Positions 1 to 64,000 of a DNA stretch of 64,000 bases are shown piece by piece. Under the pieces are notes generated by a model, which saw only the letters and a list, made by a program, of their open reading frames with translations, made no database searches and was not told the DNA's origin. The stretch spans positions 806,001 to 870,000 of the forward strand of contig NZ_CP084629.1 in NCBI RefSeq assembly GCF_022878925.1. Reading direction: 5' to 3'. Origin of the DNA: Caballeronia sp. TF1N1 (GTDB lineage: Bacteria; Pseudomonadota; Gammaproteobacteria; Burkholderiales; Burkholderiaceae). Both the position numbers and the translations under genes were made by a program. Positions within the stretch are counted from its first letter, which is position 1. Each line of letters starts with the position of its first letter.

Positions 1-50
1 GCTTTCAAGGCGGTCCATACGTCCTCGGCGAACCGCTGGAGCGCAAGTAA
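1..50 (+). CDS. C-terminal end of an upstream gene (partial)
   Basis: An open frame enters from the left edge and ends with TAA at 48-50; the visible residues are FQGGPYVLGEPLERK. The stop overlaps the start codon of the next gene (TAATG), so the two genes are probably translationally coupled in one operon. The tail is too short to assign to a family; an uronate or sugar-acid catabolic enzyme would suit the context, but that is only inference. Confidence 0.55.
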   Translation, partial: FQGGPYVLGEPLERK

Positions 51-949
51 TGGCGAGCGTGGAGCGCCTCGAAGCGGCGGGACACGCGGCGGTCGGCGAG
101 TGCCCGGTGTGGCGCGCCGAAGAGGGCGCGCTTTACTGGGTGGATATTCCGGCGCGCAAGTTCGTGCGTCTCGTCGTCGCGAGCGGCGAGCGCAGCGAGT
201 GGACGTTGCCCGAGCAGATCGCGTGTTTTGCATTCGATCCGACAGGCACTGTCGTGGCGGGCATGGAGAGCGGCCTGTTTGCATTCGGCATGCAGTCGAC
301 AAAAGACATTCGACCATCGAAGCTGGCCGCACCGAGCTTTCCCGCGCCGGGCATGCGCTTCAACGACGGCCGCTGCGACCGTCAGGGCCGCTTCTGGGCC
401 GGCACGATGGTGCAGGACATGTCGCTCGCAAGTCCGGCTGGCGCGCTGTTCCGGTTCGATACGGACGGCGTGCTGTCGGAGCCTATCGTCGATGGCCTGG
501 TCACCCAGAACGGTCTCGCCTGGTCGCCGGATGGCCGCACGATGTATCTGTCGGATTCGCATCCAACCAAGCGTGTGATCTGGGCATTCGATTTCGATCC
601 CGACACGGGCACACCGCGTAACCGCCGCGTCTTCGCCGATCTGCATGACTATGCGGGCCGTCCCGACGGCGCGGCCGTGGACGCCGACGGCTGTTACTGG
701 ACTTGCGCCAACGACGCCGGCCGCCTTTTGCGCTTCACGCCGCGAGGCGAACTCGACCGTGAAATCGCATTGCCGGCCAGCAAGCCGTCGATGTGCGCGT
801 TCGGCAGCAGTGACCTCTCGACGCTCTACGTAACGTCGATTCGCCCCGGTGCGAACGCCACCGAAGACGACGGCTGCGTCTTCGCGCTGAATCCCGGCGT
901 CAAAGGCCTGCCCGAACCGGCATACGGTGCGATGTTACCGGTCGCATAA
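50..949 (+). CDS. SMP-30/gluconolactonase/LRE family sugar lactonase
   Basis: A 299-residue six-bladed beta-propeller lactonase that should hydrolyse an aldonic or aldaric acid lactone in the cytoplasm. The family signatures are present: GECPVW near residues 16-21 with the metal-binding Glu17, RFNDGRCD around 103, QNGLAWSPDG around 155, and a DG/VDADG segment near 210 that supplies further ligands. The length is normal for the family. The ATG overlaps the stop of the preceding gene. With uronate dehydrogenase at 3488-4345, the most likely substrate is the lactone that enzyme makes (galactaro- or glucarolactone), but L-arabinono- or gluconolactone is equally allowed by sequence. A small GC-rich inverted repeat (962-968 with 974-980) follows without a clear T-run. 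Confidence 0.85.
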   Translation: MASVERLEAAGHAAVGECPVWRAEEGALYWVDIPARKFVRLVVASGERSEWTLPEQIACFAFDPTGTVVAGMESGLFAFGMQSTKDIRPSKLAAPSFPAPGMRFNDGRCDRQGRFWAGTMVQDMSLASPAGALFRFDTDGVLSEPIVDGLVTQNGLAWSPDGRTMYLSDSHPTKRVIWAFDFDPDTGTPRNRRVFADLHDYAGRPDGAAVDADGCYWTCANDAGRLLRFTPRGELDREIALPASKPSMCAFGSSDLSTLYVTSIRPGANATEDDGCVFALNPGVKGLPEPAYGAMLPVA

Positions 950-1023
950 CGACGGCCTCAAGGAGCGGCAAGTCCGCTCCGCACCTTTAGCAATGCGCGC
1001 CGCACCGCAATGGCGCGCAAATA

Positions 1024-1035
1024 TTTAGCGCTAAA
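1024..1035. promoter_or_regulatory. Perfect 12-bp palindrome upstream of the MFS gene
   Basis: TTTAGCGCTAAA is self-complementary and lies in the 210-bp gap before the MFS transporter. Its size and position suit a repressor operator, for example for the GntR-type regulator encoded at 2554-3330. No matching second copy was seen at the uronate dehydrogenase promoter, so the assignment is tentative. Confidence 0.3.
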
Positions 1036-1159
1036 GCGAACGAAAGTTCGTGAGGCAGGCTAAACACCACTTCTGTCGTCTCCGCTTAAAGAGTAGGCTG
1101 CGCGAGTATCCCAACGTATGCCAGCCAACTACCGATTATTCAATTCGGAGGAGACATAG

Positions 1160-2503
1160 ATGGAGCTTGAAACTCGCACCATGAAGCGCGTGATGTTTCG
1201 TCTCGTGCCGTTCCTGATTCTGTGTTACTTCATCGCTTACCTCGATCGCGTCAATGTCGGCTTTGCCGCCTTGCAGATGAACAAGGCGCTCGGCTTTTCG
1301 GCGAGTATGTTTGGCTTTGGCGCCGGCATCTTTTTCATTGCCTATTTTTTCTTCGAGGTCCCTTCCAACCTGCTGCTCGAACGTTTCGGTGCACGCCGCT
1401 GGATCGCGCGCATCATGTTCACGTGGGGCATTCTTGCGGCCTTGATGGCGTGGATTCCGCACATCGCTCAAGCAACGGGCTTGTCGAACGCTTATGTGTT
1501 CTACGGCTTGCGCATTTTGCTTGGCATCGCCGAAGCGGGCTTTTTCCCCGGCATTATTTTCCTGCTAACGCTTTGGTTTCCGGCTAAGTATCGCGGGCGA
1601 GTGGTGGGCTACTTCATGGCCGCGATTCCGCTTTCGACCGTGATCGGCGGGCCTATTTCCGGCGCCTTGCTGCAAATGGATGGCTTGGCCGGCATGCAAG
1701 GCTGGCAATGGCTTTACCTGATCGAAGCGCTGCCCGCATTGGTGCTTGCATTCGTGGTGTTCTTCTATCTGACCGACAAGCCCTCCGACGCTCATTGGCT
1801 CGCTGAAGACGAACGCAAGTGGCTCGTCGAACGTCAGGCGCATGAGCGCGCGCATCGCGAGTCGGTTCATGCGTTTAGCGTGAAGGAAGCGATCTTTAAC
1901 CCGCGCGTGCTTGCCATTGCCTTGATTTACTTCGGCGCCAACGCAACCAATTACGGCTTGAGCTTCTTCTTGCCGCAGATCGTCAAGGCTTTCGGCTTGA
2001 CGAATTTGCAGACTGGCTTTGTCACGGCCATGCCTTATGCGGTCGGTGTGATCAGCATGGTGCTGTGGGGTCGCCACTCGGACCGCAAGCTCGAGCGTCG
2101 CTGGCACGTGGCCATTGCATTGATGGTAGCCGCAGGCGGTATCGCGGCTTCCGCTGGCCTGGATAATCCGGTAGCAAAGATGATTGCGCTTTCCATCGCC
2201 GGCTTCGGTATCTTCGGCTGTCTGCCGATTATCTGGACCTTGCCCGCTTCGTTCCTTTCGGGCGCGGCGGCGGCTGGCGGTATTGCCGCAATCAACTCGC
2301 TTGGCAATCTCGCGGGCTTCTTCGGGCCGTATGCAATGGGCTGGATCAAGGACAGCACGGGCGGCTTTGGTGCAGGTCTGCTTTGCCTGGCCGGCGCCGG
2401 GATGGTGGGCGTCGCGGCGGTATTGCTGCTGCATCACGACCCGGCGCTTGAGAGTATCGATCCGCACGACGAAGTCGATGCCGAGCCGAATCTGGCAAGG
2501 TAA
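1160..2503 (+). CDS. MFS transporter, anion:cation symporter (ACS) family
   Basis: A 447-residue inner-membrane secondary transporter with the expected twelve hydrophobic segments. The first loop carries YLDRVNVGFAAL near residues 27-38, the hallmark of the ACS family, which includes the glucarate/galactarate permeases GudP/GarP and hexuronate transporter ExuT. The start is supported by GGAGGAG at 1146-1152, 7 bases before the ATG. Its neighbours (lactonase, uronate dehydrogenase, GH88) make a sugar-acid substrate such as galacturonate, glucuronate or an aldarate likely. It has its own 210-bp leader, so it may be transcribed apart from the lactonase. A strong hairpin terminator follows it. 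Confidence 0.88.
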   Translation: MELETRTMKRVMFRLVPFLILCYFIAYLDRVNVGFAALQMNKALGFSASMFGFGAGIFFIAYFFFEVPSNLLLERFGARRWIARIMFTWGILAALMAWIPHIAQATGLSNAYVFYGLRILLGIAEAGFFPGIIFLLTLWFPAKYRGRVVGYFMAAIPLSTVIGGPISGALLQMDGLAGMQGWQWLYLIEALPALVLAFVVFFYLTDKPSDAHWLAEDERKWLVERQAHERAHRESVHAFSVKEAIFNPRVLAIALIYFGANATNYGLSFFLPQIVKAFGLTNLQTGFVTAMPYAVGVISMVLWGRHSDRKLERRWHVAIALMVAAGGIAASAGLDNPVAKMIALSIAGFGIFGCLPIIWTLPASFLSGAAAAGGIAAINSLGNLAGFFGPYAMGWIKDSTGGFGAGLLCLAGAGMVGVAAVLLLHHDPALESIDPHDEVDAEPNLAR

Positions 2504-2512
2504 AACGCTTAA

Positions 2513-2543
2513 GGGCCGCCTGAATTTTCGGCGGCCCAATTTT
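2513..2543 (+). terminator. Rho-independent terminator after the MFS gene
   Basis: GGGCCGCC (2513-2520) pairs with GGCGGCCC (2530-2537) around a 9-base loop and is followed by AATTTT. It sits between the convergent MFS and GntR genes. Confidence 0.7.
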
Positions 2544-2553
2544 GCGGCTGGAT

Positions 2554-3330
2554 TCACGCCGTGGCCTGAGCTCTTCGCAATCTCTCCCTGCTGTTGATCA
2601 AGTGCAAGCGCATTGCCGTGCGCGCCGAGTCCGCATCGCCGCGTTCGATCGCATCGGCAATCTGCTCGTGCTCGCGATTCACGCGAACCAGATAATCGGC
2701 GTAATGGTCGTGTGGAATGGCGGTCGCGGTTAGCCGTGTCCTTGGAAACATCCTTAAACCAAGATGCTCCATGATCTCGACGAAATAGCGATTTCCCGTG
2801 GCATGTGCGATTTCCAGATGAAAGCGAAAGTCCGGCGATACCGTGCCATCTTCCTGACCCACGCCGCGCGCAAACTCCGCGAGCGCCGCGCGCATGGTCG
2901 CTAATCTGCCGGCATCGCAACGTGTGGCAGCAAGGCCCGCCGATTCGGTTTCCAGACTGATACGCAGTTCGAGGATCGCGAGCGCATCCATGGAGCCGGC
3001 GACGTCGGCGGGATCGAGTTGCAATAGCGACGAGGTACTCGCTTCGCACACGAACGTACCGATGCCATGACGCGTCTCGACGAGGCCCGCGGCCTGCAGT
3101 CGCGATAACGCCTCGCGCACCACCGTGCGGCTCACGCCGAAGCGTTGCACCATCTCAGCCTCTGTCGCGATTCGGCAACCTGCTCGCAATTCACGCGCGT
3201 CGATCTGTGCGCGCAGTGCATCGACGAGCTGTGTGGTCAGACTGCGGCGTGTGCCGTGAGAAGGGGCGGCGACATCCGTGGATGCGGATACATTGAACAC
3301 GTCGACGGAAGGTTCGGGCGTTAGTGTCAC
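2554..3330 (-). CDS. GntR/FadR family transcriptional regulator (FCD domain)
   Basis: A 258-residue regulator. The N-terminal winged helix covers about residues 29-100 (TEAEMVQRFGVSRTVVREAL, then GLVETRHGIGTFV). The C-terminal all-helical FCD domain holds the likely metal/ligand His residues in FRFHLEIAHATGNRY and in the final RLHLINSRERL segment. FCD regulators usually repress sugar-acid genes and are released by the substrate; ExuR and UxuR of E. coli belong to this class. It is divergent from uronate dehydrogenase and shares a 157-bp control region containing an inverted repeat over a promoter, so it probably controls both that operon and itself. Confidence 0.88.
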   Translation of the reverse strand: MTLTPEPSVDVFNVSASTDVAAPSHGTRRSLTTQLVDALRAQIDARELRAGCRIATEAEMVQRFGVSRTVVREALSRLQAAGLVETRHGIGTFVCEASTSSLLQLDPADVAGSMDALAILELRISLETESAGLAATRCDAGRLATMRAALAEFARGVGQEDGTVSPDFRFHLEIAHATGNRYFVEIMEHLGLRMFPRTRLTATAIPHDHYADYLVRVNREHEQIADAIERGDADSARTAMRLHLINSRERLRRAQATA

Positions 3331-3380
3331 AGCGCTCTCTTAGTGTTTTCCAGAGGTTCTGGGAATCGGTCTTTCATACG

Positions 3381-3409
3381 TTGACAAATCATTCTGCAAA
3401 TGATGATAT
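3381..3409 (+). promoter_or_regulatory. Putative promoter with embedded operator for uronate dehydrogenase
   Basis: TTGACA at 3381-3386 is followed after 17 bases by TGATAT at 3404-3409. Between them lies a perfect inverted repeat, ATCATT (3388-3393), 5-base spacer, AATGAT (3399-3404). A dimeric GntR-type repressor bound here would block RNA polymerase. The -35 is consensus and the -10 is weak (3 of 6), so exact use is uncertain. Confidence 0.5.
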
Positions 3410-3487
3410 GCGGCATAGAGTGATATGACAACGTACAAGAAATGCGCGCAGGGTAATCCCTAGCATTGCATGCAGGAGACAAAATTC

Positions 3488-4345
3488 ATGGAATCACAGA
3501 CGGACGCATTGCCGTTGCAGGGCACCCTCAAACCCGAATTGCGCTTCGACCGCTTGCTGCTCACGGGTGCGGCGGGCGGTATCGGTAAAGCCATTCGGCA
3601 TCGTGTCGCGGAGTTTGCAGAGCATGTGCGAGTGTCGGATCTGCCCGGCGTATTGTCGGGCGATGCAGCGCCTCACGAAGAAATCGCGCCGTGCGATCTG
3701 GCAGACCGTCAAGCAGTCGATGCACTCGCCGCCGATTGCGACGCCATTGTCCATCTCGGCGGCGTATCGGTGGAGCGTCCGTTCGAAGAGATACTCGAAG
3801 CCAACATCAAGGGCGTCTTCAACCTCTACGAAGCGGCGCGGCTGAACGGCGTAAAGCGCATCGTGTTCGCGAGCTCGAATCACGTCACAGGCTTTTATCG
3901 GCAAGACGAACGAATCGATGCCAGCGCGCGCAAGCGTCCCGATGGCTACTACGGCTTGTCGAAGTCGTTCGGCGAGGACATGGCGCAGTTGTACTTCGAC
4001 CGCTATGGCATCGAGACGGTGAGTATCCGCATCGGCTCCGTTTTTCCCGAGGCCAAGGACCGCCGCATGATGGCGAGCTGGATGAGCTACGACGACTTCC
4101 ATGATCTGCTGCGCCGCGCGCTGTTCACTCCGGGCGTCAGACACACAATCGTTTTCGGCATGTCGGCAAATGCGCATACCTGGTGGGACAACTGTGACGC
4201 GTCGGTACTCGGCTTCGAGCCGCGCGACTCGTCCGAGAAGTTCCGCGACAAGGTCGAAGCCACGCCGGCGCCCGCACCGACCGATCCAGTTGCGGTGTAT
4301 CAGGGCGGCGTGTTCACGGTGACGGGTCCTTTCGATCCGGTGTAA
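3488..4345 (+). CDS. udh: Uronate dehydrogenase (NAD-dependent epimerase/dehydratase fold)
   Basis: An SDR-extended-like oxidoreductase of 285 residues, expected to oxidise D-glucuronate and D-galacturonate with NAD+ to the 1,5- or 1,4-lactone, the first step of the oxidative uronate route. The Rossmann motif TGAAGGIGK is near residue 27, HLGGVSVE sits in the middle, and the catalytic YxxxK is in YYGLSK. The conserved SSNHVTGFYR and RIGSVFPEAKDRR segments match this family closely. An earlier ATG at 3470 is possible, but AGGAG at 3474-3478 is 9 bases before the ATG at 3488, which decides the start. The product should feed the lactonase at 50-949. The ABC importer genes follow after 93 bp. Confidence 0.87.
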   Translation: MESQTDALPLQGTLKPELRFDRLLLTGAAGGIGKAIRHRVAEFAEHVRVSDLPGVLSGDAAPHEEIAPCDLADRQAVDALAADCDAIVHLGGVSVERPFEEILEANIKGVFNLYEAARLNGVKRIVFASSNHVTGFYRQDERIDASARKRPDGYYGLSKSFGEDMAQLYFDRYGIETVSIRIGSVFPEAKDRRMMASWMSYDDFHDLLRRALFTPGVRHTIVFGMSANAHTWWDNCDASVLGFEPRDSSEKFRDKVEATPAPAPTDPVAVYQGGVFTVTGPFDPV

Positions 4346-4438
4346 TGCATGCGGCATACAGAATGCCGAATTCGCGTAGTCAGTCGTCATACATCCAGAA
4401 GTGTCTGACTCGCTCCTTCGAACTGAGGCACGACCGCC

Positions 4439-5185
4439 ATGTTCTCTCTCGACTTTGCTCCGTTGTTGCCGTACTGGCCGACGTTCCTTTTAGGCGCGTG
4501 GCTCACGCTCAAGATGACGTGCGTGGCGGTGTTCTTTGGCCTCATCCTCGGCATGTTCGTGGCATTCGCCAAGCGCGCGAAGGTGCCGGTGCTGACGCGC
4601 CTCTGCATCATCTATATCGAGGCGGTGCGCAACACGCCGTTTCTCGTGCAGATCTTCCTGCTGTATTTCGGGCTGGCGAGTATAGGCTTGCGCATGCCGA
4701 CCTTTGCCGCGGCTGCGCTCGCCATGACCATCAACATCGGCGCTTATGCCGCCGAGATCATTCGCGCGGGTCTGGAATCGGTGCCACGCGGGCAGATCGA
4801 AGCAGCAGAGTGCCTGGGTCTTTCGCGCTGGCGCATCGGCTGGAATGTAATGTTGCAGCCCTCTATCGAGAAGGTTTATCCGGCGCTCACGAGCCAGTTC
4901 CTGTTGATGATGCAAGCCTCGGCGATCGCTTCGCAAATCTCCGCCGAGGAACTGACCGCCGTTGCCAACACCGTGCAGTCGGATACCTTCCGCTCGCTTG
5001 AAACCTATATCGTCGTCGCGCTGCTCTATCTCGGGCTGTCGCTCATCATCAAGCTCATTGCATGGGCTGTCGGTGAGCATCTGTTCAAGCGGCGCCGCGC
5101 CATCCGTCTTGCCGCAAAACGCGCGGGCAAGACGCCGCCGGACTCCCCGCGCATCGATACCGTCATTCCCGGAGGTGCGGCATGA
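4439..5185 (+). CDS. Polar amino-acid-type ABC transporter permease 1
   Basis: A 248-residue inner-membrane permease of the HisM/GltJ/ArtM type. It has about five hydrophobic segments and the EAA-type cytoplasmic loop (ESVPRGQIEAAECLGLSRWRIG, shown here in part: EAAECLGLSRW near residues 121-131) that docks on the ATPase. IEAVRNTPFLVQIFLLYFG near residues 60-78 is typical of the family. The basic C-terminal tail (KRRRAIRLAAKRAGK) is cytoplasmic. The stop overlaps the next start by four bases. Together with the second permease, the ATPase and the binding protein it makes a complete importer. Confidence 0.88.
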   Translation: MFSLDFAPLLPYWPTFLLGAWLTLKMTCVAVFFGLILGMFVAFAKRAKVPVLTRLCIIYIEAVRNTPFLVQIFLLYFGLASIGLRMPTFAAAALAMTINIGAYAAEIIRAGLESVPRGQIEAAECLGLSRWRIGWNVMLQPSIEKVYPALTSQFLLMMQASAIASQISAEELTAVANTVQSDTFRSLETYIVVALLYLGLSLIIKLIAWAVGEHLFKRRRAIRLAAKRAGKTPPDSPRIDTVIPGGAA

Positions 5186-5835
5186 GCGGCGGATTCACGG
5201 CATCGCATTTTGTGTACCTCGTGCAATCGATCGGCTGGACGCTGGTGCTCTCCATGCTTGCGTTCGTGCTCGGCGGTATCGGCGGATTCCTCGTCATGCT
5301 GGCGCGCATCTCGCCGCGCCTCTGGCTCGCGCGCACAGCCATCGTGTTTATCGAGGCGATTCAGGGCATTCCGTTGCTGATCCTGCTCTTCATCGTGTAC
5401 TTCGGGTTATCCGTGTATGGCTATCAGGTACCCGCGCTCGTTGCGGCGGGTCTTGCGCTGATGGTTTATTCGAGCGCGTATCTCGGCGACATCTGGCGCG
5501 GCTGCGTCGAAGCCATGCCCAAGCCGCAATGGGAAGCCGCCGAGTGCCTGTCGCTGTCGCGCTGGCAGAGTCTGAGGCTCGTCATCATCCCGCAGGCGAT
5601 GCGGCTTGCCTTGCCGCCCACGGTGGGCTTTCTCGTGCAGATCATCAAGATGACTTCGCTCGCCTCCGTGATCGGCTTTATCGAACTCACGCGCGCAGGG
5701 CAGATCATCAACAACTCGATCTTTCAGCCGTTCCTCATCTTCGGACTGGTCGGCGCTTTCTATTTCGTCCTGTGCTATCCGCTTTCGCGCTGGAGCCAAT
5801 CGATGGAGAATAAGCTCAATGTCAGCAATCGTTAA
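5182..5835 (+). CDS. Polar amino-acid-type ABC transporter permease 2
   Basis: A 217-residue permease paralogous to the previous one, with IEAIQGIPLLILLFIVYFG near residues 55-73 and the EAA loop (WEAAECLSLSRWQSL) near residue 115. It starts at the ATG inside an ATGA overlap with the first permease, preceded by GGAGG in CCCGGAGGTGCGGC. The two permeases should form the heterodimeric channel. The coding region runs 17 bases into the ATPase gene, a sign of tight translational coupling. Confidence 0.88.
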   Translation: MSGGFTASHFVYLVQSIGWTLVLSMLAFVLGGIGGFLVMLARISPRLWLARTAIVFIEAIQGIPLLILLFIVYFGLSVYGYQVPALVAAGLALMVYSSAYLGDIWRGCVEAMPKPQWEAAECLSLSRWQSLRLVIIPQAMRLALPPTVGFLVQIIKMTSLASVIGFIELTRAGQIINNSIFQPFLIFGLVGAFYFVLCYPLSRWSQSMENKLNVSNR

Positions 5836-6547
5836 GGTCGACGAGGTCTACAAGAGCTTCGGCTCCAATCAGGTGCTGAAAGGCGTCTCGTTCGATGTCA
5901 ACAAGGGCGAGATGATCGCCGTGATCGGTGCGAGCGGTTCCGGCAAGAGCACGGCGTTACGCTGTATCGATCGGTTGGAAACCATCGACCAAGGGCAGAT
6001 AGAGGTATGCGGCATTCGCGTGGACGATCCGAAGGTGGATCTGCATCTCTTGAGGCGCGAAGTCGGCATCGTGTTTCAAAGCTATAACCTCTTTCCGCAC
6101 CTAACGGTCGAAGAAAACATCATGCTCGCATTGCGGCACGTGAAGAAGTTATCGCGTGACGAAGCGAGACGCGTCGCGCTCAACGTGCTCGAACAAGTCG
6201 GGCTTGGGCAGAAGGCCGATGCCTATCCCGAGCAATTGTCGGGCGGACAACAGCAACGCGTGGCGATCGCACGATCGCTCGCGATGAATCCCAAGGTCAT
6301 GTTGTTCGACGAAGTGACCTCCGCGCTCGATCCGCAACTCACGGGAGAAGTGCTGCGTGTCATGGAAGACCTCGCGGCCGATGGCATGACCATGCTGCTC
6401 GTCACGCATGAAATGGCGTTCGCCAAGCGCGTGGCGGACCGCATCATCTATATGCATCAGGGCAAGGTGTGGGAAGTGGGCGATGGCAGCATGCTCGATG
6501 CGCCACGCACGCCCGAATTGCGAGCGTTTTTGAACAACGGCCTTTGA
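5819..6547 (+). CDS. Polar amino-acid-type ABC transporter ATP-binding protein
   Basis: A 242-residue ATPase of the GlnQ/HisP class that powers the importer on the inner face of the membrane. Walker A GASGSGKST is near residues 37-45, the Q-loop FQSYNLFPH near 83, the signature LSGGQQQR near 140, Walker B VMLFDEVTSALD near 160 and the switch His in THEMAFA near 200. All catalytic residues are intact and the length is standard. The start overlaps the upstream permease gene by 17 bases. The binding-protein gene follows after 37 bp. Confidence 0.92.
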   Translation: MSAIVKVDEVYKSFGSNQVLKGVSFDVNKGEMIAVIGASGSGKSTALRCIDRLETIDQGQIEVCGIRVDDPKVDLHLLRREVGIVFQSYNLFPHLTVEENIMLALRHVKKLSRDEARRVALNVLEQVGLGQKADAYPEQLSGGQQQRVAIARSLAMNPKVMLFDEVTSALDPQLTGEVLRVMEDLAADGMTMLLVTHEMAFAKRVADRIIYMHQGKVWEVGDGSMLDAPRTPELRAFLNNGL

Positions 6548-6584
6548 ACGGCATTTTTTCAATCCAAGAAGACGGAGACATCAC

Positions 6585-7379
6585 TTGAAAGCACAGAAAC
6601 ACATTGCACGCGCATGCGTGGCGGCATTGATGATGGCAGGCGCCATTCACAGCGCAATGGCCGATCAGCTCGATGACATCAAGAAGGCCGGCGTCGTGCG
6701 CGTTGCCATCGCAATGGGCACGCCGCTCTTCAGCTACGCCGACGAGAACCTCAAGCCCGCAGGCTCGGATGTCGATACCGCCGCCGCGCTCGCAAAAGAT
6801 CTCGGCGTCAAGCTCGAACTCGTGCAGATCACTAACGCCGCGCGCATTCCGACCTTGCAGGCAAAGCGCGCCGATCTCGTGATCGCCGACTTGTCGATCA
6901 CGCCGGAGCGCGCAAAGGTCGTCGATTTCTCGATTCCCTATGCGGTGATCACCATCATCGTGGGTGGGCTTAAGAGCATCAAGGTGAAGGACTATGCGGA
7001 CCTCGATGGCAAGACCATCGGGCTCACGCGCGCAACGGTCAACGACACGCTGACGACGCAGCAAGCGAAGGGCGCGCAAATTCAGCGCTATGAAGACGAC
7101 GCCACGCTCATCACGTCGATGGTCGCGGGTCAGATCGACATCTTCTCCAGCACGCCGTCGAACCTTCAGGAAATGCAGAAACGTGCGCCCGCACGCAATA
7201 TCGAACTCAAGTTCGAACAGAAGAACTTCGATCTCGGCATTGCGATGAACAAGGATCAACCGGCTCTGAAAGAGTGGGTGGACAAGTGGGTCAGCACGAA
7301 CCAGAAGAACGGCAACCTCAACGCGATCTACAAGAAGTTCCACGGACGCGATCTGCCCGACGCCGTCCGCAAGGGCTGA
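6585..7379 (+). CDS. Family 3 periplasmic solute-binding protein of the ABC importer
   Basis: A 264-residue precursor with an N-terminal signal peptide (residues 1-26, cleavage after AMA) and an SBP family 3 fold. It starts at TTG, with GGAG at 6574-6577 seven bases upstream. The motif SITPERAKVVDFSIPY contains the Arg that normally holds the alpha-carboxylate. In amino-acid binders a later Asp (HDTPN in GlnH) grips the alpha-amino group; here the aligned stretch reads GQIDIFSSTPSN and has no Asp at that place. Ligand specificity may therefore not be an alpha-amino acid; in this neighbourhood a uronic acid or small uronide is a reasonable guess. Confidence 0.85.
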   Translation: MKAQKHIARACVAALMMAGAIHSAMADQLDDIKKAGVVRVAIAMGTPLFSYADENLKPAGSDVDTAAALAKDLGVKLELVQITNAARIPTLQAKRADLVIADLSITPERAKVVDFSIPYAVITIIVGGLKSIKVKDYADLDGKTIGLTRATVNDTLTTQQAKGAQIQRYEDDATLITSMVAGQIDIFSSTPSNLQEMQKRAPARNIELKFEQKNFDLGIAMNKDQPALKEWVDKWVSTNQKNGNLNAIYKKFHGRDLPDAVRKG

Positions 7380-7383
7380 ACGA

Positions 7384-7420
7384 ATGCCGGCGACATGCGT
7401 ATGTCGCCGGTATTGTTCTT
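7384..7420 (+). terminator. Terminator hairpin at the end of the ABC operon
   Basis: ATGCCGGCGACAT (7384-7396) pairs with ATGTCGCCGGTAT (7401-7413) over a four-base GCGT loop, one G-U pair included, and is followed by TGTTCTTT. It lies between convergent genes and could serve both. Confidence 0.75.
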
Positions 7421-8652
7421 TACGCTAGCGGAATGCGCGGTGCGTCGAGCGGGCGCAGCTTGCCCGGATGCACGACACGACACAAGGCTTCGACAAAGAA
7501 GAAGTCGCCGAACATGGTCGCGCCATCCACGCCAATGTTGTGCGGCTTCGAATAGCAGGAGTTGTGCAGCAGGCCGTGTTCGCCGTCCTTGGTGAACTCA
7601 TCGCGGCACAACGCTTCGAGCATCGCGACTCCGTGACGGCTCCATTTTGCCGCGGCATCCGCCGATGGATGAATGCGCGCCAGTTCGAGCAAAGCCGATG
7701 CGACGATAGCGGCGGCGGCCGTGTCCTTGATGTCGGCATCGCTGCCGGTTGCGTCGAAGTCCCAAGGGGGAATCTGACGGCCATCGAGACGGCGCAGATA
7801 GTATTCGGCCAGACGCTCGGCGAGTTCAATGTACGCGAGCTTGCCCGTTTCGCGCGCGGAATTCGCATACCCGTAGATCGCCCAGGCCTGACCGCGGCTC
7901 CATGCAGACTCGTCGAATGCGCCTTGAAAAGTGTAGCCACGTTTGCGCGCGCCCGTTTCGAGATCGTATTCGACGGCGTGATACGTCGAGTCGTCGGGAC
8001 GCACGAAGGCGCGTGCAGTCATCGCGGCATGCGCGTCCGCTGCCTGCCGATAGCTGCCGTCATCGGCATGATTCGCCGCCCAGTAGAGCAGCGAGAGATT
8101 GGCCATCGTATCGATTGCGGATGCACTTCTGCCGCGCGGATCGGCGAGCGGTCCCCATGACGCGAGATAAGCGCCATCGCGCGTGGTGACGAGGCGGGCG
8201 CGCAGTTTGTCCGCCGCCTTCAACGCGATATCGGCAAAGCGTGCATCGCCCGTGATGTGATGGCCGGGCACCGCGCTGCTGTCGAAGATGAAGCCGATGT
8301 CATGCGTGTTCGGATCGTCCGCGCGTTGTTCGACCAGCAGCATGCGCGCACGCGCCCATTCGAGAAATTTCGCGTCGCCGGTATGAAGATGCGACGTGAG
8401 CAAAAGGCCTACCCAGAAGCCACAGAACCAGTTGCCGTGACTCCAGGCGTCGCCGTCATAGCCGGCGGATAGCGAAGCGGGCAGACGCACCCATTCGCCA
8501 TCGGGACCCGTGACTTGCGGAAACTCGACACCGAAACTCAATTCATCGGCCGCGACTTTTACAGCCGTGCGGTCGAGCGTTTCGCGAAAGAGCCGTGTCT
8601 GGTCCTGCGTGAGTGAATAGATATCGGAAAGCGGGGTTGTAGCGTTCGACAC
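7420..8652 (-). CDS. Glycoside hydrolase family 88, unsaturated glucuronyl hydrolase
   Basis: A 410-residue (alpha/alpha)6-barrel enzyme predicted to remove 4,5-unsaturated uronic acid from the end of oligosaccharides made by polysaccharide lyases, by hydrating the double bond. Both family Asp residues are visible: D118 in THDIGFIF and D181 in AIDTMANLSLLYWA (equivalents of D88 and the general acid/base D149 of the Bacillus GL1 enzyme). No signal peptide is present, so it acts in the cytoplasm on imported oligomers. The start is a GTG with AGGAGAC upstream. It supports the view that this island handles oligo-uronides from plant pectin, glycosaminoglycans or bacterial polysaccharides. Confidence 0.87.
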   Translation of the reverse strand: MSNATTPLSDIYSLTQDQTRLFRETLDRTAVKVAADELSFGVEFPQVTGPDGEWVRLPASLSAGYDGDAWSHGNWFCGFWVGLLLTSHLHTGDAKFLEWARARMLLVEQRADDPNTHDIGFIFDSSAVPGHHITGDARFADIALKAADKLRARLVTTRDGAYLASWGPLADPRGRSASAIDTMANLSLLYWAANHADDGSYRQAADAHAAMTARAFVRPDDSTYHAVEYDLETGARKRGYTFQGAFDESAWSRGQAWAIYGYANSARETGKLAYIELAERLAEYYLRRLDGRQIPPWDFDATGSDADIKDTAAAAIVASALLELARIHPSADAAAKWSRHGVAMLEALCRDEFTKDGEHGLLHNSCYSKPHNIGVDGATMFGDFFFVEALCRVVHPGKLRPLDAPRIPLA

Positions 8653-8825
8653 TTTGTCTCCTGTGGACGAGAGCGGACGCGCTTAATGCATCGCGCTTGT
8701 CTCATGCAAGTGGGTTGCAGAATACGTTGAACACGCACGTCGATTCTAAAAACCCATGCTCACGCGACGTTAGGATGAAACGCGGGATCTGTTGGACATT
8801 TCTGCATGGAATACCGAATGCGCGT

Positions 8826-9722
8826 TCAAATATGCAACTTGTCGAGGCTGCGGCGATAGTCGATCGGTGAGCGGCCCGTGTGCTTGCGAAAGCACCGGCT
8901 GAAATAAGCGGGGTCGTCGAAAGAGAGTTGCGATGCGATCTCCGCCACGTTCACTTCGGAATGCAGCAGCAAGCGCTTGGCTTCGAGCATGACGCGTTCG
9001 CGTATCAGCTTTGCAGCCGTGCTGCCGAGCGCCGCGCGCGTGGCTTCGTTGAGCGCGCGCTCGGTCACGTTGAGCAGACGCGCGTAGTCGGCGGCATCGT
9101 TCATCGAGCGAAAATGCTTCTCCAGAAGGCTCTTGAAGCGGCGCGACAACAACACGTTACGCGACGTGCCCGACTCCGTGACCGCCGCCGCGCTGCTCAT
9201 GCGCGCGGCCTTGAGCAAAAAGATACGCAGATAAGCCCAGATTGCATCCTGATGGCCGTGCAGTTCCGAGCGATACTCGTCCATCATGCCGTCGATGAGA
9301 CGCATCATTTCATGCGCTTGCGCGTCGTTCAGATAGACCGCTGCGGCAAGCTGATCGAAGTCGTGCACCGGCACTTCGGTTTCCGAATGCCGATTTTGCA
9401 CGCGAAACGAAAAGAACTCGGATGAGAAGCTGATCGACCAGCCGACCGTATCGGGGGATAGAACGAAGTCGTGTATCTGGCCTGGTGCCATGAAGAACAG
9501 CGACTGCGGACGCACCTCGTAACGCACCGAGTCGATGACATGATGACCCGTGCCCGTCACCACCCAGGCGATGTGATAGAAGTCATGCCGATGCGGATAA
9601 GGCAGTGTCGACTTCATGACTTCGAGCGGCGCAAAGTGGAAGTCCATCGACTTGACGTGCGCGCCATATTCGTAGTTCTCGATCTTGATGACCGGAACGT
9701 GGCAACCACATGCGGTACTCAA
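8826..9722 (-). CDS. AraC family transcriptional regulator with cupin-type sensor domain
   Basis: A 298-residue regulator. Residues about 30-130 form a cupin ligand pocket (PHRHDFYHIAWVVTGTGHHV, then PQSLFFMAPGQIHDF). Two helix-turn-helix units lie in the last hundred residues (NVAEIASQLSFDDPAYFSRC followed by FRKHTGRSPIDYRR). It starts at a TTG with AGGAGAC six bases upstream. It stands between the GH88 gene and the acyl-CoA operon, all on the minus strand, and may activate either one. Sugar or uronate signals are common for cupin-AraC proteins, so GH88 control is slightly favoured. Confidence 0.86.
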   Translation of the reverse strand: MSTACGCHVPVIKIENYEYGAHVKSMDFHFAPLEVMKSTLPYPHRHDFYHIAWVVTGTGHHVIDSVRYEVRPQSLFFMAPGQIHDFVLSPDTVGWSISFSSEFFSFRVQNRHSETEVPVHDFDQLAAAVYLNDAQAHEMMRLIDGMMDEYRSELHGHQDAIWAYLRIFLLKAARMSSAAAVTESGTSRNVLLSRRFKSLLEKHFRSMNDAADYARLLNVTERALNEATRAALGSTAAKLIRERVMLEAKRLLLHSEVNVAEIASQLSFDDPAYFSRCFRKHTGRSPIDYRRSLDKLHI

Positions 9723-9835
9723 CTTTCGTCTCCTGCGGGCGGCGCTTCATTCGTGCTGCGCTCGTTTTCGCGGCGCTGCATCGAAGTCTAACGAATGCTT
9801 GCGCCGCCCGTAACTGGCGGATTCCCCGACGCGTC

Positions 9836-10288
9836 TCATTCGAACTTGAGTTCTTTTAGCGCGGAAAGCCCGCTCAGCACGACCTTGCCGCGTTGATTGC
9901 GAACCATGGTGTCCATCACGAGAATTCGCTTGGCGTCCTTCTTCTCCACCACGGTCACGTTGATGGTGATGGTGTCGTCGATGAACACTGGCCCCAGAAA
10001 ACGCAGTTCTTGTCCGACATAAGCGAAGCCCGGACCGGTCAGTCGCGTGTGTGCGGCCGAGACGAGCGAGGCCGTCAACAGGCCGTGCACGACGCGTCTT
10101 CCGAACGGTGAGCGCTCCGCAAACGCTTGCTCCATGTGCAGGGGATTCAGATCGCCCGACAGATGGCCGAACGCATTGACCGCCGATTCGACCACGGTGT
10201 GGACGTCCACCTGCGAGCGGCCGATTTCTACATCGTCGAAGCGCAGCAGTTCGGGTGCTGCGGGAGCAGCGTGTAGTTGGGCGCTCAT
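9836..10288 (-). CDS. MaoC family (R)-specific enoyl-CoA hydratase/dehydratase
   Basis: A 150-residue single hot-dog domain protein. The hydratase signature is complete: GDLNPLHMEQAFAER with the catalytic Asp and His, then FGRRVVHGLLTA. It should add water to an enoyl-CoA or act in the reverse direction. It is the last gene of a five-gene acyl-CoA operon and overlaps the CoA-transferase gene by four bases. The second MaoC protein of the operon (13472-13897) is only distantly similar, so the two probably act on different CoA esters. Confidence 0.85.
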   Translation of the reverse strand: MSAQLHAAPAAPELLRFDDVEIGRSQVDVHTVVESAVNAFGHLSGDLNPLHMEQAFAERSPFGRRVVHGLLTASLVSAAHTRLTGPGFAYVGQELRFLGPVFIDDTITINVTVVEKKDAKRILVMDTMVRNQRGKVVLSGLSALKELKFE

Positions 10289-11478
10289 GCATTTCTCCTC
10301 GAAGTCAGCGCGATGCCGGCATCGACCAGTTCGTCGATCCGCGTAGTGTCATAACCCAGTTCGGCCAGCACCTCACGTGTGTGCTCGCCCTGTCGCGGAG
10401 GATGCCGTCGCATGGGCGGCGCCTCGCCGTCATAGCGCACCGGATGCGCAAGTACGCGTATCGGTCCCGCCTCTTCGTGTTCGAACGACATGATCATCTG
10501 GTTATGCGCGACTTGAGGGTCGACCTCGACCTGCTCGTAGTCGTTGACCGGCGCGAACCAGATATCGTGCTCCTCGAAGACGCGCATCCATGTTTCTGTC
10601 GTGCGCCTGGTCAACGCGTCATAGACCAGTCGATTGATTTCATCGCGACGTCGCACGTTGTCTTTCGGATGCGTGAACTCGGCGAGCGCGGGGACATCGA
10701 GCGCATTGGAGAGCTTCTGCGTCGGTGTAAGCGAGATCGCGATATAACCGTCGAGCGTTTTATAGACGCCATAGGGCGCAGGATGAAAGCGGCTGCCCGT
10801 TGGCGGCTGGGTGCGCTGCCAGAGCGGACCCTTGTTCATGTAGTACGTGAAAGGCTCGATCTGCAAATCCAGTGCCGCGTTCAGCAAATTGCTCTCGACA
10901 CGCGTACCCACACCCGTGCGTTCGCGCGACTGAAGTGCAGCAACCACGCCGAACGCTGCCAGCACCGCTGCATGTTGATCGACGATAGCGGAGCCGACAG
11001 GCGTCGGCGGCGAATCGGCTTCACCGGAAAGCATGGTCATGCCGCTCATCGCTTGTAATAGCAGGTCTTGTCCCGGGCGCTTGAGATAGGGACCCGACGA
11101 TCCATAACCCGTGCACGAGCAATACACGAGACGCGGGTTGACCTCGTGCACTTGCGCATAGCCGAAGCCCATCTTGTCGAGCACACCGGGGCGGTAGTTC
11201 TCTATCAATACATCGGCTTTGCGGATCAGCCGCCATACGATTTCACGCGCGGCTTCCTCACGCAAGTCGAGCGAGATGCTGCGCTGATTGCGATTGCCCA
11301 GCAGAAAGAACACGCTCACGCCTTCGACGAAAGCGTCCGCGCCGGTCCAGCTTCGCTCGAACGCGCCGCCCGGTGGCTCGATCTTGATGACATCCGCGCC
11401 GACATCGGCGAGCATCTGCACGGCGGCGGGCCCTTGCAGAAAATGGGTGAAACTCAGTACCTTGATGCCTTCCAGCAT
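10285..11478 (-). CDS. CaiB/BaiF family (class III) CoA-transferase
   Basis: A 397-residue cytoplasmic enzyme that moves CoA between carboxylic acids, activating a free acid without ATP. The N-terminus MLEGIKVLSFTHFLQGPAAVQMLADVGAD (partly quoted) and KIEPPGG near residue 35 are typical, and the catalytic Asp is in RPGQDLLLQAMSGM near residue 165. I start it at 11478, where AGGGGGAG precedes the ATG, rather than at an upstream codon at 11520 that would run into the acyl-CoA dehydrogenase gene. Its place in the operon suggests it makes the CoA ester that the dehydrogenase and hydratases then process; a C4-C6 dicarboxylate imported by the adjacent TRAP system is a plausible substrate. Confidence 0.88.
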   Translation of the reverse strand: MLEGIKVLSFTHFLQGPAAVQMLADVGADVIKIEPPGGAFERSWTGADAFVEGVSVFFLLGNRNQRSISLDLREEAAREIVWRLIRKADVLIENYRPGVLDKMGFGYAQVHEVNPRLVYCSCTGYGSSGPYLKRPGQDLLLQAMSGMTMLSGEADSPPTPVGSAIVDQHAAVLAAFGVVAALQSRERTGVGTRVESNLLNAALDLQIEPFTYYMNKGPLWQRTQPPTGSRFHPAPYGVYKTLDGYIAISLTPTQKLSNALDVPALAEFTHPKDNVRRRDEINRLVYDALTRRTTETWMRVFEEHDIWFAPVNDYEQVEVDPQVAHNQMIMSFEHEEAGPIRVLAHPVRYDGEAPPMRRHPPRQGEHTREVLAELGYDTTRIDELVDAGIALTSRRNA

Positions 11479-11503
11479 AAACTCCCCCTTCGTCCGCGCG
11501 TTA

Positions 11504-12667
11504 TCAGGCAAGCGCCGCACGCGCGATGATCATGCGTTGTATTTCGGATGTCCCTTCGACGATCTCGAGCACCTTGGCGTCGCCGAATGCGCGCGCTACC
11601 GGATACTCCGCCATCACGCCGTAACCGCCGTGTATCTGCAAAGCCTGATGCGCTGCGTGCATCGCCTGTTCCGAGGCGAAGAGCTTGGCTTGCGATGCCT
11701 GCATGTCGAACGGCGCGCCGCTGTCCTTCAATGTGGCGGCGTCGTAAAGCATGAGACGTGCGGCATGCGCGTGCGTCGCCATGTCGGCGACCTTGAATTG
11801 CAGGCCTTGAAACTCCGCTATCGCGCGGCCGAACGCGCGTCGCGTCTTCATGTATTCGACGGACCGTTCGAGCGAGCCTTGCAAGATGCCGAGCGCAAGC
11901 GCGCCGATTAAAATGCGGCCTGTGCTGATCTGCGCGAGCGTCTGACGCAAACCCGCGCCGCGTTCACCAAGCAGATTCTCTGCGGGGATCGCGCAGTTTT
12001 CGAAGAACAACTCGTGCGTGATCGAAGCGCGCCAGCCGATCTTGCGCAGCTTGCGGCCCGTTTGATAGCCAGTAGTGCCCGAAGGCACGATGAAGTTCGA
12101 AATCTCTTTCTTGCCATCGGCACGCGTACCGGTCACAGCCGCGATTACCACCGGTCCGCCGAGTTCAGTGCCCGAGTTGCTGATGAAAGTCTTCGCGCCA
12201 TCGATGACCCAGCGCTCGCCATCGAAGCGCGCACGTGTGGCGATGTTGGCCGCATCCGATCCCGCATCGGGCTCGGACAAACCGATCGAACCGATCTGGC
12301 TGCCTTCGAGAACAGGCCTTAAATAAAGGTCCTTTTGCGTCGATGTGCCGTAGTTCGACAAGAGACTCGCGACAGTCGAATTGGCCATCAAGGCGTTCGC
12401 GACCGCACAATCTACGCGCGCCAGTTCTTCGAGCACGATGACAAACGAAAGCCAGTCGCCACCGCCACCGCCCCATTGCTCCGCATAGGGCAGGCCGGTG
12501 AAGCCAAGCTCGCCGGCTTGACGCCAGATATCGTAGGGAAAGGCTTCTTGCTCCCAGAGCTCCTCGGAATGCGGTGCAATCTCTTTGTCGGCGAAGCGGC
12601 GAACGGCTTCACGAATCATGGCGTGCTCTTCGCCGAGCCAGTGAGGCAAACGATGTATCGTGCTCAT
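11504..12667 (-). CDS. Acyl-CoA dehydrogenase
   Basis: A 387-residue flavoprotein that should introduce an alpha,beta double bond into an acyl-CoA and pass electrons to ETF. It has the three-part family fold: helical N-terminus, beta domain with [20 protein letters not shown] around residue 125, and helical C-terminus. The substrate signature [19 protein letters not shown] is near 340 and the catalytic Glu lies in [12 protein letters not shown] near 373. The start codon overlaps the stop of the enoyl-CoA hydratase gene (ATGA), so they are co-translated. Chain length and branching of the substrate cannot be read from the sequence. Confidence 0.9.
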
Positions 12668-13467
12668 TCGGTCACCGTCACGGTCGAGGCGCGCCGTGCA
12701 AGGCGCTTTTCCATGAACTGCCTCAAGCCCGCGCGCGCGCCTTCACTCGTGAAATTCACCGCGTATTGCGCTGCTTCAAAGTCGAGTCCTGCGGACAAGG
12801 GCATTTCGTTCGCGCGATTGAGCGCGCGCTTCGCCATTTCCATTGCGAAGGGGTCGTAGACGGCGAGTGTTTCGGCGAACTCGCGCACTGTATCGAACAA
12901 TGCATCGTGTTCGACGATCTCGTGCAGAAAGCCGAACGACGCGCATTCCTGAGCCGTATGACGCCGCCCGCTCAATACGAATCGCTTGGCGCAGGCGAGC
13001 CCCATCTTGGCGACGGCGAGTTGCGTGCCACCCCAGCCGGGCATGGTATTGAGCGTGATCTCGGGAAACCCGAAGCTCGCTTTCGTCGATGCAATCACGA
13101 AGTCGCAAGCAAGCGCCAATTCGAACCCGCCGCCTAGCGCGAAGCCATTGACCATTGCGATGGTCGGCTTGGCGCTTTCATGCAGGCGCAACAACGCGCG
13201 CTGCCCGGCTACCATGTCACGATACGCGCCCGCGCTGTCGAGCGTAACCAGCCGCTCGATATCGTTGCCAGCAGCGAAGGCCTTGGGACCGCTACCCGTG
13301 ATGGCGATGACGCGCGTTGCATCGTCGGCGAGTGCATCGTCGAGTCCTGCTTCGAGCGCCGCGAGCATTTCCGGCGTGAAGGCATTGAGTTTATCGGCGC
13401 GGTTGAGCGTCAGGAGACGCAGTGCGCCGTGCTGTTCCGCTATGACGGGCGAGGTGTTCATCAGCAT
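12664..13467 (-). CDS. Enoyl-CoA hydratase/isomerase family protein
   Basis: A 267-residue crotonase-fold protein. The oxyanion-hole segments are present (AAGNDIERL and NGFALGGGFELALACDFV), with a Glu at the second active-site position in FPEITLNTMPGWGGTQL. Two in-frame ATGs occur at 13467 and 13461; AAGGTG about ten bases before the first favours 13467, and both avoid overlapping the upstream MaoC gene. An earlier start at 13566 would lie wholly inside that gene and gives a non-family N-terminus. It should hydrate the product of the acyl-CoA dehydrogenase encoded next to it. Confidence 0.87.
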   Translation of the reverse strand: MLMNTSPVIAEQHGALRLLTLNRADKLNAFTPEMLAALEAGLDDALADDATRVIAITGSGPKAFAAGNDIERLVTLDSAGAYRDMVAGQRALLRLHESAKPTIAMVNGFALGGGFELALACDFVIASTKASFGFPEITLNTMPGWGGTQLAVAKMGLACAKRFVLSGRRHTAQECASFGFLHEIVEHDALFDTVREFAETLAVYDPFAMEMAKRALNRANEMPLSAGLDFEAAQYAVNFTSEGARAGLRQFMEKRLARRASTVTVTE

Positions 13468-13471
13468 CGTG

Positions 13472-13897
13472 TCACAGCACCTTGAGGTAAGTCTTGCCCG
13501 ATGCCACGACCACGCCGTCTTGCCGCGTGACATCGGCGACGAATACGCACACGTTGCGCTCTTCATCCTTCTCTTCGAGCGTGAGACGCGCAGTGACCGT
13601 ATCGCCTATAAACACCGGCGCATTGAACGTGATGTCATAGCGATACGACACCGCGCCCGGACTCGGCGCCTTCGCCGCCATATGGCCCATGACTGTCGAA
13701 AGAAAGCCGACCGAGAGACAGCCTTGCGCAATGCGCTTCTCGAAGCGCGTGGTCTTGGCGAACTCTTCGTTCAGATGCACGGCGTAAAAGTCGCCGACTA
13801 TCCCGGCAAATCCATAGATGTCGTATTCGGATACGGTCTTTGCGAAATCGGCGGTATCGCCGATTGCATAACAGTCCATGTGCGGGCGTTTGGCCAT
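13472..13897 (-). CDS. MaoC-like hot-dog hydratase, first gene of the acyl-CoA operon
   Basis: A protein of about 141 residues with one hot-dog domain. GDFYAVHLNEEFAKTTRF keeps the Asp and His of (R)-enoyl-CoA hydratases, but the following motif is RIAQGCLS where most members have a His before Gly. The start is uncertain: the ATG at 13897 gives the cleanest N-terminus (MAKRPHMDCY), though no Shine-Dalgarno is obvious there; a GTG at 13954 is the alternative. It heads the minus-strand operon, back to back with the TRAP transporter genes. It may be a hydratase for a branched or dicarboxylic acyl-CoA. Confidence 0.75.
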   Translation of the reverse strand: MAKRPHMDCYAIGDTADFAKTVSEYDIYGFAGIVGDFYAVHLNEEFAKTTRFEKRIAQGCLSVGFLSTVMGHMAAKAPSPGAVSYRYDITFNAPVFIGDTVTARLTLEEKDEERNVCVFVADVTRQDGVVVASGKTYLKVL

Positions 13898-14224
13898 GTT
13901 GACGAACCAATGTATTAGGTGGGGTAAACACGGCGTATCGCTTGCGAGCGACACACCGTCAACGTGGAAGTCACTTTAAAGATGCGCTTGGTTCACGCGG
14001 TAGGACGGTTCGCGCGATCTTTTGGACTTTTTAGCGTCACGTCGCGTTTGCATGGAAACCAGCGTTAAAAAGTACAAGAAATCTGGAGCCTGGTCCTAAC
14101 GCACCGTTGACGCGATCACAAATACTTGCGTCAACCCGTCGCTCTTCGACATGCACGACACATGAGGCACAAGAAGAGGCAGAAGGCGGTGTCCATATCG
14201 TGAAGAACGTGGGAAGGAGACAAC
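13898..14224. promoter_or_regulatory. Divergent control region between acyl-CoA and TRAP operons
   Basis: About 330 bases without a gene. It contains an imperfect inverted repeat with 13-base arms, GGACTTTTTAGCG (14024-14036) and CGTTAAAAAGTAC (14063-14075), two mismatches. The placement between two divergent operons suggests a shared regulator-binding site. No close promoter hexamers could be assigned with confidence. Confidence 0.45.
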
Positions 14225-15259
14225 ATGAATTCGCTTTTCAAGGCGCATCGCTCGTTGCGCGTGACGATGAGCGCCGTGCTCGCCGCATTGTGCGTCGCCG
14301 CAACAGGCAGCGCGATGGCGCAAGACAAGGTCGTGATGAAGCTTGGGCATACGCTCGCACCGGACAATCACTATCAACTGACCGCGCAGGTCTTCGCCAA
14401 GGAAGTCGCGCAACGCACGCATGGCCATGTCGAGATTCAGCTCTTTCCCCAATCGCAACTCGGGGGCGAAGTGCAGATGGCGCAGGCGTTGCGCACTGGC
14501 ACGCAGGAACTCATGATCTCCGCGCAAGCGCCGATCGACAATACGATCAAGCAATGGCAGATTTTCGACATGCCTTATCTCTTCAGCAGCATGGATGAGG
14601 CGAACAAGGTGCTGCAAGGACCCGTCGGCCGCAAGTATCTCGACATGATGCAGCCGGTCAACATGGTCGGTCTCACGTGGCTTGCTGTCGGCGAACGCAA
14701 TCTCTTCACGACCAAGCGTCCGGTCACGTCGCTTGCCGACATGAAGGACCTGAAGGTGCGCGTGATGCAAAGCCCTGGCTATATCGCGGGCTATAAGGCG
14801 CTCGGCGCGAACCCCACGCCGCTCGCCTATAACCAGCTGTTCCTCGCGCTGTCGCAAGGCCTCGTCGATGGCGCGGACACATCGCCCGAGCAATTCGTGC
14901 AGGACAAGTTCTCCGACGTCGCCAAGCATTTCTATGTGACGCACGTGAACTACCTGCCCGTCGTGCTCGCGATGAGCAAGAGCGCCTGGACCAAGCTGTC
15001 GCCTGCTGACCAGAAGGCTTTTCAAGAGTCAGCCGCGGTCGCCGCCGATTTCGACCTGAAGGAGTACAAGCGCGAATACGACGCCGCACTCGCGACGATG
15101 AAGGCCAAGGGCATTCAAGTGACGATGGTCGACACTGCGCCGTGGGCCGAAGCCACGAAGTCCGCGCGTGACGAACTCGTTGCGAAGATTCCGGATGGCG
15201 CCGCGCTCTACGCCGAGATGAACGCGGCCAAGCAGGCCTCGTCCGTGGCATCCAAATGA
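14225..15259 (+). CDS. TRAP transporter solute-binding protein, DctP family
   Basis: A 344-residue periplasmic protein with a signal peptide (cleavage near residue 33 after AMA). The mature part follows the DctP pattern: LGHTLAPDNHYQLTAQVFAKEV at the start, LFPQSQLGGEVQMAQALRTG near 80, and the conserved carboxylate-binding Arg in LKVRVMQSPGY near residue 178. This protein brings an organic acid to the membrane subunits. GGAAGGAGAC stands just before the ATG. It lies divergent from the acyl-CoA operon, so its ligand is probably the free acid activated by the CoA-transferase. Confidence 0.9.
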   Translation: MNSLFKAHRSLRVTMSAVLAALCVAATGSAMAQDKVVMKLGHTLAPDNHYQLTAQVFAKEVAQRTHGHVEIQLFPQSQLGGEVQMAQALRTGTQELMISAQAPIDNTIKQWQIFDMPYLFSSMDEANKVLQGPVGRKYLDMMQPVNMVGLTWLAVGERNLFTTKRPVTSLADMKDLKVRVMQSPGYIAGYKALGANPTPLAYNQLFLALSQGLVDGADTSPEQFVQDKFSDVAKHFYVTHVNYLPVVLAMSKSAWTKLSPADQKAFQESAAVAADFDLKEYKREYDAALATMKAKGIQVTMVDTAPWAEATKSARDELVAKIPDGAALYAEMNAAKQASSVASK

Positions 15260-15294
15260 CGCCTTTGTCACCGGAAGTGCCGGAGGAAACCCGT

Positions 15295-15828
15295 ATGGAA
15301 AAGCTCGCGCGTGGCTTGATGTTCATCGACGACATGGTTCTGAAGCTGAACCTGTTCGTCAGCAGTTGCCTCTTGCTGGCAGCGGTGATCGTCGCCGGTC
15401 TCGGGGTCGTGTTCCGCTTCGTGCTGCACGACTCGCTTTCGTGGTCCGACGAAGCCGCGGCGTATCTCTTCGTCTGGCTCACGTGCCTGGGTGCGGCGGC
15501 AGGCGTCAAGTTGCGCGCACATCCCGAAGTGCGCGTGCTGGCCGATCGCGTGCCGGCGGCGATCGCGCCCTTGCTCAAGGACTTCACGGACTGCGCGATT
15601 CTCGCGCTCGGCGCCGTGTTCGTCGCGTATGGCTCGGACATGCTCGCGTTGATGGGCACGGAGACGGCCGCATCGATTCCCATCTCGATGGTCTATCCGT
15701 ATCTTTCTATTCCCGTGTGCGGCGCGTTGCTCGTGTTTCATTCGCTGGTGCGCATCGTCGTGTCGCACCTCGCGCCGCAGACGCAGACCAACGCCGCTTT
15801 GATCGAAGGCGTGTCCGACCATCTCTAG
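15295..15828 (+). CDS. TRAP transporter small permease, DctQ family
   Basis: A 177-residue inner-membrane subunit with four hydrophobic segments. The helix ending SLSWSDEAAAYLFVWLTCLG is the family signature. An ATG at 15256 overlaps the dctP stop, but GGAGG at 15282-15286, 8 bases before the ATG at 15295, is by far the best ribosome site and gives the usual N-terminus. It partners the large permease encoded 12 bases downstream in sodium-driven uptake. Confidence 0.86.
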   Translation: MEKLARGLMFIDDMVLKLNLFVSSCLLLAAVIVAGLGVVFRFVLHDSLSWSDEAAAYLFVWLTCLGAAAGVKLRAHPEVRVLADRVPAAIAPLLKDFTDCAILALGAVFVAYGSDMLALMGTETAASIPISMVYPYLSIPVCGALLVFHSLVRIVVSHLAPQTQTNAALIEGVSDHL

Positions 15829-15840
15829 GATAAAGACATC

Positions 15841-17112
15841 ATGTGGGCAATCGCTCTAGGCGCGGGGCTGCTCGGCCTCGGTGTACCGGTGGCCATCTGT
15901 ATTGGTATCGCGGCGACGCTGGCGTTGTCGATCAATGGCACGCCGCTGCTCGTCATTCCGCAACAGCTCTTCTCGAACCTCAATAACGTGGGTCTGCTCG
16001 CGATTCCGTTCTTCATGCTCACGGGCGCGATCATGGATTCGGGCGGCGTTTCCCGACGCATCATCGAGTTTTCGCAAGCGCTCGTCGGCTTCATGCGTGG
16101 CGGTATCGGACAGGTCACGATTGTCGCGAGCATGTTCTTCGCGGACCTCTCGGGATCGGCCACGGCGGATACGGCGGCGATCGGCTCCGTGATGATTCCG
16201 GGCATGGTGAAGAAGGGCTATTCGCGTGCGTTCGCGGTGGCATTGCAATCGGCGGCGGGATCGCTCGGGCTGCTTTCGCCGGTATCGATGAGCATGCTCG
16301 TCTATGCTTACACGGCGAATGTATCGGTAGGCACGATGTTTATTGCCGGTATCTTGCCGATGCTCCTAGTGGTCGCTTCGTTCATGATCGTGAACTACGT
16401 GACCGCCGTGCGCAACGACTACAGCGCGGTCGAGCCGTTCAGCGCACGCAAGTTGTGGACTACGTTTCGCGAAGCATTCTGGGCCTTGCTCACGCCGATC
16501 ATCATTCTGGGCGGCATCCTTGGCGGCATCTTCACGCCGGTCGAGGCAGGCGTGGTTGCGGCGGTGTACGTCACCCTGGTGAGCGCGTTCATCTTCCGCA
16601 CCTTGAAGCTCTCGCATTTCAAGGAGATTCTCGTCAAGACGTCGGTGAACACGACGCGCGTGTCGTTCCTGTTGGGTCTTGCCTTCGTGCTCGGCCGGTA
16701 TCTGATCGAAGCGCAAATTCCCTTGCATGTGGCGAACAGTTTCCTTGCGATCACGACGAGCGCCATCATCCTGCTCATTCTCATCAACCTGTTTCTGATC
16801 GCGGCGCATACGGTGCTTGAAACCATTTCGAGTATCGCGGTGATAATCCCGGTGTTCCTGCCGCTCGTCGTGCAGATGCATATCGATCCCGTCGTATTCG
16901 GCGTGATCGTGCTGATCAATTCGGCTATTGGCATCAATCTGCCACCTATTGGCTTCTGCCTCTTCACGGCGGCGTCCATTGGTGGTGTATCGGTCGAAAA
17001 GGCGACGCGTGCGATTCTGCCTTTCATTCTCGCGCTCGTGATCGACTTACTGCTGATCATTTTCTTCCCGCATATTCCGCAGTTTCTGCCGCATCTGATG
17101 TCGATGAAATAA
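15841..17112 (+). CDS. TRAP transporter large permease, DctM family
   Basis: A 423-residue inner-membrane protein with about a dozen hydrophobic helices, the transport subunit of the TRAP system. Typical segments are FFMLTGAIMDSGGVSRRIIEF near residue 58, DLSGSATADTAAIGSVMIPGM near 102 and GIFTPVEAGVVAAVYV near 226. Length agrees with the family. AGGATAA precedes the ATG. A strong GC-rich hairpin follows the gene and separates it from poxB. Confidence 0.9.
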   Translation: MWAIALGAGLLGLGVPVAICIGIAATLALSINGTPLLVIPQQLFSNLNNVGLLAIPFFMLTGAIMDSGGVSRRIIEFSQALVGFMRGGIGQVTIVASMFFADLSGSATADTAAIGSVMIPGMVKKGYSRAFAVALQSAAGSLGLLSPVSMSMLVYAYTANVSVGTMFIAGILPMLLVVASFMIVNYVTAVRNDYSAVEPFSARKLWTTFREAFWALLTPIIILGGILGGIFTPVEAGVVAAVYVTLVSAFIFRTLKLSHFKEILVKTSVNTTRVSFLLGLAFVLGRYLIEAQIPLHVANSFLAITTSAIILLILINLFLIAAHTVLETISSIAVIIPVFLPLVVQMHIDPVVFGVIVLINSAIGINLPPIGFCLFTAASIGGVSVEKATRAILPFILALVIDLLLIIFFPHIPQFLPHLMSMK

Positions 17113-17138
17113 CGCTCGACGACCTTGGAAAACGCTTC

Positions 17139-17172
17139 ACCAGGGGCCTGGTCTTCGGACCGGGCCCTTGGT
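17139..17172 (+). terminator. Strong hairpin after the TRAP operon
   Basis: ACCAGGGGCCTGGTC (17139-17153) pairs with GACCGGGCCCTTGGT (17158-17172), with two G-U pairs, over a TTCG loop. No T-run follows, so it may act as an RNA-stabilising 3' hairpin or a terminator helped by other factors. Confidence 0.55.
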
Positions 17173-17274
17173 ATGACAGCACGGTTTACGACGTGTCAGC
17201 GTGCACTGTGATATTTCTTCTGTCTAAGTACACGTGCAACCGTCCAACGAACCCTGTATGTCATTGGAGTGAAC

Positions 17275-18996
17275 ATGGCCAAAAGCACCATCGCCGATTA
17301 TCTGGCAAAGACGCTTGCCGCTGCGGGCGTCGAACGCATCTGGGGCGTGACGGGCGACAGCCTCAACGGGCTTGCCTACAGCCTCGATAAAGTCGGGTCT
17401 ATCCGTTGGATGCATACTCGCCACGAAGAAGCCGCGGCCTTTGCCGCGGGCGCGGACGCAGCTTCTTCCGGCAAGCTCGCCGTCTGCGCGGGCAGTTGCG
17501 GTCCCGGCAATCTGCATCTCATCAACGGGCTTTACGACTGTCATCGTAACCAACAGCCCGTGCTGGCCATTGCCGCGCATATTCCATCGACGGAAATCGG
17601 CCTCGGATACTTTCAGGAAACGCATCCGCAAGAGCTCTTCAAGGAATGCAGTCACTTCGTCGAACTGGTGTCGAACGCATCGCAGTTCCCGCGCGTGCTC
17701 GAACGTGCGATGCGCGCGGCGCTCGATCAACGTGGCGTCGCGGTAATCGTGCTGCCGGGCGATGTTGCCTTGAGCGACGGACCCGGAGTCGAACCACGGT
17801 GGACCGCAAGCGAGTCGAGCGCAATCGTTCCAGCCGAATCGCAACTCGACACACTCGCGGCCATGCTCAACGGCTGCGAAGCCGTGACCATCATGTGCGG
17901 CAGCGGTGTGGCGGGCTCGCACGACGAAGTGGTCGCGCTTGCCGATACACTCGGAGCGCCGGTCGTGCATGCGTTGCGCGGCAAGCAATTCATCGAATAC
18001 GACAATCCGTTCGATGTCGGCATGACGGGCTTGATCGGCTTCAGCTCGGGCTATCACGCCATGATGTCCTGCGATACGCTCGTGCTGCTCGGTTGCGACT
18101 TCCCTTATCGGCCGTTCTATCCGCCGCACGCGAAGGTCGTGCAGATAGACTGGCGCGGGGCGCAGCTCGGCAAGCGCACGCCGCTCGACATGGGTATCGT
18201 CGGCACCATCAAGGAGACGCTCACGGCGCTCTTGCCCAAGCTCACGCGCAAGACGGAACGACGCTTCCTCGACAACGCGCTCAAGCACTATGCAGATGCA
18301 CGCAAGGACCTCGATCACTACGCGACACCTTCCGCGCCTGGCCGTCCGATTCATCCGCAATATCTCACGAAGCTGGTCGATGACATCGCCGCTGAGGATG
18401 CCATCTTTACCGTCGATGTCGGCACGCCCACGTTGTGGGCCGCGCGCTACCTCACGATGAATGGCAAGCGTCAGTTGCATGGCTCGTTCAATCACGGTTC
18501 CATGGCGAACGCAATGCCGCAGTCGCTCGGCGTGCAAGCGGCGCATCCGCAACGGCAAGTGGTCTCACTGTCGGGCGATGGCGGTTTGTCCATGCTGCTA
18601 GGCGATCTCTTGAGCGCCATTCAGTTGAAGCTGCCGATCAAGGTCGTCGTGTTCAATAACAGCTTGCTCGGCTTCGTGTCGATGGAGCTCAAGGCGGGCG
18701 GTTATCTCGACACCAATGTCGATCTCAGCAAGACCGACTTCTCGCAGATTGCGAAGGGCGCGGGCATATGGTCGGTGCGCGTGGAAGAGTCGGAGCAACT
18801 GGAGGGCGCATTGCGCGATGCCTTCGCGCACGACGGCCCCGCGCTCGTCGATGTCGTCACCGCCAAGCATGAATTGGCGATGCCGCCGACCATCGAGCTA
18901 TCGCAAGCGAAGGGCTTCAGTCTCTACATGCTGCGCGCTATCTTGAGCGGCCGTGGCGACGAAATCGTCGAGCTGGCGCGCACGAATCTGCGTTAA
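17275..18996 (+). CDS. poxB: Pyruvate dehydrogenase (quinone) / pyruvate oxidase
   Basis: A 573-residue thiamine-diphosphate and FAD enzyme that decarboxylates pyruvate to acetate and CO2 and feeds electrons to ubiquinone. Identity with E. coli PoxB is extensive: [13 protein letters not shown] near residue 24, [11 protein letters not shown] near 49, [20 protein letters not shown] near 75, and [17 protein letters not shown] near 115. The TPP motif runs from [12 protein letters not shown] to [11 protein letters not shown] near 430-465. The C-terminal tail matches the membrane-binding region in position. The ATG at 17275 has GGAG six bases upstream; a GTG at 17269 is less likely. The gene follows the TRAP operon on the same strand after a hairpin and may be independently expressed. 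Confidence 0.93.
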
Positions 18997-19109
18997 GCAA
19001 ACTAATCGGCCGCAACTCGTATCATCAAAACGAGTTGCAAACAGAGTTGCGACCGATTTCGCGTTCGTGGTTTATGCTGTCGGACCACATCCAACGCAGA
19101 CAGCGAGCC

Positions 19110-19973
19110 ATGAGCGATTCATCAGCGGGCGCATTGCCGCTCGATCAGGTTTTCGACTTCGAAGGTCAGGCTATCCGTTATGGCGCGATAGGCGAGGGCG
19201 CGCCGCTCGTGATGGTGCACGGCACGCCGTTCTCATCGCAGGTATGGCGGCGGATTGCGCCGGTGATGGCGCGGACGCATCGCGTGCATTACTTCGATCT
19301 TCTGGGATACGGCGAGTCGGACAAGCGCGAGGGGCAGGACGTATCGCTCGGCGTGCAGAATCGCGTGCTCGCGGCATTGCTCGATCACTGGAAGCGTGAC
19401 TGGAAGGGCGCGTTGCCCGACGTGCTCGCGCACGACTTCGGTGGCGCCACTTCGTTGCGGGCCGCGCTACTGAACGGCTGCGTTTATCGTTCCTTGATGC
19501 TGATCGACCCTGTCGCGCTGTCGCCGTGGGGATCGCCCTTCGTGCTGCACGTTCGTGAGCATGAGAGTGCGTTCGCGGGCGTGCCGCCCTACATACACCG
19601 CGCCATGGTCGATGCCTATGTGCAAGGCGCGGCGCATCGGCCGCTTTCGGAAGACGTGCTGCGCATCTACACGCGGCCGTGGATCGGCGAACCGGGACAG
19701 GCGGCTTTCTACAGACAGATCGCGCAGATGGACCAGCGTTATACCGATGAAATCGAAGCACGCTTTGGCGATTTGCGTTGCCCCGTGACGGTTCTTTGGG
19801 GCGAGGAAGACCAGTGGATTCCAGCGAAACGCGGCGTCGAATTGGCTTCGCGCATTCCGGGCGCGCGGTTCACGCGAGTGGCGTGCTCGGGGCATCTCAT
19901 GCAGGAAGATGCGCCCGAAGCGATTGTCGGCGAATTGCTGGCGTTCCTCGCGCGCGTGGATGCGCTAGCCTAG
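19110..19973 (+). CDS. Alpha/beta hydrolase with Asp nucleophile
   Basis: A 287-residue alpha/beta-hydrolase-fold enzyme. The oxyanion motif MVHGTPFSS is near residue 39 and the nucleophile elbow reads AHDFGG near residue 110, so the nucleophile is Asp, not Ser. Asp at that place is seen in haloalkane/haloacetate dehalogenases and epoxide hydrolases. The acid is probably in LWGEEDQWIP and the base His in CSGHLMQED near the end. I start at the ATG at 19110, since the earlier ATG (19035) adds a non-family stretch; no strong Shine-Dalgarno decides it. Its 3' end overlaps the convergent DHFR-type gene by four bases. Confidence 0.8.
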   Translation: MSDSSAGALPLDQVFDFEGQAIRYGAIGEGAPLVMVHGTPFSSQVWRRIAPVMARTHRVHYFDLLGYGESDKREGQDVSLGVQNRVLAALLDHWKRDWKGALPDVLAHDFGGATSLRAALLNGCVYRSLMLIDPVALSPWGSPFVLHVREHESAFAGVPPYIHRAMVDAYVQGAAHRPLSEDVLRIYTRPWIGEPGQAAFYRQIAQMDQRYTDEIEARFGDLRCPVTVLWGEEDQWIPAKRGVELASRIPGARFTRVACSGHLMQEDAPEAIVGELLAFLARVDALA

Positions 19974-20650
19974 TCCTTGCGCTTATAACGCAGCCACACC
20001 ATGTCGTTATCGAGCGTCTTCGCCGAATCGAGCTTGAGATAAGCGGGCTTTTGCCATTTGTCCATCGCCACTTCGAATGAAGAGGGATGCGCCTCGCGGC
20101 CGTCGACGAGCGGCACGATCAGCACGCTGACTTCATCGACGAGTTGCGCATTGACGAACGCGCCCGATACATGCCCGCCGCCTTCGACTATCAACGTGCC
20201 GATCTTCAACTCGCGCTCGAGCGTTTCCACGACGCGCGCGAGCTCGATATCCTTCTTTCCGCCGAACACGTAGGACGCGCCGATGGATTGCAGATAGGCG
20301 AGGTAGTCGTCATCGACGTCTTCCGCGAGCACTTCGACGATATGCGAGTCGAGTGCCGTGTTCGTCTTCCACGTCACGCGGCCCTTGGGGTCGATTGAAA
20401 TTGCGTACTGGCTTGCGTCGCGTTTGGCGAAATGGTCCGTGCGTTCGATAGGACCTTTGGCGAGGCCACGCGGATAATCCTTGTCCTTGCCGTGCGAGAT
20501 TTCCTGCATGGTGACGCGGCCGCACGCCCAGGCATCGGCCTTGAAGGTCGCGGCGGTTTCTTCATAACACGGCGATGCAAAGTCGAGATGCCAGCCGTCG
20601 GTAAGGCTGCGGCCATCGAGCGAGGACATCATGTGGCAAATGATATGCAT
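19970..20650 (-). CDS. Dihydrofolate-reductase-like protein (RibD C-terminal domain family)
   Basis: A 226-residue protein of the RibD-C/DHFR-like family. The N-terminus HIICHMMSSLDGRS is the family opening, the middle has YVFGGKKDIELARVVETL, and IGTLIVEGGGHVSGAFV near residue 160 is the NADPH-binding GGG motif. Proteins of this kind are stand-alone reductases of unknown substrate; classic RibD also has a deaminase domain, which is missing here. It is convergent with the hydrolase gene and divergent from the deoxyribose operon. Confidence 0.8.
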   Translation of the reverse strand: MHIICHMMSSLDGRSLTDGWHLDFASPCYEETAATFKADAWACGRVTMQEISHGKDKDYPRGLAKGPIERTDHFAKRDASQYAISIDPKGRVTWKTNTALDSHIVEVLAEDVDDDYLAYLQSIGASYVFGGKKDIELARVVETLERELKIGTLIVEGGGHVSGAFVNAQLVDEVSVLIVPLVDGREAHPSSFEVAMDKWQKPAYLKLDSAKTLDNDMVWLRYKRKD

Positions 20651-20734
20651 GGGGGCTCCAGCGTATGAGAAAGCAAACCGTCCGCAAGCCCCATGCCCTA
20701 AATCCTCCCATAGCGCCTCCGAACTTTCCCTATG

Positions 20735-20763
20735 TTACGATCTTCACAAATGTGATTTAGAAT
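20735..20763 (+). promoter_or_regulatory. Putative promoter of the deoC operon with inverted repeat
   Basis: TTACGA (20735-20740), 17-base spacer and TAGAAT (20758-20763) resemble a sigma-70 promoter. The spacer contains TCACA-AA-TGTGA (20744-20755), an inverted repeat that would suit repressor binding, for instance by the DeoR-type regulator at the far end of the operon. Confidence 0.42.
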
Positions 20764-20820
20764 GAGATCAATCTATCAAAACATGTTGTGCGTCGCACAA
20801 GACCGCAGCACCCCGATCTC

Positions 20821-21831
20821 ATGCTGGAAACTGCAACGGAGTCCGTCGTCGCGTGGCCCGGGAAAGTCCAAGCCGGGCATGTGAGCGATCGTAATCCCGG
20901 CGTGCCCTTCGACCTCTCATGGCTCGATGGCTTGCGCGTGAATCAGTCCGCCGTGCTGCGCCGCGCGTCCACGCTTGGCACGCGTCGCGCGGTCAAGAAG
21001 GACGCACAGGCCGCGTGGCTGCTCAAGGCGATCACCTGCATCGACCTCACCACGTTGAGCGGCGACGACACCACCGCGCGCGTCGAACGTCTTTGCGCAA
21101 AGGCGCGTCGCCCGGTGCGAGACGATTTGCTCGAAGCGCTCGGCATGACGCCTGGATCGATCAGGACGGGCGCGGTTTGCGTGTATCACCGCTACGTCAA
21201 AGCCGCCGTGAACGCGCTCGAAGGGAGCGGCATTCCGGTCGCGGCCGTCTCCACGGGTTTTCCCGCTGGTCTCAACCCGCACGAACTCAAGTTGCGCGAG
21301 ATAGAGGCCTCGGTGAAGGACGGCGCGGCAGAGATCGATATCGTCGTCACCCGTGAGTACGTGTTGACCGGTAACTGGAAGGCGCTCTACGACGAGATGC
21401 GCGACTTCCGCGCCGCTTGCGGCAATGCGCACGTCAAGGCGATTCTCGGCACGGGCGACATCCGCACGCTGTCGAACATCGCCAAGGCATCGATGATCTG
21501 CATGATGGCCGGCGCGGATTTCATCAAGACATCGACGGGGAAGGAAAGCGTCAACGCCACGCTCGACGTCTCGCTCGTGATGGTGCGCATGATCCGCGAA
21601 TATCTGGCGCGCACCGGCGTTGCCATCGGCTTCAAGCCTGCTGGCGGCGTTTCGACGGCCAAGACCGCGCTCGAATATCAGATCCTCATGAAGGAAGAAC
21701 TCGGGCGTGAATGGCTCGAACCGGATTTGTTCCGCATTGGCGCGTCGAGCCTTCTCGCCGATATCGAGCGGCAACTCGAACATCACGTGAGCGGACGGTA
21801 TTCGTCGTTCAATCGCCATCCCGTCGCCTGA
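20821..21831 (+). CDS. deoC: Deoxyribose-phosphate aldolase
   Basis: A 336-residue class I aldolase that splits 2-deoxyribose-5-phosphate into glyceraldehyde-3-phosphate and acetaldehyde. The Schiff-base Lys is in GADFIKTSTGKE near residue 240 and the second Lys in GFKPAGGVST near 275; the conserved CIDLTTLSGDD (substrate Asp) is near 78. It is longer at the N-terminus than the 250-260-residue E. coli enzyme, as usual for the eukaryote-like long form. The start is unsure: ATG at 20821 or GTG at 20788, neither with a clear ribosome site. The aldehyde dehydrogenase gene follows after 32 bp and should remove the acetaldehyde. Confidence 0.9.
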   Translation: MLETATESVVAWPGKVQAGHVSDRNPGVPFDLSWLDGLRVNQSAVLRRASTLGTRRAVKKDAQAAWLLKAITCIDLTTLSGDDTTARVERLCAKARRPVRDDLLEALGMTPGSIRTGAVCVYHRYVKAAVNALEGSGIPVAAVSTGFPAGLNPHELKLREIEASVKDGAAEIDIVVTREYVLTGNWKALYDEMRDFRAACGNAHVKAILGTGDIRTLSNIAKASMICMMAGADFIKTSTGKESVNATLDVSLVMVRMIREYLARTGVAIGFKPAGGVSTAKTALEYQILMKEELGREWLEPDLFRIGASSLLADIERQLEHHVSGRYSSFNRHPVA

Positions 21832-21863
21832 ATCACGCATCACGCATCCAACAGACAGCCCTC

Positions 21864-24254
21864 ATGAGCGTAGCCGAATATTTTTCTTCGATGGAATACG
21901 GACCCGCACCGGAAGACGATCGCGCCGTGCGCGCGTGGCTCGATCAACACGCCGGCCGTTTCGGTCATTTCATCAACGGCGCATGGCGCGATGACGACGA
22001 CGCCGAGCGTTTCGAATCGCGCGAGCCGGCGACAGGGCGAGTACTTGCATCCATCGCGCAAGGCACCGATGCCGATGTTGCGGCTGCCGTGGCAGCCGCG
22101 CAAGCCGCGCTCGAAGGCTGGCAAGCGATTGGCGGTGCGGGACGCGCGCGGCATCTCTACGCGCTTTCGCGCATGGTGCAGCGACATGCGCGGCTCTTCG
22201 CCGTGCTCGAATCGCTGGACAACGGCAAGCCGATTCGCGAGTCGCGCGACATCGATATCCCCCTTGTTTCGAGGCATTTTCTGCATCACGCGGGTTGGGC
22301 GCAGTTGCAGGATCGCGAGTTCGCCGACTGGGCGCCGCTCGGTGTCATCGGGCAAATCGTGCCGTGGAATTTTCCGCTGCTGATGCTTGCTTGGAAGATC
22401 GCGCCTGCTATCGCGCTCGGCAATTGCGTGGTGCTCAAGCCGGCCGAATACACGCCGCTTACCGCGTTGCTCTTCGCCGAACTGGCGCATCGCGCGGGCT
22501 TGCCGGCAGGCGTGCTCAATGTCGTGACGGGCGATGGCCGCACGGGTGCGGCGCTCGTCGAGCATCCACGTGTCGCGAAGATTGCGTTCACGGGATCGAC
22601 CGAAGTGGGTCGGCAGATTCGCGCGACGACGGCGGGCTCGGGAAAATCGCTCACGCTCGAACTGGGCGGCAAGTCGCCCTTCATCGTATTCGACGATGCC
22701 GATCTCGATAGCGCGGTCGAAGGCGTGGTCGACGCCATCTGGTTCAATCAAGGACAAGTGTGCTGCGCGGGTTCGCGTTTGCTCGTGCAGGAAGGCATCG
22801 AAGCGGCTTTCGTCGACAAGCTGAAGCGCCGCATGGAGACGCTGCGGGTCGGGACGTCGCTCGATAAAGGCATCGACATGAGCGCTATCGTCGATGACGT
22901 GCAACTCGAACGTATTCGTTCGCTCGTCGCCAAGGGCGAAAGCGAAGGCTGCGCCATCTTCCAACCGTCGCGTCTCACGTTGCCCGAAGGAGGCGCGTTT
23001 TTTCCGCCGACGCTCGTGACCAACGTGGCGCCTGCAAGCACGCTTGCGCAGGAAGAGATCTTCGGTCCGGTGCTCGTGACGATGAGCTTTCGCACGCCCG
23101 AGGAAGCCGTCGCACTGGCCAATAACACGCGCTATGGTCTCGCGGCCAGCGTGTGGAGCGAGAACATCAGCCGCGCGCTGGACGTTGCGCCGCGCCTGCA
23201 ATGCGGCGTCGTGTGGATCAATGCAACCAATCTCTTCGACGCAGCCGTGGGCTTCGGCGGATATCGCGAGTCGGGCTTTGGCCGCGAAGGTGGACGCGAA
23301 GGCGTCTATGAATACCTGAAACCGCGTGCCTGGGCGAAGCTGCCAGTTCGCGGGGAAATGAAGGCAACGCCGGCACAGCCCGATGCGTTGCTCGATACGG
23401 GCAATGTCAGCACCATCGACCGCACGGCGAAGCTCTTTATCGGCGGCAAGCAAGCGCGGCCCGATAGCGGCTATTCGCAACTCGTGCGTTCGCCGTCGGG
23501 CGAGATTGTTGGCGAAGTGGGCGAGGGCAATCGCAAGGACATTCGCAACGCGGTGGCCGCTGCGCGCAGCATGACGAAGTGGACGGCCGCAAGCGCGCAT
23601 AATCGCGCGCAGGTGCTGTATTACATGGCCGAGAATCTCAGTGCGCGCGCCGATGAGTTCGCAAGGCAACTCGTCACGCGTGCCGGGTCCAGCGAACGCG
23701 ATGCGAAGCGCGAAGTCGAAGCATCCATTGCGCGTTTCTTTACGTATGCGGCATGGTCCGACAAATTCGACGGAGCGGTGCATGCGCCGCCTTTGCACGG
23801 TGTGGCGCTCGCCATGCACGAAGCGCTCGGCGTGATCGGCGTGGTGTGCCCCGACGAAGCGCCGTTGCTCGGCTTCGTGTCGCTGGTGGCGCCTGCGCTT
23901 GCGCTGGGTAATCGCGTGGTCGCGGTGCCGAGCGAGACGTGTCCGCTGATGGCGACGGACTTCTATCAGATCGCGGAAACGTCGGATGTGCCAGGCGGTG
24001 CGCTCAATATCGTCACGGGCGATGTACGCTCGCTAGCTCAAACGCTCGCGCAGCACGACGATGTCGACGCGCTCTGGTGCTTCCACGGCGCGGCCATTTC
24101 GACGCTGGCCGAACGCGAGTCGGTGGGTAATCTGAAACGCACGTTCGTCGATAACGGTCGCGTGTTCGACTGGCACGATGCATCGAGCGAAGGCTTGCCG
24201 TTCTTGCGGCAGGCCGTGCAGGTGAAGAATATCTGGGTGCCGTACGGCGATTGA
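21864..24254 (+). CDS. Two-module aldehyde dehydrogenase, second module lacking the catalytic Cys
   Basis: A 796-residue protein. Residues 1 to about 490 are a complete NAD(P)-dependent aldehyde dehydrogenase: PWNFPLLMLAWKIAPA near 170, the Glu in LELGGKSPF near 267 and the catalytic Cys at about 300 in FNQGQVCCAGSR. Residues about 510-796 are a second ALDH-like stretch (KLFIGGKQARPDSG, then ALNIVTGDVRSLAQTLAQHD) that ends before any GQxCxA motif, so it cannot be catalytic; it may stabilise an oligomer. With DeoC upstream, acetaldehyde from deoxyribose breakdown is the likely substrate. ATG at 21864 is chosen because the frame upstream overlaps deoC. The absence of a stop between modules shows a true fusion. 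Confidence 0.87.
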   Translation: MSVAEYFSSMEYGPAPEDDRAVRAWLDQHAGRFGHFINGAWRDDDDAERFESREPATGRVLASIAQGTDADVAAAVAAAQAALEGWQAIGGAGRARHLYALSRMVQRHARLFAVLESLDNGKPIRESRDIDIPLVSRHFLHHAGWAQLQDREFADWAPLGVIGQIVPWNFPLLMLAWKIAPAIALGNCVVLKPAEYTPLTALLFAELAHRAGLPAGVLNVVTGDGRTGAALVEHPRVAKIAFTGSTEVGRQIRATTAGSGKSLTLELGGKSPFIVFDDADLDSAVEGVVDAIWFNQGQVCCAGSRLLVQEGIEAAFVDKLKRRMETLRVGTSLDKGIDMSAIVDDVQLERIRSLVAKGESEGCAIFQPSRLTLPEGGAFFPPTLVTNVAPASTLAQEEIFGPVLVTMSFRTPEEAVALANNTRYGLAASVWSENISRALDVAPRLQCGVVWINATNLFDAAVGFGGYRESGFGREGGREGVYEYLKPRAWAKLPVRGEMKATPAQPDALLDTGNVSTIDRTAKLFIGGKQARPDSGYSQLVRSPSGEIVGEVGEGNRKDIRNAVAAARSMTKWTAASAHNRAQVLYYMAENLSARADEFARQLVTRAGSSERDAKREVEASIARFFTYAAWSDKFDGAVHAPPLHGVALAMHEALGVIGVVCPDEAPLLGFVSLVAPALALGNRVVAVPSETCPLMATDFYQIAETSDVPGGALNIVTGDVRSLAQTLAQHDDVDALWCFHGAAISTLAERESVGNLKRTFVDNGRVFDWHDASSEGLPFLRQAVQVKNIWVPYGD

Positions 24255-24327
24255 TCGACGGTACGCATGTGAGAATTGAAGGGCGAAGACTTCGGGACGA
24301 AGCGCGCCCATGCATGGAGGAGACGCT

Positions 24328-24801
24328 GTGCTGAAGAATATCGATCCACTATTGAATGCCGACATTCTGTACGCGCTTGCCGCGATGGGACATGGCGACG
24401 AAGTGGTGATCTGCGATGCTCATTTTCCCGCTGACTCGGTGGCCCGGAAAACGGTGTTAGGCAAGGTGCTGCGCATGGATGGCGCGAGCGCGCCACGTGC
24501 GGTGCGTGCCGTGCTTTCGGTGTTGCCGCTCGATACGTTCGTCGAAGATCCGGCAGGCCGCATGGAAGTAGTTGGCAATGCAACTACTTTGCCTGCCGTG
24601 CAACGCGAGGCGCAACGCGAAGTGGACGACGCAGAAGGGCGTGCACAGGCTTTCGCGCCGATCGAACGTTTTGCGTTCTACGAACGCGCCAAGAATGCGT
24701 ATTGCGTGATAGCCACGGGCGAAGCGCGCGGTTATGGCTGCTTCATCTTCAAGAAGGGCGTGCAGCTCGCCGCCGACGCGTCTGAAGGAGAAGCGCGATG
24801 A
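24328..24801 (+). CDS. RbsD/FucU family sugar mutarotase
   Basis: A 157-residue protein that should interconvert sugar anomers. The start LKNIDPLLNADILYALAAMGHGDEVVICDAHFPA (quoted in part: AAMGHGDEVVICDAHFPA) has the catalytic His22, and the last third has the family YERAKNAYCVIATGE segment. FucU-type proteins act on L-fucose or ribose; here (deoxy)ribose fits. I start at the GTG at 24328, with GGAGGAG six bases upstream; an ATG at 24310 precedes that ribosome site and is unlikely. The stop overlaps the kinase start (ATGA). Confidence 0.86.
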   Translation: MLKNIDPLLNADILYALAAMGHGDEVVICDAHFPADSVARKTVLGKVLRMDGASAPRAVRAVLSVLPLDTFVEDPAGRMEVVGNATTLPAVQREAQREVDDAEGRAQAFAPIERFAFYERAKNAYCVIATGEARGYGCFIFKKGVQLAADASEGEAR

Positions 24802-25730
24802 GCGTGGTCATTCTCGGCATCTACGTCACCGACCTCGCGTTCCGTGCACAACGCATGCCCTTGCTTGGCGAAACCGTGGCAGGCTCGGCGTTTGCAATGG
24901 GTCCGGGTGGCAAGGGCTCGAATCAAGCCGTGGCGGCCGCGCGTGCGGGCGCCGACGTGATCTTCTGCACGCGCATTGGCAACGACGCGTTCGGCCAAAT
25001 CGCACAGGCAACGTGGGCGGCTGAAGGCATCGCATCGCGTGCGACCGTGCTGGACGACATCGCCACGGGTGCCGCGCATATTTACGTCGACGAAAACACG
25101 GGCGGCAACGCGATCATCGTGGCGGCCGGCGCTGCGGGCACGCTTGGACCCGAAGACATCGAGGCGATCGAAGCGGATATCGCACGTGCATCCGTGTTCG
25201 TCACACAACTCGAACAGCCGCTGCCCGCTGCGCGTCGTGGTCTCGAACTCGCGCGCAAGCATGGCGTGACAACGGTGTTCAATCCCGCGCCGGCGCTTCC
25301 GCTCACCGACGACATCTATCCGCTCTGCGACTACATCACGCCCAATGAAACTGAAGCAACCGCGCTCACGGGCGTGGCGATCGAATCGGTCGATGACGCT
25401 CGCCGCGCAGCGGATGTCTTGCTCAAGAAGGGCGCGCGTGCGGTGATCGTCACGCTCGGAGAAAAGGGCGCATTGCTCCACACGTCCGGAGGCAAATCCG
25501 AACTCGTGCCGGCCTTCGATTGCGGCCGTGTAGTCGAGACCGCAGGCGCGGGCGATGGCTTCACAGGCGGCTTCGCAGCGGCGCTTGCACGCGGCGATTC
25601 GGCGCTGGCTGCCGTGCGCTTCGGTTGCGCGCTGGCGAGCCTTTCGGTGACGCGCGCGGGCACCGCTCCGTCGATGCCGCGTCTCGATGAAATCAACGCT
25701 GTGCTCGGCGAAAGGAGCGAGGTGCGATGA
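24798..25730 (+). CDS. PfkB family sugar kinase (ribokinase/deoxyribokinase type)
   Basis: A 310-residue kinase that should phosphorylate a pentose at C5 with ATP. The first PfkB signature is GPGGKGSNQAVAAARAGADV near residue 35; the second is ETAGAGDGFTGGFAAAL near 255, holding the catalytic Asp and the anion hole. The pathway needs a kinase to make deoxyribose-5-phosphate for DeoC, so deoxyribokinase is the favoured role, with ribokinase as the alternative. It is co-translated with the mutarotase upstream and the permease downstream through four-base overlaps. Confidence 0.88.
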   Translation: MSVVILGIYVTDLAFRAQRMPLLGETVAGSAFAMGPGGKGSNQAVAAARAGADVIFCTRIGNDAFGQIAQATWAAEGIASRATVLDDIATGAAHIYVDENTGGNAIIVAAGAAGTLGPEDIEAIEADIARASVFVTQLEQPLPAARRGLELARKHGVTTVFNPAPALPLTDDIYPLCDYITPNETEATALTGVAIESVDDARRAADVLLKKGARAVIVTLGEKGALLHTSGGKSELVPAFDCGRVVETAGAGDGFTGGFAAALARGDSALAAVRFGCALASLSVTRAGTAPSMPRLDEINAVLGERSEVR

Positions 25731-26770
25731 AGGGATCGAAGTGGCTCGCCGATCGCCAGCTGAACTTTCTGGTCGGCGTGAACTTGCTGGTCGTGATCAT
25801 CGCGACATGGCTTTCCAAAGGACAGTTTCTCGACATCGACAATCTTCAGTCGATGGGCGGACAATTGCCCGAACTCGGGCTGCTCGCACTCGGCATCATG
25901 CTGTCGATGGTGTCGGGCAATGGCGGGATCGATCTGTCCGGAGTGGGGCTCGCGAATTTGTCTGGCATGGTCGCGGCAATGTTGCTGCCGCAAATGGTCT
26001 CGGGCGACGATTCACCGGCGCTCTATACCGGCGTGTTCGTATGCATCGTCGTGGCAATGGGTGCGCTTGGCGGTATCCTAAATGGCGTGGTGATCGCGAA
26101 GCTGAGGCTCACGCCCATTCTCTGCACGCTCGGCACGCAACTGCTATTCACGGGTATCGCGGTGGTGCTGAGTAACGGTGCTTCGGTGCGGGTGGAATAT
26201 GTCGATCCGCTTTCCAGCATCGGTAACGGCACCTTCCTGCAAGTACCCATATCGTTGTGGATTTTCGTCGCCGCCGTCTTGTTGCTCGGTTGGATACTGA
26301 AGCGCACGCCGTTCGGTCTGCGGCTGTATCTCATGGGCACGAATCCGAAGGCCGCGTTTTATGCGGGCATTCCGCGCACGCGCATGCTGATCGTCACGTA
26401 TGGTCTTTGCGGCGTGCTTGCATCGCTTGCCGGACTCATCAGCGCGACGCATACGTCGAGCGCGAAATGGGATTACGGCAATTCGTATTTGCTGATCGCA
26501 ATCCTCATCGCGGTCATGGGCGGCGTGAATCCCGCTGGCGGCTATGGACGTATAGTCTGCGTCTTTCTTGCCGCGACCGTCTTGCAGTTTCTGTCGAGCC
26601 TGTTCAATCTGCTCGGCGTGTCGCAATTCTTCGGTGACTGCGCGTGGGGTTTCTTGCTGCTTGCATCGCTTGCATTCGCAGGTGGCGAACGCGTGCGCGC
26701 AATCTTCGGTATAGGCGGCGCGAAGCCTTCCAGCAAGGTGCCGCAACCGCCCGCATCGACCGGACGTTGA
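25727..26770 (+). CDS. Sugar ABC transporter permease 1 (RbsC/AraH family)
   Basis: A 347-residue inner-membrane permease with eight to ten hydrophobic segments. VSGNGGIDLSGVGLANLSGM near residue 63 and FGLRLYLMGTNPKAAFYAGI near 198 are the family landmarks, the latter docking on the ATPase. It begins in an ATGA overlap with the kinase gene. A second, different permease is encoded at 29420-30481, so the importer has two permease subunits like rhamnose and AI-2 systems. Confidence 0.88.
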   Translation: MKGSKWLADRQLNFLVGVNLLVVIIATWLSKGQFLDIDNLQSMGGQLPELGLLALGIMLSMVSGNGGIDLSGVGLANLSGMVAAMLLPQMVSGDDSPALYTGVFVCIVVAMGALGGILNGVVIAKLRLTPILCTLGTQLLFTGIAVVLSNGASVRVEYVDPLSSIGNGTFLQVPISLWIFVAAVLLLGWILKRTPFGLRLYLMGTNPKAAFYAGIPRTRMLIVTYGLCGVLASLAGLISATHTSSAKWDYGNSYLLIAILIAVMGGVNPAGGYGRIVCVFLAATVLQFLSSLFNLLGVSQFFGDCAWGFLLLASLAFAGGERVRAIFGIGGAKPSSKVPQPPASTGR

Positions 26771-26833
26771 AACGCTTTTATTTCCCCGTGATTCATAAAG
26801 AGACCAAGTGACAGAGGCAAAGGAGACAGCACA

Positions 26834-27838
26834 ATGAAACTCAAGAAAATCACCGCCGCGCTCACGGCAATCGCGCTTGCGGCAGGAGCCATTGCAGCCG
26901 CGCAAGCTGCGAACAACGAGACCATCGTGACGGTCGTTAAAGTGACCGGCATCAACTGGTTCAATCGCATGGACGAAGGCGTAAAGCAGTTCGGCAAGGA
27001 CAATCCGAACATCTCCGTGTATCAGACAGGTCCGGGGCGTGCCGATGCCGCGCAACAGCTGAAGATCATCGAAGACTTGATCGCGAAGAAAGTCACGGCG
27101 ATTGCAGTCGTGCCGTATGATCCGCCGACGCTCGAACCCGCGCTCAAGAAGGCGATGGATCGCGGCATCAAGGTCGTCACGCATGAAGCGGACAACGCGA
27201 AGAACACCATGGTGGATATCGAAGCGTTCGATAACACTGCCTACGGTGCGGGCTTGAACGAACGTCTTGCGAAGTGCATGGGAAGCCAGGGTAAGTGAGC
27301 CGTGCTGGTGGGCTCGCTCGGCAGCCGCTCGCAAGTGCAATGGGCCGATGGCGGTATCGGCAATGCAAAGGCCAAGTATCCGAAAATGGATCTGGTCGAG
27401 CCGAAGCTTGAAACGAATAACGACGGCGAGCGTGCTTATCAGGTCGCGAAGGAAGTGCTGCGCAAGCATCCGGATCTGACGGGCTTTCAGGGCTCGTCGT
27501 CGCTGGATGTGATCGGCATTGGCCGTGCAGTGGAAGAAGCGGGCAAGGTCGGCAAGATCTGCGTGTATGGCACGGGCCTGCCGACTGAAGCAGGCAAGTT
27601 CCTCGAAAGCGGAGCGGTCAACGGCATCGCGTTCTGGGACCCGAAGCTCGCCGGTCTCGCAATGAACAAGGTCGCGCAGATGTTGGTGGAAGGCAAGACC
27701 ATCGACAACGGTACGGACCTCGGCATCACCGGATACAACAAAGTCACCGTGAGCAAGGGCCCGGGCAAGGGTGTGATCGTGCGCGGTACCGGTTGGGTTG
27801 ATGTCGACAAGACCAACTACAAGCAGTATCCGTTCTGA
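26834..27838 (+). pseudogene. Sugar ABC transporter substrate-binding protein, broken by an in-frame TGA
   Basis: The frame starts at 26834 after AAAGGAGACAGCACA, encodes a signal peptide (cleavage after AQAA near residue 30) and a periplasmic sugar-binding family 1/4 fold, and meets TGA at 27296-27298 after 154 codons. The same frame continues without another stop to 27838 and gives the second lobe (VLVGSLGSRSQVQW, FQGSSSLDVIGIGRAV, YGTGLPTEAGKFLESGA). One base change from TGG (Trp) or CGA (Arg) would restore the gene. All neighbours are intact. No selenocysteine element was seen. It may be a real nonsense mutation, a sequencing error or a read-through case; a restart at the GTG 27302 would give a protein with no export signal. 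Confidence 0.85.
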
Positions 27839-27893
27839 TGTGACGTACGCGGCGCGTGGTTCATTGCCGCGCGCTGCCTGCTTTCTATAAGCC

Positions 27894-29423
27894 ATGACCA
27901 AAGAGACACCGCTCCTCGAAGTCGTCGATATTCATAAGCGTTTCACAGGCGTTTATGCGCTGCGTGGCGTGAGCCTCTCGTTTGAACGCGGGCAGATCTA
28001 TCATCTGCTCGGCGAGAACGGCTGCGGCAAGAGCACGCTCATCAAGATCATCTCGGGTGCGCAACCGCCCGATGAAGGCGAACTCGTGATCGAAGGCGTG
28101 AGACATGCGCGGCTATCGCCGCTCGAATCGCTTTCCGCGGGTATCGAGACCGTTTATCAAGACTTGTCGCTGCTGCCGAACATGAACGTGGCGGAGAATG
28201 TCGCGCTCACATCCGAGCTTGCCGAACACAACGGCAAGCTCGCGCGCACGTTCGATCGCCGCGCGCTTGCCGAAACCGCTGCACGGGCGCTGGAAGCCGT
28301 GGGCTTGCCGGGCGATGCGGATTTTCAGAAGACCTTGATCGAGCAATTGCCGCTCGCCACGCGGCAGCTCGTGGCAATCGCACGCGCCATTGCCAGCGAA
28401 GCGAAGTTCGTCATCATGGACGAGCCCACCACGTCGCTCACGCAAAAGGAAGTGGACAATCTCATCGCCGTGCTCGCGCGTTTGCGTGCCGACGGCGTCG
28501 CCGTGCTGTTCGTGAGTCACAAGCTCGACGAGTGCTACGCAATCGGCGGCGAAGTGATCGTGCTGCGCGATGGTCAGAAAATGGCGCAAGGTCCTATCGA
28601 AAACTATACGAAGGCGCAGATCAGCGAGCTTATGACGGGCAAGCATCTTTCAACCGAGCGCTATCGCGCGCAAGGGGAAGAAGGCGCATCGCAGATCGTG
28701 CTCGACGTGCAGGCGCTCGGACGCAAAGGCCAGTTCGCCGATGTATCGTTCAAGCTGCACAAGGGCGAGATACTCGGTGTGACGGGGCTGCTCGATTCGG
28801 GCCGTAACGAACTCGCGCGTGCACTGGCAGGTGTCGCGCCCGCCGACATGGGCACGGTCACGCTCGACGGCATGCGCGTGCGCCTGCAAACGCCGGCGGA
28901 TGCGAAGACGCAACGCATAGGCTATGTCCCGGAAGACCGCCTGAACGAAGGGCTTTTTCTCGACAAACCGATTCGCGATAACGTCGTGACCGCGATGATT
29001 TCGAGCCTGCGGGACCGCTTCGGTCAGATCGATCGCAAGCGCGCGCAGGAGCTTGCCGAGCGCACCGTGAAGGACTTGCAGATCGCCACGCCCGACGTCG
29101 ACAAGCCCGTGCAATCTCTTTCGGGCGGCAATCAGCAACGCGTGTTGATCGGGCGGTGGCTTGCCATCGATCCGCGCGTGCTGATCCTGCACGGGCCGAC
29201 TGTCGGTGTCGACGTGGGATCGAAGGACATCATTTACCGCATCATGCAGCGGCTTTCCAAGGAGGGCATCGGCATCATTTTGATCAGCGACGACTTGCCC
29301 GAACTGCTGCAAAACTGCGACCGTATCTTGATGATGAAGAAGGGCCGGATTTCGAGCGAGTATCGCGCGGATCGTCTGAGCGAGGCCGAGCTTTATCACG
29401 CGTTACTTTCAGAGGCAGCATGA
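27894..29423 (+). CDS. Sugar ABC transporter ATP-binding protein (RbsA/MglA type)
   Basis: A 509-residue protein with two nucleotide-binding domains, as in sugar importers of the CUT2 class. Domain 1 has Walker A GENGCGKST near residue 41 and Walker B FVIMDEPTTSL near 173, with a divergent signature (LPLATRQLVAIARAI). Domain 2 has the usual degenerate P-loop (GLLDSGRNELARAL near 300) but a good signature LSGGNQQRVLIGRW near 413. It energises the import of the pentose. The start follows 55 bp after the binding-protein frame. Its stop overlaps the next permease start. Confidence 0.9.
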   Translation: MTKETPLLEVVDIHKRFTGVYALRGVSLSFERGQIYHLLGENGCGKSTLIKIISGAQPPDEGELVIEGVRHARLSPLESLSAGIETVYQDLSLLPNMNVAENVALTSELAEHNGKLARTFDRRALAETAARALEAVGLPGDADFQKTLIEQLPLATRQLVAIARAIASEAKFVIMDEPTTSLTQKEVDNLIAVLARLRADGVAVLFVSHKLDECYAIGGEVIVLRDGQKMAQGPIENYTKAQISELMTGKHLSTERYRAQGEEGASQIVLDVQALGRKGQFADVSFKLHKGEILGVTGLLDSGRNELARALAGVAPADMGTVTLDGMRVRLQTPADAKTQRIGYVPEDRLNEGLFLDKPIRDNVVTAMISSLRDRFGQIDRKRAQELAERTVKDLQIATPDVDKPVQSLSGGNQQRVLIGRWLAIDPRVLILHGPTVGVDVGSKDIIYRIMQRLSKEGIGIILISDDLPELLQNCDRILMMKKGRISSEYRADRLSEAELYHALLSEAA

Positions 29424-30481
29424 GTATGAGCGAATCCATCCGCCGCACGGGAAGCGAGCCGGTGCCGCAAGCCGTGAGCGACGTCGCGCCGCGCGTGCGC
29501 AAGGGCAGTCTTTATGCGCGGCTGATGCGCAATCCCGAGTGGTTCACCCTAGGTCTTATTCTCGTGACGTGTCTGATCGTGGGTGGCCTGAACCCGCGGT
29601 TCTTCCAATTCGCCACGTTGTTCGACTTGTTGCATTCGGCGACCACCGTATCGCTCTTTGCGCTGGGCACGCTCGTCGTGCTGGCTTCGGGAGGTATCGA
29701 CGTGTCGTTCACGGCAATAGCGGCACTCACGATGTATTCGATCACCAAGGCCGTATTCGCTTGGTGGCCGGAGTGTCCGTTTGCGTTGATACTCATTGCG
29801 GGCGCGCTGGGCGGCGTCTTGCTTGGCATCATCAATGGCATGCTCGTGCATCGGTTGAAGGCGCCTTCGCTGATCGTGACGATCGGCACGCAGTATTTGT
29901 ATCGCGGCTTGTTGCTGACTTTCGTGGGCACGCAGTTCTTCATGAACATTCCGCACAGCATGGATACGTTCGGACGCCTGCCGCTCTTCTTCTATCACAC
30001 GTCCGATGGTTTGCGTGCCGTGTTGCCGGTCTCCGTGCTCGCGCTCGTGATCGCGGCGGTCGTCACATGGTGGCTGCTCAATCGCACGATGATGGGTCGC
30101 GGCGTCTATGCGATGGGCGGCAGTCTCACCATCGCCGAACGGCTCGGTTACAACCTGCGCGCGATCCATCTGTTCGTGTTCGGCTATACGGGATTGCTTG
30201 CGGGCGTCGCGGGCATTCTGCATGTATCGACCAACCGGCTTGCCAATCCTTTCGACTTGGTCGGCACGGAACTCGATGTGATCGCCGCCGTGATTTTGGG
30301 CGGCGCACGCATAACCGGTGGTACGGGAACGGTGGTGGGCACGTTGCTCGGCGTCGTGCTCGTGACGCTCATCAACAGCGTGCTGATTCTGGTGGGCGTG
30401 CCGAGCACTTGGCAGAAGGTGATCATCGGCGCATTCATTCTCGTCGCAGGGACGTTGTTCGCGCTCGGACGACGGCAGTAG
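29420..30481 (+). CDS. Sugar ABC transporter permease 2 (RbsC/AraH family)
   Basis: A 353-residue inner-membrane permease of the same family as 25727-26770 but clearly divergent. ASGGIDVSFTAIAALTMYSI near residue 92 and RGVYAMGGSLTIAERLGYNL near 227 are the family motifs. The ATG at 29420 lies in an ATGA overlap with the ATPase gene; reading further upstream would place the start deep inside that gene. A hydrophilic N-terminal 35 residues precede the first helix. A hairpin terminator closes the operon. Confidence 0.88.
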   Translation: MSMSESIRRTGSEPVPQAVSDVAPRVRKGSLYARLMRNPEWFTLGLILVTCLIVGGLNPRFFQFATLFDLLHSATTVSLFALGTLVVLASGGIDVSFTAIAALTMYSITKAVFAWWPECPFALILIAGALGGVLLGIINGMLVHRLKAPSLIVTIGTQYLYRGLLLTFVGTQFFMNIPHSMDTFGRLPLFFYHTSDGLRAVLPVSVLALVIAAVVTWWLLNRTMMGRGVYAMGGSLTIAERLGYNLRAIHLFVFGYTGLLAGVAGILHVSTNRLANPFDLVGTELDVIAAVILGGARITGGTGTVVGTLLGVVLVTLINSVLILVGVPSTWQKVIIGAFILVAGTLFALGRRQ

Positions 30482-30508
30482 TGGGTTGGTCGTTCAGAAG
30501 CCGCAGAG

Positions 30509-30537
30509 AGCCCGCATAGCGTTTTGCGGGCTTTTTT
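30509..30537 (+). terminator. Rho-independent terminator of the pentose operon
   Basis: AGCCCGCA (30509-30516) pairs with TGCGGGCT (30525-30532) over an 8-base loop and runs into six T residues. It lies between the permease gene and the convergent DeoR gene, whose stop codon touches the T-run. Confidence 0.85.
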
Positions 30538-31261
30538 ACGCGTGCTTGCGTCTGCGCTGCCCTTCCTCGGTGATGACCGAGTCGAACTCGGAAATCTGCG
30601 AGAAGCGCACGGCCTTGACCTTGCCGAGCTTGCTTGCATCGACGACGAGATGGCGCTCCACCGCGCTTGCCATGGCCGCCTGCTTGATGGCCACTTCGTG
30701 AAAGTTCCAGCACGTCACACCGCGCGCTTCATCCACGCCACCCGCCGACATGAACGCCTTGTTGATGCCCATACGCCTCAGCGTCTCGACGCTTTCATCG
30801 CTCGCAAACGATTCGGATGACGGCACATAGACGCCACCAAGAAGGATCAGCCGGACATTGGGCTTGCGGCGCAGAATCTCGGCCACGTTGAGCGAATAGC
30901 ACACGACGGTGAGATGCATGTCCGTGGGAATCTGCCGCGCGAGCGTGGTGAGCGTGGTGCCGCAATCGATGAAGATGGTCTCGCTATCGGTAAGCAGATG
31001 CGCGGCATGGCTCGATGCAATCGCCTTGGCCTGAGCGAAGTGATCCTTTTCTTCCTCGATGGTATAGCCCGCTGCATTGGGCAAATCCGCCGCGCTGACG
31101 ATATAGCCGCCGAGGTAAGTGAATTGACCGGGATGCGCTGCGATATCGCGGCGAACGGTCATCTCGGAGACGCCTAGCAAGGCGGCTGCATCGCGCAAGC
31201 GCATCACGTTCTGCTTTTCGAGTGCGCTTGAGAGCACGCGCAGGCGTTCGGGTTTGGCCAT
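30536..31261 (-). CDS. DeoR family transcriptional regulator
   Basis: A 241-residue repressor-type protein. The N-terminal helix-turn-helix (LRDAAALLGVSEMTVRRDIA near residues 22-41) is characteristic. The C-terminal DeoRC sensor domain has IFIDCGTTLTTLARQIP near 95 and FMSAGGVDEARGVTCWNFHEV near 177, where phosphorylated sugars bind. It ends convergently with the pentose operon and is its natural regulator: a phosphosugar such as deoxyribose-5-phosphate would release it from the promoter near 20750. Confidence 0.88.
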   Translation of the reverse strand: MAKPERLRVLSSALEKQNVMRLRDAAALLGVSEMTVRRDIAAHPGQFTYLGGYIVSAADLPNAAGYTIEEEKDHFAQAKAIASSHAAHLLTDSETIFIDCGTTLTTLARQIPTDMHLTVVCYSLNVAEILRRKPNVRLILLGGVYVPSSESFASDESVETLRRMGINKAFMSAGGVDEARGVTCWNFHEVAIKQAAMASAVERHLVVDASKLGKVKAVRFSQISEFDSVITEEGQRRRKHA

Positions 31262-31450
31262 CGGCTTACGGCTTTTGTGCGGTGTTAGGTTTTAGTCGTG
31301 GGTTGAAAGGATTATAACAATGCGGACCAGCGTGTGAACGCCGGCGCGGGTAAGTACGGGGTCGTCCATATGGCCAAGCAGTCGAGTGAGCGTTAATTAT
31401 CGGGCGCTCTACGCTATATTCTTGCTCCTCCAAGTACTGACCAAACCGCA

Positions 31451-32434
31451 ATGTCCGAACCGCTCTCCGATGACGCACGACTGGCCGCCGCCATTGACCG
31501 CCTGAAAGTCGAATTCCCGAAAACGCGCGAGCTCTACCGGGAAGTCTGCACGCTCCTGTTCTTTCGATTCGGCGTGCCGCCGACGGCCAATCGCCTTTAC
31601 AGCCTGGTTCGGCGCGGCACCATGAGCACGCCGGCATCGGTGCTGGGCGAGTTCTGGGCCGAGTTGCGAGAAAAGAGCCGGGTACGCATCGAGCATCCGG
31701 ACCTGCCGCCGGATTTGAGCGATGCCGCTGGCGAACTCATCGGCACGCTTTGGACGCGCGCAACTACGTCGGCACAGGCCGAACTCAACGCGCAACGCGA
31801 AGAGCTTGACGCGCAACGCACCGAGGCCGAGCAGAAGGTAGTTGCGGCGCGCGAGGAACTGGGGCGCATGGAAACGACGCTGGAACAGCGCACGATTGCA
31901 TTGTCGGCGGCACAGGCCGAGATTCGCGAGTTGGAGCGGCAACGCGCCGAAGACGCGGCCACGCGAAAGGCAGTCGATGCCGAAATCAAACGGCTCAACG
32001 ACGAAGCAAGCGCACGCGCCCGAGAACTGGACAAGGTGCGCGAAGGCTTTTCGCGCGATCTCGAGAAGCTGCGCGAAGCGGCGAGCCGCGCCGAGGAGCG
32101 TTTGAGAGCATCGGAGAAACGCGCGCTGCTCGAAATCGATCGCGAACGCAGCGTCACGGCCAAGCTTCAAAAGGAACTGGCCGAGGCGGTCAAACGGGCC
32201 GACAAGCGCGATGTGGACCATCGCCGTGCCGTCGATGTCTTGCAAGCGCAAGTTGGCGACGGCCGTCATCATGCCGGCGTGCTCCAAGGCAAACTGGCCG
32301 CGCTGGAAACGGCGCATGCGTCGTTGAAAGACGAGCTCAAGTCGATGCGTGATATCGATAAGACGACGCCCAAGCGTGCGACGCGTAAGCCCGCGGTTAA
32401 AAAGACCGTCGCGGCACGCAAGAAAGGCGGCTAA
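31451..32434 (+). CDS. KfrA-like DNA-binding coiled-coil protein
   Basis: A 327-residue protein in three parts: a KfrA N-terminal-type DNA-binding region (residues 10-110, with FFRFGVPPTANRLYSLVRRGTMST), a long charged coiled coil (about 115-300, very rich in Glu, Arg, Ala and Gln with heptad patterning), and a basic tail (KRATRKPAVKKTVAARKKGG). KfrA of IncP plasmids binds DNA and helps position plasmids. Copies on chromosomes exist, so this does not prove a plasmid, but it hints at a secondary replicon or past plasmid integration. It stands alone between DeoR and LysE, with no clear ribosome site. Confidence 0.8.
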   Translation: MSEPLSDDARLAAAIDRLKVEFPKTRELYREVCTLLFFRFGVPPTANRLYSLVRRGTMSTPASVLGEFWAELREKSRVRIEHPDLPPDLSDAAGELIGTLWTRATTSAQAELNAQREELDAQRTEAEQKVVAAREELGRMETTLEQRTIALSAAQAEIRELERQRAEDAATRKAVDAEIKRLNDEASARARELDKVREGFSRDLEKLREAASRAEERLRASEKRALLEIDRERSVTAKLQKELAEAVKRADKRDVDHRRAVDVLQAQVGDGRHHAGVLQGKLAALETAHASLKDELKSMRDIDKTTPKRATRKPAVKKTVAARKKGG

Positions 32435-32611
32435 AGCCTTCAGTGCGCGTCGTGAGTCAGCTCCCGCCAATCCGATGCCAACGCAAGGAGGGTGTCTGCG
32501 CGCATCCGCATGAACAACAATGGCTTCCATCGCAAACGTTTCGGGAGCCAGCATGTCAGCACGCATTCAAGCCTCTTCCGTCGACGCATACGCCACGCGT
32601 GGGAGCTAGCC

Positions 32612-33235
32612 GTGACTACCGCCACCTGGCTTGCCTTCTCCATTGCAACGCTCGCCGCCACGGGCTCCCCGGGCCCCAATGCCATGCTCGTCGTGCGCAA
32701 TACCGTGCGTCACGGACTGTATGCCGCGCTCTTCACGGTCTCGGGCAATCTGTGTTCGCGCTTCGTCATGGCAAGCGGCGTCATGCTCGGCTTGAGCGCC
32801 TTGCTCAACGCATCGCCGTGGCTTGTCATCGGTCTGCGGCTAGCGGGCGCGCTCTATCTGATCTGGCTCGGCATACGCGCCATGCGTGGACAGGGCCCAC
32901 AAGCCGCGGTCACGCATGTGACGCCGCACGTCAGGCAGCCTTGTCTGCGCATCTTTCTTGAGGCCGCTACGGTATCGCTCGTCAATCCGAACACGCTCGG
33001 CTTCTTCGCGGCCGCCGTGCCTCAGCTAGTCGATCTGCATACGCCGATACTGCCGCAACTCGCCACGCTCATCTCGATCGATACGACCGTGGTGCTCACT
33101 GTGATGTCGACTTACGCGTTCGTCACGCATGCCGTGCATCGGCGTATCACGAGCCACAGCCGTCTCATGATGATTCGGCGCGGCGGCGGTGCTGCGTTGG
33201 TTATCGTCGGACTCACGATGCTGCCGCTTCGTTGA
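32612..33235 (+). CDS. LysE/RhtB family amino-acid exporter
   Basis: A 207-residue inner-membrane protein with six hydrophobic segments. ATGSPGPNAMLVVRNTVRHG near residue 16 is the family signature and the LNPNxxxFF-type motif appears as VNPNTLGFFAAAVPQ near 130. It probably exports an amino acid or related metabolite. I use the GTG at 32612 with GGGAG six bases upstream, which gives the normal family length; a start at 32492 would add a 40-residue stretch unlike the family. It may also be transcribed with no partners. Confidence 0.85.
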   Translation: MTTATWLAFSIATLAATGSPGPNAMLVVRNTVRHGLYAALFTVSGNLCSRFVMASGVMLGLSALLNASPWLVIGLRLAGALYLIWLGIRAMRGQGPQAAVTHVTPHVRQPCLRIFLEAATVSLVNPNTLGFFAAAVPQLVDLHTPILPQLATLISIDTTVVLTVMSTYAFVTHAVHRRITSHSRLMMIRRGGGAALVIVGLTMLPLR

Positions 33236-33374
33236 TACGCACAATCTCGCATCGAAACCCGTTAAGCAAAGCCGACGACCGTTTCGATTTGCAACGTTAA
33301 GAATCTTTACGGTCAGCCCTTTCGATCATTCAGCGATTTGCGGTGAGTCCCGCCAGCCGGGGCTTTCGCATGAT

Positions 33375-33390
33375 TGGCCCAGCCCTTGCA
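33375..33390 (+). promoter_or_regulatory. Sigma-54 (-24/-12) promoter of the thioesterase operon
   Basis: TGGCCC (33375-33380), five bases, TTGCA (33386-33390) matches the consensus TGGCAC-N5-TTGCW at all but one position. The invariant GG and GC are separated by exactly ten bases. Transcription would begin near 33401, about 22 bases before the first ATG. A gene for a sigma-54 activator closes the same block, which supports the call strongly. Confidence 0.75.
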
Positions 33391-33422
33391 TTGATAGCTC
33401 CGATAACAAACCGGAGCCGTCC

Positions 33423-33824
33423 ATGATCGAAGCAGGCCGAACCGCCACGCTCACGCATACCGTCTCATCCGCCGATCTCGCCTCTGCTCACGCGCATGAA
33501 GCGGATGAGCGCTATCCCGACGTGCTATCCACGCCCGCATTGTTGTCCCTTATCGAGCGCGCCTGCGCGGAACTCATGCGCGACTCCCTGCGCGACGGGC
33601 AGCTCTCCGTGGGCGTCACCACGCATCTCAATCATCTCGCACCGACACCACATGGCGCCGATGTCTCCGCCACCGCGACGTTTCGTGCAATCGAAGGCGC
33701 GCTGTACTGGTTCGACGTTGTCGCAGCCGATAACGGCGGCCCTGTCGGCAGCGCGAGCCATGCACGGGCCATCGTCGAGAGAAGCGTCATCGAGGCGCGC
33801 GCCGCGAAGCGCCGTTCGTCATGA
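33423..33824 (+). CDS. FlK-like hot-dog acyl-CoA thioesterase
   Basis: A 133-residue single hot-dog protein that should hydrolyse an acyl-CoA. It lines up with the fluoroacetyl-CoA thioesterase FlK family, and the catalytic triad can be seen: Thr37 in LSTPALL, Glu45 in LIERAC and His71 in THLNHLAPTPHG. The tail GSASHARAIVERSVIEARA matches the FlK GSGTHERAVI pattern. GGAG at 33413-33416 precedes the ATG. First gene after the sigma-54 promoter. Family members also hydrolyse ordinary acyl-CoAs, so fluorine specificity cannot be claimed; the gene may release CoA from dead-end esters made by the downstream ligase. Confidence 0.8.
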   Translation: MIEAGRTATLTHTVSSADLASAHAHEADERYPDVLSTPALLSLIERACAELMRDSLRDGQLSVGVTTHLNHLAPTPHGADVSATATFRAIEGALYWFDVVAADNGGPVGSASHARAIVERSVIEARAAKRRSS

Positions 33825-33879
33825 GCGTGCCCGCCATAACGAAGAATTCGCGGCAAAGGCCGCTCAACCGAGGAAAGAC

Positions 33880-35229
33880 ATGGACGTGGCTGTGACTGCC
33901 CCAACGCATGGCGTGTACTTCGACGAAGCCTTCGAAACGCTGCCGTCAGCCGGCGTGCGTCGTCATCAGGACGCGCTCTGGTCGACGCAATGGACGTATC
34001 TGCGTGCGATGTCGGCGTTCTATCGTTCGAAGCTCGCACGCTGGATCGAACGCGACGACATCACGCTCGATTCGCTGCAGGACCTGCCCTTCACGGAGAA
34101 GGACGAGTTGCGCGTGAGTCAGGAGGGTGCGTCGCCATTCGGCGATTACGTGGCCTGCGCGGAAAGCGCCATTGCGCGCTTGCATCGCACGTCGGGCACG
34201 ACCGGGCGCCCTTTGATTCTCGCGAACAGCCTACGCGATGCATTGGACATCGCACGCGTCGGCGCACGCTCGATGTGGGCGGCGGGTCTGCGCCCCGATG
34301 ATCGCGTGATCCACTGTCTCAACTATTGCATGTGGACCGGCGGCTTCACCGATCACACCATTCTCGAAGCCACTGGCGCGACGGTGGCGCCGTTCGGCGT
34401 CGGCAACACGCGGATGTTGATCGACTCCATTCTGAGTCTCGGCATCAACGCGATTTCTTGTACGCCTTCGTATCCCGCGCTTATCGAGCAAGTGTTGCGC
34501 GAAACAGGCGGACCTACACCGCGCGAACTCGGCCTGAAGCTCGGACTGTTCGGCGGCGAAGCAGGTCTCGACAACCCCGAGTTACGCGCGACGATGGAAG
34601 ACAAGTGGGGCTTCAAGGTGCGCAATGCGAACTTCGGCTTATCGGAAGTTCTGAGCATTCTTGGCGGACAGACGGACTGGACCAACGACCTCTTGTTTCA
34701 TGCGGCGGATGTCGTGTTCGCGGAGATCATCGATCCGGAGACACTCGCGCGTTTGCCCATGGAAGAGGGCGTCACGGGCGAGCTCGTGTGCACGCATTTG
34801 CGCAAGCAATGTCAGCCACTCGTGCGTTATCGCACCCGCGACGTGGTGACGGTGACTGCCGTCGATGCCGGCGAGGATGGACGCACGGCATGGCGTTTTC
34901 GCGTGACGGGTCGCACCGACGACATGTTCAACGTGCGCGGCATCAACGTCTTTCCGGGTGCCGTCCGGCTCGCTGTGGAAGCGCTGCCGCAATGGGCCTC
35001 GGGACAGTTTCGCATCGTGCTCAAGGGCGATGGCCCTTACGACCGCATTGCGATGACTGTGGAAGCGGCGAGCGGTCTCGATATCGCTCGCTGGGGCGAT
35101 GCCGCGCATCACATCGAGGCGGCCGTACGCAATCGCATAGGCGCGAGCGCAACGGTCACGATGGTGCCATTCGAACATTTTCCGCGTACCGAAGGCAAGA
35201 CGCGCTGGATCGACAAGGAGCTCGCATGA
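33880..35229 (+). CDS. PaaK-like AMP-dependent acyl-CoA ligase
   Basis: A 449-residue enzyme of the phenylacetate-CoA ligase group (ANL superfamily), which activates a carboxylic acid with ATP and CoA. The P-loop LHRTSGTTGRPL is near residue 103, GLFGGEAGLDNPELRATME near 222, and the hinge/C-domain GRTDDMFNVRGINVFPGAV near 344 with the conserved RGINVFP of PaaK. The length fits. ATG at 33880 follows GAGGAAAGAC. It is the activating enzyme of the operon; an aromatic or short aliphatic acid is possible. Confidence 0.86.
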   Translation: MDVAVTAPTHGVYFDEAFETLPSAGVRRHQDALWSTQWTYLRAMSAFYRSKLARWIERDDITLDSLQDLPFTEKDELRVSQEGASPFGDYVACAESAIARLHRTSGTTGRPLILANSLRDALDIARVGARSMWAAGLRPDDRVIHCLNYCMWTGGFTDHTILEATGATVAPFGVGNTRMLIDSILSLGINAISCTPSYPALIEQVLRETGGPTPRELGLKLGLFGGEAGLDNPELRATMEDKWGFKVRNANFGLSEVLSILGGQTDWTNDLLFHAADVVFAEIIDPETLARLPMEEGVTGELVCTHLRKQCQPLVRYRTRDVVTVTAVDAGEDGRTAWRFRVTGRTDDMFNVRGINVFPGAVRLAVEALPQWASGQFRIVLKGDGPYDRIAMTVEAASGLDIARWGDAAHHIEAAVRNRIGASATVTMVPFEHFPRTEGKTRWIDKELA

Positions 35230-35993
35230 GCGACGTAACGCTACACATGGAAGGACCGGTTGCCATCGTCACGTTGAATCGACCAGAGCGCATGAACGCA
35301 ATCGGCGGTGCGTTGCTCGACGATCTGCACGACGCGCTGCAAGGCGCGCGCGGCGATACATCATGCCGCGTCATCGTGCTCACCGGTGCGGGACGCGCGT
35401 TTTGCGCGGGCGACGACCTCAAGGAGTTCGACGCTCAAAGCAAAAGCGATGAGAGTATCCGCAGTCATATCGGGCGCATTCAGCGCATCACGCGCGATCT
35501 GATGTTCGGTGCCAAGCCCGTGGTCGGCGCGGTGCATGGTTATGCTGTCGGCGGCGGCTTCGAGTGGATGCTCAATTGCGACATCGTGGTCGCATCGGAC
35601 GATCTCGTGTGCTTCTTTCCCGAGATGGAGTGGGGACAATTCGTGACGGGCGGCGTCACGCATCTGCTGCCTCAGGCGATAGGGCATCAACGCGCGATGG
35701 AGCTTTGGTTGCTCGGCGAAAGGCAGAGCGCGCAGACGCTGCTATCGATGGGTTTGGTCAATCGCGTGGTTCCGCGCGATGCCGTACTGGAAACCGCGCT
35801 CGAACTTGCAGCACGTATCGCACAACGCTCATCGACGTCCGTATCGAAGCTAAAGAAACTGGTGACGAGCGACCTGTCGGGCTTGCTGGCTCGCAGTCTC
35901 GAACTCGAGAGTGCCGTCACCATCGAGGCATTCGCGCTGCCGGATGCCGCCGAGCGCGTGAAGGCCTTCGCGAACAGGAAGACGTCGCAATGA
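35226..35993 (+). CDS. Enoyl-CoA hydratase/isomerase family protein
   Basis: A 255-residue crotonase-fold protein co-translated with the ligase (ATGA overlap). The oxyanion-hole strand FCAGDDLKEF is near residue 61 and HGYAVGGGFEWMLNCDIV near 104; a candidate catalytic Glu is in FFPEMEWGQFVTGG near 135. Crotonase proteins hydrate, isomerise, hydrolyse or dehalogenate CoA esters, so the chemistry is not fixed by sequence. Its product or substrate is presumably the CoA ester made by the ligase. Confidence 0.86.
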   Translation: MSDVTLHMEGPVAIVTLNRPERMNAIGGALLDDLHDALQGARGDTSCRVIVLTGAGRAFCAGDDLKEFDAQSKSDESIRSHIGRIQRITRDLMFGAKPVVGAVHGYAVGGGFEWMLNCDIVVASDDLVCFFPEMEWGQFVTGGVTHLLPQAIGHQRAMELWLLGERQSAQTLLSMGLVNRVVPRDAVLETALELAARIAQRSSTSVSKLKKLVTSDLSGLLARSLELESAVTIEAFALPDAAERVKAFANRKTSQ

Positions 35994-36709
35994 GTCCCAA
36001 AGCCCTTACGTTCGATTACTTCGGCACGCTCGTCGATGTGGATCAAGGCGGCACGCTCGGCATGGCGGAAGTCCTGCGGCGCATCTCGGTCGAGGCAGAC
36101 GAACCTGTCTCCCAGATCTATCTCGATTGGGACATCCGCAACGTGCGTCTTTATCGAGGCCAGGCCTACGCGCGCTATCGCGATGTTGCGCAACAAGCAC
36201 TCGCCGATTGCCTCGATACGCACTGGCCCGGCGCGCGTAAAGGCCATGCGATGGAAACGCTGAACGACGTGTTCCTCTCGCATCTGGTCGAAGCATCGCC
36301 GGCACACGCCGATGCTGAGCCGTTCCTCGATTGGGCTGCGGCGCGCTATCCGCTCATGCCGATCACCAACATGGACAGCGATCTATGGCGGCGCACGCGG
36401 CTCACACGCTATTTCGAGCATGTGACGACAGCGGAGATGGCGCAGGCCTACAAGCCATCGCAGGCGATCTTTGCGCTCGCGCTCGACCGCCTGGCGGTGG
36501 ACGCGCGCGACGTGCTGCATTGTTCGCTCGCGAGCTGGGCCGATATCGACGGAGCAAAGCCTCTTGGTATGGCGGTGGCCTGGATCAATCGCACGCGAGA
36601 GACGCTCGGAACGTGGCAGCCACGTCCCGATTTCGAATTCGACACGCTGTCGCCGGTACGGGACGTTCTTGAAGGTCTGTCATTGACTGCGACTGGGGAA
36701 ACGATATGA
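35990..36709 (+). CDS. Haloacid-dehalogenase-like HAD hydrolase
   Basis: A 239-residue HAD-superfamily protein close in layout to L-2-haloacid dehalogenases. The nucleophile is Asp9 in TFDYFGTLVDVD; motif II is in PITNMDSDLWRR, the Lys of motif III in AYKPSQAIFALALDRL, and the late segment CSLASWADIDGAKPLGMAVAWINR (cited in part: GMAVAWINR) has the WINR that marks haloacid dehalogenases. Phosphatase activity is the alternative for any HAD protein. ATG overlaps the stop of the crotonase gene, so it is a true operon member. Confidence 0.82.
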   Translation: MSPKALTFDYFGTLVDVDQGGTLGMAEVLRRISVEADEPVSQIYLDWDIRNVRLYRGQAYARYRDVAQQALADCLDTHWPGARKGHAMETLNDVFLSHLVEASPAHADAEPFLDWAAARYPLMPITNMDSDLWRRTRLTRYFEHVTTAEMAQAYKPSQAIFALALDRLAVDARDVLHCSLASWADIDGAKPLGMAVAWINRTRETLGTWQPRPDFEFDTLSPVRDVLEGLSLTATGETI

Positions 36710-37848
36710 AACGATTCAACTTGGCGATGGCGTTCATGGCATGCGCATTGACAACGGTCGGCGCAACGCGCGCGGCATACGCGCAGGAAGTGATAAAGAT
36801 CGGTGTGGCAGGGCCGCTCACTGGCAGCGCCGCGCAAAGCGGCAAGGACGATGAGCGCGGTGTACGGCTTGCCATCGACGAACTCAATGCGAAGGCTTTC
36901 ACAATTGCAGGCAAGCCCGTGCGCTTCGAACTCATCTCGATGGACGACCAGGGCGATCCGAAAGTAGGCGTGAGCGTAGCGCAAAAGCTCGTGGACGATG
37001 GCGTATCCGCCGTCATTGGCCATTACAACTCGGGCGTGAGCATTCCCGCCGCGCGCATCTACAACGATGCGCACGTGGTGATGATGACCGGCGCGTCATC
37101 GAACCCCCAACTCACGCACCTCGGCTATCCCTATGTCTTCCGGCTCGCGACCAACGACAACGTCATGGGTGGCCGCATGGCGCTTTATTCGGCGAAAGTG
37201 TTGAATGCACAACGCGCCGCGGTAATCGATGACCGCACCGCTTATGGCGTGGGCGTCGCCGATGTATTCGTCGACAGCGCAAAGAAGGCGGGCTTGCAGG
37301 TCGTCGCGCGTGAATACAGCACGGACAAGGCAACCGACTTCAAGGCCATTCTCACGCAGATCAAGTCGCGTAATCCGCAGGTCGTGTTTTATGGCGGCTA
37401 CTATGCACAGGCCGCGACGCTTGCGCGGCAAATGGGCGAACTCGGCATCAACGCAACGCTCGTAGGCGGCGACGGTATTTGCTCGCCTGAATTCGACAAG
37501 CTATCGGCCGGAGCCGCCGACAAGCGCATGTTCTGCGCGCAAGGCGGCGCGCCGCTCGATTCGTTACCGGACGGCAAGACCTTTCGCACGAAATTCAAGA
37601 GTGCGTTCAGCGCCGATGTCGATACCTATGCGCCCGCGTTCTATGCCGCGACGCTCGTCGTCGCGGACGCGATGCAGAAGACGGGATCGTCGAAGCCCGA
37701 GGTATACGTCAAAGCGCTGCGCGAGCAGGCGTTCACGAGCATTCTCGGCCCCGTGCGCTTCGATGCAAACGGCGATTGGGTCGATGCGCCGGTCACGGTG
37801 TATCAGTTGAACAGCGGCGCGCTCACTGCGATTGCGCAGAAGGATTGA
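36706..37848 (+). CDS. Liv-type ABC transporter substrate-binding protein (orphan)
   Basis: A 380-residue periplasmic protein with a signal peptide (residues 1-26, cleavage after AYA) and the Leu/Ile/Val-binding family fold: IGVAGPLTGSAAQSGKDDERG near residue 32, GVSAVIGHYNSGVSIPAARIY near 98 and VFYGGYYAQAATLARQMGELG near 225. The family also binds aromatic acids and amides. No permease or ATPase gene lies nearby, so it must use membrane components encoded elsewhere or act as a sensor. It overlaps the HAD gene by four bases and is the last gene before the sigma-54 activator. Confidence 0.87.
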   Translation: MKRFNLAMAFMACALTTVGATRAAYAQEVIKIGVAGPLTGSAAQSGKDDERGVRLAIDELNAKAFTIAGKPVRFELISMDDQGDPKVGVSVAQKLVDDGVSAVIGHYNSGVSIPAARIYNDAHVVMMTGASSNPQLTHLGYPYVFRLATNDNVMGGRMALYSAKVLNAQRAAVIDDRTAYGVGVADVFVDSAKKAGLQVVAREYSTDKATDFKAILTQIKSRNPQVVFYGGYYAQAATLARQMGELGINATLVGGDGICSPEFDKLSAGAADKRMFCAQGGAPLDSLPDGKTFRTKFKSAFSADVDTYAPAFYAATLVVADAMQKTGSSKPEVYVKALREQAFTSILGPVRFDANGDWVDAPVTVYQLNSGALTAIAQKD

Positions 37849-37904
37849 CGCGTCCGCTCTGAAAAATCGCAGTGCGGCGGCGGGATTTTGAACTGCTATA
37901 TTCG

Positions 37905-39761
37905 ATGACGTTGCCCGACCGCTTGCAGGAAGACATGGCCACCGTCGCGCTCGATCCCGATACCGTCACGCTCGAAGGGGCACTCGCCAGCACGAGATGG
38001 AAGAGCGCGCGCGTGCTTGCCGCAAACGAAGCACGGGTATGCCTGTTCACGCTGGATCGCGCGGGGCACGTGCTGGAAAGCATCGACGAATTCACGAAAG
38101 CGGACGCGGCGACACGCGATACGTTCTTTGCGCATTGTCCGTCCGCGCAGCTTGCCGCGTTGGCGGAAGCGGCCACGTCGATGTCGGATGGACGCTGCGT
38201 GATGCTGACGCTCGCGGGACGCGCCGCATCGTTTGCGCAGGCGTTCGCGCTGCGGGTCGAGACGCATGGGCGACGTGTTTTCCTCGTCGCATTGCGTGTG
38301 CTTGACGCAAGCGGCAACGGCAAGGGCTCGCCTGCAAGCCTCATCACGCTGCTGGGTGCAACGCTCGACGTGCTCCTCCAAAGCGCCTTCGATCTCGCCG
38401 TGTACGACACGCTCGTCGAAGAGCAACGCGCGATCATCGACCATATCGGCGATGGCTTGATGGTGATCGGGCAGCGCCATGTGCTACGCCACGTCAACTC
38501 GGTGGCGGGGCGTATTCTCGGCATCGATCCGAAAGCGAGTATCGGCAAGACGCTCAACGAGGTGATCGACTTCGAGCCGATCATCGGCCCGATCTTTCGC
38601 ACCGGCGTGGGCTATGTGGATCGCGAGTTGATCATCGACTCTCCAGCGCGCCATCTTCATCTACTGGATACGGCCATTCCCATCAAAAACCGCTGCGGGG
38701 AAGTGGTGTCTGTCGTCAACACGTTCCGTGAGATGCGTCGTGTGCGGAAGATGGCGGGACGCTATGCGGGCAACCATGCGCGCTTTACCTTCGACAGTGT
38801 GATCGGTTCGAGTGTCGCTTTGAAGCGCGCGCTCGATGCGGCGAAGAAGGCGGCGCGCGGCGCGTCCAACGTCCTACTTTCGGGCGAAAGCGGCGTCGGC
38901 AAGGAGGTTTTCGCGCAGGCCATTCACAATGCGAGTGTGCGCAGCACGCTGCCGTTCATCGCAATCAATTGCGCGGCGCTTCCTCATGCGCTCATCGAGA
39001 GCGAACTCTTCGGACATGCGCCCGGCAGCTTTACGGGCGCGGCGCGCGATGGTCGTCCAGGCAAGTTCGAATCCGCCGATGGCGGCACGGTATTTCTCGA
39101 CGAGATTTCGGAGTTGCCTATCGACGTGCAGGCGAAACTGCTTCGCGTGTTGCAGGAACGCGAGGTCACGCGTATTGGCGATACACGCGGCATTCCGGTG
39201 GACGTTCGCATCGTCTGCGCGAGCAACCGTGATCTTGCGGCCATGGTGCGGGAAAAAACCTTCCGCGAAGACCTGTTTTATCGATGCAACGTAATCGAGA
39301 TCACGATTGCGCCGTTGCGCGAGCGGCGCGAAGACATCGCGGCAATGACGGCATTCTTCCTCGAACGATACTGCACGCGGATGCACAAGCCGACGCCATC
39401 GCTCTCGAAGCACGCGCTGCAACAGCTCGAAGTTCACGGTTGGCCCGGTAACGTGCGCGAGCTGGAAAATCTCGTCGAGAAGATGGTGAATTTGAACGAA
39501 GGCGATTGCATTGCGGATGTATCGCCGTTTTTGCGCAGTACGACAAGCACGCAGCCAGGCAGCGATACGCGCAACGCTTCACGTCAAGAGCCAGTGTCGC
39601 TTCAGGAGGCCGAGCGCATTGCGATCGAGAATGCGCTCGAAGCATGTCGCTTCAATGTTACGACCTGCGCGAAGTTGCTGCGCGTATCGAAGCCCGCGCT
39701 TTACGCGAAGATGAAGCGGCACGGCATTCGTATCGAGCGGTCGCTTCGACAGCCGTTCTAA
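37905..39761 (+). CDS. Sigma-54-dependent transcriptional activator with PAS domain
   Basis: About 618 residues in three parts: an N-terminal sensor region of unknown type (1-150), a PAS domain (about 160-270, EEQRAIIDHIGDGLMVIGQR), an AAA+ domain (about 290-525) and a Fis-type helix-turn-helix at the end (AKLLRVSKPALYAKMKRHGI). Walker A is GESGVGKE near 326, Walker B GGTVFLDEIS. The sigma-54 contact loop reads GSFTGA rather than GAFTGA. The start is either this ATG or a GTG at 37872. The adjacent operon has a sigma-54 promoter, so this is very probably its activator, sensing the substrate or its CoA ester. Confidence 0.87.
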   Translation: MTLPDRLQEDMATVALDPDTVTLEGALASTRWKSARVLAANEARVCLFTLDRAGHVLESIDEFTKADAATRDTFFAHCPSAQLAALAEAATSMSDGRCVMLTLAGRAASFAQAFALRVETHGRRVFLVALRVLDASGNGKGSPASLITLLGATLDVLLQSAFDLAVYDTLVEEQRAIIDHIGDGLMVIGQRHVLRHVNSVAGRILGIDPKASIGKTLNEVIDFEPIIGPIFRTGVGYVDRELIIDSPARHLHLLDTAIPIKNRCGEVVSVVNTFREMRRVRKMAGRYAGNHARFTFDSVIGSSVALKRALDAAKKAARGASNVLLSGESGVGKEVFAQAIHNASVRSTLPFIAINCAALPHALIESELFGHAPGSFTGAARDGRPGKFESADGGTVFLDEISELPIDVQAKLLRVLQEREVTRIGDTRGIPVDVRIVCASNRDLAAMVREKTFREDLFYRCNVIEITIAPLRERREDIAAMTAFFLERYCTRMHKPTPSLSKHALQQLEVHGWPGNVRELENLVEKMVNLNEGDCIADVSPFLRSTTSTQPGSDTRNASRQEPVSLQEAERIAIENALEACRFNVTTCAKLLRVSKPALYAKMKRHGIRIERSLRQPF

Positions 39762-40888
39762 AATCTCGTTTCCAAAAGCCACCCTATGTTCCTGAGGTTC
39801 GCCTCGATTTGCTCGAGAGCGAATAACAGCGTAGCCAGCGCCTGCAGTTGTTGCGACGACTCATCACGACGTTCGGCGGCCTCTACGAAGCGCGCTTTGA
39901 CGGATGCGGATGCATCGCCGAGCGGCTTTAGGAAATGCTCGCTGGGTGGAAGCGCGGCGCCGTCGCGCAGGTACGCGGCGAGTTGCTCCAAGTAGCCGCT
40001 CGCGCATTCGCCTACAGCGTTGACGCTTTCGCGCAGCAGCTTGCGCTCATCTTCGGGAAGCACCCTGCATTGCGATTCCCCGACACGATCGAGCAGTACC
40101 AGCCCATGCCACAAGGTTTCGAACGCTGTCAGCGCCGCACTGAGCGTCGGTCCTGCACGAAAGCGCGCCTTGACGCGAGCATCGCTACTGACCGCGCGAG
40201 CGTCCACGAGATGGCGTAAAAAGCGCTCATGCAAGGCGTCGACGGATGCGCGGTTCTCTACGGCGCTCAAGATCGGCAAGGCATGCAGCAATGCGCGGCA
40301 ATCGTCGCTGAGATCCCCCATGATGCCGAACGCACGCGAGCGCGCCAGTTGTGGCCAGACGCTCACCGATACCACGATGCCGATGGCAGATCCCAACACG
40401 ATGGCCTCCGCACGCGACATGGCGCCCGCGAAGCCTGCCGAAGGCTCGAGCGCGATTGCGGCAGCGACCACGATGCTGTAATTGGTCGTCGGGAAGATCG
40501 ACGACATCAGGCATGTTGCGAGCGTGGCGACGCCTAACCGCAGTATCGCGTCGCCGGCATCCGGGAAGACATGCAGGGTCGCCAGGCCGACAACCGTACC
40601 GGCCACCGCGCCAATCATCTGACCGATGCCATGTTTGAGACTGCGGTCGAAATTCGCCTGAAGGGTGAACAGACTAGAGAAGACGGCCCAAGTCAAGCTC
40701 GTCGAGCCCATTAGCTTCATGCACGCATAAGCGAGCGCGCTTGCAAACAGGGACTGGAGACAGATGCGCAATGCATCGAACCGATCAATGCGTCGGTAAC
40801 GATTCGATAGGGCGGTCACTTGGGGGCGTGAGGGCTTCGATTGAACGAAATGCGGGTTTGCCAGACGGAGGAGCGCTTTATTTCTCAT
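39758..40888 (-). CDS. FUSC family membrane protein (aromatic acid exporter-like)
   Basis: A 376-residue protein with a membrane half (about 35-190; LTWAVFSSLFTLQANFDRSLKHGIGQMIGA, cited in part: FDRSLKHGIGQMIGA) and a soluble helical half. The pattern is that of the FUSC/AaeB-type efflux group, which has been linked to export of aromatic acids. It overlaps the end of the sigma-54 activator gene by four bases in convergent orientation. It could export a substrate of the neighbouring operon, but the opposite strand gives no operon evidence. Confidence 0.78.
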   Translation of the reverse strand: MRNKALLRLANPHFVQSKPSRPQVTALSNRYRRIDRFDALRICLQSLFASALAYACMKLMGSTSLTWAVFSSLFTLQANFDRSLKHGIGQMIGAVAGTVVGLATLHVFPDAGDAILRLGVATLATCLMSSIFPTTNYSIVVAAAIALEPSAGFAGAMSRAEAIVLGSAIGIVVSVSVWPQLARSRAFGIMGDLSDDCRALLHALPILSAVENRASVDALHERFLRHLVDARAVSSDARVKARFRAGPTLSAALTAFETLWHGLVLLDRVGESQCRVLPEDERKLLRESVNAVGECASGYLEQLAAYLRDGAALPPSEHFLKPLGDASASVKARFVEAAERRDESSQQLQALATLLFALEQIEANLRNIGWLLETRF

Positions 40889-41585
40889 GCAGCGCTTGAG
40901 CTAAGAAAAAGATAGAAGCGGAAAAAACCGCGTTTATGAAGGCAGATTTTGGCGTACGCACGTTCGTATAAACAGTCGAATCTCGGGTAAATTTTTTGAC
41001 GCGATGATTCCACGATATGAGAGTTCACGCCTCAGGCCACCGTCCGACATGGCCTTACGCCCAATAAATTCACAAAAGGTAAGATCTACTTAGCAACAAT
41101 GACATCAAAATTAAAAAGGTACAATTTGCCCTTAAGCGGCGACTGACTAGCGTCATTTGTTCCGCTCAGACTAATTCGAACAGCCCTTTTCTTGCTTTTC
41201 TTCCAGAAAGTACCGAACGAGGGTTCACGAGGCGTGTCATTTTAGGTAATATCCTCTTATCGTATGACCTCTAAGGCAAGCGTTTGCGTTCCACAAGGTG
41301 CGTATCTGCCATGTCTTCTGCAAATCGCGGAACCACTGTGTCTCTCGGAGTCGTCAGAAGTTCCTTAGTTTTTTGATGCAGCAAGGGTTAGTCACCGCGC
41401 AACGGCCGTTATTTCCGGCATCGCGCATCGGTGATCACCATCCTTAGAGCTTCCAAGGTCGACACGCTGCCAAATAGCGTAAGTACCTTGGTTCATCCGT
41501 TAGCAGTCCTCTTTAAAGGGGGCACGAAGACATCCATCTCTAACCTCAGGGAGTTTTCCGCCCGACTTGGCGGAAGTACGAAACG
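40889..41585. other. Long non-coding stretch upstream of the exopolysaccharide locus
   Basis: Almost 700 bases without a supportable gene and visibly richer in A and T than the neighbours. It probably holds the promoter and a long leader for the glycosidase gene at 41586. I saw no JUMPstart element, no clear terminator and no convincing promoter hexamers. Confidence 0.5.
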
Positions 41586-42914
41586 ATGATTAATCGACGG
41601 AAATTTCTAGCTAGCATGACCGCGCTGCCCGGAACCTATATGCTGTCCGCTTGTGGTGGCGGAGGCGTGGGCGAACTGCCGGAGTCGTCGGCAAAGGCTT
41701 CGGATGACTCCGCCTTGCCGGATTCGACTGCCAAGGCAGCAGCGAACGCGTCAGCGGATGGCACGACCATCCCTAACGGAACGTCGATCATCGATAAGAC
41801 GGGAGCCGTGTGGACGCTCTCAGGCGGTATGGTCTACAAGAACAAGTCCTCTGTATCGATTGCAAACGTAGTCATGCTCCTTTGGTCGGGCGGCAAGATC
41901 TACCAGAAAAACAAAAGCAATCAGTTCTATGTTTGGTCGAACAAGTGGCTCGCATGTAACGACCCGCGCGTCGACGTCGCCGCACCGGCAGGCAGCTTCT
42001 TCGGCATGAATGGTCACTGGGACTATCGCTACACGCCCGCCGAGACCATCTCTATTCTGAAGGCCTTGGGCTGTACCATGTATCGCCTCGGCAGTAACGG
42101 CACCACGCAGCAGAACAACGCCGTAGCCAAAATGGCTTCGGCCATGAATGGGACCGGTATCAAAATCCTTGCGCTCGTTCAGCAAGGCTTGACCGACGCT
42201 TCGGGCAATCTGTTCGGTAGCGAGGCAGCGGCTTACGCTACGGCCTATAACACGGGCATGACTGTGGCTGCCGCGCTCAAGCCGCACGGTGTGACCATGT
42301 ACGAGTGTGGCAACGAACTCACTCGTCGCTCGCAGACCGTGCTGCATTCGAACCGTGCGGGTACCGACGTCGTGGATTTCAACAACGCGAACTGGCCCGT
42401 CATGCGCGGCGTCATGCGGGGCCTGATGGCTGGTGTGAAGGCCATTCAGCCGGACGCGAAGTGCGGCATCAACTTCTGCGTGGCGGACATCGGTGCATCG
42501 GATGCACTTTGGGACGGCATGCAGCCCGACGGTACGAGCGGGCATCCCAAGGTTCGCTGGGACATTACGACATGGCACAACTACGAGGTGTACGGCGACT
42601 TGTTTGACATCGGTTCGGACGGCGCGGGACCTCACTTCGATTTACCGCAGTACTGCAAGGCACGCTACGGTGTTCCTTTCATGATCACCGAGTGGAACGC
42701 GAATCCCGAGCAGACCGATGCTTACCGCGCCACGTTTGTCCAATCGCGCCTGCAGTCGTTCTACAACGCACGCAAGACGCACAACATCCAGTCGACCATG
42801 TACTACGTGCTCGATAGCGGCGATCACACCTTTGGCATCATGACCAACGGCGTGCCTATCAACCCGGTGTACTCGAGCTACACCAACTTCGCCCGAGCGC
42901 GCTCTGGTGCTTGA
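41586..42914 (+). CDS. Tat-exported lipoprotein, clan A-like glycoside hydrolase
   Basis: A 442-residue protein. NRRKFL at residues 3-8 is a twin-arginine motif and LSAC at 20-23 a lipobox, so it should be exported folded and lipid-anchored. After a low-complexity linker (residues 25-60, rich in Ala, Ser and Asp) comes a TIM-barrel-like domain. The two glutamates of clan A retaining enzymes are visible: acid/base E244 in ECGNELT and nucleophile E369 in MITEWNANP. It heads the exopolysaccharide locus, where such enzymes (PslG is a known example) trim or release polymer. The exact GH family is not certain. Confidence 0.78.
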   Translation: MINRRKFLASMTALPGTYMLSACGGGGVGELPESSAKASDDSALPDSTAKAAANASADGTTIPNGTSIIDKTGAVWTLSGGMVYKNKSSVSIANVVMLLWSGGKIYQKNKSNQFYVWSNKWLACNDPRVDVAAPAGSFFGMNGHWDYRYTPAETISILKALGCTMYRLGSNGTTQQNNAVAKMASAMNGTGIKILALVQQGLTDASGNLFGSEAAAYATAYNTGMTVAAALKPHGVTMYECGNELTRRSQTVLHSNRAGTDVVDFNNANWPVMRGVMRGLMAGVKAIQPDAKCGINFCVADIGASDALWDGMQPDGTSGHPKVRWDITTWHNYEVYGDLFDIGSDGAGPHFDLPQYCKARYGVPFMITEWNANPEQTDAYRATFVQSRLQSFYNARKTHNIQSTMYYVLDSGDHTFGIMTNGVPINPVYSSYTNFARARSGA

Positions 42915-42951
42915 TTGCCCGCGCTAGTGACCGGAAACATAGTGGTCGAGT

Positions 42952-44220
42952 TCACTGTGGTTCCGGCCGGACGGCGAGCGCGCTTCTGACCGGCGCTCTC
43001 GCCGTGCGCGAGCGAAGAAAGCGCATAGAAAGTCCGCGAGACGACACCACGAGAGACAGCACAAGCGCCAGCGGTAACACGTTGGATGGCGACGTCAAGC
43101 GGTGTTCCGTGGCCGCCATGACCATCAGGCAGACCGAAGAAAGCTCCACGAAGCGAAGTGCAACGAAGTCGCGCGAGCCTCTCAAGAGCAACGATTCCTG
43201 TGCCTTCCGCTGACACCAACCCGTCAGTCTCCAGTAGAACGACAACATCAACACCAGTCCAACGATCCCGAGTTCCGCGAGGAAGTTGAGGTACGAGTTG
43301 TGCGCATGCGAGTCGCTATGATGCGTGGTGATCCGCAGCGGTTGGGCGAATAGGTGAAAGTAATTGATGTATGAGGCTATTCGATCATCGAACGATCCAA
43401 AGCCCATTCCGACGATAGGACTCTGCTCGAAGTACGCCAGCGCACGAGGCCATAACCATTCATAGCGGATGTTGAGATTCGCCACTTTCTCGTCGGGATC
43501 GCTGATCGCGAACGTGTAGCCCATGTAATTGATGTGCGGTAACGTGTGCCACTGCGCCACCGCTAGCGACGCCAGGATCATCCCTGCGATCATGGTCGCC
43601 AGCACCCAGCGTTTGCGACCCAGCACAATGTAAGGCACGATCATCACGATGCCGAGCAACGAGCCGCGGCTGTAAGTCGACCAAAGCATCAAGAAGTTCG
43701 CGCCCATGAGCGCAAGCATTGGCTTGCTGGGTTTATGCATGTAGTTTGCAATGCCCAGGCAAAGCAGCATGGCAAGGAAGCCGCCCGCCGCATTTCGTGC
43801 GATGAACAAGCTCCCGTAGCTATCGCTCGGATGCTTGAGAATCGAGAGCAGTCCGGCGTGTGCCAGATAGTAAGCGTAAAGCGGAGCGTTGACGCAGACC
43901 GCGAAGATATAGAAGCGGCGTAGAAGCTTGTTCAGATCGAGGTCGTGCGTGTATAAGAAGCCTGCGAGTATCGGCGCGTAAGAGATGTAAAAGTTGCCAT
44001 CGCGACGATAGAATTCGAAATCGACGAGAGAAGCGGGATCATAAAATATGGTCGATATCGTCGCGAACGCGGCAAAGGCCACGAGCGGCGTGACGAACGA
44101 AGGGTAAGAGCGTCCGAAGAAACGCCACCCGTAAAGAAGGATCGGCAGAAATCCTATCGCGCTTAACGGCACGAAGTTCGTCACTGTCAGCAACAACGCA
44201 ATCAGCGTTATGTAGACCAT
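42952..44220 (-). CDS. O-antigen ligase/polymerase-like protein (Wzy_C family)
   Basis: A 422-residue inner-membrane protein with ten or more hydrophobic helices and a large periplasmic loop that carries HHSDSHAHNSYLNFLAEL near residue 322, the conserved signature of the Wzy/WaaL group. It should join repeat units into the exopolysaccharide chain, working with the Wzx flippase at 50621. AGGGGA precedes the ATG at 44220. Lies between the two glycosidase genes. A ligase role cannot be excluded from sequence. Confidence 0.84.
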   Translation of the reverse strand: MVYITLIALLLTVTNFVPLSAIGFLPILLYGWRFFGRSYPSFVTPLVAFAAFATISTIFYDPASLVDFEFYRRDGNFYISYAPILAGFLYTHDLDLNKLLRRFYIFAVCVNAPLYAYYLAHAGLLSILKHPSDSYGSLFIARNAAGGFLAMLLCLGIANYMHKPSKPMLALMGANFLMLWSTYSRGSLLGIVMIVPYIVLGRKRWVLATMIAGMILASLAVAQWHTLPHINYMGYTFAISDPDEKVANLNIRYEWLWPRALAYFEQSPIVGMGFGSFDDRIASYINYFHLFAQPLRITTHHSDSHAHNSYLNFLAELGIVGLVLMLSFYWRLTGWCQRKAQESLLLRGSRDFVALRFVELSSVCLMVMAATEHRLTSPSNVLPLALVLSLVVSSRGLSMRFLRSRTARAPVRSALAVRPEPQ

Positions 44221-44249
44221 GCTGAGTCCCCTTGATTTAATGCTTGAGC

Positions 44250-45740
44250 TCAGGCGTTACGCCGCAGAACAAGATAGCTGAGATGCTTTTTTTCGCCGGT
44301 GCCGAGTGCGGCAGGCGTAGAAAAGCTCACGTTGATCTGTCTGCCCTGACGCTTTTCGACCTGAGCCGTCGACACGGCGCCGGTAACTGCATCTACCAGC
44401 GATGCTTCCAATCCGCCGCTTGCAAGCTTGCCACCATCACTCAACTGTACGGTCGATTGTCCTGGGGAAGAGCCCACCAGGACGATCAGATCGTTGTCCG
44501 AGTACAGCGCCTGAGGACTCTTGTCGTCGCTTGCCGTGACTTGGCCTGTATAGGGCGAAAGCGTGCCGCGAAGCGTCGAGCAGAGAACGATCAGTGTGCG
44601 GCCGGGGACGTTATAGGTACGTGGCGTGCCGCGCTTGGTGAGTCGGAATGGATCGTAGCCGTCCCAGTGATAAATCATCGAGACATATTTGTTCGGATCG
44701 TCCCATCCGCGCTTAAGCGCCCATACCGCGAAGGAAAAAAAATACTGAGGCAGGTAATGTGGATCGATCATGTAGCGGTCGCCGATCTCCGTCTGCCAGA
44801 TGCCTCGAACCGTCCCAGGCTGCACGTAACGCGAGTAAAGGCTGTCCAGATCCTTGACGCTCATGTAGTGAGTGTCGAGATAATCGACATTGTCGATCAT
44901 GCGAGTCTGGTAAGTGCCGCTGCGATATTCGAGCCACTTCACGTACGAATCCACGCCGCCTTGATCGGGCCAGCCGCCATAAACAACATAGCCTTTGTAC
45001 TTCCTAATGATGGCCGCCGCCGGAAGATGGATCTTGTCTACATAGTCCTGCATGGCGCTGTCATAGCTGGAAGAGAGCTTACGGTCCTTGTTATATCCCG
45101 ATCCGTGCCAGAAAGTCGCCTGCGGCGATCCCCCCGACAAGCGCCCGGCCGCTTCATTCCAGATCTGGAAATACTTCACGTTGTACGGCGGCGCGCTGTA
45201 CTTGCTAACCGCCGCTTCGACATATTTCTGCCAATAGCTCACGTCTTTGGGCGCGGATTTCGAATCGCCGTCAACGCTCGCGTTCCACTTCGGCGTATAG
45301 CCAAGATAGAGCAGCGTATGCACGCCGTTTTGATTGTTCCTTGAAATGCAGCTCGACAAGTCCACGTCGAAACCCGGACTCGTCTTCGAGACGTTCATTG
45401 CGTCGCTTGAAGAATTCGGCTGACCAGGTCCCACCGAGTCGCGGCCCCAAGTCAATCCCATTTCGCGCCACATACAGATGTCGGTAGGCGTCTGAGGAAA
45501 ACCATTCGAGCCGATGAGGTCTGTAATGCGTCGCGGTCCGGTGCTAAGGGCTGGACAATTGCCTTGCGCTTGTGAATTCAACGCGTGAACGCTTAGCGCC
45601 GGCGCTGCGCTAAGGCAGGCCAGTCGCAAAAGCGTGCGTCGCTTTTCAAATAGCTTGGAAAATGCGCTTTCTGGGATCGAAGGATCGTTAGTCAAGGTAT
45701 TCAGGCAAAGAGACTGTAATGCCGCGGGCAAGCCGCGCAA
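44250..45740 (-). CDS. Secreted clan A-like glycoside hydrolase (GH39-like)
   Basis: About 496 residues. A Tat-like signal (EKRRTLLRLACLSAAPALS near residues 32-50) leads to cleavage near SQAQG. The barrel shows the clan A pair: acid/base E196 in FQIWNEAAG and nucleophile E318 in GIWQTEIGD; a beta-sandwich tail follows (about 385-496). The given start is a TTG and is not secure; a start nearer the signal is likely. It is a second, only distantly related glycosidase of the locus, on the opposite strand and next to the polymerase, so the two may cut different bonds of the same polymer. Confidence 0.76.
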   Translation of the reverse strand: MRGLPAALQSLCLNTLTNDPSIPESAFSKLFEKRRTLLRLACLSAAPALSVHALNSQAQGNCPALSTGPRRITDLIGSNGFPQTPTDICMWREMGLTWGRDSVGPGQPNSSSDAMNVSKTSPGFDVDLSSCISRNNQNGVHTLLYLGYTPKWNASVDGDSKSAPKDVSYWQKYVEAAVSKYSAPPYNVKYFQIWNEAAGRLSGGSPQATFWHGSGYNKDRKLSSSYDSAMQDYVDKIHLPAAAIIRKYKGYVVYGGWPDQGGVDSYVKWLEYRSGTYQTRMIDNVDYLDTHYMSVKDLDSLYSRYVQPGTVRGIWQTEIGDRYMIDPHYLPQYFFSFAVWALKRGWDDPNKYVSMIYHWDGYDPFRLTKRGTPRTYNVPGRTLIVLCSTLRGTLSPYTGQVTASDDKSPQALYSDNDLIVLVGSSPGQSTVQLSDGGKLASGGLEASLVDAVTGAVSTAQVEKRQGRQINVSFSTPAALGTGEKKHLSYLVLRRNA

Positions 45741-45811
45741 GGCGGCGACGAATACTAGTCGCTAAGGCGGCTAGCATTCGCTGCAAGAAGAAACGCGATG
45801 TGCTTCGCTGC

Positions 45812-48121
45812 TTAGCCCGGTTGTGCCGCCGCTGCGGTGTCCGCCATGATGTAGCTATAGCTCTTGTCGCTACGGCGTATCGGAATAGCGTTGAAGACCG
45901 CGCCGAGCACGCGCGCGTCGGATCTTTCAAGCTTCTTGACCGTCTCCGAAATTTCCTTCTCACTTTGCAAGCCCGAACGCAGCACGAGTAAAGTGGCGTC
46001 GGCCTTGGTTGCAACGATAGAAGCGTCGCCCACCGCGAGCATCGGCGGCGTGTCGATGACGATCACGTCAAAGAGCGGTCTCAAGTCCCTCAATACATCA
46101 TCGAACGATGTCTTCATCAAGAGCATGGCCGGATTTGCGCCGCGCGATCCGCATGACATGAATGAAAGGCCATCCACGCCTACAGAACGTACGACCGAGT
46201 GTAGATCACGATCGCCGCGCAGTACTTCATGTAGGCCGCCAGCGTTGCCTTGACCGAATAGCGATGCAAGACGTCCACGACGCATGTCGCCATCGATGAG
46301 AAGCACGCGATGACCGATCTCCGCAAGCACTGCCGCGAGATTAGCCGCGATAAAGCTCTTGCCAGCGCCTGGTGTCGGTCCGGTCAGACAGATGACTTTG
46401 TTTGGGATATGACTGAGGTCATTGAGTAGGGGCGAGCACACCTCTCTGATCGCTTCGACCGCCGGGTCTTGCGGGTATTGCGCGGCAAGCAACGCCAGAT
46501 GATCGTCACGGAACGGATCAGCGCTTCTACGTTTGGACCGGTAGGGCGCCGCAATGCCAGTTGAACGCTTGCCCGGAATTCTCGATGAGCCGGAAGGCAA
46601 GGCGAGCCGTTGGGCAGCGCTCTTCGAATACATCATCTGATGCTGGCTGAAATAGACAGCACCGATGAGCGGTACGCTAAGCTCTTCGATGTATGACGGG
46701 TCAGTCACGCCAGTCATGACGTGCTTGCGGATGAAGACCGAGAACACGCCAAAGATGAGCCCGACAAACACACCGCCACCAATCACGAGAAGCCGATTAG
46801 GTTTGACCTGATGCAAAGGCGTGATGGCGTAGTCGACAATATGCGCGCCACCTGTCGAGCTCGCACGCCGCACGGAGAGCTGCTCCGACTTCTGCACCAT
46901 TCCAAGGTAAATCGTTTCGGCAACTTTGGCGTCACGTTCAAGATCGAGGCTCTGGCGCTCGGAGGACGGCATCTCGGAGAAGCGCGTGTCCAGCGTCGAC
47001 ATTGCGCGCTTGAGATCGTTGAGCTGATCGTCGATATTCACTATCCAGCGGCTGCTCGGCTGGAAACGATTCAGGAGCTGAGTCCTCTCCATCTGCAAAG
47101 CTGCATATTGCTTTTGCAGTTCGATGCCACCTTGAAGATACGCTTGCGACTCTGCGGTCGGTTGCAATGCCTTGGCTTTGGAACGGTATTCGTTGAGCGC
47201 CAGTTCCGAGCGCTTGAGATCCGCCTTCAATCTCGGCAATTCCTGATTGATGAACTCCAACGTGGCGCTGTCCGAGCGTTGCTTCGCGGCCACCGCGGTG
47301 GCAATGTACTGATCGACAAGTGAGTTCGTCACTTGAGCCGCTTTCCAAGGGTTGCTGTCGAGGAATGTAAATTCGATGACGCCCGTGTCTTTAGCCATGT
47401 CCTGCACTTGCAGCAGGTCGGTGAAACGCGCTACGGCATCGCGCGAGTTATAGCGGATCAAAGTGAAGTCGGTACCCGGGCGAGCGACGATCTTCTTGAT
47501 ATCGAGCGATACACCGTTGGCGCTGGCCGGCTTGCCAGCGACGCCCGCAATGAGCAATTCGCCGGAGGGACCCGAAAGCTGATAATGCCCATCAGCACCT
47601 GCCGTCAAAGTGAATTTCTCTTCTTCCAGTTCATGCGGCACGTCGAACGAAGCAACCTGCAGTTGCTCGCCACCCCACGCGAATGAGCTGAGCCCAAGCC
47701 AAGGAGACGCGGGCCTTCCCGGCGTAGCCAATTTATTTGCGAGCGACCCGATAATAGGGATCTGCTTCGGAATCACGGCGACATCGAATCGATATTTTTC
47801 GATGACCGGCTGAAGCACGGATCGGCTCGTCATGACCGCCATTTCGGCGCCAGGAGACGGGTTCATCAATACTTGCGCATCCTGATTCTGCAGGGCGATG
47901 CCAAGCGCATTGGGCTCCGTTGGATCGACTCTGACCACCGCATCGCCCTGATATTGAGGCGTGGCGAGAAATGCATACGCGACCGCGATCAATGTGACGC
48001 CAAGCGCCACAAGGAGAATTTCCTTGTAATGATCTCTCATGAGAGCCAACATGGCGCGCACAGATAACTGGCCGCGCTCGTGGCTAAAATCAGGCATATG
48101 TGTGGCGACGGAGTCTTTCAC
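45812..48121 (-). CDS. Wzc-type polysaccharide chain-length and tyrosine autokinase
   Basis: About 769 residues. Two membrane helices (near residues 30-50 and 450-470) flank a periplasmic Wzz/GNVR region; the cytoplasmic C-terminal domain is a BY-kinase with Walker A GPTPGAGKS, Walker A-prime VLLIDGDMRRG and Walker B VIVIDTPPML. It controls polymer length and export by phosphorylation cycles. The C-terminal tail has only two tyrosines (KSYSYIMADT) rather than the usual cluster. Start: a GTG at 48121 with GGGAA upstream; an ATG at 48097 is possible. No Wza partner or phosphatase gene is in the window. Confidence 0.88.
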   Translation of the reverse strand: MKDSVATHMPDFSHERGQLSVRAMLALMRDHYKEILLVALGVTLIAVAYAFLATPQYQGDAVVRVDPTEPNALGIALQNQDAQVLMNPSPGAEMAVMTSRSVLQPVIEKYRFDVAVIPKQIPIIGSLANKLATPGRPASPWLGLSSFAWGGEQLQVASFDVPHELEEEKFTLTAGADGHYQLSGPSGELLIAGVAGKPASANGVSLDIKKIVARPGTDFTLIRYNSRDAVARFTDLLQVQDMAKDTGVIEFTFLDSNPWKAAQVTNSLVDQYIATAVAAKQRSDSATLEFINQELPRLKADLKRSELALNEYRSKAKALQPTAESQAYLQGGIELQKQYAALQMERTQLLNRFQPSSRWIVNIDDQLNDLKRAMSTLDTRFSEMPSSERQSLDLERDAKVAETIYLGMVQKSEQLSVRRASSTGGAHIVDYAITPLHQVKPNRLLVIGGGVFVGLIFGVFSVFIRKHVMTGVTDPSYIEELSVPLIGAVYFSQHQMMYSKSAAQRLALPSGSSRIPGKRSTGIAAPYRSKRRSADPFRDDHLALLAAQYPQDPAVEAIREVCSPLLNDLSHIPNKVICLTGPTPGAGKSFIAANLAAVLAEIGHRVLLIDGDMRRGRLASLFGQGNAGGLHEVLRGDRDLHSVVRSVGVDGLSFMSCGSRGANPAMLLMKTSFDDVLRDLRPLFDVIVIDTPPMLAVGDASIVATKADATLLVLRSGLQSEKEISETVKKLERSDARVLGAVFNAIPIRRSDKSYSYIMADTAAAAQPG

Positions 48122-48598
48122 GTGTATTTCCCGGAGCGTGGAACAGGATAGAAAGCTTACGAATGCCCGGTTAAAACCGGGCCGCACTATCACAAACGCG
48201 CTACGCGTGAGCGGCGATCAATCGCAAGACGAGGCTAAGCACGGTGGAACCGCGCAAACGAAGACACGTTTGACCTTGGTTGGTCGCCGCGTCTTAGACG
48301 ATCTTTCTTTCAAATTAGTGACCTTCGAAATAAAGAACTCTAAATGTCACATCAGAGCCAGGCTTTAACGCCTATCGTGCCTTTGAAGAGGCTGAACCCA
48401 ATTTACCTTGGGAGAGTTTTTTGGAAATGTGGTCCTCCTCACACACGTACGGAAGCGCGCTTCGCGCAAGTTGCATTGACAAAATTTGCGCGCATACGGC
48501 AAACGCATGCCAGGCGGTTCTGAACCGGCCCAAAAAGGGATAAGTGAGGCGTCTTCATCTAAAAAAATAGAACGATAAACACGACGCCTCATAAGCAT
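48122..48598. other. Non-coding region between wzc-like and tyrosinase genes
   Basis: Nearly 480 bases, both flanking genes on the minus strand. Likely promoter and leader of the kinase gene. CGCGCAA (48463-48469) and TTGCGCG (48486-48492) form a small interrupted inverted repeat that shares its half-site with the perfect repeat at 54970-54995. No gene or terminator is convincing. Confidence 0.45.
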
Positions 48599-50098
48599 TT
48601 AATAGGCATCGCCCGGTTTGCGCGAGACTGCGGGCTGAACGATAAACGGCGCGTCGTTGGTTAATTCGACGCGAACTTCGCCTACTGTCATGACCTCGCC
48701 TTTTGCCGTCTCGGATCCGTTCACGCGCACTAAGGAAACGACATACTCTCGGGTCGCGCCAGCGCCCATCTTGGCAAGCGCCTCGGTTGCGGGAAATTCA
48801 AGCTCGACGTCGCCATGATGCGCAGCCCCGGCTATCTCGAATGGACCGAGCGTGCCAATAAAATAGGTGGATTTGGCGGTTTCGGCGTCGACCTTATCTG
48901 GCAAGTTGAGATAGACGTTATAGAAGTATCCGCCAGCAGCGCCTGCGCGCGTCAAGGCGAGTCCGTCGAAGACAATCTTGACCGACCGATAACGACTTGC
49001 AGGGACGGCTAGCGCCTGCGTTGCCGATGAGCTTTTAGCGTCCGTGGACGAGGCAATCGACGTTGCGGATAGTAAATCCTGAAGGTCTTGCGTCGAACTC
49101 GCTTCCGTCGTTACGCGAACGCTGACCGATGCTTCTCGTAGTGCCAAGCCTTTCACGCCGCCTATCGCGCGTCGTCCGGTGGCAAGCGTGCGTGCGGGTG
49201 TGGCGGCAAGGCTCACGAGTGCCGGGCGCGAGCGAAGCGGTGTGATTTGCGCCTGGACGCGAATAATGTGCGCTGCATTGGCCTGCGGCGGAAGCGCGGT
49301 AGGGCGATTGGTGTTGGCGTAATCGTAGCCAAGCGTGCGACGGTTCGAATAACAGTCGGACTTTTTGATGGTTAATCCCGTTGCATAGGTGAACGTGCCT
49401 GCCCAGTAAGCTGCAGTCGGAACAGGCATGGTTCTGCCATCAGGCAAAGCCCATGCATGCCAGAGGCGATCCACGTTTGCATGATGCAGGTAAAAAATAG
49501 GATCGCGCGGCGATTGCATTGTTGCCATGACGTTGCCGATCAGGTTGTGCACCGGATTGTGCGGCGCGGTTTCGAATTTTTCCTCGAAGGAGTTAGCGGT
49601 CCCGCGCTGAAAATTCACGGTCGTGGCGGCGAATGGCGACAGGTCCAGCGACGAGTACACATTGTTGTTTAGCCGCGGGCAGAAAAGCGGGTTGCCGCTA
49701 GCTGAATCGGTGAATTCTGGTGGGATGCTTGGTGTGTGAAACCAATCCCAGTACGGCAGCGTCAGAGCGTTGTCACCGGACACGATCCGCAACTGCTTCT
49801 CCAAGTAATAAAGATATCCGCGATGCCAAGCCAAAAAATATGGCATCTTATGCGGACAGTAATTAGCATGCACGTTCGCCCAGTACAGCCAGGAATTGGG
49901 ACTGCTGGCCGTCTTGTTTGCCATCATGGTCTGCAGAGCGTTGATGAACGATCCATATTGTGGCGTCAGCTTGAATTGCTCCCATTCGAGGCGTACGTAT
50001 GTCGTGGTAGCCAGCGCGTTTTGTGGAAAGGGAGCCACAAGTAGTGCGGACGCAGAGGCGCCCAGGAAAGTGCGACGATCAAGTTTAAGATACGACAT
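48599..50098 (-). CDS. Tyrosinase with Tat signal and C-terminal extension
   Basis: A 499-residue type 3 copper oxidase that should hydroxylate phenols and oxidise catechols to quinones. DRRTFLGASASALL at residues 7-20 is a Tat signal, so it is exported folded with copper. CuA ligands are H77, H83 and H92 (HANYCPH ... WHRG); Cys81 makes a CxH motif that in fungal tyrosinases forms a Cys-His thioether. CuB ligands are H180, H184 and H205/H206 (PHNPVHN ... FYLHHANVDRLW). Residues 290-499 form an extra domain that may cap the active site, as in latent tyrosinases. GGAG lies five bases before the ATG at 50098. Finding it inside an exopolysaccharide locus is unusual. Confidence 0.88.
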   Translation of the reverse strand: MSYLKLDRRTFLGASASALLVAPFPQNALATTTYVRLEWEQFKLTPQYGSFINALQTMMANKTASSPNSWLYWANVHANYCPHKMPYFLAWHRGYLYYLEKQLRIVSGDNALTLPYWDWFHTPSIPPEFTDSASGNPLFCPRLNNNVYSSLDLSPFAATTVNFQRGTANSFEEKFETAPHNPVHNLIGNVMATMQSPRDPIFYLHHANVDRLWHAWALPDGRTMPVPTAAYWAGTFTYATGLTIKKSDCYSNRRTLGYDYANTNRPTALPPQANAAHIIRVQAQITPLRSRPALVSLAATPARTLATGRRAIGGVKGLALREASVSVRVTTEASSTQDLQDLLSATSIASSTDAKSSSATQALAVPASRYRSVKIVFDGLALTRAGAAGGYFYNVYLNLPDKVDAETAKSTYFIGTLGPFEIAGAAHHGDVELEFPATEALAKMGAGATREYVVSLVRVNGSETAKGEVMTVGEVRVELTNDAPFIVQPAVSRKPGDAY

Positions 50099-50620
50099 CA
50101 GCGCTCCATAACGTAGTTTGCCTAAGTAATGCGGGTCCGTCGAAGCGCGATCTTGGTGCGCTTTTTCGTGTCGGAAGAGGTTCAGGCTAGGGCGGATCGG
50201 ACGAGCCAAGGGCTCGATCAGCCTGCTTCAGGCGGGTGGCGACTTCGAACGTTCGCGTAGCCGAGGAATTGACGTGTTGATATGAAGTTCTACTGCATTC
50301 GATGCCGTTCTGATCGTACGGTCTCGCACACGACAAAGTCTTTTCACCGAGCTTTCGACACGAACGAATTTATACCGCTGCAGCCCCGCCCGTAAGCCCG
50401 CTTAGTAGGGCTTGAATTTTTCGAACTTGTGTTCTTAACCGGCTAAGCGCACCTTTGCAGATGACGCAGTGCGATAGTTTGAAGGACTTAATGGTCTTTC
50501 ATGCGATCTTTCGAGCGCTGCTTAGCGCGGCTGTGTCTGTCGCTGTTTGCCGCACTCATCGCGTGTGCTCGCCCGTGACTGGAATGCGACACGTGAAACC
50601 CTTCACGCTCGAGTACATAT
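50099..50620. other. Divergent non-coding region between tyrosinase and flippase genes
   Basis: About 520 bases that must hold back-to-back promoters for the tyrosinase (minus) and the flippase (plus). No strong hexamers, terminator or repeat could be assigned; short open frames here look like chance. Confidence 0.45.
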
Positions 50621-51880
50621 ATGGCTTCTTCGTTCCGGAAGAATTTTGCGGTTTTGTTGCTTCTTCAGGTATCGACCTACGCGGTTCCACTGCTCACGCT
50701 TCCCCTGCTCACCCGCGTGCTTACACCGGAGGGGTACGGGCGCCTCGCGTTTGCGCTGGCCTTCATTAATTATTTTATTGTCTTGACGAACTATGGCTTT
50801 GGCTTAACTGCTACGCCGCAAATCTCCGTCAACCGCGCCAATCGCGAAGAGCGCTCTCGAGTCTTCTGGTCGACGCTTTGCGCGCAGGGTGTGGTCACGA
50901 TTGGCGGCTTTGCCATCTTGCTGACCCTGTCTTTCGTGTTTGACCGCCTTGCACAAGATCGCGAACTTCTCCTCCTAGGCTTTGGCCTTGCCGTTGGCGC
51001 GATGCTCACGCCGACGTGGTATTTCCAGGGTATAGAAGATTTGCGCATCACGGGCGCCATTGTCTTTGCGAGTCGCGTGCTGAGCGTTCCCGCAATGTAC
51101 TTGCTCGTGCACAGTCGAGACGACATTTACTGGGCAATGGGCGTCAATTCGCTCGTACCTTTGATGTCGGGTCTGACCATCATGACGTACCTTTACTTTC
51201 GTCGTGAGCTCGACTTTGTTTCCGTATCGCTGGATTCGATTGCAAAGTCCCTTAAGGACGGCTGGAGCGTCTTCCTCGCGACAGCCATCAATGAATACAG
51301 CGCGTCGAGCAACACGGTGCTGCTAGCCCTTATTTCCGGGAACGTTGCCGCCGGCTACTTCGCTGCGGGCGATAAGCTAATCCGCGCCGCCATAGGCATC
51401 ATGAGCCCGCTCAAAACCGCCGCTTATCCGCGCATCAGCTATCTCATGCATCATTCGCGCGATGCGGCTTTTTCCTTCTTAAGAAAAATGCTAGCGTTCC
51501 AAGGGACGGTTGTTGCGTTGATCTCTTTGACCATCTTTACAGCCGCGCCGTTGGCGGTGAAATTGCTTTACGGTCCGCACTATCAGCCTACAGTCGACGT
51601 ATTGCGTCTCATGGCGTTCGTGCCGTTCCTGTCAGGTATTGCAGATGTTTTTGGCGTGCAGACCATGCTGCCCCTTGGAATGAAGTCGCAGTTTGGGCGC
51701 GTGCTTTTGGGCGCGGCGGTTCTTAACGTTGCGCTTCTGACCGTTCTATCCACTTTCTTTGCGGAACTAGGCGCCGCTACAGCGCTTCTCACGGTGCAGG
51801 CATACGTCGCGATCGCCATGGCGACAACGCTCTATATGCAGCGAGTTCCGTTCTTTTTGAAGCAGGGCGTTCCCGAATGA
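50621..51880 (+). CDS. Oligosaccharide flippase, Wzx/RfbX family
   Basis: A 419-residue inner-membrane protein with about twelve hydrophobic helices. The N-terminus (FAVLLLLQVSTYAVPLLTLPLLTRVLTPEGYGRLAFA, cited in part: PLLTLPLLTRVLTPEGYGRLA) is the standard opening of the polysaccharide-synthesis/flippase family. It should turn undecaprenyl-linked repeat units across the membrane for the polymerase. The ribosome site is weak. It ends convergently, 47 bases from the next glycosyltransferase gene. Confidence 0.87.
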   Translation: MASSFRKNFAVLLLLQVSTYAVPLLTLPLLTRVLTPEGYGRLAFALAFINYFIVLTNYGFGLTATPQISVNRANREERSRVFWSTLCAQGVVTIGGFAILLTLSFVFDRLAQDRELLLLGFGLAVGAMLTPTWYFQGIEDLRITGAIVFASRVLSVPAMYLLVHSRDDIYWAMGVNSLVPLMSGLTIMTYLYFRRELDFVSVSLDSIAKSLKDGWSVFLATAINEYSASSNTVLLALISGNVAAGYFAAGDKLIRAAIGIMSPLKTAAYPRISYLMHHSRDAAFSFLRKMLAFQGTVVALISLTIFTAAPLAVKLLYGPHYQPTVDVLRLMAFVPFLSGIADVFGVQTMLPLGMKSQFGRVLLGAAVLNVALLTVLSTFFAELGAATALLTVQAYVAIAMATTLYMQRVPFFLKQGVPE

Positions 51881-51927
51881 AGCGGCAGGCACCGCCTCGT
51901 CGAGATAGATCGTGCGATGGGGTTGCT

Positions 51928-53145
51928 TTAAGCGACGTTCTTGAGAACAGGCTTAGTCAACGCAGTTTGATAGACGTCGATATAGGCATCTACCATCGCG
52001 GCAACGCTAAAACCTTCGGCGTATTGGCGCAAGCGGTCGTGCAATGACGTGTCCTGCAAGAGCTTCACGGCATCGCGAAGTTTGTCTATAAGCGTGTGCG
52101 GCTGCTCCATATCGAAGAGGAGGTTGGAGCCTGGCTCGATCACTTCCGGAATTCCACCTGTGTTTGCAGCCACGACCGGCACGCCGTGTGAATAAGCTTC
52201 GACCGTCACGCGTCCAAAGGGCTCATTCCATTTCGATGGCACGATGAGAATGTCGATGGCTTCCAGAAATTCGCCAGGCTTCACTTGCCCAAGGAATTCG
52301 ACGCGCGGGTCGGCATAGTTCTCTTTCAGCTCCCCCAGATATTCCGCGTCGCCCTTACCACCGATGGCAAGCGTCCATTCGAGCGAATGATCCGCAAGAA
52401 GCTGCTCGAACAAAACCTCAAGTCCTTTTTCCGGCGAAACGCGTCCGAGCACGCCAAGCCGTACAGGGCCGCTTTCGTACTTTGAAACGCGCTTAATGGG
52501 AGCAGCATCGTCCAGCGGAACATAACAATTGCTGATGACCTCGGTGCGCATTGCGCTTGGGAAGAAGCCATTATCGACGTGCTTCTGCAAGACAAATCTG
52601 CTTACGCCGACGGCCACGTCCACACTCGCGGATGCGGCACGCTTCGGTCCCGCATACAACGAGCACATGCCGCATTGACGCTCACAAGGCTTCGCACCGG
52701 AAAACATGGTGGACGTCGGGCACATGAGATAGTAGTCGCGAGCCGTATGCACTATAGGCACGTTGGCATTACGGGCCACGCGCCAGATGTCAATTGAGAG
52801 GCAGGAAAGGTTGCTCGTGTTGACTATGTCGGGCTTTTCCCGCGCAATGATATTTTTGAGCTTGCGCGACATGATCACGTTGTGCAGATCGATGGCGTGC
52901 CAGATGAGCTTGACGACAGACGAATGCTTCTTCGGTTTGTGCGGCCAATAAACATTGACCGAGCGAAGATGGTAGACCTTTACGCCGTTAAGTCTGCTGA
53001 TCCGATCCACGCCGGCGCCTGTAGCGCAAACTACGCACACTTCCATTCCGGCCTTGACGAGACCCTCTGCAAGGAGTCGCGTCGATATCTCTGCCCCGCC
53101 GACGGAATCCGGATGATACAAAGTGTTCGCGATGAGTATTTTCAC
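51928..53145 (-). CDS. Glycosyltransferase family 4 protein
   Basis: About 405 residues with the GT-B fold. The N-terminal half opens VKILIANTLYHPDSVGGAE and the C-terminal half has LGVLGRVSPEKGLEVL near 245 and the nucleotide-sugar segment VPSKWNEPFGRVTVEAYSHG near 322 with the Glu-x7-Glu pattern of retaining GT4 enzymes. It should add one sugar to the lipid-linked repeat unit in the cytoplasm. Start: GTG at 53145, giving the conserved opening; the ATG at 53199 is the alternative and would overlap nothing. Donor and acceptor are unknown. Confidence 0.85.
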   Translation of the reverse strand: MKILIANTLYHPDSVGGAEISTRLLAEGLVKAGMEVCVVCATGAGVDRISRLNGVKVYHLRSVNVYWPHKPKKHSSVVKLIWHAIDLHNVIMSRKLKNIIAREKPDIVNTSNLSCLSIDIWRVARNANVPIVHTARDYYLMCPTSTMFSGAKPCERQCGMCSLYAGPKRAASASVDVAVGVSRFVLQKHVDNGFFPSAMRTEVISNCYVPLDDAAPIKRVSKYESGPVRLGVLGRVSPEKGLEVLFEQLLADHSLEWTLAIGGKGDAEYLGELKENYADPRVEFLGQVKPGEFLEAIDILIVPSKWNEPFGRVTVEAYSHGVPVVAANTGGIPEVIEPGSNLLFDMEQPHTLIDKLRDAVKLLQDTSLHDRLRQYAEGFSVAAMVDAYIDVYQTALTKPVLKNVA

Positions 53146-53220
53146 GGCATCCGCAGTAGTTGGTGTTATCGCTGATCCAGGAAGCGTTCCGCAAGTCATC
53201 TGTAATACTACGGTATTTAT

Positions 53221-54336
53221 TCAATCCTTGGTAGGTTGCGTCTTCAAGTAAAGCGCACTTTCGTGGCGTTCGCCATAGAGAATTTGCGCAAGCGCATACG
53301 CAGCGCGGTCCCACCTGAACTGGTTGGCTCGCGCGTATCCGCGTTGACGATGCCACTCGCGGACATCGTGTTGTGTGGTCATCACTTCGATCTTCGCTGC
53401 AATATCAGTGGCTGAAAGCGGATCACAATACATGGCCGCGTCGCCACAGACCTCGGGAAGCGAAGCTTCCGAAGACGTAATGACTGGACACCCGCAGCGC
53501 ATGGCCTCTAGCGGCGGAAGTCCGTAACCCTCGTACAGAGATGGAAAAACGAGGCAGGCAGCGCTTCCATACAGCGCCTTCAATTCGCCGTCCGATACAA
53601 AACCTGCCCAAGTCACCTTATCTGATTGCGCGACGCCCTGCACGTCCTGTGCGGCGAATACACGCGGATTTGCTCCTCCCGCCACGACGAACTTGATATC
53701 GGATTTTTTTTCGAGCAGCTTCGTAGCATCGAGCACGCGCTGCAGATTCTTGCGAGGATCCAGGCTCCCGACTAGAACGCAGAATTTCCCTTTCTCAAGC
53801 GATAGACGAGTGAGAATAGCCGGATCAGGCTCTATGCGATCCATGTGATCCGCGCCGGGACGAATAACCTCGACATGCAATTCCGCTAAGCCTAGATGGT
53901 GGCAAATGCGCCGTTTCGAGAAGTCCGATACGGTGAGAATCAGTCGGGTCTGCTTAGCGAGAACTGAAAACTTGAATCGGTACCAAAAAGAAAATTTCTT
54001 CGAGAATGCTTGAGGGACGTCGTAAACCGCCATATCGTGAATCATCACCAGTTGGCGACGTTTGAGCAACGGCCCGGTATTGCACAAGCTGATCAGTGTG
54101 TCCTGTGCCGATTCGAGCGGCAAAACGACTTGCTCCCATAGGTTTCCCTTGAGCAGCTGCGGCAAACGCCCTTTGCGGCTGGCTAGTCCAAGGTCTTTGG
54201 CGTCGGGTGGCACCACGAGCGGCAGATCGTTCGGAGTCGAAGCCTGCGCCTGCAACGCCCGCGTCAATTCAAATGCAACGCGTTGCACGCCTGTGATGCG
54301 TTGAGATGCAAATTTGCCATTAATGGTAAACCCCAT
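53221..54336 (-). CDS. Glycosyltransferase family 4 protein (mannosyltransferase-like)
   Basis: A 371-residue GT-B enzyme. The opening GFTINGKFASQRITGVQRVAFEL is common in WbaZ/mannosyltransferase-like proteins. LVGSLDPRKNLQRVLDA near residue 190 and FPSLYEGYGLPPLEAMRCGC near 262 carry the donor-binding Glu residues. Lies 75 bases upstream of the previous glycosyltransferase on the minus strand, so both are probably one transcript. Sugar specificity cannot be read with confidence. Confidence 0.86.
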   Translation of the reverse strand: MGFTINGKFASQRITGVQRVAFELTRALQAQASTPNDLPLVVPPDAKDLGLASRKGRLPQLLKGNLWEQVVLPLESAQDTLISLCNTGPLLKRRQLVMIHDMAVYDVPQAFSKKFSFWYRFKFSVLAKQTRLILTVSDFSKRRICHHLGLAELHVEVIRPGADHMDRIEPDPAILTRLSLEKGKFCVLVGSLDPRKNLQRVLDATKLLEKKSDIKFVVAGGANPRVFAAQDVQGVAQSDKVTWAGFVSDGELKALYGSAACLVFPSLYEGYGLPPLEAMRCGCPVITSSEASLPEVCGDAAMYCDPLSATDIAAKIEVMTTQHDVREWHRQRGYARANQFRWDRAAYALAQILYGERHESALYLKTQPTKD

Positions 54337-54398
54337 GGACCCCCCGTTAATACTGCGAATTATTCCGGTGCGTACCGGCTACGGTGTGGTATGCACGC

Positions 54399-54581
54399 TT
54401 ATCGTTCGGCCACGGGAATTTGTGAACCTGAATTTGTCAGACGTTCCAATTCGGCCGTCTCAGCTACTTCAATTAAAAGCCGTAAGTCCGATACGAGAAC
54501 GGCGGACGACCGCATGTTCAAGGCATCAGCGGTGTTAATCGACTTCCTAATTCGCTCCAGCGCAAATTGCACTGCTTTCAT
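54399..54581 (-). CDS. Possible small helical protein of unknown function
   Basis: Sixty codons starting at the ATG at 54581, with GGAG nine bases upstream. The product (opening MKAVQFALERIRKSINTAD) reads as two amphipathic helices with balanced charge, unlike the Arg-rich look of chance frames in this DNA. I do not recognise a family. It lies just upstream of the glycosyltransferase pair on the same strand and could be the first gene of their transcript. Short length keeps confidence moderate. Confidence 0.45.
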   Translation of the reverse strand: MKAVQFALERIRKSINTADALNMRSSAVLVSDLRLLIEVAETAELERLTNSGSQIPVAER

Positions 54582-55568
54582 GGAAAGCTCTCCGAGGAAG
54601 ATACCCATTGCTCAACGACGAGGAAGGCGAGTCCCGGACAAAGTAGTCCGAGATGGAGGAGCCCGGCCCAGCGACACGTGCAGTCGACGTCAGTGGTGCA
54701 CGCGCATTGGTGTGATGAAGACACACAGGGAGTTTTTCTTGCCGCTATATTTGGCTCTGTGCGGGAAAACACTGACGTACATGCCGTACAAAAAAGCAAG
54801 CACTAAGAATCGTTTTGTTTCAAAATTGAAAAACGTTGCCGCTTTTTAGATCGTACGTTCACTCTTTAATGAGCCGCGCTTTACCTTTACGCCTGGCGAA
54901 ATCCCCTGATAAAATCGGCTTGATCCTTACATGTGCTTGACATCTTAAAATTGGTGGTCCCAACTAACGTTTTCGCGCAAAGGTTTGCGCGAAAATCATC
55001 AGATGGAAGACATGTAGCTCGATCAAACAAGTCGGCCGATTAGTCTGATGAATAAGACGAAGCGTATTTGTAGTTTTTTGCTCTAAGCAGACCCGATTTC
55101 CGCTAGCTAACTGGGCACCTAATACCTGAGTTACTTGTTCGCATAAAGCACTTCGCAGCTGGCACGCGTTTTATCGTACTCCTCATTGGTTGAACAAGAC
55201 TTTTTTCGTTTTGATGGAATGTGAGCATTGAAATTTCGAGCGCTTTGGACTTTGGTGCCCTAGACCACATTGAACCTCGTAAGCAATCTACGATAGTTAG
55301 TAGGCCTAGGACCTGTTCTCTGGAGGTGCATTCGACTGATACGCAGCATTCGACAACATCTTTAGAGCAAAGTAGGGCGCCGCTCGTCTAAGGACGATCA
55401 TGCGGAAAGTTAACAGCCCTATTGGACAACGCGTCGGTGCGAACGCTCCACCGTGTGTCCGCCGTCCCACCAGTACGAGATGCCGACGGTCTCCCTACAG
55501 AGGCACGCGATTGGCCAATCTCGACTTGAAGGGATTTGGACTACGAACCTTCGTTCACGGAGTCGTCT
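54582..55568. other. Long AT-richer non-coding stretch inside the exopolysaccharide locus
   Basis: About 990 bases with no gene I can defend. The only strong signal is the perfect inverted repeat at 54970-54995. Longer frames here (for example plus strand to 54849) have poor composition and no ribosome site. The region separates the glycosyltransferase pair from the regulator genes and may hold divergent promoters. Confidence 0.5.
54970..54995. repeat. Perfect 12-2-12 inverted repeat
   Basis: TTTTCGCGCAAA (54970-54981), GG, TTTGCGCGAAAA (54984-54995). The arms are exactly complementary. With a two-base centre it suits a symmetric protein-binding site better than an RNA hairpin. It lies in the middle of a 1-kb gene-free stretch. 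Confidence 0.85.
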
Positions 55569-55805
55569 ATGTGGATCATCGACCGAGCGCGCGCATTCTT
55601 CGCTCTCATCGCTCGTGCGGCTTCAGTTGTCTGGGTGTTGTGCACATTTGTTTTTTTGGTCGTTCTCATGTCGCTTTTCAGCAAGTTGGAGCAGCGATCG
55701 GAAAGGTTGTCGAAATTCCGCCAAGACCGGAAGAATCGACATCCGATGGGCGCAAACCCCTCCACCGTGCCCGCTAGCGGAAAGCTACGAGATTCGAACG
55801 AATAG
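55569..55805 (+). CDS. Possible small membrane protein
   Basis: Seventy-eight codons from the ATG at 55569, with GGAG (55559-55562) seven bases upstream. The product has a single hydrophobic helix (ASVVWVLCTFVFLVVLMSLF near residues 16-36) between a basic N-terminal part and a strongly charged tail (KLEQRSERLSKFRQDRKNR), the layout of a single-pass protein with the tail in the cytoplasm. No family is recognised. It precedes the Crp/Fnr gene by 58 bases on the same strand and may be its operon partner. Confidence 0.5.
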   Translation: MWIIDRARAFFALIARAASVVWVLCTFVFLVVLMSLFSKLEQRSERLSKFRQDRKNRHPMGANPSTVPASGKLRDSNE

Positions 55806-55863
55806 CTGATTCACCTTCTAGCGCGCGTGTTGTTACGCGCCCCAAAAAAACGAGAGCGAGTTT

Positions 55864-56589
55864 ATGCTGAATCTTCAATCGGATCTGCACGGAAATCATT
55901 TGTTGCGAGCGTTGCCACTGGAAGAATGGCAGGCGCTCGCGCCCGATCTCGAGATCATCGAGTTGCGAGCGGGACAGGTGCTTTGCAATGCACATGACTC
56001 GTTTCTTCATGTGTACTTTCCGGCGTCCGCGGTCATCTCTCTGTCACATGCGTTGGACGGCAATTGCTCGGTCGAGATTGCAACGGTAGGGCGTGAAGGC
56101 ATGGTTGGCGTGCCCGTTTTAACGGAAGGCGACACCATGCCCACGATGGTCACAGTGGAATGCAGCGGCACCGCGTACCGCATGGACGCGCATCTGCTGC
56201 GCGAACACTTGCAGCGCTCGCGGCTCCTTGATCGCCTTTCCATGCTTTATATCCATGCGTTCTTCACGCAGATCGCGCAGAACGCGGCATGCAATCGGTA
56301 TCACTCGCTAAGCAGTCAACTCTGTCGATGGCTTCTGGTCGGGCTCGACCGGGCTTCATCGAATCAATTGCGCGTCACGCAGCAGCACATCGCCGACTTG
56401 TTGGGCGTGCGTCGCGAAGGCGTCACCGAAGCAGTCGGGAGATTGCACTCGCACGGCGTCGTGTATCAGACGCGCGGCTGCATTCGCGTTCTTGATCGCA
56501 AGGCGCTCGAAGCGCGTGCTTGCGAATGCTACGGTCTTATCAAGGCGGAGTTCAATCGCTTGCTGCCAGCGACAATCACGACCCCGTAA
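55864..56589 (+). CDS. Crp/Fnr family transcriptional regulator
   Basis: A 241-residue regulator with a cyclic-nucleotide-binding-like sensor domain (about 10-130; YFPASAVISLSHALDGNCSVEIATVGREGMVG) and a winged helix near 170-220 (VTQQHIADLLGVRREGVTEAVGRL). The text is quoted in short pieces: VGREGMVGVP and LLGVRREGVTEAV. The phosphate-binding residues for cAMP are not evident and the Fnr cysteine cluster is absent, so the signal is unknown. It sits in the exopolysaccharide locus and is a natural candidate for its control. Confidence 0.86.
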   Translation: MLNLQSDLHGNHLLRALPLEEWQALAPDLEIIELRAGQVLCNAHDSFLHVYFPASAVISLSHALDGNCSVEIATVGREGMVGVPVLTEGDTMPTMVTVECSGTAYRMDAHLLREHLQRSRLLDRLSMLYIHAFFTQIAQNAACNRYHSLSSQLCRWLLVGLDRASSNQLRVTQQHIADLLGVRREGVTEAVGRLHSHGVVYQTRGCIRVLDRKALEARACECYGLIKAEFNRLLPATITTP

Positions 56590-56662
56590 AGAGAATGAGC
56601 TTGTCGCTTGCAAAAGAGCAGGTGCATCAACGAGCTTCAGACACCGAACAGGAGATGCTGCG

Positions 56663-56995
56663 ATGGCCCGTGTGCTCATTCTCAATCTTGCTGCGTCATC
56701 GACGGACACCGCCGACAACGATCTAACCATGCCGGTCGAGATACGGAACGAAGCGGGATCGGTAATAAAGCGCGTGATACTCGCGAGGGCGTGGCCAACG
56801 AGAGTCGAATTGCCGGACGACTTCGAAACGCGTGGTGTTCCAGCCGATGAGGCAAAGCCGGCTAGCGGCCTGGCCGTAATCATCGTTGCAACAAAAACAT
56901 ACGGCGGTCAAGAGGCACAGCGTCGGCTCATGCTCATTGGTCGCTTTAGCCAGCATACCGTCGATTTCATGCTCGACGTCTCAAGAAGTGGTTAG
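56663..56995 (+). CDS. Hypothetical protein, 110 residues
   Basis: A short soluble protein from the ATG at 56663, with AGGAG eight bases upstream. The sequence (MARVLILNLAASSTDTADND at the start, GLAVIIVATKTYGGQEAQRR further on) looks beta-rich and has normal composition. No signal peptide or known motif is seen. It follows the Crp/Fnr gene by 73 bases and precedes UDP-glucose dehydrogenase, with a small hairpin after it. Function unknown. Confidence 0.6.
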   Translation: MARVLILNLAASSTDTADNDLTMPVEIRNEAGSVIKRVILARAWPTRVELPDDFETRGVPADEAKPASGLAVIIVATKTYGGQEAQRRLMLIGRFSQHTVDFMLDVSRSG

Positions 56996-57006
56996 TAAGG
57001 CCTTTT

Positions 57007-57036
57007 GACCGTCGCGCCGCTTAGACGGTCCCTTTT
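57007..57036 (+). terminator. Possible terminator before UDP-glucose dehydrogenase
   Basis: GACCGTC (57007-57013) pairs with GACGGTC (57024-57030), ten-base loop, then CCTTTT. Short stem, weak T-run. It lies in the 65-base gap before the ugd-type gene. Confidence 0.4.
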
Positions 57037-57060
57037 AACTTTTCTATTGTGAGCGGGCTT

Positions 57061-58434
57061 ATGAAAGTAACCGTCGTTGGTACGGGCTATGTTGGCCTTG
57101 TTACAGGCGCATGCCTGGCCGAAGTGGGTAACAGCGTTCTTTGCATGGATGTCGACCAAGAAAAAATTGATTTGCTTAACCGGGGCGGCATTCCCATTCA
57201 CGAGCCAGGACTCAAGGAGCTGATTCAGGGCAACGTAAAGGCAGGACGAATCAGCTTCACGACGAGCGTCGCCAAGGCGGTAGAGCACGGAGACGTACAG
57301 TTCATTTGCGTAGGTACGCCACCTGATGAAGATGGTTCCGCAGACCTTCAATACGTATTAGCGGCTGCCGAGCAGATTGGCAAGTACGCGCAAGGTTTCA
57401 AGACGATCGTCGACAAGTCGACCGTTCCGGTCGGCACAGCTGATAGAGTCACCGACACCGTGCGAAAAGCGCTTGATGCCAGGGGTGTAAATCATCAATT
57501 CTCGGTCGTGTCTAATCCTGAGTTTCTGAAGGAAGGCGCAGCCGTAGTCGACTTCATGCGCCCGGACCGGATCGTACTTGGCTGCGCGTCCGATACCTCG
57601 GGCGAACGCGCACGCGCCGTGCTCACGCGTCTTTATGCGCCATTCAATCGGAACCACGAACGCACGATGTATATGGATGTGCGCTCCGCCGAATTCACGA
57701 AGTATGCTGCTAATGCAATGCTTGCGACGCGTATCTCGTTCATGAACGAGTTGGCGAATCTCGCCGACATGGTGGGCGCGGACATCGAGGCGGTGCGGCG
57801 TGGCATAGGATCGGACCCGCGCATCGGCTACGATTTTCTTTATGCGGGTTGCGGCTACGGTGGCTCGTGTTTCCCTAAGGACGTGCGTGCATTGATTCAA
57901 ACAGCGCATGAGTACGGCCGCGATCTGCAGATACTGAACTCGGTGGAGTCGGTGAATCATGCGCAAAAGGACGTGCTTGTCAGCAAGGTCTGCGCGCGGC
58001 TTGGTGAGGATCTGACGGGGAAAACACTTGCGGTTTGGGGGCTGGCCTTCAAGCCAAACACCGACGACATGCGCGAAGCACCGAGCCGCAGGTTGATTGC
58101 CGAATTGCTCAAGCGAGGCGCGACTGTTCGTGCATACGATCCAGTTTCTTCGGATGAGGCGCAACGGGTGTTCGCGCTCGACTTGGCAGACGACCCTTCG
58201 TACGGCGCAAGGCTTAAATTTTGTAGCAACCAGTATGAAGGTGTGAAGGACGCCGACGCGCTTGTAATCGTCACCGAATGGAAAGCGTTCAAGAGCCCCG
58301 ATATCGCAGCGCTGCATGCTGGTTTGAAGAAGCCGTTAATCTTCGATGGGCGCAACTTGTTCGATCCCGAGAATATGGCGGAGCTGGGCTTTGTCTACGA
58401 GGCCATCGGTCGGCCCACGGTTGAGCCAAAGTAA
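57061..58434 (+). CDS. ugd: UDP-glucose 6-dehydrogenase
   Basis: A 457-residue enzyme that oxidises UDP-glucose twice with NAD+ to UDP-glucuronate, a precursor for acidic exopolysaccharide. The NAD motif [19 protein letters not shown] is at residues 4-22; the catalytic Cys270 is in [10 protein letters not shown]; the C-terminal UDP-binding domain has [17 protein letters not shown] near 326. ATG at 57061 is preferred over GTG at 57049, whose region supplies the GAGCGGG ribosome site. A strong terminator follows. The gene suggests that the polymer contains glucuronic acid. Confidence 0.92.
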
Positions 58435-58446
58435 TCGCTAAAAGAT

Positions 58447-58484
58447 AAAGGCGTTGCGGGTTGATTACTCGCAACGCCTTTTTT
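58447..58484 (+). terminator. Rho-independent terminator after ugd
   Basis: AAAGGCGTTGCG (58447-58458) pairs with CGCAACGCCTTT (58470-58481) over an 11-base loop and continues into a T-run. Text-book form; it may also serve the convergent glycosyltransferase gene. Confidence 0.92.
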
Positions 58485-58502
58485 CGCATCCGAGGTGTTC
58501 GG

Positions 58503-59681
58503 TCACACTTGCGACTCGGTCACCGCTACATTGCTTCGACTTGGTACAAGAGCCACTTCTTTTTCGGCACGGAAACGAGCAAGCCTGACTTCGATGAACG
58601 CCGAGAACGACGCCTTGAATTTTTCGGTCGAAAATCTTTCGGCATTGTCGCGGCATGCGCGCGGATCGAACAGATGCGCGTTGCGCTCAAAGCGCTCGAT
58701 GGCATCGATAAGCGACTCACACGTTGGCTCCTTGAAGAAGAGGCCTGTGGGGCGTTCGCGTGGCAGGCCGATCACCGTCTCCAGTGCGCCGCCTTTGCCG
58801 AACGTGACGACCGGCGTGCCGCATGCTTGGGCTTCTATGATCGATATGCCGAAGTCCTCCTCGGCCGCATACACGAAAGCGCGCGCGCGCTGCATGTGGT
58901 CACGCAAGACTTCGAATGACTGATAGCCGAGGATCTCGACGTTCGGACCTGCGGACGCACGAATCTTTTGCATGTCGGGACCGTCCCCGATCACGACAAG
59001 ACGCCGCTCCGGCGTGCGGGAAAACGCCTTTACGATAAGGTCGATGCGCTTGTACGGTACAAGTCGCGATGCGGTCAAATAGAAGTCGTCTTTCTGTGTT
59101 CGCATGGGAAGTGAACGCACGTCGACCGGAGGATAAATCACAGTCGAGTCACGTTGGTATGCCTTCCTGATACGGCGCGCGATGAAGTGCGAATTGGCGA
59201 TCAGATAATCCACGCCGTTGGTCGAGCGTGCGTCCCATACGCGAATATAGTGCAGCAAAAGCCGCGCCATGACCGACTTCAACCCCTTGGTCAGGCCCGC
59301 TTCGTTGAGATATTGATGCTGTAAGTCCCAGGCATAGCGAACCGGCGAGTGAACATAGCTGACATGAAGCTGGTCCGGTCCGGTAATTACTCCCTTGGCA
59401 ACCGCGTAAGAGCTGGAAATGATGAGATCGTAGCTTGAAAGATCGAGCTGCTCGATTGCTATAGGCATTAGCGCCAGATAGGACCTGTAGCGCTTTTTTG
59501 CAAAGGGCATTTTTTGAATGAAGGACGGGTGTACTTTGCAATCCTTGACGCAAGCGCGGTCTTTAAGAAAGTCAACGATGGTGTAAATCTCGGCGCTGGG
59601 GAAGCACTCGATAATTTGCTGCAGAACTTTTTCCGCGCCTCCAGACACCACGAGCCAATCATGGACAATCGCAATTTTCAC
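58503..59681 (-). CDS. Glycosyltransferase family 4 protein
   Basis: A 392-residue GT-B enzyme, third GT4 of the locus. It opens MKIAIVHDWLVVSGGAEKVL; the middle has SYVHSPVRYAWDL; the donor site has ASRLVPYKRIDLIVKAF near 208 and EEDFGISIIEAQACGTPVV near 283. Such proteins resemble WbaZ-type mannosyltransferases, but the donor sugar is unproved. It is convergent with ugd and shares the terminator between them. Confidence 0.86.
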   Translation of the reverse strand: MKIAIVHDWLVVSGGAEKVLQQIIECFPSAEIYTIVDFLKDRACVKDCKVHPSFIQKMPFAKKRYRSYLALMPIAIEQLDLSSYDLIISSSYAVAKGVITGPDQLHVSYVHSPVRYAWDLQHQYLNEAGLTKGLKSVMARLLLHYIRVWDARSTNGVDYLIANSHFIARRIRKAYQRDSTVIYPPVDVRSLPMRTQKDDFYLTASRLVPYKRIDLIVKAFSRTPERRLVVIGDGPDMQKIRASAGPNVEILGYQSFEVLRDHMQRARAFVYAAEEDFGISIIEAQACGTPVVTFGKGGALETVIGLPRERPTGLFFKEPTCESLIDAIERFERNAHLFDPRACRDNAERFSTEKFKASFSAFIEVRLARFRAEKEVALVPSRSNVAVTESQV

Positions 59682-60107
59682 GGTTTTCCCTCGTTTAAAG
59701 AAACGAATGAGGAGACTTTCTTGGGCTTAAGGCCTTATGGTCCTAGGTAGAAATCCCAATTTTTGTGGTGTACCTAACACTTCGATGGCCGCCAACAAAT
59801 TGCAAGGGAATCCTCAAAATAGGTGAAATTGTTTCGGGCGTTTTGCCCTGCCGCGTATATCGTTTCCAGTAAAGAATGACCGGACATCGTGCTTAAAAAC
59901 GCAGATCGTACGTCTGTTGGTTAGCGCACAACGTCGAGCATTCGAGCTGTTCATACTGTGGTCAACCAATCGAAAGTTTCGAGAGTTCTTCCTTGCATGA
60001 TCGTGCATTCACAACACGAGGTGACCGAGTAAGGTGACGCAGTGACTTGTGGGCTCGAATGGATGGATCACAGCAAGCGCTACATAGAAATTTTTAAGGA
60101 GAGAGGG
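59682..60107. other. Divergent non-coding region before the ATP-grasp gene
   Basis: About 430 bases between the divergent GT4 and TupA-like genes. It should hold both promoters. Nothing stronger than the Shine-Dalgarno AAGGAG at 60096-60101 could be identified. Confidence 0.45.
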
Positions 60108-60989
60108 ATGTCGCTTCCGAGGAGACTGTTCAACGGTGCAAAGGGGTGGCTCCCTGATACCGCGTATCTCATGCTCTACCATCGTCACAAGGTAGGACGT
60201 TTTCCCAACGTCCGTGCTCCCGAGACGTTCAACGAGAAGATTCTTTACCGGTGTCTTTTTCCGGACCCCCGGTATGCGGACCTTGCGGACAAGCTCAATG
60301 TGCGCGACTACGTTCAGCGCAAGGTCGGTGAGCGATACCTGACCAATATAATCGCCACACCAGAGAGGTTCACCCGCGAGGAGTTCGATTCTCTGCCGAT
60401 AAGCTTTGTGATGAAGGCGAATCACGGTAGTGGTTTCGTCAAGCTCGTTCGCGACAAGGCCGAGACGTCCTTCGAGGAGCTCGACGCGCTTGCGCGCGAA
60501 TGGCTGATCACCGACTTCTATCGCATAGCGCGGGAGCGTCACTATCGGACCATCAAGCCGCGCATTTTCTTTGAAGAGCTTTTACTCGATTCCAGCGGTG
60601 CCGTTCCTGCTGACATCAAGATCCATTGTTTTTTCAACGGAAGAGACAGCCAGCCCACGATTTACATTGCGCTCATTTCGGACCGGTTTGGCGAGCATCC
60701 ACGTGGCGACATGTATGACGGGAACTGGAACCGGCTCGATATTGCGATCGGCCACTATCCGCGTAGTGAGGTCGCGGCGCCGCGACCGCAGTGCTTTGAT
60801 GAGTTGATCTCGGTCGCCGTTAGCCTTGCGGAAGGCTTCGAATATGTGCGGGTAGATCTTTACGCACCGGACGATCGAATCCTTTTCGGCGAGTTAACCT
60901 TCACGCCGGGTGCAGGCGTGTTTCCCATGCATCCGGATATCGTCGATTACGAGTGGGGGAGGTTGATGGAGGTTAAGGGGGTGGGTTAG
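60108..60989 (+). CDS. TupA-like ATP-grasp protein of polysaccharide biosynthesis
   Basis: A 293-residue protein of the TupA-like ATP-grasp family, found in teichuronopeptide and polysaccharide loci and sometimes labelled glycosyltransferase. Landmarks are RAPETFNEKILYR near residue 36, FVMKANHGSGFVKLVRDK near 100 (nucleotide-binding strand), PADIKIHCFFNGRD near 180 and LFGELTFTPGAGVFPMHP near 262, which should bind metal. It may attach an amino acid or similar group to a uronic acid in the polymer. AAGGAG at 60096-60101 six bases before the ATG fixes the start; the upstream ATG at 60063 is unlikely. Confidence 0.83.
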   Translation: MSLPRRLFNGAKGWLPDTAYLMLYHRHKVGRFPNVRAPETFNEKILYRCLFPDPRYADLADKLNVRDYVQRKVGERYLTNIIATPERFTREEFDSLPISFVMKANHGSGFVKLVRDKAETSFEELDALAREWLITDFYRIARERHYRTIKPRIFFEELLLDSSGAVPADIKIHCFFNGRDSQPTIYIALISDRFGEHPRGDMYDGNWNRLDIAIGHYPRSEVAAPRPQCFDELISVAVSLAEGFEYVRVDLYAPDDRILFGELTFTPGAGVFPMHPDIVDYEWGRLMEVKGVG

Positions 60990-61061
60990 ATTGGTCGCTT
61001 ATGCCTTTGCCCGGGCGTCGGGCGAAGGCTATGCGCCGCCTGCTTGTACCGCAGCACCGGT

Positions 61062-61177
61062 CAATTCATTGAGGCCGTTGATTCGTACATTCGCTGGTAC
61101 ACGAGAAGCGGATCGAGATCTCGCTTGGCGCACTCACTCCGATTGAATACCGGGCGAGCCTCGGGCTGACAATATGA
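61062..61177 (+). pseudogene. 3' remnant of an IS3-family transposase (orfB), frameshifted
   Basis: Translation gives QFIEAVDSYIRWY up to about 61100, and after a shift of one base EKRIEISLGALTPIEYRASL-GLTI ending at TGA 61175-61177. This is the C-terminus of an IS3-family OrfB, with a base missing where WYNEKR is expected. No 5' part remains. It marks an older insertion beside the exopolysaccharide locus, later joined by the ISs to its right. Confidence 0.75.
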
Positions 61178-61238
61178 GGCAGTCCAAGAATTCCTCCGCA
61201 TCCCCAAACAGAACACTAGGATACTGCCGCTACACGCA

Positions 61239-62825
61239 TGTTGAGGCCAATTTGAAATGTCCGATATCCGGCTAAATTGAAATGTCCGGTTTGGGGTCGG
61301 TTCCTGCTTCCAAAGAAGACAGTTTCTCCACCGAGGCTGCCCGCATTTCGGCACTTCTGAGCATCATCGCGTTCAGGTCGATCTGCTTGAGTTCGCGTTG
61401 CTTGCGCGTGTTGTTGGCGCGCATCTTCGGGCGCACCTCTTCGCCCCGATTGGTGCGTGAGGGCGCTGACTTGATAGGGCGATTGTCGCGCTCCATCTGC
61501 ACCTGCCTCGACAGCGCAAGGACGTGTCCAAGACGCTTGTTGTCGACCTCAGCGCCCTGGTCGACATGGGACAGGCGATCATAACGTCGACAGGGCAACG
61601 CCGCGCCATTCGCCCAAATCTCGATGCGCCCGTCCGGGTACTCGTACACATCGAGATAGCGATGGATCAAGGCGCGCGTCGCCGGCGAATCTTCAAGCAG
61701 GTACATCACGCGATCGTATTGCACCGTCAGCGAGGCCGAGACGCAACGAGATTCGCGTGCCGTCAGAATCGAATCGAGATCCTCGTCGGCACGCACCGGA
61801 CGATGCGCGTCAAAGTCGCTCTTCGCGCGCTTGCCGAAACGGTCGTTGAAGTCGGCGATGAAGTGGGGCGCATAAGCATTCGCGGCCTCCCACGTGTCGA
61901 TTTCGCGCAGCCGCAATTCCTTGACGAGCCGATCCTGCAAGGTCAAGTTGGCACGCTCCACGCGCCCCTTCGCCTGACTGCTGTTGGCGCACAGGGTCTC
62001 GACGTTGAGCTCGTACAAGGCCCGGCCAAACTGCGTGACCCCCTTGTCAGCCTTGCGCGAGCCCCGGTTGAGCGAGAACACACTGGCTTTATCGCTATAC
62101 AGCGCCAAGGGCTTGCCGTGCTGCTCGATGTAGCGGCGCGTTGCCTCGAAATAACTGAAGGTCGATTCGGTGGCCGTGAAGTGCAGGGTCATCAGACGGC
62201 TGGTGGCATCGTCGATAAACACCAGCAGCGTGCAGGCCGGCGCGCGCTCCTCGAACCAGCGATGATCGCTGCCATCGATCTGGATCAGCTCGCCATAGCA
62301 CGAGCGACGGTTGCGCGGCTGATGGATCCTTGGAGGACGCTGTCGACGTGGCGTCCAGAGTCCGGCGCCGATCATGAGCCGCCGAACGGTTTCCTTGGCC
62401 AGCCGAATGTCATGACACTCGCGCAGCTTCTCGCAGGCAAGCGTCGGGCCAAAATCGCTATAGCGCTCTTTGACGATGGCCACGGCCCGGACCGCCAAGC
62501 CCGCGTCGACACGATGATTGCCCGTTTGACCGCGCTTGCCGGAAACCAGGCCCGGCGCGCCTTGTTCGCGTAACCGCGCACTGAGACGCCGCACCTGTCG
62601 TGTACTCAGTCCAAGTCGCTCGGCGGCCCGCCACGGTTTGAGCAGTCCGTCGACCACTGACTGAATCACTTTGAATCGGTCCAACTCGCGCATCGACATG
62701 GTAATCGTGTCCGTTGCAGCCATCGCGGTCTCCTGCGCCGAAGCATCGGCGCGGGGTAAGCTTAGGCGGCTCGAAGCGGACATTTGAATCTGGCTAAAAG
62801 CGGACATTACAATCTAGCCGCTACA
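61239..62825 (-). mobile_element. Complete IS1202/ISNCY-like insertion sequence
   Basis: About 1587 bases with one transposase gene. The ends read inward as TGTTGAGGCCAATTTGAAAT (left, from 61239) and TGTAGCGGCTAGATTGTAAT (right, from 62825), imperfect inverted repeats, each followed by ATGTCCG and an internal second ATGTCCG copy about 25 bases in. The exact end bases are inferred from this symmetry and no target duplication could be confirmed. Confidence 0.75.
61272..62723 (-). CDS. Transposase, IS1202/ISNCY-like (DDE type)
   Basis: A 483-residue transposase. The N-terminus has a helix-turn-helix (RAAERLGLSTRQVRRLSARLRE) and the core an rve-type integrase domain. Candidate DDE residues are in IQIDGSDHRWF, YSDKASVF and KGRVERANLTLQDRL. 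It starts at 62723, with AGGAGACCGCG before the ATG; a longer frame up to 62807 would reach into the terminal repeat. Apparently intact. It shares long identical stretches with the second transposase at 62865-64000. Confidence 0.86.
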   Translation of the reverse strand: MAATDTITMSMRELDRFKVIQSVVDGLLKPWRAAERLGLSTRQVRRLSARLREQGAPGLVSGKRGQTGNHRVDAGLAVRAVAIVKERYSDFGPTLACEKLRECHDIRLAKETVRRLMIGAGLWTPRRQRPPRIHQPRNRRSCYGELIQIDGSDHRWFEERAPACTLLVFIDDATSRLMTLHFTATESTFSYFEATRRYIEQHGKPLALYSDKASVFSLNRGSRKADKGVTQFGRALYELNVETLCANSSQAKGRVERANLTLQDRLVKELRLREIDTWEAANAYAPHFIADFNDRFGKRAKSDFDAHRPVRADEDLDSILTARESRCVSASLTVQYDRVMYLLEDSPATRALIHRYLDVYEYPDGRIEIWANGAALPCRRYDRLSHVDQGAEVDNKRLGHVLALSRQVQMERDNRPIKSAPSRTNRGEEVRPKMRANNTRKQRELKQIDLNAMMLRSAEMRAASVEKLSSLEAGTDPKPDISI

Positions 62826-62831
62826 AGTCAG

Positions 62832-64000
62832 TGTTGCTGCTAAGTTCAAACGTCGGGGTTGCCGCTAAGTAGAGATGTCGGGTTTTGAACGGATGTTTCG
62901 GTTCAGGTTGTGGGGTTGGGGCGGCGCAGCCGCCCCCCGTTCCCTCATCGTTTTTGCACTGACCTCGAGAATCGCTTCGTTCATATCAGCGATGCTCAGT
63001 GCGCGTTGCTTCTTCAGTCCTTCAAGCGCCTTCTTGGCCCGAACCTGTTCACCGCGATGCGTGCGTGACGGCGCATCACACGCACGACGATCGTCTCGTT
63101 TGGCTTGCAACAAGCGTGCGGCTTCGAGTGCATGCGCCAGCCGCTTGTTCTCAACTTCAGCGCCCTGATCAATCCGCGCAATACGGTCGTACTTGCCGCA
63201 GCAAAGCACCTCGCCGCCCGCCTGCACCTCGACGCAGCCATTCGGGTATTCGACCACCTCGACTTGCTGGTGAATCAAGAGGCGATTGGCGGGCGTGTCT
63301 TCCAGCAGATACATCACCCGGTCATATTGCACCGTCAGCGCGTGCGTGACCTTGCGCCAGACGCGATAGGCCAGCAGTTGCGTCAAATCGTCGTCGGCGC
63401 GCAGAGGCCGATGGGCATCATGGTCGCTACGCGGCGTCTTGCCAAAGCGCTGATTGAAATCGGCGATGAAGGAGGGCGCATAAGCGTTGGCCGCCTCCCA
63501 GGTGCTGATCCCGCGCAAGCGCAACTCCTTGACGAGCCGGTCCTGCAGGGTCAGGTTGGCGCGCTCGACACGCCCTTTGGCCTGACTCGAATTCGCGCAG
63601 AACGCCTCAATGTTCAGTTCGTACAAGGCTCGGCCGAACTGCGTCACGCCTTTACCAGCGGTCTGCGAGCGGTTCTTGACGTAGAAGACGCTAGCTTTGT
63701 CGCTGTAGAACGCCATCGGCTTGCCATGCGCTTGCAGATACTTCGACAGCGCCTCGAAATAGCTGAAGGTCGACTCGGTGGCCGTGAAATGCAGCGCCAT
63801 CAGCCGACCCGTCGCATCGTCAATGAATACCAGCAGCGTGCATGCCGGCGCCCGCTCCTCGAACCAGCGGTGATCGCTACCATCGATCTGGATCAGTTCG
63901 CCCAGACACGCGCGGCGGTTGCGCGGCTGGTGAATCCGCGGCGGGCGTTGGCGGCGAGGCACCCAAAGACCCGCTGCCGTCATCAGAGAACGAATCGTCT
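62832..64000 (-). mobile_element. Second IS1202/ISNCY-like element, cut by the window edge
   Basis: The left end TGTTGCTGCTAAGTTCAAAC (from 62832) resembles the left end of the first element and also repeats internally as GCCGCTAAGTAGAGATGTCGG. Only six bases (AGTCAG) separate it from the first element. The right end is outside the window. Confidence 0.7.
62865..64000 (-). CDS. Transposase, IS1202/ISNCY-like (partial, 5' end outside window)
   Basis: The visible 378 codons are open to the edge; the frame continues upstream of the ATG at 63983 (TIRSL precedes it, matching TVRRL of the first copy), so the true start lies outside. The integrase core is complete (IQIDGSDHRWF, YSDKASVFYVK, GRVERANLTLQDRL). 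It agrees with the first transposase over most of the core but differs in the C-terminal third (GGEVLCCGKYDRIARIDQG), so it is a related but distinct element, not a recent copy. Confidence 0.83.
   Translation of the reverse strand, partial: TIRSLMTAAGLWVPRRQRPPRIHQPRNRRACLGELIQIDGSDHRWFEERAPACTLLVFIDDATGRLMALHFTATESTFSYFEALSKYLQAHGKPMAFYSDKASVFYVKNRSQTAGKGVTQFGRALYELNIEAFCANSSQAKGRVERANLTLQDRLVKELRLRGISTWEAANAYAPSFIADFNQRFGKTPRSDHDAHRPLRADDDLTQLLAYRVWRKVTHALTVQYDRVMYLLEDTPANRLLIHQQVEVVEYPNGCVEVQAGGEVLCCGKYDRIARIDQGAEVENKRLAHALEAARLLQAKRDDRRACDAPSRTHRGEQVRAKKALEGLKKQRALSIADMNEAILEVSAKTMRERGAAAPPQPHNLNRNIRSKPDIST

What the first reader, a model, noticed from the sequence alone, without database searches (positions are those of the whole stretch)
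33375..39761. Self-contained sigma-54 operon: FlK-like thioesterase, PaaK-like ligase, crotonase, haloacid-dehalogenase-like HAD, orphan binding protein and its own activator
Seen: a promoter matching TGGCAC-N5-TTGCW at all but one base sits 22 bp (predicted start) before a chain of five genes, four of them joined by ATGA overlaps, and a sigma-54 activator gene follows. Known: FlK hydrolyses fluoroacetyl-CoA with a Thr-Glu-His triad; all three are present (T37, E45, H71). The HAD protein has the WINR mark of haloacid dehalogenases. Inference: the unit may activate, process and detoxify a halogenated or otherwise toxic carboxylic acid, with the thioesterase as a safety valve. I know of no described pathway with this set.
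Basis: partly seen in the sequence, partly recalled or inferred. Interest (0 to 1): 0.72.

Follow-up and report, generated by a model that had tools for sequence, protein, structure and literature searches.

The report
Likely beta-amino-acid breakdown operon
This self-regulated bacterial gene set most likely imports a beta-amino acid, attaches it to coenzyme A and strips off its nitrogen, so it looks like a new variant of a known but rarely noticed pathway rather than a system for chlorinated or fluorinated acids.

Summary
A sigma-54 promoter (one mismatch in 11) ends 32 nt before a five-gene operon followed by its own activator. The set recurs: 31 of 45 related loci match all six genes. A promoter match of at least 10/11 lies upstream in 29 of 47 regions (0.2 expected) and in none of six scanned ligase-crotonase loci without activator, thioesterase or HAD. 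A doubled palindromic activator site lies upstream.

The interpretation changes. The ligase is not PaaK, which the genome has elsewhere. It carries five of six substrate-pocket residues (L, W, D, G, N) that Otzen et al. 2015 (PMC4619459) reported for BvaA, the beta-valine CoA ligase; these are invariant in 51 of 51 aligned ligases. The crotonase has E113, E133 and F139 as in BvaB1, the beta-valinyl-CoA ammonia lyase, at the same numbers. The binding protein keeps an amino-acid pocket. The unit is therefore most likely a beta-amino-acid importer part, CoA ligase and CoA ammonia lyase.

The FlK-like thioesterase may clear CoA esters. The HAD lacks three residues of true haloacid dehalogenases and the phosphatase Asp; its role is open. 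Substrate and activities are inferred, not shown. I call it a new variant of a known kind.

The parts
33280..33311 (+). putative doubled activator site (UAS): CGTTTCGATTTGCAACG at 33280-33296 and CGTTAAGAATCTTTACG at 33295-33311, 15-bp period
   Evidence: CGTTAA-N5-TTAACG, at least 9/12 matches, in 31 of 37 upstream regions vs 2.9 expected (consensus taken from the same set, so partly circular); the pattern CGTTAA-N5-TTTACG occurs exactly once in the own genome
33375..33390 (+). sigma-54 -24/-12 promoter, TGGCCC-N5-TTGCA
33423..33824 (+). FlK-like hotdog thioesterase (133 aa), T37/E45/H71
   Evidence: Pfam PF22636 88 bits; FlK structures E 1e-12; alignment A5
33880..35229 (+). PaaK-like CoA ligase (449 aa), BvaA type: L147 W152 D158 G226 N251
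   Evidence: TIGR02155 212 bits, cut-off 646; pocket residues against PMC4619459
35226..35993 (+). crotonase (255 aa), BvaB1 type: E113 E133 F139; putative beta-aminoacyl-CoA ammonia lyase
   Evidence: alignment; numbering against PMC4619459
35990..36709 (+). HAD-family hydrolase (239 aa), nucleophile D9, no Asp at +2
36706..37848 (+). Liv-type periplasmic binding protein (380 aa) with amino-acid pocket S109 S132 D151 Y180 Y232 D256
37935..39761 (+). sigma-54 activator (608 aa; alternative start 37905): variable N-terminus, conserved PAS, AAA+ with GSFTGA, Fis-type HTH

Best explanation
The unit is a beta-amino-acid catabolic operon. The PAS-containing activator senses the compound or a product (inferred) and turns on the operon from the doubled site through sigma-54. 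The binding protein captures a small amino acid and docks on a Liv permease encoded elsewhere (inferred). The BvaA-type ligase makes the beta-aminoacyl-CoA. The BvaB1-type crotonase eliminates ammonia to give an enoyl-CoA and may also hydrate it; the enoyl-CoA enters leucine, valine or fatty-acid breakdown. The FlK-like thioesterase hydrolyses CoA esters that stall or are reactive. The HAD acts on a C-X bond of the substrate or product; this step is the least certain.
For: A crotonase follows the ligase in all 45 loci. PMC4619459 lists six pocket changes between PaaK1 and BvaA (L167, W172, D178, G245, N270, I278). The first five are L147, W152, D158, G226, N251 in the window and invariant in 51 of 51 aligned ligases, the window included; the genome's own PaaK has Y, F, A, A and a gap there. 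In the Pseudomonas relative L033, with the start my gene caller chose (467 aa; BvaA 466), they are numbered L167 W172 D178 G245 N270. E113, E133, F139 carry BvaB1's numbers in the eight BvaB1-type crotonases printed, the window included; 54 of 56 aligned entries share the trio, the window counting three times. L031 joins both cluster types: ligase, crotonase, acetyl-CoA acetyltransferase-like protein, second crotonase, as in SBV1, then thioesterase, crotonase, binding protein, activator; its second crotonase hits 3R0O best, as reported for BvaB2. L040 has a biotin-carboxylase-type pair nearby (NCBIfam matches below cut-off), as SBV1 has 3-methylcrotonyl-CoA carboxylase; the window's genome has a 74% identical relative of one subunit. 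The binding protein has S109, D151, Y180, Y232, D256, invariant in 11 of 11, at the places of S79, D121, Y150, Y202, E226 of the Leu/Ile/Val protein (pocket list recalled). The genome has a real PaaK (710.9 bits, cut-off 646.3) and PaaG elsewhere.
Against: No experiment, and no BvaA/BvaB1 sequence in hand: the comparison uses residues and lengths printed in the paper. The sixth pocket residue (BvaA I278) does not map cleanly: by offset it falls on S259, by alignment next to I260, which is I in only 32 of 51. The SBV1 table has no thioesterase, HAD or Liv binding protein, so the substrate may differ from beta-valine. Six of 45 loci have only ligase and crotonase. A crotonase with both Glu can simply be a hydratase.
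Confidence: 0.75

Rival explanations
1. One reading: the operon activates, dehalogenates and detoxifies a halogenated acid, with the FlK-like thioesterase removing toxic haloacyl-CoA and the HAD removing the halogen.
For: FlK family match; nearest solved HADs by single sequence are haloacid dehalogenases and azetidine-2-carboxylate hydrolase; HAD dehalogenases can act on alpha-fluoro-beta-alanine (PMC12184663, passages).
Against: HAD lacks R41, Y157, N177 equivalents (L45, F161, A181; residue roles recalled) and falls below the NCBIfam type II cut-off (98.1 vs 125.4). Ligase and crotonase have beta-amino-acid features. L031, L025, L039, L040 and L045 show no HAD in the DNA held. The fluoroacetate cluster of Caballeronia S22 has a different gene set (PMC11812338, passages).
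Confidence: 0.07
2. A plain enoate pathway: the ligase activates an unsaturated acid and the crotonase hydrates it, with no nitrogen chemistry.
For: Crotonase keeps both catalytic Glu residues; best solved match is 3-hydroxypropionyl-CoA dehydratase, though the SBV1 paper reports that relation for one of its ammonia lyases too (passage).
Against: Invariant Asp in the ligase pocket and amino-acid pocket in the binding protein; same residues as the shown ammonia lyase BvaB1.
Confidence: 0.12
3. Aromatic acid (phenylacetate-like) degradation or lipid turnover, as automatic annotation suggests.
For: Where sources name the ligase relatives, most say phenylacetate-CoA ligase (120 of 4041 listed).
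Against: Score far below the PaaK cut-off (212 vs 646 bits); the genome has its own PaaK and PaaG; aryl-pocket residues replaced; BvaA does not activate phenylacetate (PMC4619459).
Confidence: 0.03

Closest known systems
Beta-valine pathway of Pseudomonas sp. SBV1 (bvaA, bvaB1, bvaB2; PMC4619459)
   Same: PaaK-like ligase followed by a crotonase with the same reported pocket and active-site residues; a transcriptional regulator (PDB match 4QHS) next to them; L031 and L040 share further SBV1-like neighbours
   Different: window unit adds FlK-like thioesterase, HAD and Liv binding protein; lacks the acetyl-CoA acetyltransferase, second crotonase, permease and carboxylase genes in cis; substrate unknown
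Phenylacetate pathway PaaK/PaaG/PaaI
   Same: ligase fold, crotonase, hotdog thioesterase as a release valve for CoA esters (PaaI, passages of PMC4498308)
   Different: no ring oxygenase in the unit, pocket residues changed, separate paaK and paaG in the same genome
FlK fluoroacetyl-CoA thioesterase
   Same: hotdog family, T-E-H triad, His and Arg near the C-terminus (H113, R115)
   Different: FlK F33 falls on D28 here if the alignment offset is extended (lid role recalled); no fluorine-related gene seen in the unit
L-2-haloacid dehalogenase / L-azetidine-2-carboxylate hydrolase (HAD type II)
   Same: D nucleophile, T, K, S, D, WINR; no second Asp of phosphatases
   Different: R41, Y157, N177 equivalents replaced; 47 bits to the best solved member

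Membership tests
BvaA beta-amino acid CoA ligase | six substrate-pocket residues reported for BvaA | tested here: met
   five of six present and invariant in 51 of 51; sixth (I278) ambiguous
BvaA beta-amino acid CoA ligase | ATP- and CoA-dependent activation of beta-valine, not phenylacetate | not testable with these tools
   needs an enzyme assay
BvaB1 CoA ammonia lyase | E113, E133, F139 | tested here: met
   same residues and numbers
BvaB1 CoA ammonia lyase | deamination of beta-aminoacyl-CoA | not testable with these tools
   needs an enzyme assay
PaaK phenylacetate-CoA ligase | curated TIGR02155 cut-off and aryl pocket Y136, F141, A147 | tested here: not met
   212 of 646 bits; L, W, D instead; control: the genome's own PaaK passes with 710.9
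L-2-haloacid dehalogenase | catalytic R41, Y157, N177 (recalled) | tested here: not met
   L45, F161, A181; 98.1 of 125.4 bits for TIGR01428
FlK-like thioesterase family | PF22636 gathering score and T/E/H triad | tested here: met
   88.4 vs 27 bits; E45, H71 in 12 of 12, T37 in 11 of 12
fluoroacetyl-CoA-specific FlK | F33 and F36 lid (recalled) | tested here: inconclusive
   Y31 aligns with F36; D28 would face F33 only by extending the offset, and varies
sigma-54 dependent operon | -24/-12 element plus AAA+ activator with GAFTGA-type loop | tested here: met
   loop reads GSFTGA; dependence itself not tested
amino-acid-binding Liv-type protein | S79, T102, D121, Y150, Y202, E226 pocket (recalled) | tested here: met
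   S, S/T, D, Y, Y, D in 11 aligned proteins; E to D noted

The most novel reading that the evidence does not exclude
The four enzymes form one new route for beta-amino acids that carry a leaving group or strained ring at C2. The HAD would substitute it (as HADs are reported to do with alpha-fluoro-beta-alanine) to give an isoserine-type acid; the ligase and crotonase would then deaminate it to a pyruvoyl-CoA-type ester, and the FlK-like thioesterase would release the keto acid. This would join nitrogen removal and C-X hydrolysis in one sigma-54 operon.
Probability: 0.06. Interest if true: 0.8.

Novelty: new variant of a known kind. Interest (0 to 1): 0.52.

Why it matters
A protein group that annotation pipelines call phenylacetate-CoA ligase and enoyl-CoA hydratase probably removes nitrogen from beta-amino acids. 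If so, the pathway shown in Pseudomonas sp. SBV1 exists, often with a binding protein and its own sigma-54 activator, across Caballeronia, Burkholderia, Azospirillum, Pseudomonas, Variovorax and others. It offers new CoA-dependent ammonia lyases, useful for making beta-amino acids, and a concrete way to test what FlK-like thioesterases do outside fluorine biology.

Tried and rejected
Halo-acid reading: weakened by missing HAD residues and by relatives without HAD. Phenylacetate: rejected by pocket residues and the separate paaK/paaG. Carnitine-like reading from L049/L050 (neighbouring SDR, Rieske, choline-sulfatase and BKACE genes): dropped, because the nearest of those genes lie on the other strand and none was apparent among my unscanned gene calls of L057/L058. 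Azetidine-2-carboxylate as substrate: considered because 3smv is the best single-sequence hit; the HAD profile scores other HADs higher (literature listing). Sulfur chemistry from the rhodanese protein of L040: its cluster was seen only in L039/L040, dropped. Other targets of the activator: 15 own-genome sites with at most one mismatch, fewer than the 39 of the reversed-pattern control; looking 160 bp downstream on the matched strand only, the window's has 10/11, L068 has 9/11 and the rest 8 or less; L068 not followed. Literature, judged from listings: searches (none; 15 of 26 listed) gave only the SBV1 paper as relevant; 54 and 55 (PaaK pocket, FlK residues) returned none; 66 gave the Caballeronia S22 note; 85 listed 30 of 675, with the SBV1 paper first and the rest apparently unrelated uses of BVAB1. 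'Not described as a whole set' rests on these searches of the open-licence library only. No structure prediction was run.
Full report
What is there. The window lies on a 7.07 Mb genome in nine contigs. Its ligase is 96% identical to that of Caballeronia grimmiae, so it is very probably a Caballeronia. The finding's coordinates are right. The six genes, their order, three ATGA overlaps and the -24/-12 element are in the sequence. A start near 33401 (inferred from the usual spacing) would leave a leader of about 22 nt before the ATG at 33423.

Is the promoter real? One site with one mismatch in 64 kb is not striking. Its conservation is. I scored 300 nt upstream in 47 regions: the window, 43 of the 45 loci (all but L012 and L029), L048, L049 and L051. 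At least 10 of 11 matches occur in 29 of 47, against 0.21 expected from first-order resampling; at least 9 of 11 in 36 of 47 against 3.2; all 11 in seven. The gene starts of L015, L016, L018 and L021 were estimates. The 11 misses at 9 are L016, L031, L035, L039, L040 and six loci with neither activator, thioesterase nor HAD (L034, L036, L037, L042, L043, L049). Against a strict link to the activator, L023, L024 and L030 (10/11 or better) and L025 (9/11) have the promoter but no activator in the DNA held; L024 and L030 are contigs of about 5 kb, L025 is a stretch of 13 kb, L023 is not short. An earlier count (27 of 31) used loci picked for having a site and should not be quoted alone. Many loci are close relatives.

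Activator site. A palindrome CGTTAA-N5-TTAACG, often doubled with a 15-bp period, lies mostly 75-140 bp upstream of the -24 box: 31 of 37 regions with at least 9 of 12 matches, 2.9 expected. The consensus came from the same regions, so the figure is inflated. The distance is similar within each group (-80 in most Caballeronia, -113 in L014, L017 and L019, about -92 in Burkholderia, -138/-123 in Azospirillum) but not across groups. In the own genome the window's copy is the only exact match to CGTTAA-N5-TTTACG, and of 15 near-matches the only one with a 10/11 promoter within 160 bp downstream.

Conservation of the unit. Of 45 loci in named genomes, all have ligase then crotonase. By tblastn thresholds 31 match all six genes, 3 ligase-crotonase-activator, 2 all but the activator, one each of three smaller sets, and 6 the pair alone. 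The 31 include the decayed L012; some contigs are short. Flanking genes differ among the loci I displayed. In Pseudomonas the order is HAD, thioesterase, ligase, crotonase, binding protein, two Liv-type permeases, a fused double ATPase, activator; L035 has the same parts in another order (Pfam on L032). The unit is patchy: 20 of 58 genomes of the genus and 3 of 398 sampled from the phylum, own included, at E <= 1e-120.

Function. The ligase is not PaaK: 212 bits against a cut-off of 646, while the genome's own PaaK on contig C1 scores 710.9 and sits beside PaaG. Otzen et al. 2015 (PMC4619459; abstract, sections 17, 19 and 21, and passages) identified in Pseudomonas sp. SBV1 a PaaK-like ligase, BvaA, that activates beta-valine and weakly 3-aminobutyrate and beta-alanine but not phenylacetate, and a crotonase next to it, BvaB1, that eliminates ammonia from beta-valinyl-CoA. 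They list six pocket differences from PaaK1; the text seems to label the two proteins the wrong way round. Five of the six (L, W, D, G, N) are in the window ligase and in all 51 ligases aligned (window, 45 loci, L048, L049, L050, L057, L058); the own PaaK has Y, F, A, A and a gap there. In L033, with a 467-aa start, the residues fall at BvaA's own numbers. The sixth does not map cleanly. The crotonase has E113, E133 and F139, the residues and numbers given for BvaB1. In the wider alignment 54 of 56 entries share them, with the window present three times; the two that differ are the genome's paa crotonase (L002) and a second crotonase in L032. L031 carries the SBV1-like set and the window-like set side by side. 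L040 has a carboxylase-type pair near the ligase, as SBV1 has; the NCBIfam matches are below cut-off, so the exact enzyme is my reading. The binding protein keeps the amino-acid pocket. These lines point to a beta-amino acid.

Shown and inferred. Shown: gene content, conservation, residues. Inferred: substrate class, ammonia lyase activity, regulation, use of a Liv permease elsewhere (the own genome has one 91% identical to that in L025). A possible outlet for the product exists: a protein 74% identical to one carboxylase subunit of L040 is encoded on contig C2.

Thioesterase. It belongs to the FlK-like family, but so do many proteins (1147 at E <= 1e-5 among the 7995 candidates scored). The triad is common in the unit. 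Five Burkholderia-type loci have two copies, the second between the binding protein and the activator (L013, L015, L018, L021, L046). A valve for reactive enoyl-CoA or stalled aminoacyl-CoA, like PaaI (passages of PMC4498308), is my best guess.

HAD. The nucleophile is D9; the +2 position is F or W in the 12 aligned, so it is not a phosphatase (rule recalled). Against 3um9, R41, Y157 and N177 correspond to L45, F161 and A181 (residue list recalled). It may hydrolyse another C-X bond. HAD dehalogenases act on alpha-fluoro-beta-alanine (PMC12184663, passages), which links beta-amino acids to this fold and is the base of the novel case.

Verdict.

Noticed in passing
L012 9544-15780: In Candidatus Paraburkholderia kirkii the unit looks decayed: thioesterase, HAD, binding protein and activator matches are broken into pieces and the HAD nucleophile position is changed.
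   Followed up: no
window 9836-13879 (-): A second CoA-type cluster: two MaoC-like proteins, CoA-transferase family III, acyl-CoA dehydrogenase and crotonase, next to a TRAP transporter at 14225-17112 (DctP and DctM).
   Followed up: partly
window 39024-39041 (activator loop): The activator loop reads GSFTGA instead of GAFTGA, with S invariant in the 15 aligned activators; the PAS domain is far better conserved than the N-terminal domain.
   Followed up: no
window 61272-63983 (-): Two adjacent ORFs that look like transposase pieces (HTH-type matches in one, no Pfam match in the other; the transposase label is my reading).
   Followed up: no
L040, about 1.4-9.9 kb (similar in L039): Ligase-crotonase loci of two gammaproteobacterial MAGs carry a PrpD-like gene (weak match), an apparent TRAP transporter and a multi-rhodanese protein upstream.
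   Followed up: partly
L032 15480-17063, L035 7978-9504: The two Liv-type ATPases appear fused into one protein of 508-527 residues; two ABC domains confirmed by Pfam in L032.
   Followed up: partly
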